Positions 1 to 64,000 of a stretch of 64,000 nt of DNA are shown piece after piece (the stretch's first letter is position 1; every line of letters starts with the position of its first letter). Where the stretch lies: assembly GCA_029237695.1 (NCBI GenBank), contig CM055279.1, positions 62,779,586 to 62,843,585 of the forward strand, in the 5' to 3' direction. The notes under the pieces are model-generated. The model was not told the DNA's origin, made no database searches, and worked only from the letters and a program-made list of their open reading frames with translations. Origin of the DNA: Conchocele bisecta (lineage: Eukaryota; Mollusca; Bivalvia; Lucinida; Thyasiridae). The translations under genes and the position numbers were made by a program.

Positions 1-310
1 TTGGTGAATGAAGCGTCGGTGACATACGGATTGCCTCGTTTCAGCGTCAATGCCTGATACAGCGTTTATTTGGTCAATGCGTAGCTCAGTATCTATAAAC
101 ATCTAAATATCAAGGATTTATATTACTACTGTTGGCCCTGAACAGACTGCAGATGTACGTACATGCTGATCTGGCAATCGGATTTTAATGTGCTATTTTA
201 TGTGTATTTTAAATTTACTGTGATGTATTGCATATTTGATGTTTGTCTTTTGTGACTTCTTTTTGTAGCTGAACATTATTGTCTGTTACACAAGCTGTGT
301 TCACCCTTTT

Positions 311-374
311 TATACCCCGGCATACAAAGTATGTTGAGGGGTATATAGTTTTCGTCATTATGTCCGTCCGTCTG
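311..374 (+). repeat. Hairpin followed by GTCC repeat (family 1)
   Basis: Positions 311-345 fold as an outer stem TATACCCC/GGGGTATA around an inner CATAC-AAA-GTATG stem. A short GTCC run (361-374) follows. The same layout, hairpin and then (GTCC)n within about 10-20 bases, recurs with other hairpin sequences near 7.83, 19.53, 20.48, 21.14 and 41.37 kb. It is probably one end of a non-autonomous mobile element; no protein is coded. Confidence 0.55.
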
Positions 375-522
375 TTTGTCCAGCCATATGATTTGCGTTA
401 AAGTATTTGTTGGTTCATGTGGCAGCTGGGAGTATCCGTGATCCTCTGCTCCCTTGATCTATATAGTTGTTTCTATTTAGGGTTAACACTGCTATTCTAG
501 CACAGAAATGGTATACTGTAAA

Positions 523-556
523 GATTCTAATAGACGCCTGTGCGTCTATTAGAATC
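523..556. repeat. Perfect 15 bp stem hairpin
   Basis: GATTCTAATAGACGC (523-537) is followed by a 4-base loop CTGT and the exact reverse complement (542-556). No mismatch is present. No coding frame or known terminator context surrounds it. It may be a tiny MITE remnant or a foldback. Confidence 0.85.
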
Positions 557-2274
557 ACCACTGGCTCCCAAGTCCTGGGTGGGAATTTAATAGTGGCAAG
601 TGTTATTCAGCAAAGGGAAAATGATATAAATTAAAATACACGATTTTCTACTATCAAAATAAAACAAAAACATAGCAAAGGGACGTTACTCTCATATGTC
701 TGCCGGACTTGATTTTACTGTCTGTAAGTTTATGGACATTTTGGACCATTTTGGACCAAGATGTTCCGGCCCACTTTGGTCATTATGGTACAGTCGGTAA
801 AAATTTAAAAATACTGGTAATGTATATATCAAGCCAGTGTCAATCATTAATGATGATCAGATTTACGCCTACGGACGTTTCGGACTGTTACCATTTTGGA
901 CCATGGACGTTTCAGTCCGTATCGTGCATTTATTTTCGGGCCACGACCAGAACAAGCCATATTTATGTAAACTTCTCCCTTTTCCCTATCCATGGCGATG
1001 TAATAGAGGAGGTAAAAGAATGCAAGTTCGATCCATTATATCAATTTATAACTCCGTGATACTGGTACATATATGTGCTGTGTGTTCCGCCACTGTCCTA
1101 CATAGTATAAACGGTGGACACGATAAAACGGACAATTCACCCGATGACCCTTACAATTCACCCTGAAATATATAAATGTAGGAAGTAACGTAGAACACAC
1201 GAGCACGAACACATACATGAACACGGTACAGACATATAACAATATTTACAATACATGTACACTTGTAACATGGCACAGTACACTACACTGACACATGTGA
1301 CAGTGATATGGCAACATTGAATAATTAAGACACTGGTGTTGCTTGCTGGGTCGGACAGGGTAATTATGAGCTTAGCATAGTTACACTTAGAATTCTCTAG
1401 TAGTCAGTCACCTTAACATTGACACAGATATCTGGGCACTGTAAACCCACAAAACGGACGAATAAACATAAACACACATGTACAATTCCACCTACCAGAA
1501 TGATGGATCTGGGTGTATAACGCTCTCCACCTCTCTCGTCCACTGGCTACTCGCTGTCTGTTCTCTCTCAGTGATGGGAGTACTGGAAATGTATTAGAAT
1601 TGTTAAGTGACATGCATACATCAATCGGAAGTGAAGTGTGTGCATTTCAAGCATTTGGATAATGCACCATTTCGGAATGTCAAATGTAAACAATTACATT
1701 TCGACGTCATTTACACACAATTCCGACTACGCGAATCGGCCATTGCAATTCAAACCGTTTGACATATTAAAAGGATACAATATTTCATGAACCAATTCTT
1801 ACCAACATAAACTTGTAAAACATTAAAACATCTTGCTGTCAGAAAATTTGAACTTCGCTCACTGAACTCTCGTGAAAAACTACCCAGAAACCAACAATCT
1901 CTAAGGGACAAAACTCTAGGCTGACTACTCAACTGAAATACGAAATGACACTACTGTCTGTTTCACGTTAACCTGCCCAACTTTTACACCTATTTAAACA
2001 CCCTAAAACTCTTATTTTTTGGCATAAAATCATTTTTCATCAAAATTTAGCAATGAGCCATCTTTTTATTTTTTGAAATTCGGTCAAGTAATACGGAAGA
2101 CTAAAGTTGCTTTTATCACAATGCTGAAGAGTCCCCCGAGAGACGCTTGAAAATATGCGTTTTAAATGATCGGAGTAGAAATGCCTTAAATGCGCATTGG
2201 AATATTTTATGGGGAAAAAAACAAAACAATTTGCAACGAAATGGAGTTTCATTTTACCGTTTATTTTAACGCCT

Positions 2275-2354
2275 TTCTCTCTCCCACACCCATGTCTCTG
2301 TCTGTCTCTGTCTGTCTGTCTCTCTCTCTATCTCTTTAACTCTCTCCCACATCA

Positions 2355-2430
<76 letters not shown>

Positions 2431-2437
2431 ATCTCTA

Positions 2438-2516
<79 letters not shown>

Positions 2517-2602
2517 ATGTCTGTACGTCTGTCTGTATGTATGTCTCTCTCTATCTCGATCTCTGTCTGTCTATGTCTCTATGTGTGTCTCTGTCTCTAT
2601 CA
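2275..2602. repeat. (CT)n microsatellite with CTGT/CTAT variants
   Basis: The run is nearly pure TC dinucleotide from about 2357 to 2512, with flanking TCTG and TCTA interruptions. Open frames of up to 137 codons across it are pure Leu-Ser or Ser-Leu translations of the repeat and are not genes. Confidence 0.97.
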
Positions 2603-2604
2603 TT

Positions 2605-2760
2605 TCCTAGAAACCACAATATATCTCTCCCCCGCACCCCCACCCACCTTCTCTCAACATCATTAGATAGAAACCATAATATTTCACTCTATCTTTCAAC
2701 ATCGTTAGATAGAAGCACACTATATCTCTCTCAATATCATTGGATAGAAAGCGCACATGT
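2605..2760. repeat. Degenerate ~50 bp tandem repeat
   Basis: Four imperfect copies of a unit beginning 'ttagatagaaaccataatat' follow the CT microsatellite, each ending in a short TCTC run. The array looks like microsatellite flank duplicated together with its repeat. Confidence 0.6.
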
Positions 2761-2774
2761 TGTGATTTTGTTTA

Positions 2775-3370
2775 CAAGACAAAGTCAAGCGATCCATGAT
2801 ACTCTGTGGACATGACTAACAGAAACAAGTATGCATTGTAACTGCTGTTTTATTGCGCCTGTTCGGTTGTGTCACGGCCTGTGCTGTATTCACAGTTCAT
2901 GACACAAGTACCTCTTACCAACAGCTGAAGTGAAGCTGTATGTAAAAAGGACAAAACTAATACGAAAAATAGTAAAAATGTGCTCAAAAGACCAACAGGG
3001 ATCGAGAAAATAATAGCATCACTGGAAGAACACACCTGGAGAATTTGCTGCACTTAACTTAACTTCGCTGATGTGAGTTTAAAAATACAAGACATAGTCA
3101 AGCGATCCGGGATAGTTGGGGAACACGACTACCAGAACAAAGTATGCATTGCAAGTGTGCGTCTAGTGCACCTGTTGCTGTAGTCCAGGATACAAAGACA
3201 TCTGACACAGCACTGGTTTAATAAAAAAAAGTGAATGTAAAACTTAACACAATTCATACCAAAAATGGGCAAAATGTGTATAACTCGAAGTGACAGTCGT
3301 GCTCAATGACGACTGAGATTGCGAAAATTGGGAATAATATCACTGAAGATTCTTAGCCTTGTTATTTTTT
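2775..3370. repeat. Diverged tandem duplication, ~313 bp unit
   Basis: The block starting 'acaagacaaagtcaagcgat' at 2777 is repeated at about 3089 ('acaagacatagtcaagcgat'). Order is kept throughout: the 'agtatgcattg' segment, the A-rich 'gtgaa..gtatgtaaaa' segment and the 'aataatatcactg(g)aaga' segment all recur. Divergence is high and no gene is seen in either copy. Confidence 0.7.
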
Positions 3371-3539
3371 CTTAAAATGATCGTAAATTTACTAATACAG
3401 TTTCTATAATGCTTTGATTTTGCCAGTATACTGGTACATGTATACCCTCAATACTGAGGCTTATCACTAGTGGATCATATTTTTATTCATAAGTACATGT
3501 ACATACAATCAAATACAATCGATGTTCCCGGTATTTATC

Positions 3540-3682
3540 CGGTACCCATTTACATCTGGGTGGGCTGAAGCAGTGTGGATAAAGTGTCTTGCTCAAGGAC
3601 ACAACGCACGCGAAGCTCGAACCCACGATCGTAAGATCAGCAGACCGACGCCTCAGATCGCTCGACCACGCGCTCCACTATG
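3540..3682 (-). mobile_element. tRNA-derived SINE
   Basis: Read on the minus strand, the 5' part resembles a class II tRNA (Leu/Ser type). It has an A-box-like 'TGGTCGAGCGATCTGAGGCG' and a B-box-like 'GTGGGTTCGAGCT'. A non-tRNA body follows with 'GTGTCCTTGAGCAAGACAC' and an end near 'AATGGGTACC'. This body is the widespread animal SINE core type. No acceptor stem closes, so it is not a tRNA gene. Confidence 0.75.
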
Positions 3683-4375
3683 CCTAGGCTATTAATGTAC
3701 TATATATGAAACGGAAATATCTAAATTGTATTGGGGTGTTTTTATAGCAATAAATCTTGGGCAGAATTTCGTGGAACAGACAGTAGAATACGCAACGGGG
3801 AATATAATCCGTGTGGGTAAAATAGGACCCGGCTACATTTATTTTTGCTCATCTTCTAGGAAATATCAGCCAACATGATGTCAATTTGACCCATATTTAA
3901 TTATATGAGATAGGTTTGAGATGCTTTGAAAATGTCGTCTCCGTAACCGTGTAAATTCTAATCGCCCTGTGTCCATGCAAATAGCTACTGCCATTGAGGA
4001 ATTTACTATGACACCGGAAACAATTGAATTTCCCTTCCCAGAACAACCTGTGCGTCTGTGCACACTAACGACAGGATGTGAACATGTAGCAACCTATGTA
4101 GAAACATATTGATGACATAAAACTTAGTTTCCCATTAAGTAGTGTAATGGATGTACATTTTATTCTGTGGGTGTAACATTTATAGTGCAAACGAAATACA
4201 TGCATATTGACTAACAATCAATATTTGGGTCATAGGCGATTATTCAATTGGGAAATAATGATTTGGTTGTTTCATAGGGTTGTTGTAGAGAGATGTGGTA
4301 GTTCACAGAAGTTTTGGCTATATGGTATTGACTGGAGAAATGGGTTTATGCATTTTCGACCAGTGTATATCCAGA
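3683..4375. other. Non-coding stretch, nothing recognised
   Basis: AT-rich sequence with short chance open frames on both strands and no domain, repeat or RNA signal that I can support. Confidence 0.5.
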
Positions 4376-4570
4376 TCAGCATGTACATCCGCACAGTCTG
4401 ATCAGGATTGCACCGTTGGCAATTCCATCAATGAAACCGCCATTCTTCTGACAAGCAATATAGATCATTATCAGTCTACAGGAGCGCTAGTTGATCAGGA
4501 GCTACACCGTCACAAAGTCCATAAGCCCCATATCTCCAGTCACAGATACATATGTACAGACCTTGCAGGA
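4376..4570. repeat. Dispersed repeat, copy 1 of 2
   Basis: The segment around 'cacagtctgatcaggattgc' through 'ccccatatctccagtcacag' matches 9548-9715 in the same order, including 'tcaatgaaa', 'agactaca'-like and 'atctcca(g/a)tcacag' blocks. It is probably a non-autonomous DNA element. Open frames across it are not conserved in the second copy. Confidence 0.6.
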
Positions 4571-4791
4571 GCATACAGGCAGATTACTGACCTTGTGTAT
4601 ATTTACAGGTTCCCGGGGGGGGGGGCGTCTGGTGGTGGTCAAGGGCCGAGCCAGGGACGGAACGATGGACGAGGGTGACGATGACGACCTCTACAATTAG
4701 GGTAACCTCGGTTATACCAGCGCACAGGTGACAGGGAAAAAATCACATGACGGTGTATATATAGTACAGTCAAATAGTGACCTCTTAATAG

Positions 4792-4905
4792 TAGTGGTGC
4801 AACGATATACCGGTATACCGGTATATTGCGATATGTCATCCTGACGATACGTATCGCGGTACGGTTTTCGCGTATCGCGATATTTACACCATATTCTCGG
4901 CGCCA
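4792..4905. mobile_element. hAT-like terminal fragment
   Basis: The sequence starts TAGTGGTGCAACGATA and continues into alternating 'ataccggtataccggtat' and 'cgtatcgcgatat' runs. A start of this form followed by CG/TA-rich palindromic stretches is typical of hAT superfamily termini and MITEs in animals. No matching opposite terminus was found nearby, so this is a solo end or a truncated copy. Confidence 0.55.
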
Positions 4906-5379
4906 TTTTGTGTTAAAATAATTGTGTAAAATTATTCAAAATCATTCAAAACTTAATTTTTAATATGACAGAAGTCAATATTTTTTAATAAACACGCCAC
5001 AATTAGATGACTAATACATGTAGTGAGTAATTTTATGGCTGGGGTATAAAAATAATATACAAAATGATCAGGGAAAATCACGACTTGGTGCCATTTCTAT
5101 TGCCAGATAGGTACGTTCTACTGGCGAGTACTGCAGTGGCGGTATTTTTCTTTTATGTTTCTAAAATAAATTATGTTAAATCATACCATGAGTTGCAGGC
5201 AGAATGAACAATCACTACTTCCTTCACGGAACTTTTGCAAGTGGTTTTGCGACATCCGCGAAATGAAGGTCTGCTCGATTAACACAATAAATTTGCGAGA
5301 AGCATAAATGACTAAAAACCTGTTACTAATTGTGCCTGCATAATTTTGTCTCCCGTTGCGTGAGACTGGAAACGAGTGT

Positions 5380-6125
5380 AGGACAATATCCCCCCCGGAC
5401 ATATCCCCCCGTATATTTTAACCCAGGCGGACAATATCCCCCCCGTCAAAAAGACAGGGCGGGCGGACAATATCCCCCCCCCATCAAAAATACAAGGCGG
5501 ACAATATCCCCCCCGTGGATAATCCTAGGGCGGACAATATCCCCCCCGTAGAAAATCATAGGGCGGACAATATCCCCCCCGGACATTATCCCCCCCATAT
5601 ATTTGAGAGAAGCAATCATATCATCAATTAGCCAAACAATTAACACGCCTTTAATTCCATTTGCAACCAATCAGTTTAGGTGCAGTTGAAATGAAGCAAT
5701 CAAATCTTCAATTAGCCAAACAATTAACATAATCAAAGTCCATTTACCAATCAGTGCAGTTGAAAGAAGCAATCAAACAAATCAAGTGAACACATTATGA
5801 GCCCAAAACTAAGGTCAAAGATGGACAAAATATCACAATGTGACACAATATTACTTATACAGAAATAAAATAAAGCTAGTTAATTTATAAGTTTATAAGG
5901 GGGGATAATGTCGGGGGGGATATTGTCCGCCCTGTGATTTTCTAACGGGGGGGGGGGGGATATTGTCCGCCTTGTCTTTTTGATGGGGGGGATATTGTCC
6001 GCCCTGTGATTTTTCTATACGGGGGGGGTATATTGTCGCCCGTGTCTTTTTTTTGATGGGGGGATATTGTCCGCAGCTGTGTCAAAATATTACGGGGGGG
6101 GATATTGTCCGGGGGGGATTATTGT
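5380..6125. mobile_element. Foldback element with C-tract arms
   Basis: The left arm (about 5382-5597) has repeated GGACAATATCCCCCCC units spaced by 25-45 bases. The right arm (about 5897-6124) carries the reverse complement, repeated GGGGGGATATTGTCC. Matching spacer words ('gtcaaaaagaca', 'aaaatcatagggcgg') occur in inverted order. The ~300 bp centre contains a 2.3-copy tandem repeat of ~85 bp ('gaagcaatcaaatc'). Long arms built from tandem subrepeats around a small loop describe a foldback DNA element. Chance open frames in the arms are ignored. Confidence 0.75.
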
Positions 6126-6469
6126 CTGTTCCCCTTCCCCCATGGAAACAGATACAGTGTTATGTAAAGGCATTCATTGATGTGTGCGCCCCGTGGACAA
6201 TATCCTACAGGAGAGGCTAATACCGACTGGTATGGACTGTCGGCTGGCAAAATGTATGTTACCATGTGTAGTACATTTTCGACCAGTATATGGCATATCG
6301 ATCACGATCACTGTTATTAATTAAATGACAGTTATTATCAACCATGACAATGTTTTTGTTTAAATAAACTGGGTCTCCGATAAAGTGGTCAAACATAATT
6401 CCACACAATTGTTTAAACGCAAATTGGTAGCACATTTGTGAACATAATTGTACATAATGTTGATACACA

Positions 6470-6840
6470 TATTTATTTAGATTACGCATTTAATTGATAT
6501 ACATAATATAAAATTGGCTTATTTGTATATAAAACAGCCTTATTGAACCGTGCATGTGTATTATTCATTTAAATAATAATAATTTATTATATCTACATAG
6601 CGGGCACTAGCAATATTTTAACCATTACACATGTATTTACAACACTTCATTTTAATTTCCATTTGAAAGCGCTGTGAAAGTATTTTTTTAAGCAAAGAAG
6701 CAAAAGTGTACAACAAGAGCAGACGACAATTTACGTTTCCCGCATTTTAAGGGTTAAAACAGATGGAGTACTTACATAATTATACACTTATTGAATTTGT
6801 ATAAAGAACACTTCGTGCCTAATAGATGGGACCCCTTCAG
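6470..6840. mobile_element. Degenerate MITE copy
   Basis: Internal words ('acgcatttaatt', 'ttatacacttatt', 'tataaagaacact..tgcctaatag') align in order with the right half of the better MITE at 7291-7740. The right terminus is recognisable but diverged and the left terminus is missing. Confidence 0.5.
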
Positions 6841-6954
6841 TGTCTACATTGTTCATTTCTTCATATTGTTAGTTGATGCGCTTTGCAAGCAATGTTGTGT
6901 GTTTTCTCATGATCGAGAAGAAATTTGCCACTTAATAAATGTACCAACTACCAG

Positions 6955-7240
6955 ATATTGGCCGTGAACATTTTCAAACGTCTTCTCCTCGGTAACCATG
7001 CGGCCTATAGTCACCAAACTTCATGGTCATGGTCCTTAGGTAGGGCGATTACAAAATTGTTAAACTGACGTCAATACGTAATCCAAGATGGCCGCCGTCT
7101 AACAATAGCACAAATGTCATCCAAGATGGCTGCCGAAAGGTCGAAAGGTCGTTATTTTATTAGAGATTTCAAAATTCTTCTTCTCACGAACCGCTTGGCC
7201 CATGGTGGCCAAACTTCACAGTTATGGTCCATGGGTGAAG
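6955..7240. repeat. Two diverged copies of a ~195 bp tandem unit
   Basis: The block ending 'gtcaccaaacttcatggtcatggtcc' near 7033 recurs near 7229 as a 'ggccaaacttcacagttatggtcc' version, each preceded by 'cttcttctc' or 'cttctcctc' and 'aaccg/atgcggcc'. Two 'atccaagatggc(c/t)gccg' words lie between. No coding potential is seen. Confidence 0.55.
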
Positions 7241-7290
7241 CCTTTTCAGTTAAGAATGATTCTAAATACCAACATTTGTTAACGTAGTGC

Positions 7291-7740
7291 TTAAAGGTGC
7301 ATGCCCACTCAGTATGCACAAAATGTTCTTTATATCAGATACATCATCGGAGACATTTTCTGGCAAAATAAATATTAATTCACCATTAACGCACGTTTTG
7401 ATTGGCATTATTATACATTTCATATCAGACATAAATTTTCACACTGATATCGGGCGATATCTGTGTTTTCTTAAAATATTCACGGACATTACTATTTGAT
7501 GTGCACTGATCATACAGCATAATATGTCGAAGCTATTATTTTTGTCAGGTGACGCATTTAATTAGTATAGTAATTAAAAAATATATTGCATCATTTGCAT
7601 ATGAAAATAGTTACTGTCGAGGAAAATAAATATTAAATTAAATATTAATTTTTATAACTGGTGGAATAGTGACACAATTATACACTTATTTAATTCCTAT
7701 AAAGAACATTTGTGCCTATTGAGTGGCCATGTACCTTTAA
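7291..7740. mobile_element. MITE with ~40 bp terminal inverted repeats and TTAA ends
   Basis: The left end reads TTAA then AGGTGCATGCCCACTCA. The right end is its inverse, ...GGCCATGTACCT then TTAA. The inverted repeats continue through 'GCACAAAATGTTCTTTA' with few mismatches. A TTAA target duplication is the signature of piggyBac-type insertion, so this is probably a non-autonomous piggyBac-like element. It codes for nothing recognisable. Related copies lie at 6470-6840 and 18365-18876. Confidence 0.75.
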
Positions 7741-7832
7741 TTACAGTTGAATCTGTATAAACTGGACACATTGTTATGTTTATATATTTTTTACTGTATG
7801 TGAATGAGGTAACAATTACAAAATACTATTGT

Positions 7833-7900
7833 TATGCCACCGGGTTTCGAAGAAACGGGTGGCATATAGTGTTTGGACCGTCCGTCCGTCCGTCCGTATG
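7833..7900 (+). repeat. Hairpin followed by (GTCC)n (family 2)
   Basis: 7833-7866 is a hairpin whose arms TATGCCACCGGGTTTC and GAAACGGGTGGCATA flank a short loop. 'tagtgtttggac' and five GTCC units follow. The same hairpin recurs at about 20478 and 21137. It is likely the terminus of a non-autonomous element, possibly Helitron-like; no protein is coded. Confidence 0.7.
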
Positions 7901-8575
7901 TCACTCGCACCGCGCATAAATGTTTTTTTTGCAGTTCACCCATGAGTTGTCCCGTTTTATGCATAATATGCGCACTGAATAATCGTAAGTGTGAATGGAT
8001 AAATAGGGCTTATGGGATGTGTCACAAGTGTAGCTCCTGATCAAATAGTACACTTCTGTAGCCTTATAACTATCTATATTGCTTTGAACAAGCATGGCGG
8101 TGTTTCATTGATGTAATGACAAACAGTGCATATCCTGAGCAGATTGCATGGATGCACAATTATGCTGTTCTGGATCTATAATGGTTGCAAAACTCCAATT
8201 CACTATGCACACCAACTAAGGCTGACTCCATGTGCGAAGACGTTGTCAAACTTCTACCGAGTTAACAGTAAATTGCGGCTGACCGGAAATGTGTTGAATC
8301 AGATGTAACAATATTCCAACTGCACGAGACAACATATCTTATCCCATGGATGATAACTTGTCACTTGACGAGAGTGATAATTTACTCTATTATATATACG
8401 GCTTTTTTTCCAAATACATACAAAAAAACATATCATTCGGTGAGTGCATGTTTTCAGATGTACACGTTCAATAATCATGAAGTGAAAGAACGGTGATCAT
8501 GGATAGTCTGTATACTGGTTGCTAATGCCATAACTTTCGATTGTCTACTACTAAAAAAAAATAGGACTAGGCTAG
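7901..8575. other. Non-coding stretch
   Basis: No gene is seen. A segment near 8120-8200 ('cctgagcagattgcatgg') resembles the low-complexity palindromic repeats near 4374, 40460 and 46701. The remainder is AT-rich. Confidence 0.5.
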
Positions 8576-8700
8576 CACGAAGTTGTCTTTCCCAAGGACA
8601 CGCCGAATCGGCCATTCGGAGCGGTCGAGGTGGGAATTGAACCACGGGCCTGGCGATCCGCAGTCCGACGCTGTACCTACTGAGCTAATCCGGTCACAGT
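8576..8700 (-). mobile_element. tRNA-related SINE head
   Basis: On the minus strand a D-arm-like 'TTAGCTCAGTAGGTACAGCG', an anticodon-arm-like 'GTCGGACTGCGGATC' and a T-arm-like 'GTGGTTCAATTCCCAC' follow each other at tRNA spacing. The acceptor ends do not pair. 'GTGTCCTTGGGAAAGACA' follows, the same kind of SINE body word as at 3.6 kb. It is therefore a SINE and not a functional tRNA gene. Confidence 0.65.
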
Positions 8701-9334
8701 CCGCATCAGTAACGTTGATATTTATATGGAATTATATACGAGACGTTTTCTTACGTAACTTTTAAACTTCACAACCGATTGAAAAATCACAGGTCACATT
8801 TTAAACTTCAATTATTGTACTTTATGATGATGTTTCGATCGTCCTTTTTAGCTTTTAACGTAGTCGGTAGTTTTTATATGATTTATATAGCATAGCAAAT
8901 TGTGATTTTTCTTCGCGATTTTCGTTGGGAAAATTGCAAAATCTCTGTTTACAAGTATAGTTACAAAATAAATCACAGGTATTTTCAATTAGCTCATTCA
9001 TTTTTCTATCTATTGATATGAAACGTATGTTTCTAAGTTAATATTATTTTGGTACTTTTTAGATAATAATAATGACACCATCTTTTTTCATTTTCGAATT
9101 AGCGTATCACGTTCCGTGATATTCGTTGAAACGGGCACCTTCTTACAGTCACTCTAAAAGCTTATATGTTACCCGAGGTATGACCGTGTTGTCTGTAAAA
9201 TAATTTGCGAACAAAGTAACCGAATTAGACTTTGATTTTGACGTACATGTACTTTGAAGTTAATATTTGGAGACTAGTGTGTTTGTCACCGAAATATTAA
9301 TCGCTCATTTTAAACACTGCTGATTGAGTGTAGG
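8701..9334. other. Non-coding stretch, nothing recognised
   Basis: AT-rich sequence without supported open frames, RNA genes or repeats shared with the rest of the window. Confidence 0.5.
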
Positions 9335-9540
9335 ACATACCCCCCCCCCCCCCGGACATAATCACCCCCCCCATGTCTTTTTGACACAGGAGGACAAAAT
9401 CCCCCCCCTCCCCCCCGTCTAAAATCGAGGTATGACAATCATCCACCCCATTCAGATTCAAGGAAGGACAAAATCACCCGTGCTATAAATTAGTAGATAG
9501 GATACAATCCCTCCCTCCCTCCCCCCGTGGAAATGCTGCC
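9335..9540. repeat. C-tract repeat related to the foldback arms
   Basis: Repeated 'ggacaaaatcccccc' and 'ggacataatcaccccc' units resemble the arms of the foldback element at 5.4-6.1 kb but with AAAATC in place of AATATC. Only one orientation is present, so it is a single arm or a decayed copy. Confidence 0.6.
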
Positions 9541-9547
9541 TAGGACA

Positions 9548-9715
9548 GTTTGCACAGTCTGATAAAGATCTGCACCGTTCATCTTTCTATCAATGAAATA
9601 CATGCCCTGCTTCTAATAAATATTTATCGTTACCAGACTACATAAGTGGTCACACATGCAAAAAACCCAAAATCCCATTTCTCCAATCACAGCCACAAAT
9701 GTCTACACCACTCGG
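9548..9715. repeat. Dispersed repeat, copy 2 of 2
   Basis: This is the second copy of the repeat at 4376-4570. It shares 'cacagtctgat', 'gcaccgtt', 'tatcaatgaaa' and 'atttctccaatcacag' in the same order, with many substitutions. Confidence 0.6.
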
Positions 9716-10529
9716 GGCAGGTACGCAACCGCGCCGTAACATAGTTATAAAGCGTATCACGTGCTTTTAATGGACTAGGCAGCCTAAAATAGCGCATACG
9801 TTTAGGTTAGAGAATAGTAAAGGTTGCGAAATCGCCAAGGGGATATGCAAATGTAGTCCGGTATACAACAAATAATGCGTGTGTTGTGAGGTCACAGATA
9901 CAAGTTGCTTGCAAATTTTGATCCGTTACTACACAGTTTCACTTGAGGAACATTTTGGGGTGACATCCGTACGAATAGTGAAAGTAGGAGAGACTGGCCT
10001 TATTGGCTGGGCTTCTGTTAAAGTATATAGTAAATGTCTTTGGTGTGTTCTAACCTTTATCTCCTTTAGTTTAGTCGTAAACAGCATTATAATTGCACAT
10101 GTAAACAATATAGTACTACTGAACCAAATAAGGCAATCGACCGCGCCCAAATAAAATATTAATTTAAATTACACTATTCTGTATTTGGCATACAGAATAT
10201 TTCACATAAATATTAAATGTCATGTATGGAATAACAAAAAAAGAACAAGAAACACAGTACAAGTTACACAATTGGTCACGTGGTCCTTCATTCGTTGCAT
10301 ACGCGGATACAGACGGGCGCAAGGCAGGCGCAGGCATTCAGTTTAATATTTCCGACAGCTTACGTACCTGCACCATCCGAGTATATACCGTTCTTTCTTT
10401 TCCTAATTCGAATCCTTCATTTAACACACTGAAATATAATATGCATTTCCATTGGGATCACATTCGGGACTATTCAACACATACTATCAGGCCACCCCTA
10501 CAACGAACATGCGTGCGACGGGGGCAGGC
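9716..10529. other. Non-coding stretch bordering the satellite
   Basis: Open frames of up to about 112 codons exist here, for example 10222-10560. They have no recognisable domain, and that one runs directly into satellite sequence, so I do not call a gene. Confidence 0.5.
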
Positions 10530-11672
10530 GTTATACCCTTTTGATTTGCCCCTCCAATGATGGCGTTCGCGAAAAATGCCATGACTTCAACTGAGCACCA
10601 TACCCGCAAAGTTACTTCAGGCGCGTAGCCGACGGTGCCGCCGGACACGGGACCTCTGCCCTACGTCGCCATACTAGTGGGTACCCGGCACCTTCCTTCT
10701 GGGGGGCTAGCCGCCATACCCTTTTGAATCGGCCCAACCTCGATTTTCAGATTTCGTGAAATATGCTATGGCATCAACGGCCACCATACCCGCAAAGTTA
10801 CTTACCCTTGGCCCTTGCCGACGGTGCCGTCGTACACTTGGGCCTCTGCCCTACCGCCGTTATACCAGTCGCTGCCCGGCATTCCTCTGGGGGCTAGCGG
10901 TCGCGCCCTTTTCACTTGCCCCTCCGGTGGTGGTTTTCGCAAAGCTGCCATGACTTCAACTGACCACCATACCCGTAAAGTTAACTTCAGGCCCTTAGCC
11001 GACGGTGCCGCCGGACACTGGGGCCCATGCCCCTACGTCGCCATACTAGTGGGTACCCGGCACCTTCGTCTGGGGGGCTAGCCGCCATACCCTTTTGATT
11101 TGCCCCTCCAATGATGGCGTTCGCGAAAAATGCCATGACTTCAACTGAGCACCATACCCGCAAGTTACTTCAGGCGCTTAGCCGACGGTGCCGCCGGACA
11201 CCGGGACTCTGCCCTACGTCGCCATACTAGTGGGTACCCGGCACCTTCCTCTGGGGGGCTAGCCGCCATACCCTTTTGAATCGGCCCAACCTCGATTTTC
11301 AGATTTCGTGTGAAATATGCTATGGCATCAACCGGCCACCATACCCTCAAAGTTACTTCAGGCCCTTAGCCGACGGTGCGTCGTACACTTGGGCTCTGCC
11401 CTACCGCCGTTTATACCAGTCGCTGCCCGGCACCTTCCTCTGGGGGCTAGCGGTCGCGCCCTTTTCACTTGCCCCTCCGGTGGTGGTTTTCGCGAAACTG
11501 CCATGACTTCAACTGACCACCATTACCCGTAAAGTTACTTCAGGCCCTTAGCGACGGTGGTGCCGCCGGATACCGGGGCCCATGCCCTACGTCGCCATAC
11601 TAGTGGGTACCCGGCACCTTCGTCTGGGGGGGCTAGCCGCCATACCCTTTTGATTTGCCCCTCAATGATGGC

Positions 11673-11673
<1 letters not shown>

Positions 11674-11723
<50 letters not shown>
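11674..11723. repeat. Homopolymer of 50 T inside a satellite unit
   Basis: Where other units read 'gatggcgttcgcgaaa', this one has 50 consecutive T between 'gatggcg' and 'cgcgaaa'. Nothing else is inserted, so it is either an expansion of the native TT or a sequencing/assembly artefact. Confidence 0.9.
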
Positions 11724-14700
11724 CGCGAAAATGCCATGACTTCAACTGAGCACCATACCCGCAAAGTTACTTCAGGCCCTTAGCCGACGGTGCCGTCGTA
11801 CACTTGGGCCTCTGCCCTACCGCCGGTTATACCAAGTCGCTGCCCGGCACATTCTCTGGGGGCTAGCGGTCGCCCTTTTCACTTGCCCTCGGTGGTGGTT
11901 GTTTTCGCGAAACTGCCATGACTTCAACTGACCACCATACCCGTAAAGTTACTTCAGGCCCTTAGCCGACGGTGCCGCCGGATACCGGGGCCCATGCCCT
12001 ACTGTCGCCATACTAGTGGGTACCCGGCACCTTCGTCTGGGGGGCTAGACCGCCATACCTTTTGATTTGCCCCTCCAATGATGGCTTGTTCGCGAAAATG
12101 CCATGACTTCAACTGAGCACCATACCGCAAAGTTACTTTCAGGCGCTTAGCCGACGGTGCTGCCGGACACCGGGACCTCTGCCCTACGTCGCCATACTAG
12201 TGGGTACCCGGCATCTTCCTCTGGGGGGCTAGCCGCCATACCCTTTTGAATCGGCCCAACCTCGATTTTCAGATTTCGTGAAGTATGCTATGGCATCAAC
12301 CGGCCACCATACCCGCAAAGTTACTTTTGGCCTTAGCCGACGGTGCCGTCGTACACTTGGGGCCTCTGCCTACCGCCGTTATACCAGTCGCTGCCCGGCA
12401 CCTTCCTCTGGGGGCTAGCGGTCGCGCCCTTTTCACTTGCCCCTCCGGTGGTGGTTTTCGCGAAACTGCCATGACTTCAACTGACCACCATACCCGTAAA
12501 GTTACTTCAGGCCCTTAGCCGACGGTGCCGCCGGAGACCGGGGCCCATGCCCTACGTCGCCATACTAGTGGGTACCCGGCACCTTCGTCTGGGGGGCTAG
12601 CCGCCATACCCTTTTGATTTGCCCCTCCAATGATGGCGTTCGCGAAAAATGCCATGACTTCAACTGAGCACCATACCCGCAAAGTTACTTCAGGCGCTTA
12701 GCCGACGGTGCCGCCGGACATGGGACCTCTGCCCTACGTCGCCATACTAGTGGGTACCCGGCACCTTCCTCTGGGGGGCTAGCCGCCATACCCTTTTGAA
12801 TCGGCCCAACCTCGATTTTCAGATTTCGTGAAATATGCTATGGCATCAACCGGCCACCATACCGCAAAGTTACTTCAGGCCCTTAGCCGAACGGTGCCGT
12901 CGTACACTTGGGCCTCTGCCTACCGCCGTATACCAGTCGCTGCCCGGGCACCTTCCTCTGGGGGCTAGCGGTCGCGCCCTTTTCACTTGCCCTCCGGTGG
13001 TGATTTTCGCCGAAAACTGCCATGACTTCAAACCTGACCACCATACCCGTAAAGTTACTTAGGCCCTTAGCCGACGGTGCCGCCGGATACCGGGGCCATG
13101 CCTACGTAACGCCATACTAGTGGGTACCCGCACCTTCGTCTGGGGGGCTAGCCGCCATACCCTTTTGATTTGCCCCTCCAATGATGGCGTTCGCGAAAAA
13201 AATGCCATGACTTCACTGAGCACCCATACCCGCAAAGTTACTTCAGGCGCTTAGCCCGACGGTGCCGCCGGACCACCGGGGATCCTGCCCTACGTCGCAT
13301 ACTAGTGGGTACCCGGCACATTCCTCTGGGGGGCTAGCCGCCATACCCTTTTGAATCGGCCCAAACCAAATCGATTTTCAGATTTCGTGAATATGCTATG
13401 GCATCAACCGGCCACCATACCCGCAAAGTTACTTCAGGCCCTTAGCCGACGGTGCCGTCGTACACTTGGGCCTCTGCCCTACCGCCGTATACCAGTCGCT
13501 GCCCGGCACTTCCTCTGGGGGCTAGCGGTCGCGTTTCCCTTTTCACTTGCCCCTCCTGGTGGTGGTTTTCGCGAAACTGCCATGACTTCAACTGACCACC
13601 ATACCCGTAAAGTTACTTCAGGCCCTTAGCCGACGGTGCCGCCGGGACACCGGGGCCCATGCCCTACGTCGCCATACTAGTGGGTACCCGGCACCTTCGT
13701 CTGGGGGGCTAGCCGCCATACCCTTTTGATTTGCCCCTCCAATGATGGCGTTCGCGAAAAATGCCATGACTTCAACTGAGCACCATACCCGCAAAGTTAC
13801 TTCAGGCGCTTAGCCGACGGTGCCACCGGACACCGGGACCTCTGCCCTTTTGAATCGGCCCAACCTCGATTTTCAGATTTCGTGAAAAATGCCATGACTT
13901 CAACTGAGCACCATACCCACAAAGTTACTTCAGGTGCTTAGCCGACGGTGCCGCCGGACACGGGACCTCAGCCCTACGTCGCCATACTAGTGGGTACCCG
14001 GCACCTTCCTCTGGGGGGCTAGCCGCCATACCCTTTTGAATCGGCCCAACCTCGATTTTCAGATTTCGTGAAATATGCTATGGCATCAAACGGCCACCAT
14101 ACTGGGGGTGCTAGCGGTCGCGCCCTTTTCACTTGCCCCTCGGTGGTGGTATTTTCGCGAAACTGCCATGACTTCAACTGACCACCATACCCGTAAAGTT
14201 ACTTCAGGCCCTTAGCCGACGGTTGCCGCCCATGCCCTACGTCGCCATACTAGTGCGGGTACCCGGCACCTTCGTCTGGGGGGCTAGCCGCCATACCCTT
14301 TTGATTTTGCCCTTCCAATGATGGCGTTCGCGAAAAAATGCCATGACTTCAACTGAGCACCATACCCGCAAGTTACTTCAGGCGCTTAGCCGACGGTGCC
14401 GCCGGACACCGGGACCTCTGCCCTACGTGCCATACTAGTGGGTACCCGGCACCTTCCTCTGGGGGGGCTAGCCGCCATACCCTTTTGAATCGGCCCAACC
14501 TCGATTTTCAAATTTCGTGAAATATGCTATGGCTATCAACGGCCACCATACCCGCAAAGTTACTTCAGGCCCTTAGCCGACGGTGCCGTCGTACACTTGG
14601 GCCTCTGCCTACCGCCGTATACCAGTCGCTGCCGGCACCTTCCTCTGGGGGCTAGCGGTCGCCCTTTTCACTTGCCCCTCCGGTGGTGGTTTTCGCGAAA

Positions 14701-16536
14701 CTGCCATGACTTCAACTGACCACCATACCCGTAAAGTTACTTCAGGCCCTTAGCCGACGGTGCCGCGGATACCGGGGCCCATGCCTACGTCGCCATACTA
14801 GTGGGTACCGGCACCTTCGTCTGGGGGGCTAGACGCCATACCCTTTTGATTTGCCCCTCCAATGATGGCGTTCGCGAAAAATGCCATGACTTCAACTGAG
14901 CACCATACCCGCAAAGTTACTTCAGGCGCTTAGCCGACGGTGCTGCCGGACACCGGGACCTCTGCCCTACGTCGCCATACTAGTGGGTACCCGGCATCTT
15001 CCTCTGGGGGGCTAGCCGCCATTACCCTTTTGAATCGGCCCAACTCGATTTTCAGATTTCGTGAAGTATGCTATGGCATCAACCGGTCCACCATACCCGC
15101 AAAGTTACTTTAGGCCCTTAGCCGACGGTGCCGTCGTACACTTGGGCCTCTGCCCTACCGCCGTATACCAGTCGCTGCCCGGCACCTTCCTCTGGGGGCT
15201 AGCGGTCGCGCCCTTTTCACTTGCCCCTCCGGTGGTGGTTTTCGCGAACTGCCATGACTTCAACTGACCACCATACCCGTAAAGTTACTTCAGGCCCTTA
15301 GCCGACGGTGCCGCCGGATACCGGGGCCCATGCCCTACGTCGCCATACTAGTGGGTACCCGGCACCTTCGTCTGGGGGGCTAGCCGCCATACCCTTTTGA
15401 TTTGCCCCTCCAATGATGGCGTTCGCGAAAAATGCCATGACTTCAACTGAGCACCATACCCGCAAAGTTACTTCAGGCGCTTAGCCGACGGTGCCGCCGG
15501 ACATGGGACCTCTGCCCTACGTCGCCATACTAGTGGGTACCCGGCACCTTCCTCTGGGGGGCTAGCCGCCATACCCTTTTGAATCGGCCCAACCTCGATT
15601 TTCAGATTTCGTGAAATATGCTATGGCATCAACCGGCCACCATACCCGCAAAGTTACTTCAGGCCCTTAGCCGACGGTGCCGTCGTACACTTGGGCCTCT
15701 GCCCTACCGCCGTATACCAGTCGCTGCCCGGCACCTTCCTCTGGGGGCTAGCGGTCGCGCCCTTTTCACTTGCCCCTCCGGTGGTGGTTTTCGCGAAACT
15801 GCCATGACTTCAACTGACCACCATACCCGTAAAGTTACTTTAGGCCCTTAGCCGACGGTGCCGCCGGATACCGGGGCCCATGCCCTACGTCGCCATACTA
15901 GTGGGTACCCGGCACCTTCGTCTGGGGGGCTAGCCGCCATACCCTTTTGATTTGCCCCTCCAATGATGGCGTTCGCGAAAAATGCCATGACTTCAACTGA
16001 GCACCATACCCGCAAAGTTACTTCAGGCGCTTAGCCGACGGTGCCGCCGGACACCGGGACCTCTGCCCTACGTCGCCATACTAGTGGGTACCCGGCACAT
16101 TCCTCTGGGGGGCTAGCCGCCATACCCTTTTGAATCGGCCCAACCTCGATTTTCAGATTTCGTGAAATATGCTATGGCATCAACCGGCCACCATACCCGC
16201 AAAGTTACTTCAGGCCCTTAGCCGACGGTGCCGTCGTACACTTGGGCCTCTGCCCTACCGCCGTATACCAGTCGCTGCCCGGCACCTTCCTCTGGGGGCT
16301 AGCGGTCGCGCCCTTTTCACTTGCCCCTCCGGTGGTGGTTTTCGCGAAACTGCCATGACTTCAACTGACCACCATACCCGTAAAGTTACTTCAGGCCCTT
16401 AGCCGACGGTGCCGCCGGACACCGGGGCCCATGCCCTACGTCGCCATACTAGTGGGTACCCGGCACCTTCGTCTGGGGGGCTAGCCGCTATACCCTTTTG
16501 ATTTGCCCCTCCAATGATGGCGTTCACGAAAAAATG

Positions 16537-17010
16537 CGCCCCGTGCAGGCACCGGGGCGGGATCAACTGATCCTGAGAATAGTGCTGCAGTAGCCATTGC
16601 TTGTCGTAAAAGGCGACTAAACTGGCTTAACGATTGGGTTCATACTTTCCGGAACCCACTATACCGGATTTGGCCCTCATGTACATTTTTGGCTTTCTTG
16701 TATGTGAGAGTTGAGTCGGGCTATTGCCCCTATGCCCCATATATAGTAGATTAGCGCTAATCCTATTACTTTTAGGGGATGGGATAAAATGATGCTGGTG
16801 TGGCGAGGGCCTGGCACCAGATCAGGTTGTTCTAATTTCAGGACAAATATATATTTTGATTGTAAATATTGAGTTCTGAAGTTGGATTTACCCCCTTGGA
16901 CAGGTGGATATGGGACTCGACCCGTTGACCGTCTGCGTGTAGACTCCCTGAGGCTTGTACCTCTATGTCAGAAAAGCGGACGTTAAACCCTATTCACTCA
17001 CTCACTCACT
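16537..17010 (+). mobile_element. SINE-like retroelement inserted in the satellite
   Basis: A 474 bp non-satellite block begins 'cgccccgtgcaggcaccgg' and ends 'cgttaaaccctattcactcactcactcac'. The ACTC simple-repeat tail and the flanking duplication ('cacgaaaaaatg' at 16525-16536, 'cacgaaaaatg' at 17011-17021, matching the satellite) mark a retrotransposed non-LTR element. A related copy is at 49604-50003, sharing 'tttggccctca', 'cctattttaggggaaggg'-like and 'ggttattctaatttcagg'-like words. No open frame with reverse transcriptase motifs is present, so it is a SINE or a LINE 3' end. Confidence 0.75.
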
Positions 17011-18364
17011 CACGAAAAATGCCATGACTTCAACTGAGCACCATACCCGCAAAGTTACTTCAGGCGCTTAGCCGACGGTGCCGCCGGACACGGGACCTTT
17101 GCCCTACGTCGCCATACTAATGGATACCGGCACCCCTTCCTCTGGGGGGCTAGCTGCCATACCCTTTTTGGAATCGGCCAACCTCGATTTTCAGATTTCG
17201 TGAAATATGCTATGGCATCAACCGGCCACCATACCCGCAAAGTTACTTCAGGCCCTTAGCCGACGGTGCCGTCGTACACTTGGGCCTCTGCCCTACCGCC
17301 GTATACCAGTCGCTGCCCGGCACCTTCCTCTGGGGGCTAGCGGTCGCGCCCTTTTCACTTGCCCCTCCGGTGGTGGTTTTCGCGAGAATGCCATGACTTC
17401 AACTGACCACCATACCCGTAAAGTTACTTCAGGCCCTTAGCCGACGGTGCCGCCGGATACTGGGGCCCATGCCCTACGTCGCCATACTAATGGGTACCCG
17501 GCACCTTCGTCTGGGTGGCTAGCCGCCATACCCTTTTGATTTGCCCCTCCAATGATGGCGTTCGCGAAAATGCCATGACTTCAACTATGAGCACCATACC
17601 CGCCAAAGTTTACTTCAGGTGCTTAGCGACGGTGCCGCCGGACACCGGGACTCTGCCCTACGTCGCCATACTAGTGGGGGTACCCGGCACCTTCCTCTGG
17701 GGCTAGCCGCCATACCCTTTTGAAATCGGCCCAACCTCGATTTTTCAGATTTCGTGAAATATGCTATGGCATCAACCGGCCACCATACCCGCAAAGTTAC
17801 TTCAGGCCCTTAGCCGACTGTGCCGTCGTACACTTGGGCCTCTGCCCTACCGCCGTATACCAGTCGCTGCCCGGCACCTTCCTCTGGGGGCTTGCGGTCG
17901 CGCCCTTTTCACTTGCCCCTCCGGTGGTGGTTTTCGCGAAACTGCCATGACTTCAACTGACCACCATACCGTAAAGTTACTTCAGGCCCTTAGCCGACGG
18001 TGCCGCCGGACACCGGGGCCCATGCCCTACGTCGCCATACTAGTGGGTACCCGGCACCTTCATCTGGGGGGCTAGCCGCCATACCCTTTTGATTTGCCCC
18101 TCCAATGATGGCGTTCGCAAAAAATGTCATGACTTCAACTGAGCACCATACCCGCAAAGTTACTTCAGGCGCTTAGCCGACGGTGCCGCCGGACACTGGG
18201 ACCTCTGCCCTACGTCGCCATACTAGTGGGTACCCGGCACCTTCCTCTGGGGGGCTAGCCGCCATACCCTTTTGAATGTTAACCTTTAATATACAGTCGA
18301 ACCTGCTCGGGCGGTCACCTTTAATCAGCGGTCACCGCCGTTAAGCGGCCACTTCAAATTCCCC

Positions 18365-18876
18365 GGTACATGCCCACTCAGTAGGCATAAACTATTCTTT
18401 ATAGGAATTAAATAAGTGTATAATTACGTCACCATTCCACTAGTTCTAAAAAATTAGGAGTGCCCGCTATACAGATATAATCATTTAGAAATATTTATTT
18501 TACTCATAGTGACTCGCGGTACTATTAGGCTATTTTCATATGCAAATGAGGCATGAAATTTTAATTATTTGTACTAATTAAATGTGTCCCCTGAAACAAT
18601 AATATTTCGACAGATTATAAAGTATGATCATTATATATACACATCAAAAAATAAATACAGAGAAGAAATAGTAATATCCGTTAACATTTTAAGGAAACAC
18701 TAGTATCGCCCCTGATATCAGTGTGGAAATACTACGTCTGATATAAATTGTATATTAATGCAATTCAGTACGTAGGGTTTATGGTGAAATGAAATGTTTA
18801 TTTATTTTGCCTGAAAATGTCATAGCTAGAAATATACAAAACCTATCTATAAAGAACAGTATGAGTGGGCATGTAC
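18365..18876. mobile_element. MITE, second full copy (inverted orientation)
   Basis: It begins 'ggtacatgcccactcagtag' and ends with the inverse 'agtgggcatgtacat'. Interior words match the 7291-7740 copy in reverse orientation, for example 'cctgatatcagtgtggaaat' against the inverse of the block near 7440. It lies directly beside the right edge of the satellite array. Confidence 0.65.
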
Positions 18877-19464
18877 ATTACATTTTAATGTTGAACGTAT
18901 TGTCCTCCCCATTTACAGATGTATTCCCATCTGTATTTGCTGAACTGTCGTATAACCCAATGAACCAACCAATTAATCAATACAGAAATGACATACCTGG
19001 ATAGTAAATATTACTGTCTGTTTCATATACTTTTGAGGTTTTCTACAATTATAAATTATTAAAACGCTCAGTCAGTAAACAGGACGTCAAAAAGAAGAAA
19101 TCCGTATACCGAACCCGCCATGCACGCGCACAAGCTCATCTGTGTATACATTCATTATTCAATGCCAAACATGCTTCTAGTTTGTCAACTCGCAAACTGT
19201 TGTAAATGTTGGCGTATACTCTATGTGTCACGGTAGATACGTAGATACTGTAACGTCGTTTGGACGTCGTTTGATGTCGCTTTTATGTGACGTCTCATTT
19301 GCTCTGAATAGTGGAGTTGTATAAAATACAATATCTTAATGAATATTGCAGATATCATGATCAAATAAAAAACATTCAATTCATCATACAAAACCATTGT
19401 CATAGTAACAAAATGTTAATTTGACCAAGAATTTCCCGATGACAGGTTTTCTCGCAACGCGGCT
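18877..19464. other. Non-coding stretch, nothing recognised
   Basis: Short open frames on both strands lack domains or repeats. The sequence is AT-rich and appears low-copy. Confidence 0.5.
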
Positions 19465-20475
19465 CATATAATAAAACAATTATTGACTAGTAAGCCATAT
19501 AATCTGATATTCTATTGCTCACTAGTCAATAATTATGTCTCCCCCATGAATGGGGAGACATTGGTTTTGGCTTGGTTGTCTGTCCGTCTGTCCGTCCGGG
19601 CAAACGAGAGGGCACTTGTTGGGTACAAAAGTACCAAACAAATGCTCTCTCGTTTGCTGGGCAAGCTTTTTAGGGGTCTTATTGGGTAGGGTTAGGGTTA
19701 GTGTTGGGTATTTTTGGGTATTTTTTATACAGTAAAAACCCAACAAGTATCCATTCATAGGAACTCCGTCCGACGCCCGTCCGTCCGTCTGTGTCCGTCA
19801 CAAAATTTGTGTCGTGCATATCTCCAAAAGTTTTTGAGTTACAGTCGTGAAACTTTACAGGAATACTTGTCATAGTGTGAAGTTGCGCACCTGGGGTTTT
19901 AGATGCGGATTCATCCTGTATTTACGGAGTCATGGCCCTTGACTTAGCGAAAATTGAGGATTTTCAACTTGTGTCGCGCGTATCTCCAAATGTATTTCAG
20001 TTAGAGTCGTGAAACTTTACAGAAATACTGGTCATAGTGTGAATTTGCGCACGTGGGGTTTTAGATGTGGACTCATCCGGTATTTACGGAGTTATGGCTC
20101 TTGACTTAGCGAAAATTAGGGATTTTCAACTTGTGTCGTGCCTATCTCCAAATGTATTTCAGTTAGAGTCGTGAAACTTTACAGGAATACTGGCCATCGT
20201 GTGAAGTTGCGCACCTGGGGTTTTACATGCGTATTCATCCAGTATTCACAGAGTTATGGCCCTTGACTTAGTGAAAAGTGGGGATTTTCAACTTGTGTCG
20301 CGTGTATCTCCAAAAGGATTTCAGTTAGAGTCGTGAAACTTTCCAGGAATACTGGCCATCGTGTGAAGTTGCGCACCTGGGGTTTTAGATGTGGATTCAT
20401 CCTGTATTTACGGAGTTATGGCTCTTAACTTTGTGAAAAGTGGGGATTTTTAACACAGGTGTCACCAAAGCACTT
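19465..20475 (+). mobile_element. Hairpin, GTCC and ~160 bp tandem-core element (copy 1)
   Basis: An inverted pair ('ttattgactagtaa' / 'ctagtcaataatta') precedes a hairpin with arms ATGTCTCCCCCAT and ATGGGGAGACAT at 19534-19560. A GTCC run follows, then about four ~160 bp units containing 'tatctccaaa', 'gtgaaactttacaggaatac', 'gaagttgcgcacctgggg' and 'gagttatggc(c/t)cttgac'. This architecture resembles bivalve 'pearl'-type elements, which are regarded as non-autonomous Helitron relatives. The longer copy is at 41308-42835. No protein is coded. Confidence 0.7.
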
Positions 20476-20477
20476 TT

Positions 20478-21120
20478 TATGCCATCGGGTTTCGAAGAAA
20501 CGGGTGGCATATAGTGTTTGGACCATCCGTCCGTCCGTCTGTCCGTCACACTTTTCGGTTAACCACTTTGTCACAATTTCTCAAACTGGCCATAGCATCT
20601 ACATAAGTTGCTTAATCGCTTCAATACTTCAACACTTCATTCATTGGTATGTGTGCCACACCTGCCTTTTCATAATTTATGACCTTCGCCTTTTCACCTT
20701 CACCAGGTTACTTAAATGACTTAACAATTTTGGTTAACCAGTTCGTCACAGTTTCTCAAACTGGCCATATCATCTACATAAGTTGCTTAATTGCTTCAAT
20801 AGTTCAATACTTTATTCGTTTGCATGTATACTACACCTGCTTTGCAACACTAATATCACCTTCACCTTTTCACCTTCACAGGTCTACTGAAGACTTAACA
20901 ATTTTGGTTAACCAGTTCGTCACAGTTTCTCAAACTGGCCATCATCTACATAAGTTGCTTAATCGCTTTTAATATTTGAATACTTCATTCATTTGCATGT
21001 ATGCTACACCTGCCTTCCCATAACTAATATCCTTTTCACATTCCCAGGGTTCCTGCAATCACCTACTTATCCAGATTCAGAAGTTTCCTTAACAAGTTTG
21101 TCAAACTACCCATACATGTA
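20478..21120 (+). mobile_element. Hairpin, GTCC and ~180 bp tandem-core element
   Basis: The family 2 hairpin (arms TATGCCATCGGGTTTC and GAAACGGGTGGCATA) is followed by GTCC units. Three to four tandem units then carry 'ggttaaccagttcgtcacag', 'tttctcaaactggccat', 'catctacataagttgcttaa' and 'ttcaccttcac'. Translated open frames over the units are repeat artefacts. Confidence 0.7.
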
Positions 21121-21136
21121 CATAAGTTAAATAATT

Positions 21137-21855
21137 ATGCCACCGGGTTTCGAAGAAGAAACGGGTGGCATATAGTGTTTGGACCGTCCGTCCAGTCGTC
21201 CGTACGTTAATTCCGGGCTACACATTGTGATAGGCTATGTGGCTCAGCACTTACTGGGTTATGGACTTGGTAAAGGATAGGGTTGGTTACAATTAGCCAC
21301 CTAAAAAAGTTTTATGTGGCTAAAAATCGTTTTATGTGGCTAATATTTAACATGTGATAAGCATAAGTATAGTGTAAGAACGTCCGTCGTAGTCCGTCCG
21401 TCCGTCCGTCCGGTCCGTCCGGGCACACATTAGGGTACTTATGTGGCTAGCCACGGGTTATGGACTTGGTAAGTATAGGGTTGGTTCAATTAGCCACCTA
21501 AAAAATGTTTTAATGTGGCTAAAAATCGTGTGGCTAATATTTAACAGTGATAAGCCACATAAGTATAGTAATGTAAGAACGTCCGTCCGTCCGTCCGTCC
21601 GTCCGTCCGTCCGTCGTCCGTCCGTCCGTCCGTCCGTCCGTCCGTCCGTCCGGGGACACATTAGGGTACTTATGTGGCTAGCCCCACAGGGTTATGGACT
21701 TGGTAAAGGATAGGGTTGGTTACAATTAGCCACCTAAAAAAAATCGTTTTATGTGGCTAAAAATCGTTTTATGTGGCTAATATTTAACATGTGATAAGCC
21801 ACATAAGTATAGTACTGTAAGAATGTCCGTGTCCGTCCGTCGTCCGTCCGTCCGT
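21137..21855 (+). mobile_element. Hairpin, GTCC and ~220 bp tandem-core element
   Basis: The family 2 hairpin at 21137-21172 is followed by about three to four units, each with 'ggttatggacttggtaaagg', 'caattagccacctaaaaa', 'ttttatgtggctaa' and 'gataagccacataagtatag'. Every unit is separated by its own (GTCC)n run of varying length; the longest is near 21580-21651. The translated runs of RTDG or SVRP residues are microsatellite. Confidence 0.75.
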
Positions 21856-24800
21856 CACACTTTTCGGTTAACCACTTTGTCACAGTTTCTCAAATATGCT
21901 GCAGGTGGCATCCGCATTCGACAGACGGTATCTTTTTGGTATCTACTATGTTTCAGTTTCTAGTTCCTAGTCCACCTGTGTTAAAAGATTATATTGTTTA
22001 GCCGATTTGAGTAAATAGAAAATTGTTAAATGTCATGTGACAAATACTCATAAAGCAATTTGATGCTACAAATCCTTGTATCTTTTAAAGATAGGAGAAT
22101 TTGGCAGTTTTGTAAGTTGTAATTACATGAAAGGAAACAGCTGTTATGATTATGATGCTTATATTTGGCTTCTACTAGGCTGAAGTTGTCTGTCGCGTGT
22201 GGTTCTACATCAACATACGCTTGAATGATTTTGATTCACAGAGCACGTAAACGGTCGTTACATAATATAAAACTGAAAGTTACCATCACTTTGCTAGATT
22301 CAGCTTTAATGAAATTGCCACAGTAAACAGTCATCGGCTGAAAAATGGATATCAATCAATAAAATGTCTAGAATATGACGTCGGGGTACATTCGTGTAGT
22401 ATCCATGCGCAACATAGACAAATTCAGTTTCAGTTAGGACACAATAGCAATTTCAAATTTTTTATTTTAAAATACATTAAAGGGAGCACCTGCACAGTAT
22501 AGTAGCTATGAAAAGTACCTTTTTGGCAGGCAGTGGCTCAACCTGTTTTAGAAAATACAAGAAATGCGGATGCCACCTGCAGCGTATTTCAGAAACTGTG
22601 ACAAAGCGGTTAACCAAAAAGTGTGACGGACGGACAGACGGACGTACCAACATTTTGGGTTTACGGGCTATTTGCTATATAAAAGATCAAAGGACTAGCC
22701 CCTAAACTTCAAAAGGTTTTATGGGCTATGAATAAGTTCAAAGAAATTCAAAGGATTAGGCTCCTCCCCTAGCCCCTAACCCCTAATGTTTGCCGGATCG
22801 ACGGACGGATGGACGGACAGACGGACACAATAGCAATTTCAAATTTTTTAAATTTTTTATTTTAAAATACATTAAAAGGGAGCACCTGCACAGTACCTTT
22901 TTGTCAGGCAGTGGCTCAACCTGTTTTAGAAAAAAAATATAAATAAAAATTAATCAAGTTAATAATTGTAAACCATTTAAAAAACAGAGAGGATATGGAA
23001 TGGCTATAAGGGGAGGAGGAGGCATTAATCTAGATTTTTAACTCGAAAAAATCCTTTACGTACACACATACATGCCGTAAAATTGGAAAATATTGAGTTT
23101 TGTCCCTATAAATCTCTATTTTTTTTGGCAAAAATCCCTATATATCCCTATATTTTTGGAAAAATAAAAAAATCCCTATATTCCTATATATTTGGAACCG
23201 AAAGTGAATGGACAGCCTGACAGCCTGACAGGCTGTCCATTATCTATAAATTCCTATAAATTCCTATAAATTTGGCAATCCCTATATTTTCCCTATATTT
23301 TCCCAAAATCCCTATAAATCCCTATATTTTTCAAAAATCAGTAACTAATTTTTGTAAAATGCTCAAAATCAAGTCTGATATTCAACTTACTGGTTTATTC
23401 TAAACACAGTTCAAGGTTAGAGATGCATTTGACTAAATTATAATCGTATTTACCAGTTTCCTTTGTTTGGATCATTTTTTATCTCATTGTAAGATGTGTA
23501 ATTCTGTATTTTCAGCAAACATTTAAAAACTTTGCCATCCTTAGTTTACCGGTAGCTGATTGAGATGATGTAACATTGTGTTTTACGTCTGTGAGTTGTC
23601 TTTGGAACCTGGTAACAGGAAACATTACTTTTTTTTACCTGAAAGGACCGTTAAACTGCTCCTCGTCGGTGAAATATTATAACATTGTAACTACACAGAT
23701 GTCACCAAAGCACTTTTTGGTATCTACTATGTTTCAGTTTCTAGTTCCTAGTCCACCTGTGTTAAAAGATTATATTGTTTAGCCGATTTGAGTAAATAGA
23801 AAATTGTTAAATGTCATGTGACAAATACTCATAAAGCAATTTGATGCTACAAATCCTTGTATCTTTTAAAGATAGGAGAATTTGGCAGTTTTGTAAGTTG
23901 TAATTACATGAAAGGAAACAGCTGTTATGATTATGATGCTTATATTTGGCTTCTACTAGGCTGAAGTTGTCTGTCGCGTGTGGTTCTACATCAACATACG
24001 CTTGAATGATTTTGATTCACAGAGCACGTAAAGGTCGTTACATAATATAAAACTGAAAGTTACCATCACTTTGCTAGATTCAGCTTTAATGAAATTGCAC
24101 AGTAAACAGTCATCGGCTGAAAAATGGATATCAATCAATAAAATGTCTAGAATATGACGTCGGGGTACATTCGTTTAGTACCATGCGCAACATAGACAAA
24201 TTCAGTTTCAGTTAGGACACAATAGCAATTTCAAATTTTTTATTTTAAAATACATTAAAGGGAGCACCTGCACAGTATAGTAGCTATGAAAAGTACCTTT
24301 TTGTCAGGCAGTGGCTCAACCTGTTTTAGAAAATAACAAGAAATGCGGATGCCACCTGCAGCGTATTTGAGAAACTGTGACAAAGTGGTTAACCAAAAAG
24401 TGTGACGGACGGACAGACGGATCGACGGACGGACGTTCTTACGAGAGATACATTGTGAGGTTATTTCCTTTGATGTTTACACTGTGGGGTTAACCTCACA
24501 ATGTAGCAACTTATTCCGTTATTTTCTTCCTTAACGATTCTCTTACGGAATAAATCGCATAATATGCAAATGAGCTAGCCATTAGTTAATTATATTTGAA
24601 AAACACTTATCCAAGTGTCTTAAATCGGGCAGGGCGGTGGGTGGGTTTCAGCACAACACAGCAACCTCACAATGTAGCTCTCGTAAGTACGGATGGACGG
24701 ACAGACGGACACAATAGCAATTTCAATTTTTTTATTTTAAAATACATAAAAGGGAGCACCTGCACAGTACCTTTTTGTCAGGCAGTGGCTCAACCTGTTT

Positions 24801-27800
24801 TAGAAAAAAATATCAATAAAAATTAATCAAGTTAATAATTGTAAACCATTTAAAAAACAGAGGAGAGGATACGGAATGGCTATAAGGGGAGGAGGAGGCC
24901 ATTAATCTAGATTTTTAACTCGAAAAAATCCTTTACGTACACACATACATGCCGTAAAATTGGAAAATATTGAGTTTTGTCCCTATAAATCTCTATTTTT
25001 TTGGCAAAAATCCCTATATTTATCCCTATATTTTTGGAAAAAAATCCCTATATTCCTATATATTTGGAACCGAAAGTGAATGGACAGCCTGACAGGCTGT
25101 CCATTATCTATAAATTCCTATAAATTCCTATAAATTTGGCAATCCCTATATATTTTCCCTATATTTTCCCCAAATCCCTATAAATCCCTATATTTTTCAA
25201 AAATCAGTAACTAATTTTTGTAAAATGCTCAAAATCAAGTCTGATATTCAACTTACTGGTTTATTCTAAACACAGTTCAAGGTTAGAGATGCATTTGACT
25301 AAATTATAATCGTATTTACCAGTTTCCTTTGTTTGGATCATTTTTTATCTCATTGTAAGATGTGTAATTCTGTATTTTCAGCAAACATTTAAAAACTTTG
25401 CCATCCTTAGTTTACCGGTAGCTGATTGAGATGATGTAACATTGTGTTTTAAGTCTGTGAGTTGTCTTTGGAACCTGGTAACAGGAAACATTACTTTTTT
25501 TTACCTGAAAGGACCGTTAAACTGCTCCTCGTCGGTGAAATATTATAACATTGTAACTACACAGATGTCACCAAAGCACTTTTTGGTATCTACTATGTTT
25601 CAGTTTCTAGTTCCTAGTCCACCTGTGTTAAAAGATTATATTGTTTAGCCGATTTGAGTAAATAGAAAATTGTTAAATGTCATGTGACAAATACTCATAA
25701 AGCAATTTGATGCTACAAATCTTTGTATCTTTTAAAGATAGGAGAATTTGGAAGTTTTGTAAGTTGTAATTACATGAAAGGAAACAGCTGTTATGATTAT
25801 GATGCTTATATTTGGCTTCTACTAGGCTGAAGTTGTCTGTCGTGTGGTTCTACATCAACATACGCTTGAATGATTTTGATTCACAGAGCACGTAAAGGTC
25901 GTTACATAATATAAAACTGAAAGTTACCATCACTTTGCTAGATTCAGCTTTAATGAAATTGCACAGTAAACAGTCATCCGGCTGAAAAATGGATATCAAT
26001 CAATAAAATGTCTAGAATATGACGTCGGGGTACATTCGTGTAGTACCATGCGCAACATAGACAAATTCAGTTTCAGTTAGGACACAATAGCAATTTCAAT
26101 TTTTTTATTTTAAAATACATTAAAGGGAGCACCTGCACAGTATAGTAGCTATGAAAAGTACCTTTTTGTCAGGCAGTGGCTCAACCTGTTTTAGAAAATA
26201 ACAAGAAATGCGGATGCCACCTGCAGCGTATTTGAGAAACTGTGACAAAGTGGTTAACCAAAAAGTGTGACGGACGGACAGACGGATCGACGGACGGATG
26301 GACGGACAGACGGACACAATAGCAATTTCAATTTTTTTATTTTAAAATACATAAAAGGGAGCACCTGCACAGTACCTTTTTGTCAGGCAGTGGCTCAACC
26401 TGTTTTAGAAAAAAATAAAAAAAAATAACAATAAAAATTAATCAAGTTAATAATTGTAAACCATTTAAAAAACAGAGGAGGATACGGAATGGCTATAAGG
26501 GAGGAGGAGGCCATTAATCTAGATTTTTAACTCGAAAAAATCCTTTACGTACACACATACATGCCGTAAAATTGGAAAATATTGAGTTTTGTCCCTATAA
26601 ATCTCTATTTTTTTGGCAAAAATCCCTATATTTATCCCTATATTTTTGGAAAAAAATCCCTATATTCCTATATATTTGGAACCGAAAGTGAATGGACAGC
26701 CTGACAGGCTGTCCATTATCTATAAATTCCTATAAATTTGGCAATCCCTATATTTTCCCTATCCCCCATTTTCCCCTATAAATCCCTATAAAACCCTATA
26801 TTTTTCAAAATCAGTAACTCATTTTTGTAAAATGCTCAAAATCAAGTCTGATATTCAACTTACTGGTTTATTCTAAACACAGTTCAAGGTTAGAGATGCA
26901 TTTGACTAAATTATAATCGTATTTACCAGTTTTCCTTTGTTTGGATCATTTTTTATACTCATTGTAAGATGTGTAATTCTGTATTTTCAGCAAACATTTA
27001 AAAAACTTTGCCATCCAGTTAGTTTACCGGTAGCTGATTGAGATGATGTAACATTGTGTTTTAAGTCTGTGAGTTGTCTCTTGGAACCTGGTAACAGGAA
27101 ACATTACTTTTTTTTACCTGAAAGGACGTTAAACTGCTCCTCGTCGGTGAAATATTATAACATTGTAACTACACAGATGTCACCAAAAGCACTTTTTTGG
27201 TATCTACTATGTTTCAGTTTCTAGTTCCTAGTCCACCTGTGTTAAAAGATTATATTGTTTTTAGCCGATTTGAGAAATAGAAAATTGTTAAATGTCATGT
27301 GACAAATACTCATAAAGCAATTTGATGCTACAAATCCTTGTATCTTTTAAAGATAGGAGAATTTGGCAGTTTTGTAAGTTGTAAATTACATGAAAGGAAA
27401 CAGCTGTTATGATTATGATGCTTATATTTGGCTTCTACTAGGCTGAAGTTGTCTGTCGCGTGTGGTTCTACATCAACATACGCTTGAATGATTTTGATTC
27501 ACAGAGCACGTAAAGGTCGTTACATAATATAAAACTGAAAGTTACCATCACTTTGCTAGATTCAGCTTTAATGAAATTGCACAGTAAACAGTCATCCGGC
27601 TGAAAAATGGATATCAATCAATAAAATGTCTAGAATATGACGTCGGGGTACATTCGTGTAGTACCATGCGCAACATAGACAAATTCAGTTTCAGTTAGGA
27701 CACAATAGCAATTTCAAATTTTTTATTTTAAAATACATTAAAGGGAGCACCTGCACAGTATAGTAGCTATGAAAAGTACCTTTTTGGCAGGCAGTGGCTC

Positions 27801-30800
27801 AACCTGTTTTAGAAAATAACAAGAAATGCGGATGCCACCTGCAGCGTATTTCAGAAACTGTGACAAAGCGGTTAACCAAAAAGTGTGACGGACGGACAGA
27901 CGGACGTACCAACATTTTGGGTTTACGGGCTATTTGCTATATAAAAGATCAAAGGACTAGCCCATAAACTTCAAAAGGTTTTATGGGCTACTGAATAAGT
28001 TCAAAGAAATTCAAAGGATTAGGCTCCTCCCCCTAGCCCCTAAACCCCCTAATGTTTGCCGGATCGACGGACGGATGGACGGACAGACGGACACAATAGC
28101 AATTTCAAATTTTTTATTTTAAAATACATTAAAGGGAGCACCTGCACAGTACCTTTTTGTCAGGCAGTGGCTCAACCTGTTTTAGAAAAAAAATATAAAT
28201 AAAAATTAATCAAGTTAATAATTGTAAACCATTTAAAAAACAGAGAGGATATGGAATGGCTATAAGGGGAGGAGGAGGCCATTAATCTAGATTTTTAACT
28301 CGAAAAAATCCTTTACGTACACACATACATGCCGTAAAATTGGAAAATATTGAGTTTTGTCCCTATAAATCTCTATTTTTTTGGCAAAAATCCCTATATG
28401 TATCCCTATATTTTTGGAAAAAAATCCCTATATTCCTATATATTTGGAACCGAAAGTGAATGGACAGCCTGACAGGCCTGACAGGCTGTCCATTATCTAT
28501 AAATTCCTATAAATTCCTATAAATTTGGCAATCCCTATATTTTCCCTATATTTTCCCAAAATCCCTATAAATCCCTATATTTTTCAAAAATCAGTAACTA
28601 ATTTTTGTAAAATGCTCAAAATCAAGTCTGATATTCAACTTACTGGTTTATTCTAAACACAGTTCAAGGTTAGAGATGCATTTGACTAAATTATAATCGT
28701 ATTTACCAGTTTCCTTTGTTTGGATCATTTTTTATCTCATTGTAAGATGTGTAATTCTGTATTTTCAGCAAACATTTAAAAACTTTGCCATCCTTAGTTT
28801 ACCGGTAGCTGATTGAGATGATGTAACATTGTGTTTTACGTCTGTGAGTTGTCTTTGGAACCTGGTAACAGGAAACATTACTTTTTTTTATACCTGAAAT
28901 GGAAGGACCGTTAAACTGCTCCTCGTCGGTGAAATATTATAACATTGTAACTACACAGATGTCACCAAAGCACTTTTTGGTATCTACTATGTTTCAGTTT
29001 CTAGTTCCTAGTCCACCTGTGTTAAAAGATTATATTGTTTAGCCGATTTGAGTAAATAGAAAATTGTTAAATGTCATGTGACAAATACTCATAAAGCAAT
29101 TTGATGCTACAAATCCTTGTATCTTTTAAAGATAGGAGAATTTGCAGTTTTGTAAGTTGTAATTACATGAAAGGAAACAGCTGTTATGATTATGATGCTT
29201 ATATTTGGCTTCTACTAGGCTGAAGTTGTCTGTCGCGTGTGGTTCTACATCAACATACGCTTGAATGATTTTGATTCACAGAGCACGTAAAGGTCGTTAC
29301 ATAATATAAAACTGAAAGTTACCATCACTTTGCTAGATTCAGCTTTAATGAAATTGCACAGTAAACAGTCATCCGGCTGAAAAATGGATATCAATCAATA
29401 AAATGTCTAGAATATGACGTCGGGGTACATTCGTTTAGTACCATGCGCAACATAGACAAATTCAGTTTCAGTTAGGACACAATAGCAATTTCAAATTTTT
29501 TATTTTAAAATACATTAAAGGGAGCACCTGCACAGTATAGTAGCTATGAAAAGTACCTTTTTGTCAGGCAGTGGCTCAACCTGTTTTAGAAAATAACAAG
29601 AAATGCGGATGCCACCTGCAGCGTATTTGAGAAACTGTGACAAAGTGGTTAACCAAAAAGTGTGACGGACGGACAGACGGATCGACGGACGGATGGACGG
29701 ACAGACGGACACAATAGCAATTTCAATTTTTTTATTTTAAAATACATAAAAGGGAGCACCTGCACAGTACCTTTTTGTCAGGCAGTGGCTCAACCTGTTT
29801 TAGAAAAAAAATATCAATAAAAATTAATCAAGTTAATAATTGTAAACCATTTAAAAAACAGAGGAGAGGATACGGAATGGCTATAAGGGGAGGAGGAGGC
29901 CATTAATCTAGATTTTTAACTCGAAAAAATCCTTTACGTACACACATACATGCCGTAAAATTTGGAAAATATTGAGTTTGTCCTATAAATCTCTATTTTT
30001 TTGGCAAAAATCCTATATTTATCCCTATATTTTTGGAAAAAATCCCTATATTCCTATATATTTGGAAACCGAAAGTGAATGGACAGCCTGACAGGCTGTC
30101 CATTATCTATAAATTCCTATAAATTCCTATAAATTTGGCAATCCCTATATTTTCCCTATATTTTCCCCAAATCCCTATAAATCCCTATATTTTTCAAAAA
30201 TCAGTAACTAATTTTTGTAAAATGCTCAAAATCAAGTCTGATATTCAACTTACTGGTTTATTCTAAACACAGTTCAAGGTTAGAGATGCATTTGACTAAA
30301 TTATAATCGTATTTACCAGTTTCCTTTGTTTGGATCATTTTTTATCTCATTGTAAGATGTGTAATTCTGTATTTTCAGCAAAACATTTAAAAAACTTTGC
30401 CATCCTTAGTTTACGGTAGCTGATTGAGATGATGTAACATTGTGTTTTAAGTCTGTGAGTTGTCTTTGGAACCTGGTAACAGGAAACATTACTTTTTTTT
30501 ACTGAAAGGACCGTTAAACTGCTCCTCGTCGGTGAAATATTATAACATTGTAACTACACAGATGTCACCAAAGCACTTTTTGGTATCTACTATGTTTCAG
30601 TTTCTAGTTCCTAGTCCACCTGTGTTAAAAGATTATATTGTTTAGCCGATTTGAGTAAATAGAAAATTGTTAAATGTCATGTGACAAATACTCATAAGCA
30701 ATTTGATGCTACAAATCTTTGTATCTTTTAAAGATAGGAGAATTTGGAAGTTTTGTAAGTTGTAAATTACATGAAAGGAAACAGCTGTTATGATTATGAT

Positions 30801-33800
30801 TGCTTATATTTGGCTTCTACTAGGCTGAAGTTGTCTGTCGCGTGTGGTTCTACATCAACATACGCTTGAATGATTTTGTATTCACAGAGCACGTAAAGGT
30901 CGTTACATAATATAAAACTGAAAGTTACCATCACTTTGCTAGATTCAGCTTTAATGAAATTGCACAGTAAACAGTCATCCGGCTGAAAAATGGATATCAA
31001 TCAATAAAATGTCTAGAATATGACGTCGGGGTACATTCGTTGTAGTACCATGCGCAACATAGACAAATTCAGTTTCAGTTAGGACACAATAGCAATTTCA
31101 AATTTTTTATAAAATACATTAAAGGGAGCACCTGCACAGTATAGTAGCTATGAAAAGTACCTTTTTTGTCAGGCAGTGGCTCAACCTGTTTTTTTTTAGA
31201 AAATAACAAGAAATGCGGATGCCACCTGCAGCGTATTTGAGAAACTGTGACAAAGTGGTTAACCAAAAAGTGTGACGGACGGACAGACGGATCGACGGAC
31301 GGATGGACGGACAGACGGACACAATAGCAATTTCAATTTTTTTATTTTAATACATAAAAGGGAGCACCTGCACAGTACCTTTTTGTCAGGCAGTGGCTCA
31401 ACCTGTTTTGAGAAAAAAAATATCAATAAAAATTAATCAAGTTAATAATTGTAAACCATTTATTTAAAAAACAGAGGAGAGGATACGGAATGGCTATAAG
31501 GGGAGGAGGAGGCCATTAATCTAGATTTTTAACTCGAAAAAAAATCCTTTACGTACACACATACATGCCGTAAAATTGGAAAATATTGAGTTTTGTCCCT
31601 ATTAAATCTCTATTTTTTTGGCAAAAAATCCCTATATTTATCCCTATATTTTTGGAAAAAAAAAATCCCTATATTCCTATATATTTGGAACCGAAAGTGA
31701 ATGGACAGCCTGACAGGCTGTCCATTATCTATAAATTCCTATAGTAAATTCCTATTAAATTTGGCAATCCCTATATTTTCCTATATTTTCCCAAAATCCC
31801 TATAAATCCCTATATTTTTCTAAAAATCAGTAACTAATTTTTGTAAAATGCTCAAAATCAAGTCTGATATTCAACTTACTGGTTTATTCTAAACACAGTT
31901 CAAGGTTAGAGATGCATTTGACTAAATTATAATCGTATTTACCAGTTTCCTTTGTTTGGATCATTTTTTATCTCATTGTAAGATGTGTAATTCTGTATTT
32001 TCAGCAAAACATTTACTTTAAAAACTGCCATCCTTAGTTTACGGTAGCTGATTGAGATATGATGTAACATTGTGTTTTAAGTCTGTGAGTTGTCTTTGGA
32101 ACCTGGTAACAGGAAACATTACTTTTTTTTACCTGAAAGGACCGTTAAACTGCTCCTCGTCGGTGAAATATTATAACATTGTAACTACACAGATGTCACC
32201 AAAGCACTTTTTGGTATCTACTATGTTTCAGTTTCTAGTTCCTAGTCCACCTGTGTAAAAGTTTATATTGTAGTTTAGCCGATTTTGAGAATAAATAGAA
32301 AATTGTTAAATGTCATGTGACAAATACTCATAAAGCAATTTGATGCTACAAATCTTTGTATCTTTTAAAGATAGGAGAATTTGGAAGTTTTGTAAAGTTG
32401 TAATTACATGAAAGGAAACAGCTGTTATGATTATGATGCTTATATTTGGCTTCTACTAGGCTGAAGTTGTCTGTCGCGTGTGGGTTCTACATCAACATAC
32501 GCTTGAATGATTTTGATTCACAGAGCACGTAAAGGTCGTTACATAATATAAAACTGAAAGTTACCATCACTTTGCTAGATTCAGCTTTAATGAAATAAAT
32601 TGCACAGTAAAACAGTCATCCGGCTGAAAATGGATATCAATCAATTAAAATGTCTAGAATATGACGTCGGGGTACATTCGTGTAGTACCATGCGCAACAT
32701 AGGACAAATTCAGTTTCAGTTAGGACACAATAGCAATTTCTTTTTTAAATTTTTTATTTTAAAATTACATTAAAGGGAGCACCTGCACAGTATAGTAGCT
32801 ATGAAAAGTACCTTTTTTGTCAGCAGTGGCTCAACCTGTTTTAGAAAATAACAAGAAATGCGGATGCCACTGCAGCGAGTATTTGAGAAACTGTGACAAA
32901 GTGGTTAACCAAAAAGTGTGACGGACGGACAGACGGATCGACGGACGGATGGACGGACGTTCTTACGAGAGCTACATTGTGAGGTTTATTTCCTTTGATT
33001 TAGGGGGTTATTTCTTTGAATTTTTGTTTACATGGTGGGTTTAACTCACAATGTAGCAATTATTCGTTTATTTTCTTCCTTTAACGATTCTCTTACGGAA
33101 TAAATCGCATAATATGCAAATGAAAAAAAGCTTTAGCATAGCCTTAAAAGGTATTTATTTTGCAAAAACACTTTATCCCAATTTTTGGGTCCTAAATTAG
33201 GGCGGTGGGTGGGTTATAGCACATCTCAGCAACCTCACTATGTACGCTCTCGTTTAAGTACCGGACAGACAGGGAGACGGGGACACAATAGCCAATTTCA
33301 ATTTTTTTCATTTTTTTATAAAATACATAAAAGGGAGCACCTGGCAACAGTTTTTTTTTACCTTTTTGTTAACGGGCAGTGGCTAAAAACTGTTTTTAAG
33401 AAAAAAAAAATATCAATAAAAATTATCTTAAAAGTTTAATATTGTAAACAAAATTTTAAAAAAAACATAAATACAGGGCGAGGATACGGAATTTGGCTAT
33501 ATGGGGAGGAGTGAGGCATTTAATCTGAGGATAAAACTCGAAAAATACTTTACGTACACACATACATGCCGTAAAATTTGGAAAAATATTGAGGTTTTTG
33601 TCCCTATAAATATCATTTTTTTTGGCAAAAATCCTTTATATTTATCCCTATATTTTTGGAAAAAAATCGTATATTCCTATATATTTGGAACCGAAAGTGG
33701 ATGAGCAGAAATGACAGGGCTGTCATTATCTATAAAATCTATAAATTCTAAATAAGGCGAATCCACCCTATATTTTCCCAACCCCTATAATGTTTTCCCC

Positions 33801-36800
33801 CAAATCCCTATAATCCCTATATTTTTCAAAAATCAGTAACTCATTTTTTGTAAAATGCTCAAAATCAGTCTGATTTATCAACTTAAATGGTTTATTCTAA
33901 AACAACAGTTCAAGGTTTAGAGATGCATTTGATAAATTATAACAATGTATTTACCAGTTTTCTTTGTTTGGATATTTTTTATCTAATTGTAAGATGTGTA
34001 AATTCTCCTGGTTTTTTCAGCAAACATTTAAAAACTTTTGGCAGCCTCTGAGTTACCGGTAGTGTTTTTTGAGATGATGGTAACATTGTGTTTTAAGTCT
34101 GTGAAAGTTGTCTTTGGAAACCTAGGTAACAGGAAACATTACCTTTTTTTTTTACCATTTGAAAGGGACGTTTTAAACAAATGTTCTCCCGTCGAAAGGT
34201 GAAATATTATAACATTGTAACTACACAGATGTCACCAAAGCACTTATTTTTTTTGGTATCTACTATGTTTCAGTTTCTAGTTCTAGTCCACCTGTGTTAA
34301 AAGATTATATTGTTTAGCGATTTGAGTAAATAGAAAATTGTTAAATGTCATGTGACAAATACTCATAAAGCAATTTGATGCTACAAATACTTGTATCTTT
34401 TAAAAGTAGAGAATTTTGGGCAGTTTTGTAAGTTGGTAATTACATGAAAAGGAAACAGTGTTATGAAAGATATGCTTATATTTGGTTCTATCAGGCTGAA
34501 GTTGTCTGTGCGTGTGGTTCTACCATCACATCAGCCCCTTGAATGATTTTGATTCACAGAGCAGTAAAGGTCGTTACAACCTAATATAAAACTGAAAAAG
34601 TACATCACTTTTGTAGGTTCAGGCTTTGGAAATGAAATTGCACAGTAAAATCAGTCATCCGGCTGAAAAATAAAGGAAAAAAAATATCAATTCATCATCC
34701 AAAATAAAAAGTCTAATGGAATATGGAAACGTGCGGGGTACATTTCGTTGTAGTTTTGAAACCATGCGAAACATAGAAAGACAAACTTTCAGTTTCAGTA
34801 GACACATAAAGCAAAATTCCAAATTTTTTATTTTAAAATCATTAACGGGAGCACCTGCACAGTATAGTAGCTAGAAAAGTACTTTTTTTTGGCAGCGTGG
34901 CTCAACCCTGTTTTAGAAAAATTTTAAAAAACAAGAAATGCGGATGCCACTGCACCAAGCGTATTTTTTTTCAGAAAACTGCTGACAAAGCGGTTTAACC
35001 AACCAAAACTTTTTTGTGTGTTTCGGAGACAGACGGACGTACCAACATTTTGGGGATTTTGGGCTATTGCTAATACAAAAGAAATCAAAGGATAGCCCCA
35101 TAAAACTTTCAAAAGGTTTTATGGTACTGAATATTTTGTTCAAAGAAATTCAAAGGTTTAGGCTCCTCCCCCTAGGCCCCCTAAACCCCCCTAAATGTTT
35201 GGGATCGACGGACGGATGGACGGACAGAACGGACACAATAGCAATTTTAACATTTTTTTAAATTTTAAAATACATTAAAGGAGCCTTTTTGGCACATGCA
35301 CAGAAAAATAGGAGTAGCTGATGTAAAAGTACTTTTTTGTAGCAGTGGTCACTAGAAAATAAAGAAAAATCAAAAGAAATGCGGATGCACCTGCAGCGTA
35401 TTTCAGACAAAAACGGGTGACAAAGTGGTAACCAAATAGTCGTGGATGGCCGACGGAACAGACGGGATCGACGGCGGATGGACAAAGGTGGGCATGGACG
35501 GACACACAAATTGCAAATTTCAAATTTTTTATTTTAAAATACATAAAAGGGTGGAGCACCTGCACTAAGTACCTTTTTGTCATTGGCAGTGGCTCAACTT
35601 TGTTTAGAAAAAAATAAAAAAAAAATAAAAAATAAAAAATTAATCAAGTTAATAATTGTAAACCATTTAAAAAACAGAGGAAAAGGAATAAAAACGGGAG
35701 GAGGTATAAGGGGAGGTTGGGAGGCCATTAATCTAAGATTTTTTAAACTCGAAAAATCCTTTACGTAACACTTACATAACCAGCTTTTTTTTAAAATAAA
35801 GGAAAATATTTTAGTTTTTGTCCCTATAAATCTCTATTTTTTTGGCAAAAAAATCCTATATATCCCTATCATTTTTTGGGAAAAAAATCCATCCCATTTT
35901 ATTCTATATAATTTTGGTAACGAGTGAAATGAGCTGACTGAGGCTGTCATTTTTTTTTTTTTTTTTTTATCTAAATCAAATATATAAATTTGGCAATTTC
36001 CCTCTTTATATTTTCCCTATATTTTCCCCAAAATCCCTATAAATCCTATATTTTTCAAAAATCAGTAACTAAATTTATTTTTGTAAAAATGCTCAAAAAT
36101 CAAGTATGATATTCAACAATTACTGGTTTATTAATAAAACACAGTTTCAAGTTAGAAAGATGCATTTTGATAAATTATATCGTTATTTTACAGTTTCCTT
36201 TGTTTGGATCAACCATTTTTTAATCATTGTAAGATGTGAAATTCTGTACTCGAAATAGCAAACAAATTTTAAAAAACTTTTGCCATCCTTAGTCCCTTTA
36301 CCGGTAGCTGATTGAGATGATGTAAATTGTGTTTTAGTCTGTGAGTTGTTTCTTTGGAACTCAAGGTTAAACACACGAAACATTTACTTTTTTTTACTGA
36401 AAGGACCGTTAAAAAAACTGCTCTCGTCGGTGAAATATTTATATAACATTGGTAACAGGTACTAAACAGATGTAAACCAAACGCACTTTTTTGGTATCTA
36501 TTTCATAAGTTTCACGTAGTTCTAGTCCACTTAAAGTGTTAAAAGAGTTTTATATTGTTTAGCCGATTTTGATTATTAAATTTTGAAAAATTGTTAAATG
36601 TCATGTGACAAATACATCATAGCTAATTTGATTTTGTGCTGCTACCAAAAAATCCTTGTATCTTTAATTTTAAAGATAGGAGGAATTTGGCAGTTTTGTA
36701 AGTTGTAGAAATTACATGAAAGGGAAACGTGTATTGAATATGAATGCTTTATATTTGGTTTCTACTAGGCTGATGTTGTCTGTCGCGTGTGGTTTCTACA

Positions 36801-39800
36801 TCAACATACGCTTAGAAATGAATTTTGATTACAGAGCACGTAAGGTCGTTACATAATTTTTTTTAAAATATTTTTAAAAACTGAAAAAACCAGTTACCAT
36901 ACACGTTTTGCTCAAAAAGATTTTCAGCTTTAATTGAAATTGCACAGTAAAATTCAAAGTCATCAGGTAACTTTTTGTAAAAAATGGAGATAAATCAATA
37001 AAAATGTCTAGAATATGACGTCGGGGGGGGGTACATTGTTTTTGTTTAGTACCATGCGAACATAGGAACAAAATTCAGTTTCAGTTAGGAAACACACCTA
37101 AATGCAATTTTCAATTTTTTTTATTTTAAAATAATTAGGGTAGGGACTCTTTTGCACCTAGTCCACAGTTTATTTATTTAGTAGTATGAAAAAGTAAACC
37201 TTTTTTGTCAAAGGCTAGAATGGCTCAAACTGTTTTTAGTAGAAAATAACAAGAAATGCGGATGCCAACCTTGCAGCGATTTGAGAAAGAAACTGTACCA
37301 CTTTGATAAAAAGGATTCACAAAAAAGTGTGACGGTAAAAGGACGAGGATCGACGGGGACGGATGGACGGACAGACGGCACAAATAGCAATTTCAATTTT
37401 TTTTTATTTTTTAAAATAAAAACATAAAAGGGAGCACTGCACAGTACCTTTTTGTCAGGCAGTGGCTCAACCTGTTTTTAGTTTTGAAAAAAAAATATCA
37501 ATAAAAATTAATTTCAAGTTTAATAAAAAATGTGTAAAACATTTTAAAAAACAACGGGAGAGTGGGATAAACGGAATGGCTATAAGGGGAGGAGGTTGTT
37601 TCCATTAATATAGATTTTTAACTCGAAAAAACCTCTTTACGTACACACATACATGCGTAAAAAATGGAAAATATTTGAGGTTTTGTTTTTCCCTAAAAAT
37701 TTAATTCTTCCTTAAAATTTTTTTGGAAAAATCCCATAAATCTCTATTTTTTTGGGCCAAAATCCCTTTATTTATCCCTATATTTTTGGAAAAAAATCCC
37801 TATATTCCTATATATTTGGAACCGAAAGTGAATGGACAACCTGACCTGACAGGCTGTCCATTATCTATAAATTCCTATAAATTTGGCAATCCCTATATTT
37901 TCCCTATATTTTCCCCAAATCCCTATAAATCCCTATATTTTTCAAAAATCAGTAACTAATTTTTGTAAAATGCTCAAAATCAAGTCTGATATTCAACTTA
38001 ATGGTTTATTCTAAACACAGTTCAAGGTTAGAGATGCATTTGACTAAATTATAATCGTATTTACCAGTTTCCTTTGTTTGGATCATTTTTTATCTCCTTG
38101 TAAGATGTGTAATTCTGTATTTTCAGCAAACATTTAAAAACTTTGCCATCCTTAGTTTACCGGTAGCTGATTGAGATGATGTAACATTGTGTTTTAAGTC
38201 TGTGAGTTGTCTTTGGAACCTGGTAACAGGAAACATTACTTTTTTTTTACCTGAAAGGACCGTTAAACTGCTCCTCGTCGGTGAAATATTATAACATTGT
38301 AAACTACACAGATGTCACCAAAGCACTTTTTGGTATCTACTATGTTTCAGTTTCTAGTTCCTAGTCCACCTGTGTTAAAAGATTATATTGTTTAGCCGAT
38401 TTGAGTAAATAGAAAATTGTTAAATGTCGTGACAAATACTCATAAAGCAATTTGATGCTACAAATCCTTGTATCTTTTAAAGATAGGAGAATTTGGCAGT
38501 TTTGTAAGTTGTAATTACATGAAAGGAAACAGCTGTTATGATTATGATGCTTATATTTGGCTTCTACTAGGCTGAAGTTGTCTGCCGCGTGTGGTTCTAC
38601 ATCAACATACGCTTGAATGATTTTGATTCACAGAGCACGTAAAGGTCGTTACATAATATAAAATTGAAAGTTACCATCACTTTGCTAGATTCAGCTTTAA
38701 TGAAATTGCACAGTAAACAGTCATCCGGCTGAAAAATGGATATCAATCAATAAAATGTCTAGAATATGACGTCGGGGTACATTCGTGTAGTACCATGCGC
38801 AACATAGACAAATTCAGTTTCAGTTAGGACACAATAGCAATTTCAAATTTTTTAAATTTTTTATTTTAAAATACATTAAAGGGAGCACCTGCACAGTATA
38901 GTAGCTATGAAAAGTACCTTTTTGTCAGGCAGTGGCTCAACCTGTTTTAGAAAATAACAAGAAATGCGGATGCCACCTGCAGCGTATTTCAGAAACTGTG
39001 ACAAAGTGGTTAACCAAAAAGTGTGACGGACGGACAGACGGATCGACGGACGGATGGACGGACAGACGGACACAATAGCAATTTCAATTTTTTTTATTTT
39101 AAAATACATAAAAGGGAGCACCTGCACAGTACCTTTTTGTCAGGCAGTGGCTCAACCTGTTTTAGAAAAAAAATATAAATAAAAATTAATCAAGTTAATA
39201 ATTGTAAACCATTTAAAAAACAGAGGAGAGGATACGGAATGGCTATAAGGGGAGGAGGAGGCCATTAATCTAGATTTTTAACTCGAAAAAATCCTTTACG
39301 TACACACATACATGCCGTAAAATTGGAAAATATTGAGTTTTGTCCCTATAAATCTCTATTTTTTTGGCCAAAATCCCTTTATTTATCCCTATATTTTTGG
39401 AAAAAAATCCCTATATTCCTATATATTTGGAACCGAAAGTGAATGGACCATTATCTATAAATTCCTATAAATTCCTATAAATTTGGCAATCCCTATATTT
39501 TCCCTATATTTTCCCAAAATCCCTATAAATCCCTATATTTTTCAAAAATCAGTAACTAATTTTTGTAAAATGCTCAAAATCAAGTCTGATATTCAACTTA
39601 CTGGTTTATCTCTAAACACAGTTCAAGGTTAGAGATGCATTTCACTAAATTATAATCGTATTTACCAGTTTCCTCCTTTGTTTGGATCATTTTTTATCTC
39701 ATTGGTACAAGATGTGTAATTCTGTATTTTCAGCAAACATTTAAAAACTTTGCCATCCTTAGTTTACCGGTAGCTGATTGAGATGATGTAACATTGTGTT

Positions 39801-40043
39801 TTAAGTCTGTGAGTTGTCTTTGGAACCTGGTAACAGGAAACATTACTTTTTTTACCTGAAAGGACCGTTAAACTGCTCCTCGTCGGTGAAATATTATAAC
39901 ATTGTAACTAAACAGATGTCACCAAAGCACTTTTTGGTATCTACTATGTTTCAGTTTCTAGTTCCTAGTCCACCTGTGTTAAAAGATTATATTGTTTAGC
40001 CGATTTGAGTAAATAGAAAATTGTTAAATGTCATGTGACAAAT
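21856..40043. repeat. Macrosatellite, ~1.6-1.87 kb units in three length types
   Basis: The anchor 'accaaagcactttttggtat' recurs near 23.71, 25.57, 27.18, 28.97, 30.57, 32.20, 34.24, 36.48, 38.32 and 39.92 kb. Each unit carries a CCCTATA-rich block with a 25-base palindrome (GGACAGCCTGACAGGCTGTCC core), an AT-rich block, two 'gggagcacctgcacagta' copies and a GGAC/AGAC microsatellite. Between the two microsatellites type A has a ~150 bp insert ('aggattaggctcctccc'), type B has 'acattgtgaggtt' and type C has none. Apparent order is A B C A C C B A C C. The first ~70 bp (21856-21925) is inverted relative to the rest. Short open frames recur with the unit and are not genes. Confidence 0.93.
33000..37700. 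other. Insertion-rich, probably low-accuracy part of the macrosatellite
   Basis: The anchor-to-anchor lengths here are about 2038, 2239 and 1842 bp. The same unit types elsewhere are about 1865 (B), 1785 (A) and 1605 (C). The excess is scattered 1-8 base insertions, mostly extra A or T, plus small losses in otherwise conserved words. Units immediately left and right are close to consensus. This fits uncorrected single-molecule sequence better than biological divergence. Confidence 0.75.
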
Positions 40044-41307
40044 GTAACGGTCTCTCCTCAGAATAGGCCGTTATCTGGGGTGTTTAGGGTCCTTTGTCCG
40101 AGTGGGTTGTTAACTACACGAAAACAGGTTCACAGTTCACGACATTTATTTTCAAACGGCTGTCACATCACATTGATCTCACCGGGATACTACAGGTAGG
40201 TACGCGTCTAGGCAGCATGACCGCAGTCTACATCATATTTAGCTCCTGTCAATAAATAAAACCACGTATCACTATGGTGCTTTAAAGTGTGCAAGTGACA
40301 AGCACATGCACACATGGGCGGCTGGCAGCAGTTGGGTCATTACGATATGGTGCATAGAGCAATCAGTATAGATCATGATCAGGTTACAAACGCAACATGC
40401 ATGATCGATCCTGTTTGATAATACAATATGTGACAATTTGTTTAACCGACGAACAGTGTAGCCCCTGATCAGACTGCGCAGATGCACAATCGGATCGGAG
40501 GTGACACTGGTCCAACTATCATAATTCCCCATCTCCTGTCCATTTGCCCAAATACACTATTGACAAGATGTCATGCTATCAACATACATTTGTAATCTTA
40601 ATAAGAAAATACAAACTTATATGGCGTAAACAAGTACACCACAATTAATCAATTACAGCAGTGAGCTGAATTATTCTCCTTAATACTTAAATAATATGGA
40701 CAGATCAGCAAGCTCTAACTTGACCATCTCATCTTACATCAAAAGTACAATTTACCTAAATAATTATATCAACATACTCAGAATCATATAAGCAATCATG
40801 TCACAGTCAACTCCCAGATCCGCTGAACATCGGCCATCTTCAGCCCTCAAGCCATAACACACATTTTCTATTGTTTCCAAAGAGTGCACTAGAACCGTCC
40901 CATAGAGCCAATTCCAAAACACTCCCGGAAACCACAGAAAATGGCCATTAATTGGAGGGCGGAATATGTCAACGCTCAGAGGACTGGGAATGACATAATG
41001 GACATGGAATGAACCACGATGAATAGCTTACAAGTGACTTGTTAGGTTGGCATCCCACGGGTCATTCCTGAAATGGTCCGAAATCTGGACCAACGGCCGT
41101 CAACCCTGTGACTGACCATCCCAGCCCTGACAATCCGTGGCATGCTACGTAACACAGCCCAATCACAATCAGCCTGACATAATGCTTACCGATTGTGGAC
41201 CAAAGCCCTATAATCTGTACTGCAAACGTCACCTCAAAATGAACCGAAAGTGAATGGACAGCCTGCTAGTAGCTTAAGGTCGTAAGTGCTATATACGGAC
41301 TATTATC
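40044..41307. other. Non-coding, mostly low-copy DNA
   Basis: The macrosatellite stops after 'gtcatgtgacaaat' and unrelated sequence begins. No gene is supported. The open frame at 40272-40532 minus has no domain and no splice context. A 25-base fragment of the macrosatellite unit lies at 41241-41265. Confidence 0.55.
41241..41265. repeat. 25-base stray copy of the macrosatellite palindrome flank
   Basis: The sequence from 'gaaccgaaagtgaatgga' to 'cagcctg' is identical to the macrosatellite unit up to the centre of its palindrome. It then leaves the repeat exactly at the palindrome midpoint and enters unrelated DNA. Confidence 0.8.
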
Positions 41308-42835
41308 ATATAATAAAACAATTATTGACTAGTAAGCCATATAATCTGATATTCTAGTCAATAATTATGTCTCCCCCATGAATGGGGAGACATAGTGGTT
41401 TTGGCTTGGTTGTCCGTCGTCCGTCCGTCTATCCGTCCGGGCAAACTGTATTTATGGAGTCATGGCCCTTGACTTAGCGAAAATTGAGGATTTTCAACTT
41501 GTGTCGCGCGTATCTCCAAATGTATTTCAGTTAGAGTCGTGAAACTTTACAGGAATACTGGTCATCGTGTGAAGTTGCGCACCTGGGATTTTAGATGCGG
41601 ATTCATCCAGTATTCACGGAGTTATGGCTCTTGATTTAGTGAAAAGTGGCCATTTTCAACTTGTGTCGCGCGTATCTCCAAAAGTATTTCAGTTAGAGTC
41701 GCGAAACTTTACAGGAATACTGGTCATCGTGTGAAGTTGCGCACCTGGGGTTTTAGATGTGGATTCATCCTGTATTTACGGAGTTACGGCCCTTGACTTA
41801 GCGAACATTGGGGATTTTCAACTTGTCGCTCGTATCTCCAGATCTATTTCAATTAGAGTCGTAAAACTTTACAGGAATACTGGTCATCATGTGAAGTTGC
41901 GCACCTGGGTTTTTTAGATGCGGATTCATCCAGTATTCACGGAGTTATGGCCCTTGACTTTGTGAAAAGTGGGGATTTTCAACTTGTGTCGCGCGTATCT
42001 CCAAAAGTATTTCAGTTAGTCGCGAAACTTTACAGGAATACTGGTCATCGTGTGAAGTTGCGCACCTGTGGTTTTAGATGCGGATTCATCCAGTATTCAC
42101 AGAGTTATGGCCCTTGACTTAGTGAAAAGTGTGGATTTTCAACTTGTGTCGAGTGTATCTCCAAAAGGATTTCAGTTAGAGTCGCGAAACTTTACAGGAA
42201 TACATGTACTGGTCATCGTGTGAAGTTGCGCACCTGGGATTTTAGATGCGGATTCATCCAGTATTCACGGAGTTATGGCTCTTGATTTAGTGAAAAGTGG
42301 CCATTTTCAACTTGTGTCGCGCGTATCTCCAAAAGTATTTCAGTTAGAGTCGCGAAACTTTACAGGAATACTGGTCATCGTGTGAAGTTGCGCACCTGGG
42401 GTTTTAGATGTGGATTCATCCTGTATTTATGGAGTTATGGCTCTTGACTAGTGAAAAGTGGGGATTTTTAACTTGTGTCTCGCGTATCTCCAAATGTATT
42501 TCAGTTAGAGTCGTGAAACTTTGCAGGAATACTGGTCATCGTGTGAAGTTGCGCACCTGGGGTTTTAGATGCGTATTCATCTGTATTCACGGAGTTATAG
42601 CCCTTGATTTAGTGAAAAGTGGGGGTTTTCAACTTGTGTCGCGCGTATCTCCAAATGTATTTCAGTTAGAGTCGTGAAACTTTACAGGAATACTGGTCAT
42701 CGTGTGAAGTTGCGCACCTGGGGTTTTAGATGCAGATTCATCCTGTATTCACGGAGTTATGGCCCTTGACTTAGTGAAAAGTGGGGATATTTAACTTGTG
42801 TCGCGCGTATCTTCACAAGTATGCAGGAAATACAA
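41308..42835 (+). mobile_element. Hairpin, GTCC and ~160 bp tandem-core element (copy 2)
   Basis: The same left side as copy 1 (hairpin at about 41368-41393, GTCC run near 41412) is followed by about eight tandem units. Spacing measured on 'gaagttgcgcacc' is 160-162 bp (41571, 41733, 41893, 42054). Units alternate between 'gcggattcatccagtattcac' and 'tggattcatcctgtatttacg' versions. The open frame of 89 codons at 42408 is a repeat artefact. Confidence 0.8.
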
Positions 42836-45012
42836 GGTAGCTACATATATGCTGTTGCTGCCTTAAATTCTACTTTTCCAAGTCCTGATAACATGCAGTG
42901 GTGGTATTAAGGGAGGAACATATGTTTTTGTCTGAAAAACAATCCTCTAGTTGTATAATATGTTCGGGCCAGTGAAAATTGCTTTCTGGCCCAGGCTCGA
43001 GGTCAAGGCGGCGGGACAAGGTGAGACATTTGATTCCGCGGAATTCTTGTTGTTGGAGAGAGATGCTGCGGCCTGATTGGCTAAAAATCGCAAAAGGCAA
43101 ATATGTTACAAATGTATTATTTAAATTATTTATTTTAAGTTACAGTGTGATTTTTAAGTTTATTTTTAATATATTTTATTAATCATTTTAATACTAAATA
43201 GTATTTAATAATACACCAAGGTACAGTTTACCATATATGGTCATTGTGGTTGTTGTTGTAGATTTAAGAGTAAACAAACCGGGGTCTCATTGACTGCAAG
43301 CTAAAATGCGCTATTTTCATATTGCTACCTACTGCATATTTTTGCATTTTTTACTTTAAATTATTTTCACAATTTGAAATCTACATTCCTTTGTGCTAAA
43401 CAAAACAGAGAATTATACCGACTACAGTGTACAGTACTGCGTAAATTTATCGGCTAACTTTCGAGGTTGTGTCAATGCATGGTATACTTGAATAGTTCTG
43501 TGGGTGGGGTATTGATCTGGGAACGTTTCTGTCACAGCAGTCGCCGAGCCATAATAATTTGATTTGTGTATCGATTTGATAAATATACTGTTTTGGGGTA
43601 TTTTATTCAGCAGATCCAACATGTTTGGTGATTTTTATGGTATTTATTAATAGACTACTAACTTTATAAGAAACTACGCTAAGCCAAGTTTCTTATGCAA
43701 TCAGTAAATCATAATGAGTTTAATATTAAATATCATGTTAAGTAATCAGTTATTTAAGATCCTATTTATTGTATAATATAATCATAGAAACATAATGAAG
43801 CTGTACTGATCAATTAACTGAATGTTTTCCGTAGCCTAGTTTCTTACACTAACTAGTACATATTTGACCTGTATAGAAAGGGGGTTGGGGGAGGAGAATC
43901 TCAAAATCCGAACTGAATATTTACAGAAAAATTAGTACCATAACCTGGTCTGGTACCAGATCATCACCACACTAGAATCACTAGAATCATTTAGCCACAC
44001 TCCCTAAAAGTAATAGGATTAGTAATAATCTTTCTACCTTTATAATAGGTGAAATCTCTGAAGCAACAATAAAGTCGAAAATGAACTGTACCGGAGGCTA
44101 AATTAGGGAGATTCTGGCAAGGATGAATACCATCGTTAAATTTACCCTATGCATGCTCTTGACTAGCCGCCCACTCCAGACAACAAATTGCCGATACAAT
44201 GCGTTCAGAAATATGATAGAAATCAATTTTTATTACTCCCCTTTCATTACCTGCTGTATAATGTAACATACAAATGTAACCGAGATTCAGCTTGGCTTTT
44301 ACTTCGAAGACACCACTAGATGTTAATTTTCCTATCCCCTGTGACTCTAACAAACATTGCCGATCCAGATAAGGCACATGGACCCTTTCAACACTAAATA
44401 ACTGGAACAGATTTTGATATGTTAATTTACCGATCTATTCGTCACTAAATGATTTTCAGACTAGTCCATTATGAAAAGGGGTTGTTTTTTTCTTCTCCAA
44501 AACATATGAAAATTACTTGTAAACAAAGTGCATATATATCCTGATGAGTTGACTGGTCTGGTCGCAAGCCGGCTCATCTGCATTTACATTGTTTGCAAAT
44601 TCCACTATAGAGGTATGTTATGTTGAAAGGATTATGCTTGTTACAATAACATTGCTATGACCTGGTGATAAACTTCAACCAATTATATCAACTGCCATCC
44701 ATCATATTGCACACTGGCCTCCTAAATTGACAATATGTAACACAGTCCTGCAGAGGACCATCTGAGCAGATGGGTATGAAGCTAGAGCTTCGTTATAATT
44801 ACATAATTAATATAGCATGAAGTGCATGTACATACCATATTTATTCTAGTAAACATACATGGGATGTGCAACTTTTGAAATCAAAAACAATTCAGCAGAG
44901 CTGCAGATAAGCTGTGTATTTGCGTAAATACCCAATTAAAATTGCCAAAAACCCAATTGAAATCGGAAGTAACGAGTATCAAAAAGCAATAACAAATTTG
45001 TGGTACCTTTAT
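42836..45012. other. Non-coding, AT-rich stretch
   Basis: Short open frames on both strands (for example 42870-43100, 43422-43622 and 44147-44377 minus) carry no recognisable domain. No convincing exon, RNA gene or large repeat is seen. Confidence 0.5.
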
Positions 45013-45536
45013 CATGCTACAGAAAACAATAAAGGCCACAAATATAGCATATTTTTCTTATTTTCCATGAAAATACATCTTGGTATTTCATTAGTAAGGA
45101 AATGCCAAGACATGTTTTCATTTCGTGTTTCCTTCGACCAAATGTTCTCAGACACACCCTCTGAATCGTGAGACAATCACCTTCACTACAGCCTATATCT
45201 GTACCATATATTAATCCCGATTGGCTTTGTTTGTTTTATGAAAAATTGTGTGTTTATCATGCTACAGAAAACAATGAAGACCACAAATATAGCATATTTT
45301 TCTTATTTTCCATGAAAACACATCATGGTACATGTATTTCATTAGTAATGAAATGCCAAGACATGTTTTCATTTCATGTTTCCTTCGACCAATCAAATCA
45401 TGTTCTCAGACACACCCTCTGAATCGCGAGACAATCACCTTCACTACAGCCTACCTCCAGAAATTAATTTGCCTATATCTGTACCATATTTTAATCCCGA
45501 TTGGCTTTGTTTGTTTTATGAAAAATTGTGTGTGAA
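45013..45536. repeat. Recent-looking local tandem duplication (~245-280 bp)
   Basis: The block 'atgctacagaaaacaat' through 'gttttatgaaaaattgtgtg' (about 45013-45250) recurs at 45258-45534 with few substitutions. Small insertions distinguish the second copy ('gtacatgt', 'caatcaaatcat', 'cctccagaaattaatttg'). The open frames in it are duplicated with it and show no domain. Confidence 0.8.
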
Positions 45537-46169
45537 ATGTAAGAAAATGTTTATTTAACCAGGTGAGCTGATTATCTTGAAATAATGCCCTCGTGATTGG
45601 GTCCTACTGCTAAATAAACTTGGTTCGATACGCTCACTCGTTTATTTACAGTACGGACACACTCACTCATGCATTATTTCACGATAATCAGTTTACATGG
45701 TTAAATAAACGATATGTGTTGCATACTAGAATTTGTAAATATTGAACAGTAATGATTTGCTGGTGGTTGATCTCAGTACAAGCTGTGAATAAAAGGATGG
45801 GTTAAACAACTACATGTACTGTCTGTTTTGTGTAAACCTGTTCATTTCTGAGGGCTACATGAACACTGAAAACAAGTTGTTGTTTTTTTTGCTTGTATTT
45901 CTTTTCAGCAAAATTTCAGCAAGAGTCAACCATTGACTTTACTATACAAAACAAAATCATGATGTAAAAGAATGCTCATTTATTAATTTTGCCAAATATT
46001 GATAATTGTGAAATAATATTATTTTTTCAATATATAGTGTAGGTGAAATAAATCGTTTGGTTTTGTCAAACAGATAGTAGTACCTGTCATCTGGGTGGTG
46101 CAAATTTTTGATGTAACCACTTGGTCAAGTTGCATTTGTCACAACAAATCCGGTCCATATCAACAATTA
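45537..46169. other. Non-coding stretch, nothing recognised
   Basis: AT-rich sequence with no supported feature. The segment around 45550-45720 contains a loose inverted pair ('ttatttaaccaggtgagctgattatc' type words, described only approximately), too diverged to call. Confidence 0.4.
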
Positions 46170-46171
46170 TT

Positions 46172-46203
<32 letters not shown>

Positions 46204-46332
46204 GAAAATATTTATTTTCCCAGTAATAGGTTTGGTGGTGGGTCGGGGCCATCCCCCACAAACCGTACATAATATACATGTAATAGTCAGATACAAATAC
46301 AAAATATAAAATACACAATTACAGATATTCAC
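46170..46332 (-). mobile_element. Retrotransposed 3' end with poly(A)
   Basis: On the minus strand 'ggatggccccgacccaccac' leads to 'gggaaaataaatattttc'. It contains an AATAAA signal and is immediately followed by about 33 A (the T run from 46176). That order, unique 3' sequence, AATAAA, then poly(A), marks a 5'-truncated retrotransposon or processed transcript. No coding part remains. Confidence 0.7.
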
Positions 46333-47164
46333 CCTCTTTTGCTCTTGAAGTACTGGGTAGAAATCACTGTTCTATTAAGACTTCATGATTGAGTGTACAT
46401 TATAATCGTCATTAATAGAGACCTGCATTTTTAATTATTAAAAAAAGACAGTATAAATACTTATAATAAACCCGCAGATGACAATGTCACTCTCCAGCGC
46501 TGCAAGAGCCAAAGTTTGATTTAGCATATGTAATACATGTAATTGATTTTATGTTATCATTCATATTACCGGTACCCATGATCCAACTGAACCAGCCCCA
46601 CTCTGTAAAAAGTGAAGTTCAATCCTACTGTGCATCTACATGTTTAAATCGTGTATTAACCCTTTCACCACTACAGCCGTTTATATAGGTGTTTTTAAAC
46701 AGTGCAGATCCAGACGAGCCGGCTCATCAGGATCTGCACTCTTTGCAAGTAATTTTCATATTTGTTAAAAATAATAATTAAAATATAAATCGATTATTTA
46801 AAAAGTATTTTGTGTTGAATGGAATTGACTGAAAATTAACATATTATATATAATCCATTCCAGTTATTTAGGGTTGAAAGGGTTTGGGTTAAATGTTAAA
46901 GTTGTTGGTAACATTATGTATTGACAAGCCAATGTACAATCTGTTCCGATCCCCACATTGGTTATAAAACAAAACGCGGCTGGCTCCGTTTGATCATGGT
47001 CTTTGCTTGAACCTGTATTACTCTGTGTATATTATATTCATCTACTAGATTCATATTTATAATGTCTTTATTTCCCAAACCTATAATATGAGGTGGAATG
47101 AGGGGTGGAGAGGGGGTGGGGAAGGGGTTAAAACAAAGAAAGGAAAAAAAACGCACAAAAGCAG
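46333..47164. other. Non-coding stretch with one long palindrome
   Basis: No gene is seen. 46701-46740 is a 40-base palindrome (18 of 20 positions paired; arm AGTGCAGATCCAGACGAGCC). It belongs to a dispersed 'gagccggctca' repeat also seen near 44560. Confidence 0.6.
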
Positions 47165-48100
47165 AGATTTATTTATTAATTTTTATTATAATGAATTTAT
47201 CACACCACCACAGCCATTTTGGCTATGATAATGTAATAAATTCAGTATAATAATTCTGCATACAAAAAAAGAAGGAAAAAAGTGTGATGCAATTATCAAT
47301 GAAGTAAAAGACATGGAAGGTTGGTGGCTGGTTGATTATATTAAGGTATTGTTAAGTTGACATGCAATTCTATTTCATATTATCATTGTTTATTAGCTAT
47401 TCATCAAGGGTGTTGTGCATTCAATTCATGAATATAGTTTTGTAATTATTGTCCCATATTGCGTCAAATTTATCTAATGTATTGTTGTCGTGAGCAATTT
47501 GACGATGAATTTTGTATGTTTCTGTCGGTCTTGATTTTAGTGCAGTGAAATATAAATTTTGTTTTATTGTTCTTGATCGGTATATATATGCTTTTGTTTC
47601 CATAAAAATAATTTTGACTACTTCAGACGTCGTATTTTCGAAAAGCCCAAATAGGAAAGATTTTTCTGTTAGTTCTATTGTTATGTTATTATTTCTTAGC
47701 AATTCTGTCAAATTAGTTTTTCTGTTTGGGGACACTGCCAAAAAATATGTCTAATGGTTTCTGTATCCGAGCTACATAGATTACATAAATTGTTATTAAC
47801 AGCTCCTATCCTGTATAAGAAGGTATTTGTCACTAATATATTATGATTTATTCTAACTTGTAACCATCTTAACCTTGTACTTTTGATAGTTCTAAATGGT
47901 TCTTGGTATATAGATTTCCAATTGTTTGCACTAAATTTGTATATAGCATTCCATTTTTGTTTGCCAGTAGGTGTTTCTGTGTTTTTGTTTAGTATACTAT
48001 ACATGTCCTTAGACCCCTTGCATGATCTTAGAATTGTTCTCAAAGGTGCTGGTATAATAGGTTGTTCTAACTTTTGTGTTATTATATATGAGCCTGCAAA
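47165..48100 (-). pseudogene. LINE reverse transcriptase, C-terminal part (decayed)
   Basis: Two overlapping minus-strand frames (48043-47708 and 47741-47421) form the end of a non-LTR retrotransposon ORF2. The first carries a WLQVRINHNILVTNTFL segment followed by CNLCSSDTETIRHIFWQC. That Cys/His pattern matches the zinc-binding region found after the reverse transcriptase domain in L1/Tx1-like LINEs. A frame break near 47720 separates it from the final ~100 codons. The 3' untranslated part runs to about 47165 and contains AATAAA words. The body continues on the other side of a plus-strand LINE insertion, at 49158-49603. Confidence 0.75.
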
Positions 48101-49157
48101 ATAATTCTAGATTATGAGTATACCGATATAGTTAAAAGCATGGAAGAACTAAAAATATTAAGTGTTTATGAACGTATATTCTTAAGAAAAGCCAAATTTA
48201 TGTTTAATGTTAATAGAAATAAAACACCAAGTTACATTAATGAATTGTTTCACTTAAGACCACACAATGAAAATTTACCAACATTAAGATCCACAACCTC
48301 CAAAAATTATATTACTCCAAGACCGCATAAAGAAATCTTCAAACAAAGCATATCATATTCTGGCTCTATTATTTGGAACTGTTTACCTGCCTATTTAAAA
48401 ACAATAGATACTGCCACAAAATTTCACTGCCAATGCATTCAATGGATGAAATGATCTGGAGAATTATGTCATTGACACTAACGACTTTCCGTGTAATTTC
48501 GCATCTTATATATTAATATAATGAATGTGTGTGTATATATATAGTGTATGTGTGTTTACCATTGGAAGATTGATGGTACATTTTGTATGTGCACAATTAT
48601 TGCTATGTGATTGTATGTGATTGTATGTGTGTTGTTGATGTATAGACATCAGCAGGGAAAACAGATGGACTATCACACTTTAATGCTTTGCATGCTGAAA
48701 AAGAAATGACTATAAATAGTAAAAAATCAGCAGCCGACAATTTGTTATCTTATTTTCTTATTGCTCTCTGAATACTGTGAAGATATGACATGCAATTTCA
48801 TTAGAATTGCGTTGTCACAACGCAGTTCTAATGAAATTCCATGACATATTTGGCTGTTGTTTTCATCGCTAGCGTCCAAAAAGTTAAGAGCTTTCATCTC
48901 TCGATTGTATGCCAACCATTTATGTCTGTCTATGCAATTGACAGCTGCAGGTTTTGGAGAAATGTTTGAGTCCAGTGTTTAGCCATGGGTTGTACAAATG
49001 TATGTTTGCTTGTTGCGTCATGTTTTAAACTTTTCCTTTAACTCTGTACATTTTGTATATACATGTATGTAAGTCTGTGAGGCCTCATGGAAGATTAGTT
49101 TATAACTAAATGTGTAACCCTCTTTAAATAAAGTCTATTATTATTATTATTATTATT
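48101..49157 (+). mobile_element. 5'-truncated CR1/jockey-like LINE
   Basis: An open frame from about 48101 to 48454 encodes a LINE reverse transcriptase C-terminus: ERIFLRKAKFMFNV, TPSYINELF, LRSTTSKNYITPRPHKEIFK and SGSIIWNCLPAYLKT. These are the typical last ~100 residues of CR1/jockey-clade proteins. About 670 bp of 3' untranslated sequence follows, with AATAAA at 49127-49132 and a (TTA)n tail at 49136-49157. It sits inside the older minus-strand LINE and splits it. The 5' end is truncated, as is usual after incomplete reverse transcription. Confidence 0.8.
48794..48838. repeat. 22 bp stem hairpin in the LINE 3' region
   Basis: AATTTCATTAGAATTGCG plus TTGT (48794-48815) pairs with 48817-48838 around a single central C, with one mismatch. 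It lies in the 3' untranslated part of the CR1/jockey-like LINE. Confidence 0.85.
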
Positions 49158-49603
49158 GATATTTGATATTTTTGGAATAGTGATTTCAATGAAGATGACA
49201 GACCGTGGTAATGAAGATAATTAATGTTTATGCCTGTATTCTGTTTAAACTGTTCCAATGTAAAAATCTTATTGTCTCCATCTAACATGTCATTTATGAA
49301 TCTAATTCCTTTTTCATATAAATTTTTGAAATAAATTGTTGCGCCACCCATTTTGATGTTTGTGTTGTAAAAAAGACTGTTGGCTAATAAATTATCTTGG
49401 TTTGTTAAATCTGTTTTTGAGTTTAATTCTGTATATGCTCTAAAAACATCTTTCCAAAATGGATTATTGTTTACATACTTTTCTTCAATATATTTTGTTC
49501 CCATGGAAAATAATCGCCCAACATCAACATATTTGTTTAGTAATCAATCAACATTATTAACTTGGTTACATTTAGCACACAAGCTGATGTCTGTTACTTC
49601 TGG
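49158..49603 (-). pseudogene. LINE reverse transcriptase, upstream part (decayed)
   Basis: The minus-strand frame 49504-49160 encodes MGGATIYFKNLYEKGIRF and a following 'INDMLDGDNKIFTLEQF' segment. This is the region that precedes the zinc-binding C-terminus in L1/Tx1-like LINEs. The frame continues upstream to about 49590 through one in-frame TGA near 49543. It is the 5' continuation of 48100-47165, separated by the plus-strand LINE. A further short piece of the same element lies at 50017-50092, beyond the SINE-like insertion. Confidence 0.7.
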
Positions 49604-50003
49604 GTGGGTGGAAGGTGGGTGCAAGCGATGGGTAATTTAACGATCGGGGTTCATCCTTACCGGAATTCCGACTGGAGACCTGGTTTGGCCCTCACATACG
49701 TCTTTGGCATTTTGTATGTGACAGTTGAATCTGGTTATACCCCTTATGTGAGTATTACGATTGTTCGTAATCCTATTTTAGGGGAAGGGGCCAAGTGACT
49801 TTGGTGTGGTATGGACCTGCCACCAGGACAGGTTATTCTAATTTCAGGGCTGAATATATTGTATCTCGATGTAAATATTCAGTTCTGATTTTGGAATTTT
49901 CCCCCCAATGCAGCAGGTTAAAATGGGATCGAACTCGTTTGCCTGGCCTTGCATGACCTTAGCTGTTGATAGGCCGTTAAACACCAATAAACGAACAAAC
50001 AAA
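49604..50003 (+). mobile_element. SINE-like retroelement with exact 13 bp target duplication
   Basis: CTGTTACTTCTGG stands at 49591-49603 and again at 50004-50016. Between them lies a 400 bp element ending 'cgttaaacaccaataaacgaacaaacaaa', a tail of AAAC-type repeats. It is homologous to the insertion at 16537-17010. The perfect duplication suggests a fairly recent insertion into the old LINE. No protein is coded. Confidence 0.85.
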
Positions 50004-50092
50004 CTGTTACTTCTGGTATTCTGTGGGCATTTTGGTGCTGAAACATGAACCTCTTTCCTGTGTTCCATCTTCTTTTTGATATTCATAGAATC

Positions 50093-53000
50093 CCGTGCCG
50101 CTCGTGCTTCGCGAAACCAACAACCGCAACTGGTCTGTCTGGTCGCTCGGCCACGGAACGGCTCGTAATGCTGTGTGCCGCTCTGTGGTCGGTCGGCCAC
50201 GGAATGGAGTTCTGTGCAGTGGCGACGATTGCTGGTGTCTCTCGGGCTTCACGGCGGCGGAATGGGGCCCGGTGCCGATCGTGCTTCGCGAAACCAACCA
50301 CCGCAACTGGTCTGTCTGGTCGCTCGGCCACGGAACGGCTCGTAATGCAGCGTGCCGCTCTGTGGTCGGTCGGCCACGGAATGGAGTTCTGTGCAGTGGC
50401 GACGATTGCTGGTGTCTCTCGGGCTTCACGGCGGCGGAATGGGGCCCGGTGCCGATCGTGCTTCGCGAAACCAACCACCGCAACTGGTCTGTCTGGTCGC
50501 TCGGCCACGGAACGGCTCGTAATGCAGCGTGCCGCTCTGTGGTCGGTCGGCCACGGAATGGAGTTCTGTGCAGTGGCGACGACAGCTGGTCTCTCTCGGG
50601 CTTCTCGGCGGCGGAATGGGGCCCGGTGCCGATCGTGCTTCGCGAAACCAACAACCGCAACTGGTCTGTCTGGTCGCTCGGCCACGGAACGGCTCGTAAT
50701 GCTGTGTGCCGCTCTGTGGTCGGTCGGCCACGGAATGGAGTTCTGTGCAGTGGCGACGATTCTGGTCTCTCTCGGGCTTCTCGGCGGTGTAATGGGGCCC
50801 CGTGCCGATCGTGCTTCGCGAAACCAACAACCGCAACTGGTCTGTCTGGTCGCGTCGGAACCATGGAACGGCTCGTAATGCTGTGTGCCGCTCTGTGGTC
50901 GGTCGGCCACGGAATGGAGTTCTGTGCAGTGGCGACGACGGCTGGTCTCTCTCGGGCAACTGGTCGGTCTGTCGGCTCGGTCCACCCGGAACGGCTCGTA
51001 ATGGCCAGGCGGGGCCGGCTTGGTGTCTGCTTATCGGCCAACGGACGGCTTCGTTATGGCAGAGCGGCCGCCGCTCTGTGGTCGAATCGCCACTGAAATG
51101 GATGTCCCCTGGTCGCTTCCGGCCAAACCGAACGGCTCGAAATGGCGGCGGGCCGCTCTGAGGTCGAATTCGGCCACGGAATGGAGTTCTGTGGCATCGG
51201 CGACGATTGCTGGTCTCTCTCGGGCTTCTCGGCGATGGAATGGGGCCCCGTGCCGATCGTGCTTCGCGAAACCAACCACCGCAACTTGTCTGTCTGGTCG
51301 CTCGGCCACGGAACGGCTCGTAATGCAGTGTGACGCTCTGTGGTCGGTCGGCCACGGAATGGAATTCTGTGCAGTGACGACGACGGCTGGTCTCTCTCGG
51401 GCTTCTCGGCGGCGGAATGGGGCCCGGTGCCGATCGTGCTTCGCGAAACCAACCACCGCAACTGGTCTGTCTGGTCGCTCGGCCACGGAACGGCTCGTAA
51501 TGCAGCGTGCCGCTCTGTGGTCGGTCGGCCACGGAATGGAGTTCTGTGCAGTCGCGACGATTCTGGTCTCTCTCGGGCTTCTCGGCGGCGGAATGGGGCC
51601 CCGTGCCGATCGTGCTTCGCGAAACCAACCACCGCAACTTGTCTGTCCGGTCGCTCGGCCACGGAACCGCTCGTAATGCGGTGTGCCGCTCTGTGGTCGG
51701 TCGGCCACGGAATGGAGTTCTGTGCAGTGGCGACGAGTCTGGTCTCTCTCGGGCTTCTCGGCGGCGGAATGGGGCCCCGTGCCGATCGTGCTTCGCGAAA
51801 CCAACAACCGCAACTGGTCTGTCTGGTCGCTCGGCCACGGAACGGCTCGTAATGCTGTGTGCCGCTCTGTGGTCGGTCGGCCACGGAATGGAGTTCTGTG
51901 CAGTGGCGACGACGGCTGGTCTCTCTCGGGCTTCTCGGCGGCGGAATGGGGGCCCGGGGCGATCGTGCTTCGCGAAACCAACAACCGCAACTGGTCTGTC
52001 TGGTCGCTCGGCCACGGAACGGCTCGTAATGCAGCGTGCCGCTCTGTGATCGGTCGGCCACGGAATGGAGTTCTGTGCAGTCGCGACGATTGCTGGTCTC
52101 TCTCGGGCTTCTCGGCGGCGGAATGGGGCCCCGTGCCGATCGTGCTTCGCGAAACCAACAACCGCAACTGGTCTGTCTGGTCGCTCGGCCACGGAACGGC
52201 TCGTAATGCTGTGTGCCGCTCTGTGGTCGGTCGGCCACGGAATGGAATTCTGTGCAGTGACGACGACGGCTGGTCTCTCTCGGGCTTCTCGGCGGCGGAA
52301 TGGGGCCCCGTGCCGATCGTGCTTCGCGAAACCAACCACCGCAACTTGTCTGTCCGGTCGCTCGGCCGCTCTGTGGTCGGTCGGCCACGGAATGGAGTTC
52401 TGTGCAGTGGCGACGAGTCTGGTCTCTCTCGGGCTTCTCGGCGGCGGAATGGGGCCCCGTGCCGATCGTGCTTCGCGAAACCAACCACCGCAACTTGTCT
52501 GTCCGGTCGCTCGGCCACGGAACCGCTCGTAATGCGGTGTGCCGCTCTGTGGTCGGTCGGCCACGGAATGGAGTTCTGTGCAGTGGCGACGAGTCTGGTC
52601 TCTCTCGGGCTTCTCGGCGGCGGAATGGGGCCCGGTGCCGATCGTGCTTCGCGAAACCAACCACCGCAACTGGTCTGTCTGGTCGCTCGGCCACGGAACG
52701 GCTCGTAATGCAGTGTGCCGCTCTGTGGTCGGTCAGCCACGGAATGGAGTTCTGTGCAGTGGCGACGACGGCTGGTCTCTCTCGGGCAACTGGTCTGTCT
52801 GGTCGCTCGGCCACGGAACGGCTCGTAATGCAGCGGGCCGCTCTGTGGTCGGTCGGCCACGGAATGGAGTTCTGTGCAGTCGCGACGATTGCTGGTCTCT
52901 CTCGGGCTTCTCGGCGATGGAATGGGGCCCCGCCCGTGGCCGATCGTGCTTCGCGAAACCAACCACCGCAACTGGTCTGTCTGGTCGCTCGGCCACGGAA

Positions 53001-53600
53001 CGGCTCGTAATGCTGTGTGCCGCTCTGTGGTCGGTCGGCCACGGAAAACCCTGGAGTTCTGTTCAGTGGCGACGACAGCTGGTCTCTCTCGGGCTTCTCG
53101 GCGGCAGAATGGGGCCCGGTGCCGATCGTGCTTCGCGAAACCAACAACCGCAACTGGTCTGTCTGGTCGCTCGGCCACGGAACGGCTCGTAATGCTGTGT
53201 GCCGCTCTGTGGTCGGTCGGCCACGGAATGGAGTTCTGTGCAGTGGCGACGACGGCTGGTCTCTCTCGGGCTTCTCGGCGGCGGAATGGGGCCCCGTGCC
53301 GATCGTGCTTCGCGAAACCAACAACCGCAACTGGTCTGTCTGGTCGCTCGGCCACGGAACGGCTCGTAATGCAGCGTGCCGCTCTGTGGTCGGTCAGCCA
53401 CGGAATGGAGTTCTGTGCAGTGGCGACGACGGCTGGTCTCTCTCGGGCTTCTCGGCGGCGGAATGGGGCCCGGTGTCCGATCGTGCTTCGCGAAACCAAC
53501 AACCGCAACTGGTCTGTCTGTCGCTCGGCCCACGGAACGGCTCGTAATGCAGCGTGCCGCTCTGTGGTCGGTCGGCCACGGAATGGTCGGCCACGGAATG
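50093..53600. repeat. GC-rich tandem array, 177 bp unit, about 20 copies
   Basis: Landmark 'gtgccgatcgtgcttcgcg' recurs at 50272, 50449 and 50626 (177 bp apart). Each unit holds two copies of 'tcggccacggaa', a 'ccgctctgtggtcggtcgg' block and 'ggtctctctcgggcttc'. Divergent units lie at 50940-51190. Because 177 is divisible by 3 and the unit lacks stops in several frames, open frames of up to 974 codons exist on the minus strand (53955-51031) and 344 or more codons in other overlapping frames. Their products are low-complexity and mutually overlapping, so I treat them as a consequence of the repeat. Confidence 0.93.
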
Positions 53601-53960
53601 AAACGACTCTGGCCTCTCGGCCACGGAACGACTCAGGGTCAAGCGCCAGGCTAACCACTGAAGGAACAGAGCGTCTCAACACAACTCTGTTTATGTTTAT
53701 TTTAAAAAAAAATCCCTCTGGCCTCTCGGCCACGGAACGACTCTGTTTATTTTTCCAACATTTTTCTCTCTGGCCTCTCGGCCACGGAACGACTCTGAGC
53801 GAACACAATGTGGCCCCTCGGCCACGGAACGACTGAGCGATCACACTGTGGCCCCTCGGCCACGGAACGACTCTGTTTATTTTTGCAACATTTTTCTCTC
53901 TGGCCTCTCGGCCACGGAACGACTCTGGGCGAACACACTGTGGCCCCTCGGCCACGGAAT
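53601..53960. repeat. Minisatellite, 'ctcggccacggaacgactctg' core (left block)
   Basis: Seven or so copies of a core reading 'ctcggccacggaacgactc' are separated by A/T-rich spacers such as 'tttatttttccaacattttt'. The core is the same word found twice in each 177 bp unit to its left. Confidence 0.85.
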
Positions 53961-53984
53961 GGAGAAGTATTTACATGTTTACAT

Positions 53985-54215
53985 CAACTATTTACATGCA
54001 GTCAAACTATTTGCAAAGTCGAATGAATATCTTATTATCTACATATTTACATGAATGCATTATAATTCACTATTCTATTTACAAAGTGCAATGAATATCA
54101 CAGTTGGCTTATTATGTACATGTTTACATGAATGCATTATAATTAACTATTTACAAAGTGGAATCTATATCACAGTTGGCTTATTATCTACATATTTACA
54201 TGAATGCATTCTCAA
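53985..54215. repeat. ~75-80 bp AT-rich tandem repeat, three copies
   Basis: Units contain 'tttacatgaatgcatt', 'aactatttacaaagt' and 'tatcacagttggcttatta'. The array is short and bounded by the minisatellite on one side and the non-repetitive island on the other. Confidence 0.75.
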
Positions 54216-54440
54216 TAAGTATCACAGATGGGTACATGAAATAAATAGTTTGACAATCACAGTACAATAAATAAACCGAATACAATAAATAATATGTACA
54301 ATAAATTCTCTCTCGCTCTTTCACACCTCGACCGCACACACTGCAAGCAGCAGGTTGTTGTACAATGTTACACATAAGTGAATATACAGAAGGGCCTAAA
54401 TTGTGCGCCAGTACGCACGGACGACACCTACTACTCTTAC

Positions 54441-54636
54441 CTTGCACCGCTACGTACTTGCGAAGGAACACAATAATTGCTTTACTGTACATACTTCTCT
54501 TTCTGCGCCGAGCCGGTTCGGTGAAGGTGAGGTCGGGCAACGTAGACCACGCGTCTTCTCCCCCCGTCACCGAGTGGTCAATTACCCCCGCTGCCTCCAA
54601 CATCGCTTGCTTATTCTCTTTACTGCGTTTATTCAT
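54441..54636 (-). CDS. Candidate first coding exon, unknown product
   Basis: On the minus strand an ATG at 54636 opens 65 codons without low-complexity repeats, ending in a consensus donor GTGCAAG|GTAAGAG (boundary at 54441). The encoded peptide starts MNKRSKENKQAMLEAAGV and has a basic ARRRKRS cluster near residue 45. I recognise no domain. Reading through gives an open frame to 54196, but that part lacks character. It is head-to-head with the plus-strand candidate exon at 54910. It could belong to a host gene or to the first exon of a mobile element; no acceptor or second exon could be identified. Confidence 0.25.
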
Positions 54637-54704
54637 GTTTCACTGAAAACAGACAAACAGAACATTAGACAAGGTATGCATGCATGCCCCGCGCATGCTG
54701 TATA

Positions 54705-54875
54705 CCGACCTGCTGGCTGATTCTCCGTTATCGTATCTACGGAATGACCCACCGAGCGACTCACTTCTCGGGACCCGCTATCCTGGCTAGCTGGCTGCTG
54801 GCTGATTCTCCTCGGATTATCGTATCTACGGAATCGTATCTACAGCGACTCTCTTCTCGGGACCTACTATCCGTT
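54705..54875. repeat. ~88 bp tandem duplication between the two candidate exons
   Basis: 'ctgctggctgattctcc', 'tatcgtatctacggaat' and 'cgactc(a/t)cttctcgggacc' occur in order at about 54708-54783 and again at 54796-54872. The pair lies where a shared upstream region of the two divergent candidate exons would be. Confidence 0.75.
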
Positions 54876-54909
54876 TCGCGTCGCTTTGGACGACAGCGCG
54901 TGCCGACCG

Positions 54910-55042
54910 ATGGAGGACAGCGCGTGCGTGCGACCCGGCGACGACTTTAATGCCAGTGCTAGCGGCACCCGAACAAGACGGAAATACATCGAGCTATTCC
55001 ACATCTCGCACGACCGCAGTCTGCGGGAGAACTACCAAACCG
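54910..55042 (+). CDS. Candidate first coding exon, unknown product
   Basis: An ATG at 54910 opens a GC-rich frame of 44 codons ending in a consensus donor AACCG|GTAAGG (boundary at 55042). The peptide starts MEDSACVRPGDDF and ends in a charged segment RTRRKYIELFHISHDRS. No domain is recognised. A duplicated 'gacagcgcgtgc' word precedes the ATG. The next exon would have to lie beyond the minisatellite that starts at 55228, so the model cannot be completed from this window. Confidence 0.25.
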
Positions 55043-55227
55043 GTAAGGCACCATGCAGGCAGCCAGCGCTGGCTGCATGTTCCGCAGTCGCCTCTCTCAA
55101 ATATAGCAGGTGTTGCTGACTTGCCTCCTCGACGCACATCGGCCTCTGTGTTTCCTTCTTCACGCCAATGTGTTGCTGTAGGTACACATTTCCACAACTG
55201 GTCTGTCGGGTCTCACTCCGCTCATTT
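55043..55227. other. Non-repetitive island, no further exon seen
   Basis: This stretch follows the donor site and ends where the minisatellite resumes. No acceptor with an open downstream frame is convincing. Confidence 0.4.
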
Positions 55228-56760
55228 TCCGTCTGGCCCCTCGGCCACGGAACGACTCTGTTTTTTTTCCGGCAAAAACACAAGTCTCTAGCCAAGCACC
55301 AGGCTAACCACTGAATGAACAGAGCGGCCCAGCGAGACAACATCTGGTCTCTCGGCCACGGAACGACTCTGTTTATTTCACTCTGGCCTCTCGGCCACGG
55401 AACGACTCTATTTATTTCCAACATTTTTCACTCTGGCCTCTCGGCCACGGAACGACTCTATTTTTTTCCGGCAAAAACACAAGTCTCTAGCCAAGCACCA
55501 GGCTAACCACTGAATGAACAGAGCGGCCCAGCGAGACAACATCTGGCCTCTCGGCCACGGAACGACTCTGTTTCCTCTGGCCTCTCGGCCACGGAAGGAC
55601 TCTATTTATTTTCCAACATTTTTCACTCTGGCCTCTCGGCCACGGAACGACTCTGTTTACTCTGGCCTCTCGGTCACGGAACGACTCTGTTTCCTCTGGC
55701 CTCTCGGCCACGGAACGACTCTATTTATTTTTCCAACATTTTTCACTCTGGCCTCTCGGCCACGGAACGACTCTGTTTACTCTGGCCTCTCGGCCACGGA
55801 ACGACTCTGTTTCCTCTGGCCTCTCGGCCACGGAACGACTCTATTTATTTTTCCAACATTTTTCACTCTGGCCTCTCGGCCACGGAACGACTCTGTTTAC
55901 TCTGGCCTCTCGGCCACGGAACGACTCTGTTTCCTCTGGCCTCTCGGCCACGGAACGACTCTATTTATTTTTCAACATTTTTTTTTTCACTCTGGCCTCT
56001 CGGCCACGGAACGACTCTATTTATTTTCCAACATTTTTCACTCTGGCCTCTCGGCCACGGAACGACTCTATTTATTTTTCCAACATTTTTCACTCTGGCC
56101 TCTCGGCCACGGAACGACTCTGTTTACTCTGGCCTCTCGGCCACGGAACGACTCTATTTATTTTTCCAACATTTTTTCACTCTGGCCTCTCGGCCACGGA
56201 ACGACTCTGTTTACTCTGGCCTCTCGGCCACGGAACGACTCTGTTTCCTCTGGCCTCTCGGCCACGGAACGACTCTATTTATTTTTCCAACATTTTTCAC
56301 TCTGGCCTCTCGGCCACGGAACGACTCTATTTATTTTTCCAACATTTTTCACTCTGGCCTCTCGGCCACGGAACGACTCTATTTATTTTTCCAACATTTT
56401 TTTTTTCACTCTGGCCTCTCGGCCACGGAACGACTCTGTTTACTCTGGCCTCTCGGCCACGGAACGACTCTATTTATTTTTCCAACATTTTTTTTTTTCA
56501 CTCTGGCCTCTCGGCCACGGAACGACTCTGTTTACTCTGGCCTCTCGGCCACGGAACGACTCTGTTTCCTCTGGCCTCTCGGCCACGGAACGACTCTATT
56601 TATTTTTCCAACATTTTTCACTCTGGCCTCTCGGCCACGGAACGACTCTGTTTATTTTTCCAACATTTTTCACTCTGGCCTCTCGGCCACGGAACGACTC
56701 TATTTATTTTCCGGCAAAACACAAGTCTCTGGCCTCTCGGCCACGGAAGGAGTCTAACCA
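55228..56760. repeat. Minisatellite, 'ctcggccacggaacgactctg' core (main block)
   Basis: About 35-40 cores of 'ggcctctcggccacggaacg' plus 'actctg' alternate with a few fixed spacers: 'tttactct', 'tttcctct', 'tttatttttccaacattttt' and 'ttttccggcaaaacacaag'. Units come in short and long forms arranged in repeating groups. A larger block beginning 'ccggcaaaaacacaagtctc' recurs (55268 and 55467). The open frame of 424 codons (55514-56788) is repeat translation. Confidence 0.95.
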
Positions 56761-57655
56761 CGCTCGACTTGCCCTCGTTTCCATGTAATCTCATTCGATC
56801 TACACGTGGGTGCACTTTCCCACCGTTCACGACCAATCACCGACGCTTCCAGCGAATGTGTACACATGGGCACACTTCCACCGTTCCACGACCAATCACC
56901 GACGCTTCAGCCTAACCCTAACCCTAACCCTCTCGGCCACGGAACGACTCTGTTTACTCTGGCCTCTCGGCCACAGAACGACTGTTTCCTCTGGCCTCTC
57001 GGCCACGGAACGACTATTTATTTTTCCAACATTTTTCACTCTGGCCTCTCGGCCACGGAACGACTCTATTTATTTTTCCAACATTTTTCACTCTGGCCTC
57101 TCGGCCACGGAACGACTCTATTTATTTTCCGGCAAAACACAAATCTCTGGCCTCTCGGCCACGGAATGAGTCTAACCACGCTCGACTTGCCCTCGTTTCC
57201 TGCGAATGTAATCTCATTCGATCTACACGTGGGTGCACTTTCCCACCGTTCACGACCAATCACCCTCGTTTCCAGCGAATGTGTACACATGGGCACACTT
57301 CCACCGTTCCACGACCGATCACCGACGCTTCCAGCGAATGTGTACACATGGGTGCACTTTTCCACCGTTCACGACCAATGACCGACGCTTCCAGCGAATG
57401 AGTACACATAGACACACTTCCACCGTTCCACGACATTGCACTTCCAGCCAATGTGTACATATGGACACACTTCCACCGTTCCACAACATTCCACGTTCCA
57501 CCGAAGGTGCACCCGCGGGTGCACAACTTCCATCGCTCGCGCGTACACTTCCACCTCGGATACACAGTTCCACAGCGCTTCCACTAAATGTGCACCCAAC
57601 ATTCCCGTTTCACCGGAATGCGTACCGGCGGATACACAGTTCCACAGTTAGACTC
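56761..57655. repeat. ~60 bp tandem repeat, interrupted by the minisatellite
   Basis: Units carry 'cttccagcgaatgtgtacac', 'atgggtgcactt' and 'ccaccgttc(c)acgacc'. They occur at 56761-56905 and, after a minisatellite block at 56932-57180, at 57181-57655, with increasing divergence to the right ('tgcacccgcgggtgcac'). Open frames of up to 141 codons in several frames follow the repeat and are not genes. Confidence 0.88.
56911..56931. repeat. Short interstitial telomere-type repeat
   Basis: Three and a half tandem copies of CCCTAA, the animal telomere motif, stand exactly at a junction between the ~60 bp repeat and the ctcggccacggaacg minisatellite. Confidence 0.85.
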
Positions 57656-57849
57656 TAGCTACTTATAGCCAAACCGGTAACAACTGCCGCGTGATATAGA
57701 GAATTTACTATAAATTTAAGATCATACGTTGCGGTAGACATTTTTTTTCAACAGTGTTGATATATTTGATATCTAATATATTTACACATAAATTTCTAAA
57801 AAAATTAAATATTTATTAGCTGTTGTGAAAATCCAACGGATTTTTGAAC
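57656..57849. other. AT-rich boundary between arrays and the viral-like element
   Basis: Composition changes sharply from GC-rich repeat to AT-rich sequence here. An 'aacagtgttgatat' word resembles the tandem 'caacaatgttgata' repeats at 58449-58500 inside the element. I could not identify a terminal inverted repeat or target duplication, so the true left end of the element is not fixed. Confidence 0.5.
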
Positions 57850-58365
57850 TTAATCCATATCAGAAGCCCTTACAAACTGATTTTTACGAACTTCACACTC
57901 AACACCTCCAATTTCAACACGTCCAGCACTTTTAACATGCCGCTCCTGAGCGGAGTTGGGGGTATAGTGAGTGGATTTTGGTGACGACATCAACCAAGCT
58001 AATATTAATCCTACTCCTCCAGCAGCAGCGATATACATAGGGGTAATCGAAGATTGAACCATACCATTAGATTTTTGTGTATAACGCACCCCCAACTGCA
58101 CCTGTGCCGTTGGAAGTGTGGTTGAAGGCGGTATACAAGCCGGTGGTTTACATTCGTCAATAAGTTTTTTCTTCAATTTTCTACTTAACGCGGACGCCTT
58201 ACCAGCTGCTATGGATTTAGGGTTTTTTGTAACACGATCTGGGGGTGGTGTTGGTGTTGGAGGTGCGGTTGGAGTTGGAGTTGGAGGTGCGGTTGGAGTT
58301 GGAGGTGTTGGAGTTGGTATTGAGTGTTGAACTTCAGGAGTGATTGTTGGTGTATCTTCAGACAT
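57850..58365 (-). CDS. Small viral-type membrane protein, Pro/Thr-rich
   Basis: This is an intact 171-codon frame with an ATG at 58365. Residues 17-43 are a Pro-Thr repeat (PTPTPPTPTAPPTPTPTAPP). A basic stretch KLKKKLID follows near 63-70, and one hydrophobic segment (YIAAAGGVGLILAWLM, about 111-126) should span a membrane. The C-terminal ~45 residues are polar. Function is unknown. Location in the same strand group as the packaging ATPase suggests a structural or membrane role in a virion-forming element. It shares the word QVQLGV, with matching flanking DNA, with the next upstream gene. An AATATATAT core lies about 12-20 bases before the ATG. It is the only gene of this element that looks fully open. 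Confidence 0.6.
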   Translation of the reverse strand: MSEDTPTITPEVQHSIPTPTPPTPTAPPTPTPTAPPTPTPPPDRVTKNPKSIAAGKASALSRKLKKKLIDECKPPACIPPSTTLPTAQVQLGVRYTQKSNGMVQSSITPMYIAAAGGVGLILAWLMSSPKSTHYTPNSAQERHVKSAGRVEIGGVECEVRKNQFVRASDMD

Positions 58366-58448
58366 TTTTTTTCGACTGGATATATATTAATTTACAAAAT
58401 TAGGTACAAATTAAATATCTCAACCCCAACATTATTGTTTTGGAAAAT

Positions 58449-58500
58449 ATTTCAACAATGTTGATAAATATTTCAACAATGTTGATAAATATCTCAACAA
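58449..58500. repeat. Tandem 'atttcaacaatgttgataaat' repeat
   Basis: Two to three direct copies of a ~21 bp unit stand between two genes of the element. Each has an internal inverted pair CAACA/TGTTG. The position, just upstream of the 58365 start, allows a regulatory role, but no direct evidence supports one. Confidence 0.7.
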
Positions 58501-58556
58501 CTCCCAATTCCAACATGCCGCTCCTGAGCTGTAGCGTAGTTGGTGGTTGGATAGAA

Positions 58557-59214
58557 TTATCTAGGGTCTATTCTAATATCGTTTTCAACAGCACCTTCTG
58601 ATACATTTTTTGTAGAGTTAAAATCGTAATGTTTAGCGGTTTTAAGAACAGCGGCGATAGGTGCTAAAAATAATCCTAGTGAATGATAGCGAACGAGCAT
58701 ACTGATCGCAGTCCGGCATCAACAAATGGATCCTCTTTAAGCTCTCGTCTTAATACGTCAGCATTATTGATAGGAATTACTAATTCTAAACAAGATTTAT
58801 AATACTATCACCTAACGTAAATGTCATCATTAATCCAAATTTTGCTTCATATATAGCGTATAATTTAACAATTTCGTCATCACTAAGTTTACTAATCTTA
58901 TCAGATAAATAAAATTGCGATTGTCCTCCGGCAATTATTACCGCCAGTCTATGTCTCTGTGTTTTCAACCAATCATCTTCTACCCCCAACTGCACCTCCG
59001 CTCCAGAGCATGTTGGAAGTGCGGTATCGACTTCATCCAATCTCGATTTGGAGTTGTTGACTATTTTATTATCAATTTTCGGTTTTCGTTTACGTTTACG
59101 TTTTATGGGTTCCAACATGCTCTGGAGCGGAGTTGGATCTTCAATTTCAACCCCCAACATTGTTGGATCGGAATTTAACTCGTTAGATATTTCAATTAGT
59201 AATTCTTCAGACAT
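58557..59214 (-). pseudogene. Small viral-type protein gene, frameshifted
   Basis: The frame starts with ATG at 59214 (peptide MSEELLIEISNEL) and stays open to 58786. The original frame appears to continue by a shift near 58805 to a stop at 58676-58678, and by a second shift into a frame ending at 58557. The N-terminal part is acidic and then has a strongly basic KRKRKRKPKI cluster near residues 36-46. Later segments include SKLSDDEIVKLYAIYEAKFG. The last part (SLGLFLAPIAAVLKTA) could be a membrane segment. Function is unknown. The gene lies just downstream of the ATPase on the same strand. The frame breaks mean it is either decayed or mis-sequenced. Confidence 0.55.
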
Positions 59215-59272
59215 TTTTACCCCCAATTATTCAACGAATTGGAATATAATATATTAATAAATATAAAATATA

Positions 59273-59890
59273 TTAATAAAATTTGTTAATAACTTCGTAA
59301 GAAGTTGGTTGATCAGTTTTTAATATAACGAAAGAGTGTTTATTATTTCTTAATTCTTGTCGTACATTCGAGCGTTCTTCTTTAGTACAAATTACATCAT
59401 TTTCTCGTAGCGTATCCTCTATAGAATCGCGATCTTTACAATGAAAAAGAGCCGTCCACCGAGTCTGTTCTCTTAAATCTTTTAATACGGAATTATATTG
59501 TTGCGTTAAAACCCAACCGCTATGACCAACGTGTCTTCCAGACATCGCGAGTTCAGCTAACGCGTTACGTTTTTTAATAATGTCGATTTTTGCGGAACAG
59601 TCGTCTATTATAAAAAGCGTTCGTCTTCCGATAAATATTTTAGAAAATACTTTTAACCATTTATTAAGATTCTCTCTAGGATTTACCATATAAATTCCGT
59701 CATCGTTATATATCTATTTACGTTCTTTATAACTCGCGTTAAATTCTAATGTCGGGCATAATGTTACTATTTTTTCGAATACACCCGCATATTCTTTTTC
59801 TAAAATATTAAGTACGAATACCGTTTTACTGCAACCAGTTTGTCCACAAATTATTGCGGCATGAGTAGTTTTTATAAAATCTGTGCGCAT
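59273..59890 (-). pseudogene. Packaging-type P-loop ATPase (A32/FtsK-HerA-like), one in-frame stop
   Basis: Starting at ATG 59890, the frame has a Walker A motif GQTGCSKT at codons 16-23. A Walker B TLFIIDD is at about 91-97, and SGRHVGHSGWVLTQQY at about 117-132 fits the third conserved motif of A32-type ATPases. About 205 codons is a normal size for these enzymes, which drive DNA into capsids in Polintons, adintoviruses and related DNA viruses. A single TAG at 59714-59716 (codon 59) interrupts an otherwise continuous frame; both halves are in the same phase. The stop between Walker A and B would abolish function unless read through or erroneous. A perfect palindrome lies 17 bases before the ATG. 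Cellular AAA+ ATPases are an alternative, but the motif 3 form and the neighbours favour the viral family. Confidence 0.78.
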
Positions 59891-59907
59891 TTTTCTAATC
59901 AACAGTG

Positions 59908-59921
59908 CCAATATATATTGG
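59908..59921 (-). promoter_or_regulatory. Putative promoter palindrome of the ATPase gene
   Basis: CCAATATATATTGG is a perfect 14-base palindrome ending 17 bases before the ATPase ATG. Its TATA-like core and the flanks (atcta before, gcact after, read toward the gene) match the copy at 61868-61881 in front of the plus-strand gene, in the same orientation relative to the coding frame. Confidence 0.55.
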
Positions 59922-59926
59922 TAGAT

Positions 59927-60898
59927 ACAGTCAAACTTGTCTTAAGCAAGCGGCCATGGGAAAGTCCAAAATTGCTTGCTTAACACAGGTGGGTGCTTAA
60001 TGGAGGTTCATCTTGGACCGACTTATAACTTGTTCCATATAGATTTATATGTACAATTAATGTACAGTCAAACTTGTCTTAAGTTCATATGTACATCATG
60101 ATATACAGTGTTTACTTTAATTTTGAATACTCATTGATCTAAGCGGCGCCTATGTCAATTAGAAATGCCAAACACAAAATGCGTCTGTGTGTAAAAAAAA
60201 AAAAAAAATCAAAAAAAAAAGAAGAAAAACTGGGATTTCTGAAGCCCCCCCCCCCCCGCCCCCCCCCCCCCCGAATCCGCTACTGGATAATGTAAATACA
60301 ATATGCACAATAGAATGGATTATCAAACAGAACGTTTAATAATTTGATGGGTCAATCGCGTGTTTGTTGTTACAAGATGTACCAGTTCGTCCGAAAATCA
60401 CCAGTTTGTCTGGCGTATGTAGTTAGGCAACGGCCCACGGTCAGCATAGCTCGGCTTATAACAGCAGTCCCCATGCCACGCTCGCTATAACTTGGACATT
60501 ATGATGCATGCAAATTAATCCGTTTAAATTCCCTTAAAATATCATTTATGAACTTGGATGTGCATAAATTCTTTATATTTAGTTAATACCAAACTGAATT
60601 ATCATAAAAATCGGGTTACGTTAACATCGATTGGAAAAAGTTGCAAAAGGACGAAACTACGTAGGTACGAAATCGCCGAAATTGTCCGTGATATTTACAG
60701 ACTTTTTCATGTTTTCTGACAATACAGTTAGCCATATTTGGTTGAAATAAACGCGTGTTTGCATGTGTTTGTTTGTTTGTCTGGTTGAGAGTATTCGGAG
60801 GGAGTTAACTAGAGCGGGTTCATGATCAATTGCTGATAGATATATTGCCGACGTCTTTCGCCACAGTAACCTGTCAATCATGCCACTAAGGGCTGCCT
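59927..60898. other. Insertion of host-type repeats between ATPase and capsid-like gene
   Basis: About 970 bases separate the ATPase promoter from the capsid-like remnant. They contain 'acagtcaaacttgtcttaag' twice (59930 and 60063), an A-run near 60190, a C-run near 60246-60273 and a 'gtttgtttgtttgtctgg' stretch. These look like host interspersed repeats. The open frame 60657-60881 minus has no domain. The block most likely entered after integration of the viral-like element. Confidence 0.6.
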
Positions 60899-61844
60899 TT
60901 ACTTACCAGCTATTGGCTGTACTGTATAAATAACTCGGCCATCAGTTATTATATAAATATATACGGCAACTTGTTCACCACCGTCAGCTAGTTTATGAAT
61001 TTGAAAAGTTACTCCCTCACTCGCGTTAACTACTCGCCGCCCGGACCCGTGAAGTTGATCGTCCTCACTAATCCTCATATCTAGCCAAAGAGCGTATTTT
61101 GTCGTTAAGAATTGTCCGATAGTAACGTCGCTGGTCTCGAGCTTCTTATTAACACAGCTGACGATATTACTCTCATTTTGACCACCACCAAATATTTTCT
61201 TGATTTTGTCCCATTGATGGTATCCGGACATCCCCTGACTAAAAAGTTGATCTATGGATGCTGATTTTATAACGTAAGTTCGTACTCCAATTTATCACCG
61301 AGCCCGCTCTGATAAAATGGTTATTACCGTCTCCAATAGTTCAAAATCTAGAGGAACGAAGAATCTACTGCTATATACTCGAGCTACGGACGGCTTCATC
61401 CTCCGTATTTGCGGTCTTATCGCCCGCATTAATTCTATGTTTATTTACGTTTCTATTCGTTGAAGTGTCTATTCCTTGATATACCGCGTTCGTACGAGTT
61501 GACGCCTTCTTCCAAAGATCTCGATAACAATTGAAAATATCAGAATCGTCTAAAGACGATATCTCATTTCCGCTTATTTTGATGGTAGTTTTCTTCACTA
61601 TCGCTCTACCGATATTTTGTACTATAGTACGGTTCGCATCGGTAGAATTTAGAGAGATCGTAAACGCTAGTCGACAAGTACCTGGAACGATAATGTCATT
61701 AACGCCGAGATTCGGAAATCGAACCAATAGTTGTTGGTTTTGATCTTAAGTAGATGGATTATTTGTCACGACAACGCTCTGCCTGATACCTTTTGCCGCG
61801 TTAGCCTCCCTCAATTTTCTGAACGGTTCTAGTTTATTTCCGTA
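60899..61844 (-). pseudogene. Capsid-like protein gene, broken and internally deleted
   Basis: The frame is open from 61844 to 61371 except for one TAA at 61746-61748. No ATG remains at its start. The segment RFPNLGVNDIIVPGTCRL and a later VQNIGRAIVKKTTIKISG look like beta-strand-rich capsid sequence. After 61371 the frame shifts at least twice. Then a 110-codon frame (61231-60899) holds TSDVTIGQFLTTKYALWLDM and LHGSGRRVV, which I read as the C-terminal part of the same protein with the middle deleted. By resemblance I assign it to the double jelly-roll major capsid proteins that accompany A32-type ATPases, without a structure search to confirm it. It is divergent from the plus-strand gene at 61907 and shares its upstream palindrome region. 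Confidence 0.5.
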
Positions 61845-61867
61845 CTATATATAATACTATATATCTA

Positions 61868-61881
61868 CCAATATATATTGG
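61868..61881 (+). promoter_or_regulatory. Putative promoter palindrome between divergent viral-type genes
   Basis: CCAATATATATTGG ends 25 bases before the ATG at 61907. On the other side a TATATAG-rich stretch leads to the capsid-like gene at 61844, so the palindrome sits in a short divergent intergenic region of about 60 bases. Flanks match the copy at 59908-59921. Being a palindrome it could serve both directions. Confidence 0.55.
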
Positions 61882-61906
61882 CGCTATTGGAGCAATTTTT
61901 ATAAAA

Positions 61907-62745
61907 ATGGAGTTTGATAATGAAGCGTACGATGATAAGGTAGAAGATGATGATGATGATGATTTTAGTGAGTCATATGAGCACTTTGGCGGTGCCAGTG
62001 GATTAGACCCTCGAGCGTTAGATTAACAAGAAGCTGATGCTCTGGAAGGGCAGGAAAATTATGAAAATACCGCTTCTACCATTTTTTCAGCCGTAGGTGG
62101 TAACCCGGATGTAATAGGACAATTTAGTAGTATAGAGGAAATTGATAACCAATCTTCTAGAGATCGTGATAGACTAAGTAATTTCGAGGACGAAGAACGA
62201 AATATACTAGATAGACTAAATACAAATAGATCACACGTTCGTAGACTTATAAGTAATTTGAGAAGTAATTTAAATTCATTACTAACTAGAAATTATCGTC
62301 TAATCGATAGATTGAGAGCATTTTTTAAAGCTAAAGGTTTAAGTTTAAGAACAGTTATTATAGCGTCCGGTATGATAATTACGGCAATAGGTATAGGTCT
62401 TTACGATGTAATATCAACACTCTTAGATACGGGAAGACCTTCTGGAATTACTCCGTCACCTGGACCCTCACCCGGCCCCTCACCCGGACCTCCACCACCC
62501 CCTGGTCCTGGACCGGTTCCGCCAACCCCCGGAAGTGGTATATTAGCCGAGATAAAGAATTTTTACGTCGTATAGCGGATATATTAATAAATTTAGGAAA
62601 GAAAGCGGCATTAGCGCTTCCCGGTGTAATAGGATCTATAGTTGGGTGGTTGCTTAATACGGCTGGTAAAGGGTTTTTAGCTGTTGCCGAAAATTTATGG
62701 TTATTATTATTGGTAATTATCGCGTCCGGAATGGCTATATTTTGA
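61907..62745 (+). pseudogene. Membrane protein with Pro-rich segment, stop and frameshift
   Basis: ATG 61907 opens an acidic N-terminus (a DDDDDD run near codons 14-19). One TAA at codon 40 (62024-62026) interrupts a frame that otherwise continues to 62575. The middle is charged and helical (for example RLINSNLRS-like repeats of Arg/Asn/Leu). A hydrophobic segment (TVIIASGMIITAIGIGLYDV, codons ~150-170) and a PSPGPSPGPPPPPGPGP-type stretch follow. Near a CCCCC run at 62526-62530 the sense frame shifts, and an open frame continues to TGA at 62743-62745. That part has a second hydrophobic region (ALALPGVIGSIVGWLL) and a hydrophobic C-terminus. It is likely a virion membrane or minor structural protein; the function is unknown. 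It is the only gene of the element on the plus strand in this window. Confidence 0.6.
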
Positions 62746-62796
62746 GATAAAATAATGCTAAAATAATGACTCCCCCGATAGTTAATTTGTCGTTAG

Positions 62797-64000
62797 TTAT
62801 TCCGACACTGCTCTTTTTATAACTCTTTGTCGAATTACGGGTGCGTTTACTGAAGGTGGTGGAGGTGGTGTCTTTACGGGTGTCTTTACGAAAGGTGTCA
62901 CATTTTGATTGGGCTCTTTCGATATCTTGGTGACAGTTTTAGCGTTTGTACTCAAATTTATATTATTTATTCCCAATTTTTGTTTTCCGGTGGCAATTAC
63001 TACCTCATTATTATAACCCTTAACACTGTGTATTCCTAAAACCATATTACTAGGGGCCATATACAACCCTATCCCGAATACAAAATTAACCAGAGTTTTA
63101 GTGTATTGTAAAACGCTTTGATATCTTCGAATAGATTCCGGAATACCCACCGGTTCTGAAATGGCGTCCTCGACATTTGCCAAATACTGTTTCTGACTAT
63201 TGAACGCGTTTCCTATACCTATTATAGAACTTTTTGATTGCCCTTGCGCATTTAGTATTGACCATACGTACGTACGAATAGAGTCGTTGATGCGAGAAAC
63301 CCCAGCCTGTGTGAACCCCATACCATTATCTAAAATAAATGTCCCCCATGCTAACTGAACCTAGCTCATCAACCTGCTGTATGTAATTGATGTGCGCTCG
63401 TTTCGGAGGTAACCAATAACATGATGAGACACCACATTTCCTACCCCCAGACACTTCCTGCCCGAATGTCATATTTGCTGGATCAAAATCCCCGGCGTTT
63501 CTACATACGATGTGGTCACCGGACTGATCGCGTCTAAAATTTGTCTGCGTCCATTTTCTGGACTGTCCACGAATGAAAACGTCCCCGATACTAGTGCTGT
63601 TAGTAAATACTTTCTGATGCCAGTCTATATCTTTTGATATACCAAATTCGTCACATATACGCTCGTATGAAGCTTTATTATATGTATTCTGTAAAGGATC
63701 CCATTCATCATTAAATGGTAGAGGTATTTGCATCTCTTTCAACAGTCTCCTGATCGTATAATATACGTGAAAGTTAAATAGGCTCTTACTAAACTGACTA
63801 TCATTAAGTTTCATATGATCTAAAAAAGATACCCCGCATCCGCTTGTGGCGCACCACACGACAAAATTTAGCGGATTCTGCCAAAACTGCATAGGGTTAC
63901 TTATCCAATTTTTTACAACCTTCATGGATGTAATTTTAGGTAATTTATACTTCTCAAATATATCTGGAAATTTTGTGTCGAATCCGAGTCCTAAACTAAC
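62797..64000 (-). pseudogene. Large conserved viral-type protein, cut by window end, one frame break
   Basis: The minus-strand frame is open from the window edge (64000) to a stop at 63326, so the true start is outside; the ATG at 63925 is internal. A second frame, 63321 to 62797, follows at once. The two overlap in sense at a GGGGG run near 63341-63345, where a one-base change would make them continuous, so I treat them as one gene of at least 400 codons. Segments include NFVVWCATSGCGVSFLDHM, FNFHVYYTIRRLLKEMQIP and SSCYWLPPKRAHINYIQQ. The second part has GFTQAGVSRINDSIRTYVWS and, near its end, a PPPPP stretch with basic residues. No catalytic motif is seen. A structural virion protein such as a penton- or fibre-like component is possible but unproven. 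Confidence 0.6.

Follow-up and report, generated by a model that had tools for sequence, protein, structure and literature searches.

At the right-hand end of the 64,000-nucleotide stretch of Conchocele bisecta DNA analysed here, which we refer to as the window, six genes of viral type lie together (57850-64000). Two of them encode a packaging ATPase and the remnant of a capsid protein, two more encode proline-rich proteins of membrane type, and the remaining two a basic protein and a large one. All six were found where a preliminary description, made from the sequence, had placed them, with the ATPase and capsid genes on one strand and one of the membrane-type proteins on the other. At least four of the six genes (ATPase, capsid, membrane and large) are broken.

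The ATPase gene (59273-59911, minus strand) is of the A32/FtsK-like packaging type and is preserved as a Walker A piece and a C-terminal piece in the same frame, separated by one in-frame stop. Both pieces match the Pox_A32 family below the Pfam cut-off (E = 3.5e-4 and 0.051). Of 467 candidates scored, 460 proved to be relatives; most of the 120 ATPase matches listed carry Pox_A32. These results bear out the packaging-type ATPase of the preliminary description. The corresponding protein of another locus, L025, aligns at 55% over 192 amino acids and itself matches Pox_A32 above the cut-off of 22.8 (E = 1.3e-9, 38.4 bits). In PHROGs, the pieces match the terminase large subunit (E = 7.1e-7 and 0.038) and, at E = 0.043, a DnaB helicase. 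The small basic protein (58786-59226, minus strand) likewise has its relative in L025, in the gene adjoining the ATPase (48% over 62 amino acids and 34% over 35).

The capsid gene (60942-61850, minus strand) has an early in-frame stop and frame changes, its 3' end is cut by a transposon, and about 117 residues of its middle are missing; the remnant aligns only to residues 6-158, 157-177, 180-195 and 313-419 of the L025 capsid protein. It matches Capsid_N with E = 1e-4 and 22.4 bits, under the cut-off of 24, and the 432-residue capsid frame of L025 behaves in the same way (E = 1.4e-4, 21.9 bits; cut-off 24). Across the capsid family, Capsid_N is found at E <= 0.01 in 47 of 61 members, the best match (6.7e-5) still lying under the Pfam cut-off. 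Of 616 candidates scored for the remnant, 614 are relatives. The capsid-like character first proposed for it stands, and the sub-threshold profile match suggests that it is probably a major capsid protein. Two structure models, one of them of the capsid half, reached a pLDDT of no more than 39 and were of no use. Sequence searches of the PDB, the capsid included, and of NCBIfam gave no usable match, and PHROGs yielded, apart from the ATPase pieces, a single capsid match at 0.099. The capsid tree does not place the window copy, which no starred set includes.

The transposon, which lies between the ATPase and the capsid gene (59926-60941), is a copy of a high-copy element of 1,016 bp. It is 96-97% identical to seven other copies with nearly identical ends, and 39 other places were recovered among 40 scored (92-97%), out of 1,642 first-look candidates. 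A 28-nt inverted repeat has one arm immediately upstream of the ATPase (59900-59927), containing the palindrome CCAATATATATTGG, and the other in the gap between the minus-strand capsid gene and the plus-strand membrane gene (61862-61889). The arms pair at 26 of 28 positions, against a maximum of 23 in 60 dinucleotide shuffles; the 14-mer alone is weaker, with two exact copies, and at least two copies at up to two mismatches in 9 of 100 shuffles. We infer that this palindromic repeat may be promoter-like. A family-wide promoter was considered and rejected: in L025 the best site close to where the ATPase and capsid genes begin has four mismatches, and the best sites across the whole of three further loci (L041-L043) have four to five, as in shuffles. 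The palindrome is thus at most a feature of the window lineage. Palindrome sites are also seen in L014-L023, where they sit in another gene gap and say little about a promoter role.

The two membrane-type proteins show, to the eye, the hydrophobic segments and proline-rich linkers ascribed to them earlier. The first (57850-58365, minus strand) is a proline-rich protein of 171 amino acids with one hydrophobic segment; no relative was found for it: Pfam and PHROG gave no family (LapA_dom came nearest, E = 0.11), and the pieces of other copies that were compared gave no match. The second (61907-62745, plus strand) has an acidic N-terminus, two hydrophobic segments and a proline-rich linker, is broken once by an early stop and once by a change of frame, and aligns at 24-38% to the gene in the same place in other copies.

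The large protein (62735-64000, minus strand) is spread over three frames in the window, and its N-terminus extends beyond it to about position 64117. The preliminary description had listed a large conserved unknown, and the conservation is real: all 150 scored places in the same genome, the window included, match at E < 1e-93, and the alignment to locus L015 reaches 67% over 209 amino acids and 53% over 177. The separate frames did not hold, because the two parts (62797-63360 and 63326-64000) belong to a single broken gene: all 11 other copies checked carry them, the second at least partly, in one open frame. A C-terminal hydrophobic end, recognized by eye, falls into the third frame. In other copies the protein is about 470 amino acids long, and it has no Pfam match. 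Outside its own genome, only 4 of 51 candidates are relatives. A 26-base word of the gene occurs, with up to two mismatches, at 985 places in the 1.89-Gb genome (reversed control: 0), and the related copies in it would number about a thousand.

The gene layout, which had seemed impossible to assign to a named group, recurs among these copies. Around the large gene, the plus-strand membrane gene and a gene of 241 amino acids are found in all 11 best-scoring other loci; around the capsid gene, the ATPase and the membrane gene are found in all four loci whose neighbours were checked (L025 and L041-L043). The 241-residue protein, which has no Pfam match, is a penton candidate by position only, and the frames scanned hold no proven case of a single jelly-roll penton.

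Assembled from pieces of different copies, the gene order of the family runs PolB, integrase, basic protein, ATPase, capsid, membrane protein and large protein. PolB matches PF03175 above the cut-off of 25.8 in L025 (1-618; E = 7.9e-7, 28.8 bits) and under it in L027 (E = 6.2e-4, 19.2 bits). The rve integrase (PF00665) was found in three of three open frames from other loci (L033, L035 and L038; E from 1.2e-7 to 8e-7), with 29.7-32.4 bits marginally under the cut-off of 32.6; the integrase piece beside PolB in L025 has no Pfam match and is 86-96% identical to these frames. PolB adjoins the integrase in L025 and L027, two of the three left pieces examined. The third, L026, holds neither gene, and L027 holds no ATPase or capsid gene; each of these two pieces contains 500 N. 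The check proposed at the outset, run at the family level, gave PolB and the ATPase above cut-off, the integrase just under it and terminal inverted repeats in the one copy tested; Capsid_N stayed below its cut-off.

Terminal inverted repeats were tested in one copy, where L031 8042-8237 aligns, inverted, to L028 1889-1704 at 89% over 197 bp, with the outer 16 bases identical. The outer ends of these repeats are 14,848 bp apart in this one measured copy, at the lower edge of the 15-20 kb range of Mavericks/Polintons; the assignment of both ends to one copy rests on this distance. The 5-bp sequence ACATA stands directly outside both ends in an AT-rich flank; the target-site duplication of Mavericks/Polintons is 6 bp.

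As the preliminary description had remarked, polymerase, integrase and terminal repeats are not in view for the window copy itself: none of its own was found in comparisons with the pieces of other copies and with the family's terminal repeat. Satellite DNA occupies the expected place of PolB and integrase, and comparing the left side with the right flank returned satellite repeats and a few matches of 17-26 bp at chance level. Of the viral genes sought within 20 kb to the right, PolB is indeed present, as pieces 17.5-19.5 kb from the window (L011). Their identity to the abundant family is 83-97%, except in a single alignment at 52% that overlaps one at 91%. Since the ATPase, capsid and large genes of the window are 55-77% identical to that family, this PolB is too similar to it and is probably not the window copy's own. 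The copies closest to the window element reach 77% in the capsid piece and 67% in the large protein, and the window copy is an old, divergent and dead lineage. Given its broken ATPase, capsid, membrane and large genes, the inserted transposon and the satellite DNA, it can no longer work as a virus.

The family resembles Mavericks/Polintons in its PolB, rve-type integrase, packaging ATPase and capsid-family protein, in its size of about 15 kb, in its inverted terminal repeats (one copy) and in its high copy number. It differs in that its capsid matches Capsid_N weakly, in the protein of about 470 amino acids, which has a hydrophobic segment at its C-terminus and matches no Pfam family, and in that no adenovirus-like cysteine protease occurs in the frames scanned, which are pieces of copies rather than a whole element; the window copy further differs in having no PolB, integrase or repeats. 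Polinton-like viruses and virophages also have blocks of ATPase and capsid genes. One study found a protease in 74% of its Polintons (PMC4028283), and another gives Mavericks as 1.69 and 1.93% of two assemblies of the hard clam Mercenaria mercenaria, with 7,091 and 6,453 copies (PMC8905726). Adintoviruses and 'meldviruses' are, in the account of Buck et al. (2024; PMC11071296), animal-associated, and some of their genomes join PolB and rve integrase to virion genes like those of large DNA viruses. The adintovirus criteria are a hexon recognized by BLASTp with reference members, an OTU-like domain in PolB and an integrase chromodomain; the likeness here is one by description. Pattern scans of IMG/VR contigs, which reach only relatives with short conserved words in common, and of bacterial and archaeal genomes gave no confirmed relative.

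We consider it very probable that an endogenous DNA virus of the Maverick/Polinton type (polintovirus) lies at 57850-64000 of the window, in a copy that is divergent and dead. PolB, ATPase, rve integrase and inverted terminal repeats at the family level agree with the degraded Polinton/adintovirus-type element originally suggested. Pox_A32 and Capsid_N are both families of large DNA viruses, and the genes could accordingly be read as what is left of a giant virus (Nucleocytoviricota) that had integrated. This is very unlikely, however, given that the sole unit measured spans about 15 kb between inverted repeats, that the family includes rve integrase and PolB, and that the frames scanned hold no large-virus gene beyond the ATPase and capsid-type matches; moreover, according to PMC4028283, the capsid protein of a Hydra Polinton, too, matched only the PBCV-1 capsid.

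That host or retrotransposon genes look viral by chance is the least credible alternative: several small frames are without a family match and retrotransposons also carry rve integrases, but the ATPase and capsid have hundreds of relatives, gene order is conserved among copies, and in L025 the PolB and A32-type ATPase matches both exceed their cut-offs. Domestication of a viral copy by the host, for instance as an antiviral or RNA-producing locus, is about as improbable as a giant virus; nothing direct speaks for it except that several frames remain long, and it is at odds with at least four broken genes out of six and a transposon inserted in mid-element.

If the polintovirus family follows the known biology of its group, the integrase would insert the linear element DNA, the polymerase would replicate it, protein-primed from the terminal repeats, and the ATPase would package it into a capsid built of the double-jelly-roll protein. 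The large protein, which bears a hydrophobic segment at the C-terminus, and the plus-strand membrane protein may be minor capsid or inner-membrane parts, and the coiled-coil gene to the right may encode a spike or fibre. A bolder proposal, which we hold unlikely, is that the copies form a separate animal polintovirus lineage with a membrane-bearing virion, marked by the conserved membrane-anchored protein of about 470 amino acids; that the receptor-binding gene beside the 241-residue gene is swapped between copies (the abundant copies having a jelly-roll-like gene of 186 amino acids and the window copy a coiled-coil fibre); and that the thousand or so copies, many with open frames, may still move or infect in their host.

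The formerly unassigned gene layout is now that of an abundant Maverick/Polinton family, and the 'large unknown' gene can be seen as one of its conserved components. While otherwise an ordinary fossil, in a type of host genome in which Mavericks are known to abound, the window copy offers a divergent sister lineage that may be of use for dating the family and for tracing gene exchange within it.

Five genes of the window copy lie on the minus strand: one for a Pro-rich protein with a single hydrophobic segment (57850–58365), one for a small basic protein (58786–59226), an ATPase gene in two pieces, read from stop to stop (59273–59713 and 59714–59941), the remnant of a capsid gene (60942–61850) and a large gene spread over several frames (62735–64000 and beyond). 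A sixth, for a membrane-type protein (61907–62745), is on the plus strand. All are read from frame translations, and the hydrophobic segments were called by eye. The ATPase pieces match Pox_A32 in Pfam (E=3.5e-4 and 0.051, under the curated cut-offs) and the terminase large subunit in PHROGs (E=7.1e-7), and the capsid piece matches Capsid_N (E=1e-4; 22.4 bits, under the curated cut-off of 24). Past the window end follows a 241-aa gene (~64149–64874), 28% identical to that of the abundant copies L025 and L015. It is adjoined by a coiled-coil gene, with another piece ~1.3 kb further, which has no usable family match, is taken by eye to be a fibre whose end is lectin-like and occupies the place held by a 186-aa gene in abundant copies. 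A small zinc-finger gene (L009:4765–5037; weak Pfam match) lies near one end of the window copy; another, recognised by eye (L031:8632–8922), lies near the opposite end of an abundant copy.

The copy is decayed: the ATPase has one stop, the membrane gene one stop and one frame change, and the large gene frame changes. The capsid gene is interrupted by an early stop and by frame changes, has lost ~117 residues and carries a transposon over its 3' end. Because this transposon (59926–60941) is 96–97% identical to seven other copies, it probably arrived long after the window lineage split from its relatives. Comparison with pieces of other copies found neither PolB nor integrase in the whole window, as the preliminary description had already noted.

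Related sequences are plentiful in the same genome (1.89 Gb, 1,196 contigs), in which the window occupies C15:62779586–62843585. A piece of the large gene gave 150 scored matches, all at E<1e-93, from 11,537 first-look candidates; among those scored, the best besides the window itself is 67% identical, open frames range from 235 to 592 aa, and 18 of the matched stretches contain stops (counted by hand). For the capsid piece, 150 matches were scored of 8,840 candidates, the best besides itself being 77% identical, and many lie in open frames of close to 432 aa. Allowing at most two mismatches, a 26-base word from the large gene was located at 985 places in the genome and its reversed control at none. 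By these counts, the abundant family comprises about a thousand copies, and the window copy is a divergent lineage beside it. Relative to L025 and L015, its identity is 72% in the N-part of the capsid protein, 67% in the large protein, 55% in the ATPase and 48% over 62 aa in the basic protein.

Around the large gene, the 11 other loci that scored best (L014–L024) share a common arrangement: in each, the gene lies between a plus-strand membrane gene and the plus-strand 241-aa gene, and both window parts fall, the second at least partly, within one open frame. The gene reaches its hydrophobic end in six of ten aligned rows from this genome and stops earlier in the other four. To the right, abundant copies carry the 186-aa gene and then, close to the element's right end, a 173–177-aa gene (L028:439–969, L030:931–1449). 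Its Pfam matches, at E=2.3e-4 and 1.2e-3 to an RTX N-terminal domain, are sub-threshold and probably reflect only shared composition. On the left side, at L025, PolB (spread over several frames) and integrase are followed by a 156-aa gene, the basic gene, an ATPase gene of 218 aa, a 431-aa capsid gene and the membrane gene; ATPase, capsid and membrane genes also occur together in all three of L041–L043. At L027, PolB, integrase and the membrane gene are present and ATPase and capsid were not seen, with 500 N there; at L026, the membrane gene alone was seen in a piece containing 500 N.

PolB of L025 matches PF03175 over the cut-off (E=7.9e-7). Its integrase piece has no Pfam match; by eye, it and adjoining frames contain stretches resembling the catalytic motifs, and the open integrase frames of three other loci, 86–96% identical to it, all match rve just under the cut-off. 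Terminal repeats were found in what, judged by distance, is probably one copy on C14: inverted repeats that are 89% identical over 197 bp lie 14,848 bp apart around a large gene, both beginning AGTAGTATATAGGGAG with ACATA directly outside each. PolB, looked for within 20 kb to the right, is present as pieces 17.5–19.5 kb past the window end (L011:4079–6083), forming a fragment of their own close to satellite DNA, beside a stretch resembling an integrase C-terminus by eye only. By position, these pieces were candidates for the window copy's own polymerase. They are, however, 83–97% identical to L025 (except for one 52% alignment overlapping a 91% one), far closer than the core genes of the window copy, and are for this reason regarded as an abundant-family fragment and probably not the window copy's own.

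The window copy has a 28-nt inverted repeat in which 26 of 28 positions pair, against a maximum of 23 among 60 shuffles; its arms put the palindrome CCAATATATATTGG immediately upstream of the ATPase and between the capsid and membrane genes. The 14-mer alone is less striking, with two exact copies, since 9 of 100 shuffles gave at least two at up to two mismatches. Its placement would suit a shared promoter, a weak reading because four other copies (L025, L041–L043) lack the palindrome. By eye, both small frames (57900–59200) contain or adjoin short palindromic repeats shaped CCCCAAC...GTTGG, among them 26-nt arms at 58993–59018 and 59110–59135 that are 96% complementary.

Satellite arrays extend up to 57484, left of the window copy, and their units recur in both orientations 20–27 kb to the right (L012); we infer that they belong to genomic arrays and are not repeats of the element. 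Long arrays cover 10533–18277, 19807–20454, 41448–42822 and 50095–57484, with units of ~181, 161, 177 and 34–52 bp, some GC-rich, and the 161–162-bp unit in two places. Repeated blocks of TCCCTATATTT and GACG units at 23000–40000, many ~1.6 kb apart, suggest a higher-order repeat.

Outside this genome, relatives made up 614 of 616 scored candidates for the capsid piece, 460 of 467 for the ATPase piece and 4 of 51 for the N-terminal piece of the large gene. Many of the 120 capsid relatives listed sit on megabase-size contigs, which suggests assembled eukaryotic chromosomes. The capsid relative P0083 also matches the window ATPase (61% over 71 positions), and the database relative P0015 starts with an ATPase-like motif (by eye). 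Among the ATPase relatives listed, P0170 (from a cluster of 102 members), P0202 and P0226 are named in records of Candidatus Thiodiazotropha, symbionts of lucinid clams, and probably represent Maverick DNA of the host that was binned together with the bacterium.

The Capsid_N match has a parallel in Hydra, whose Polinton capsid protein matched only the PBCV-1 capsid (PMC4028283). In the hard clam, Mavericks are reported to make up 1.69 and 1.93% of two assemblies; that genome measures 1.86 Gb, has 19 chromosomes and is about 10% satellite (PMC8905726). The present genome is similar in size and satellite-rich in the window. At the family level, the Maverick/Polinton features present are PolB, integrase (marginal), ATPase, repeats (in one copy) and size (at the lower edge). 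Of the other features, the capsid fold has the sub-threshold Capsid_N match, the penton a candidate by position in the 241-aa gene and the target-site duplication the 5-bp ACATA in an AT-rich flank; no protease was seen in the frames scanned. The initial reading of a degraded Polinton-type element is borne out, tempered slightly by the lack of a Pfam match for the integrase piece beside PolB; we consider it very probable that the window copy is a real degraded Maverick/Polinton-type element and a divergent member of that group.
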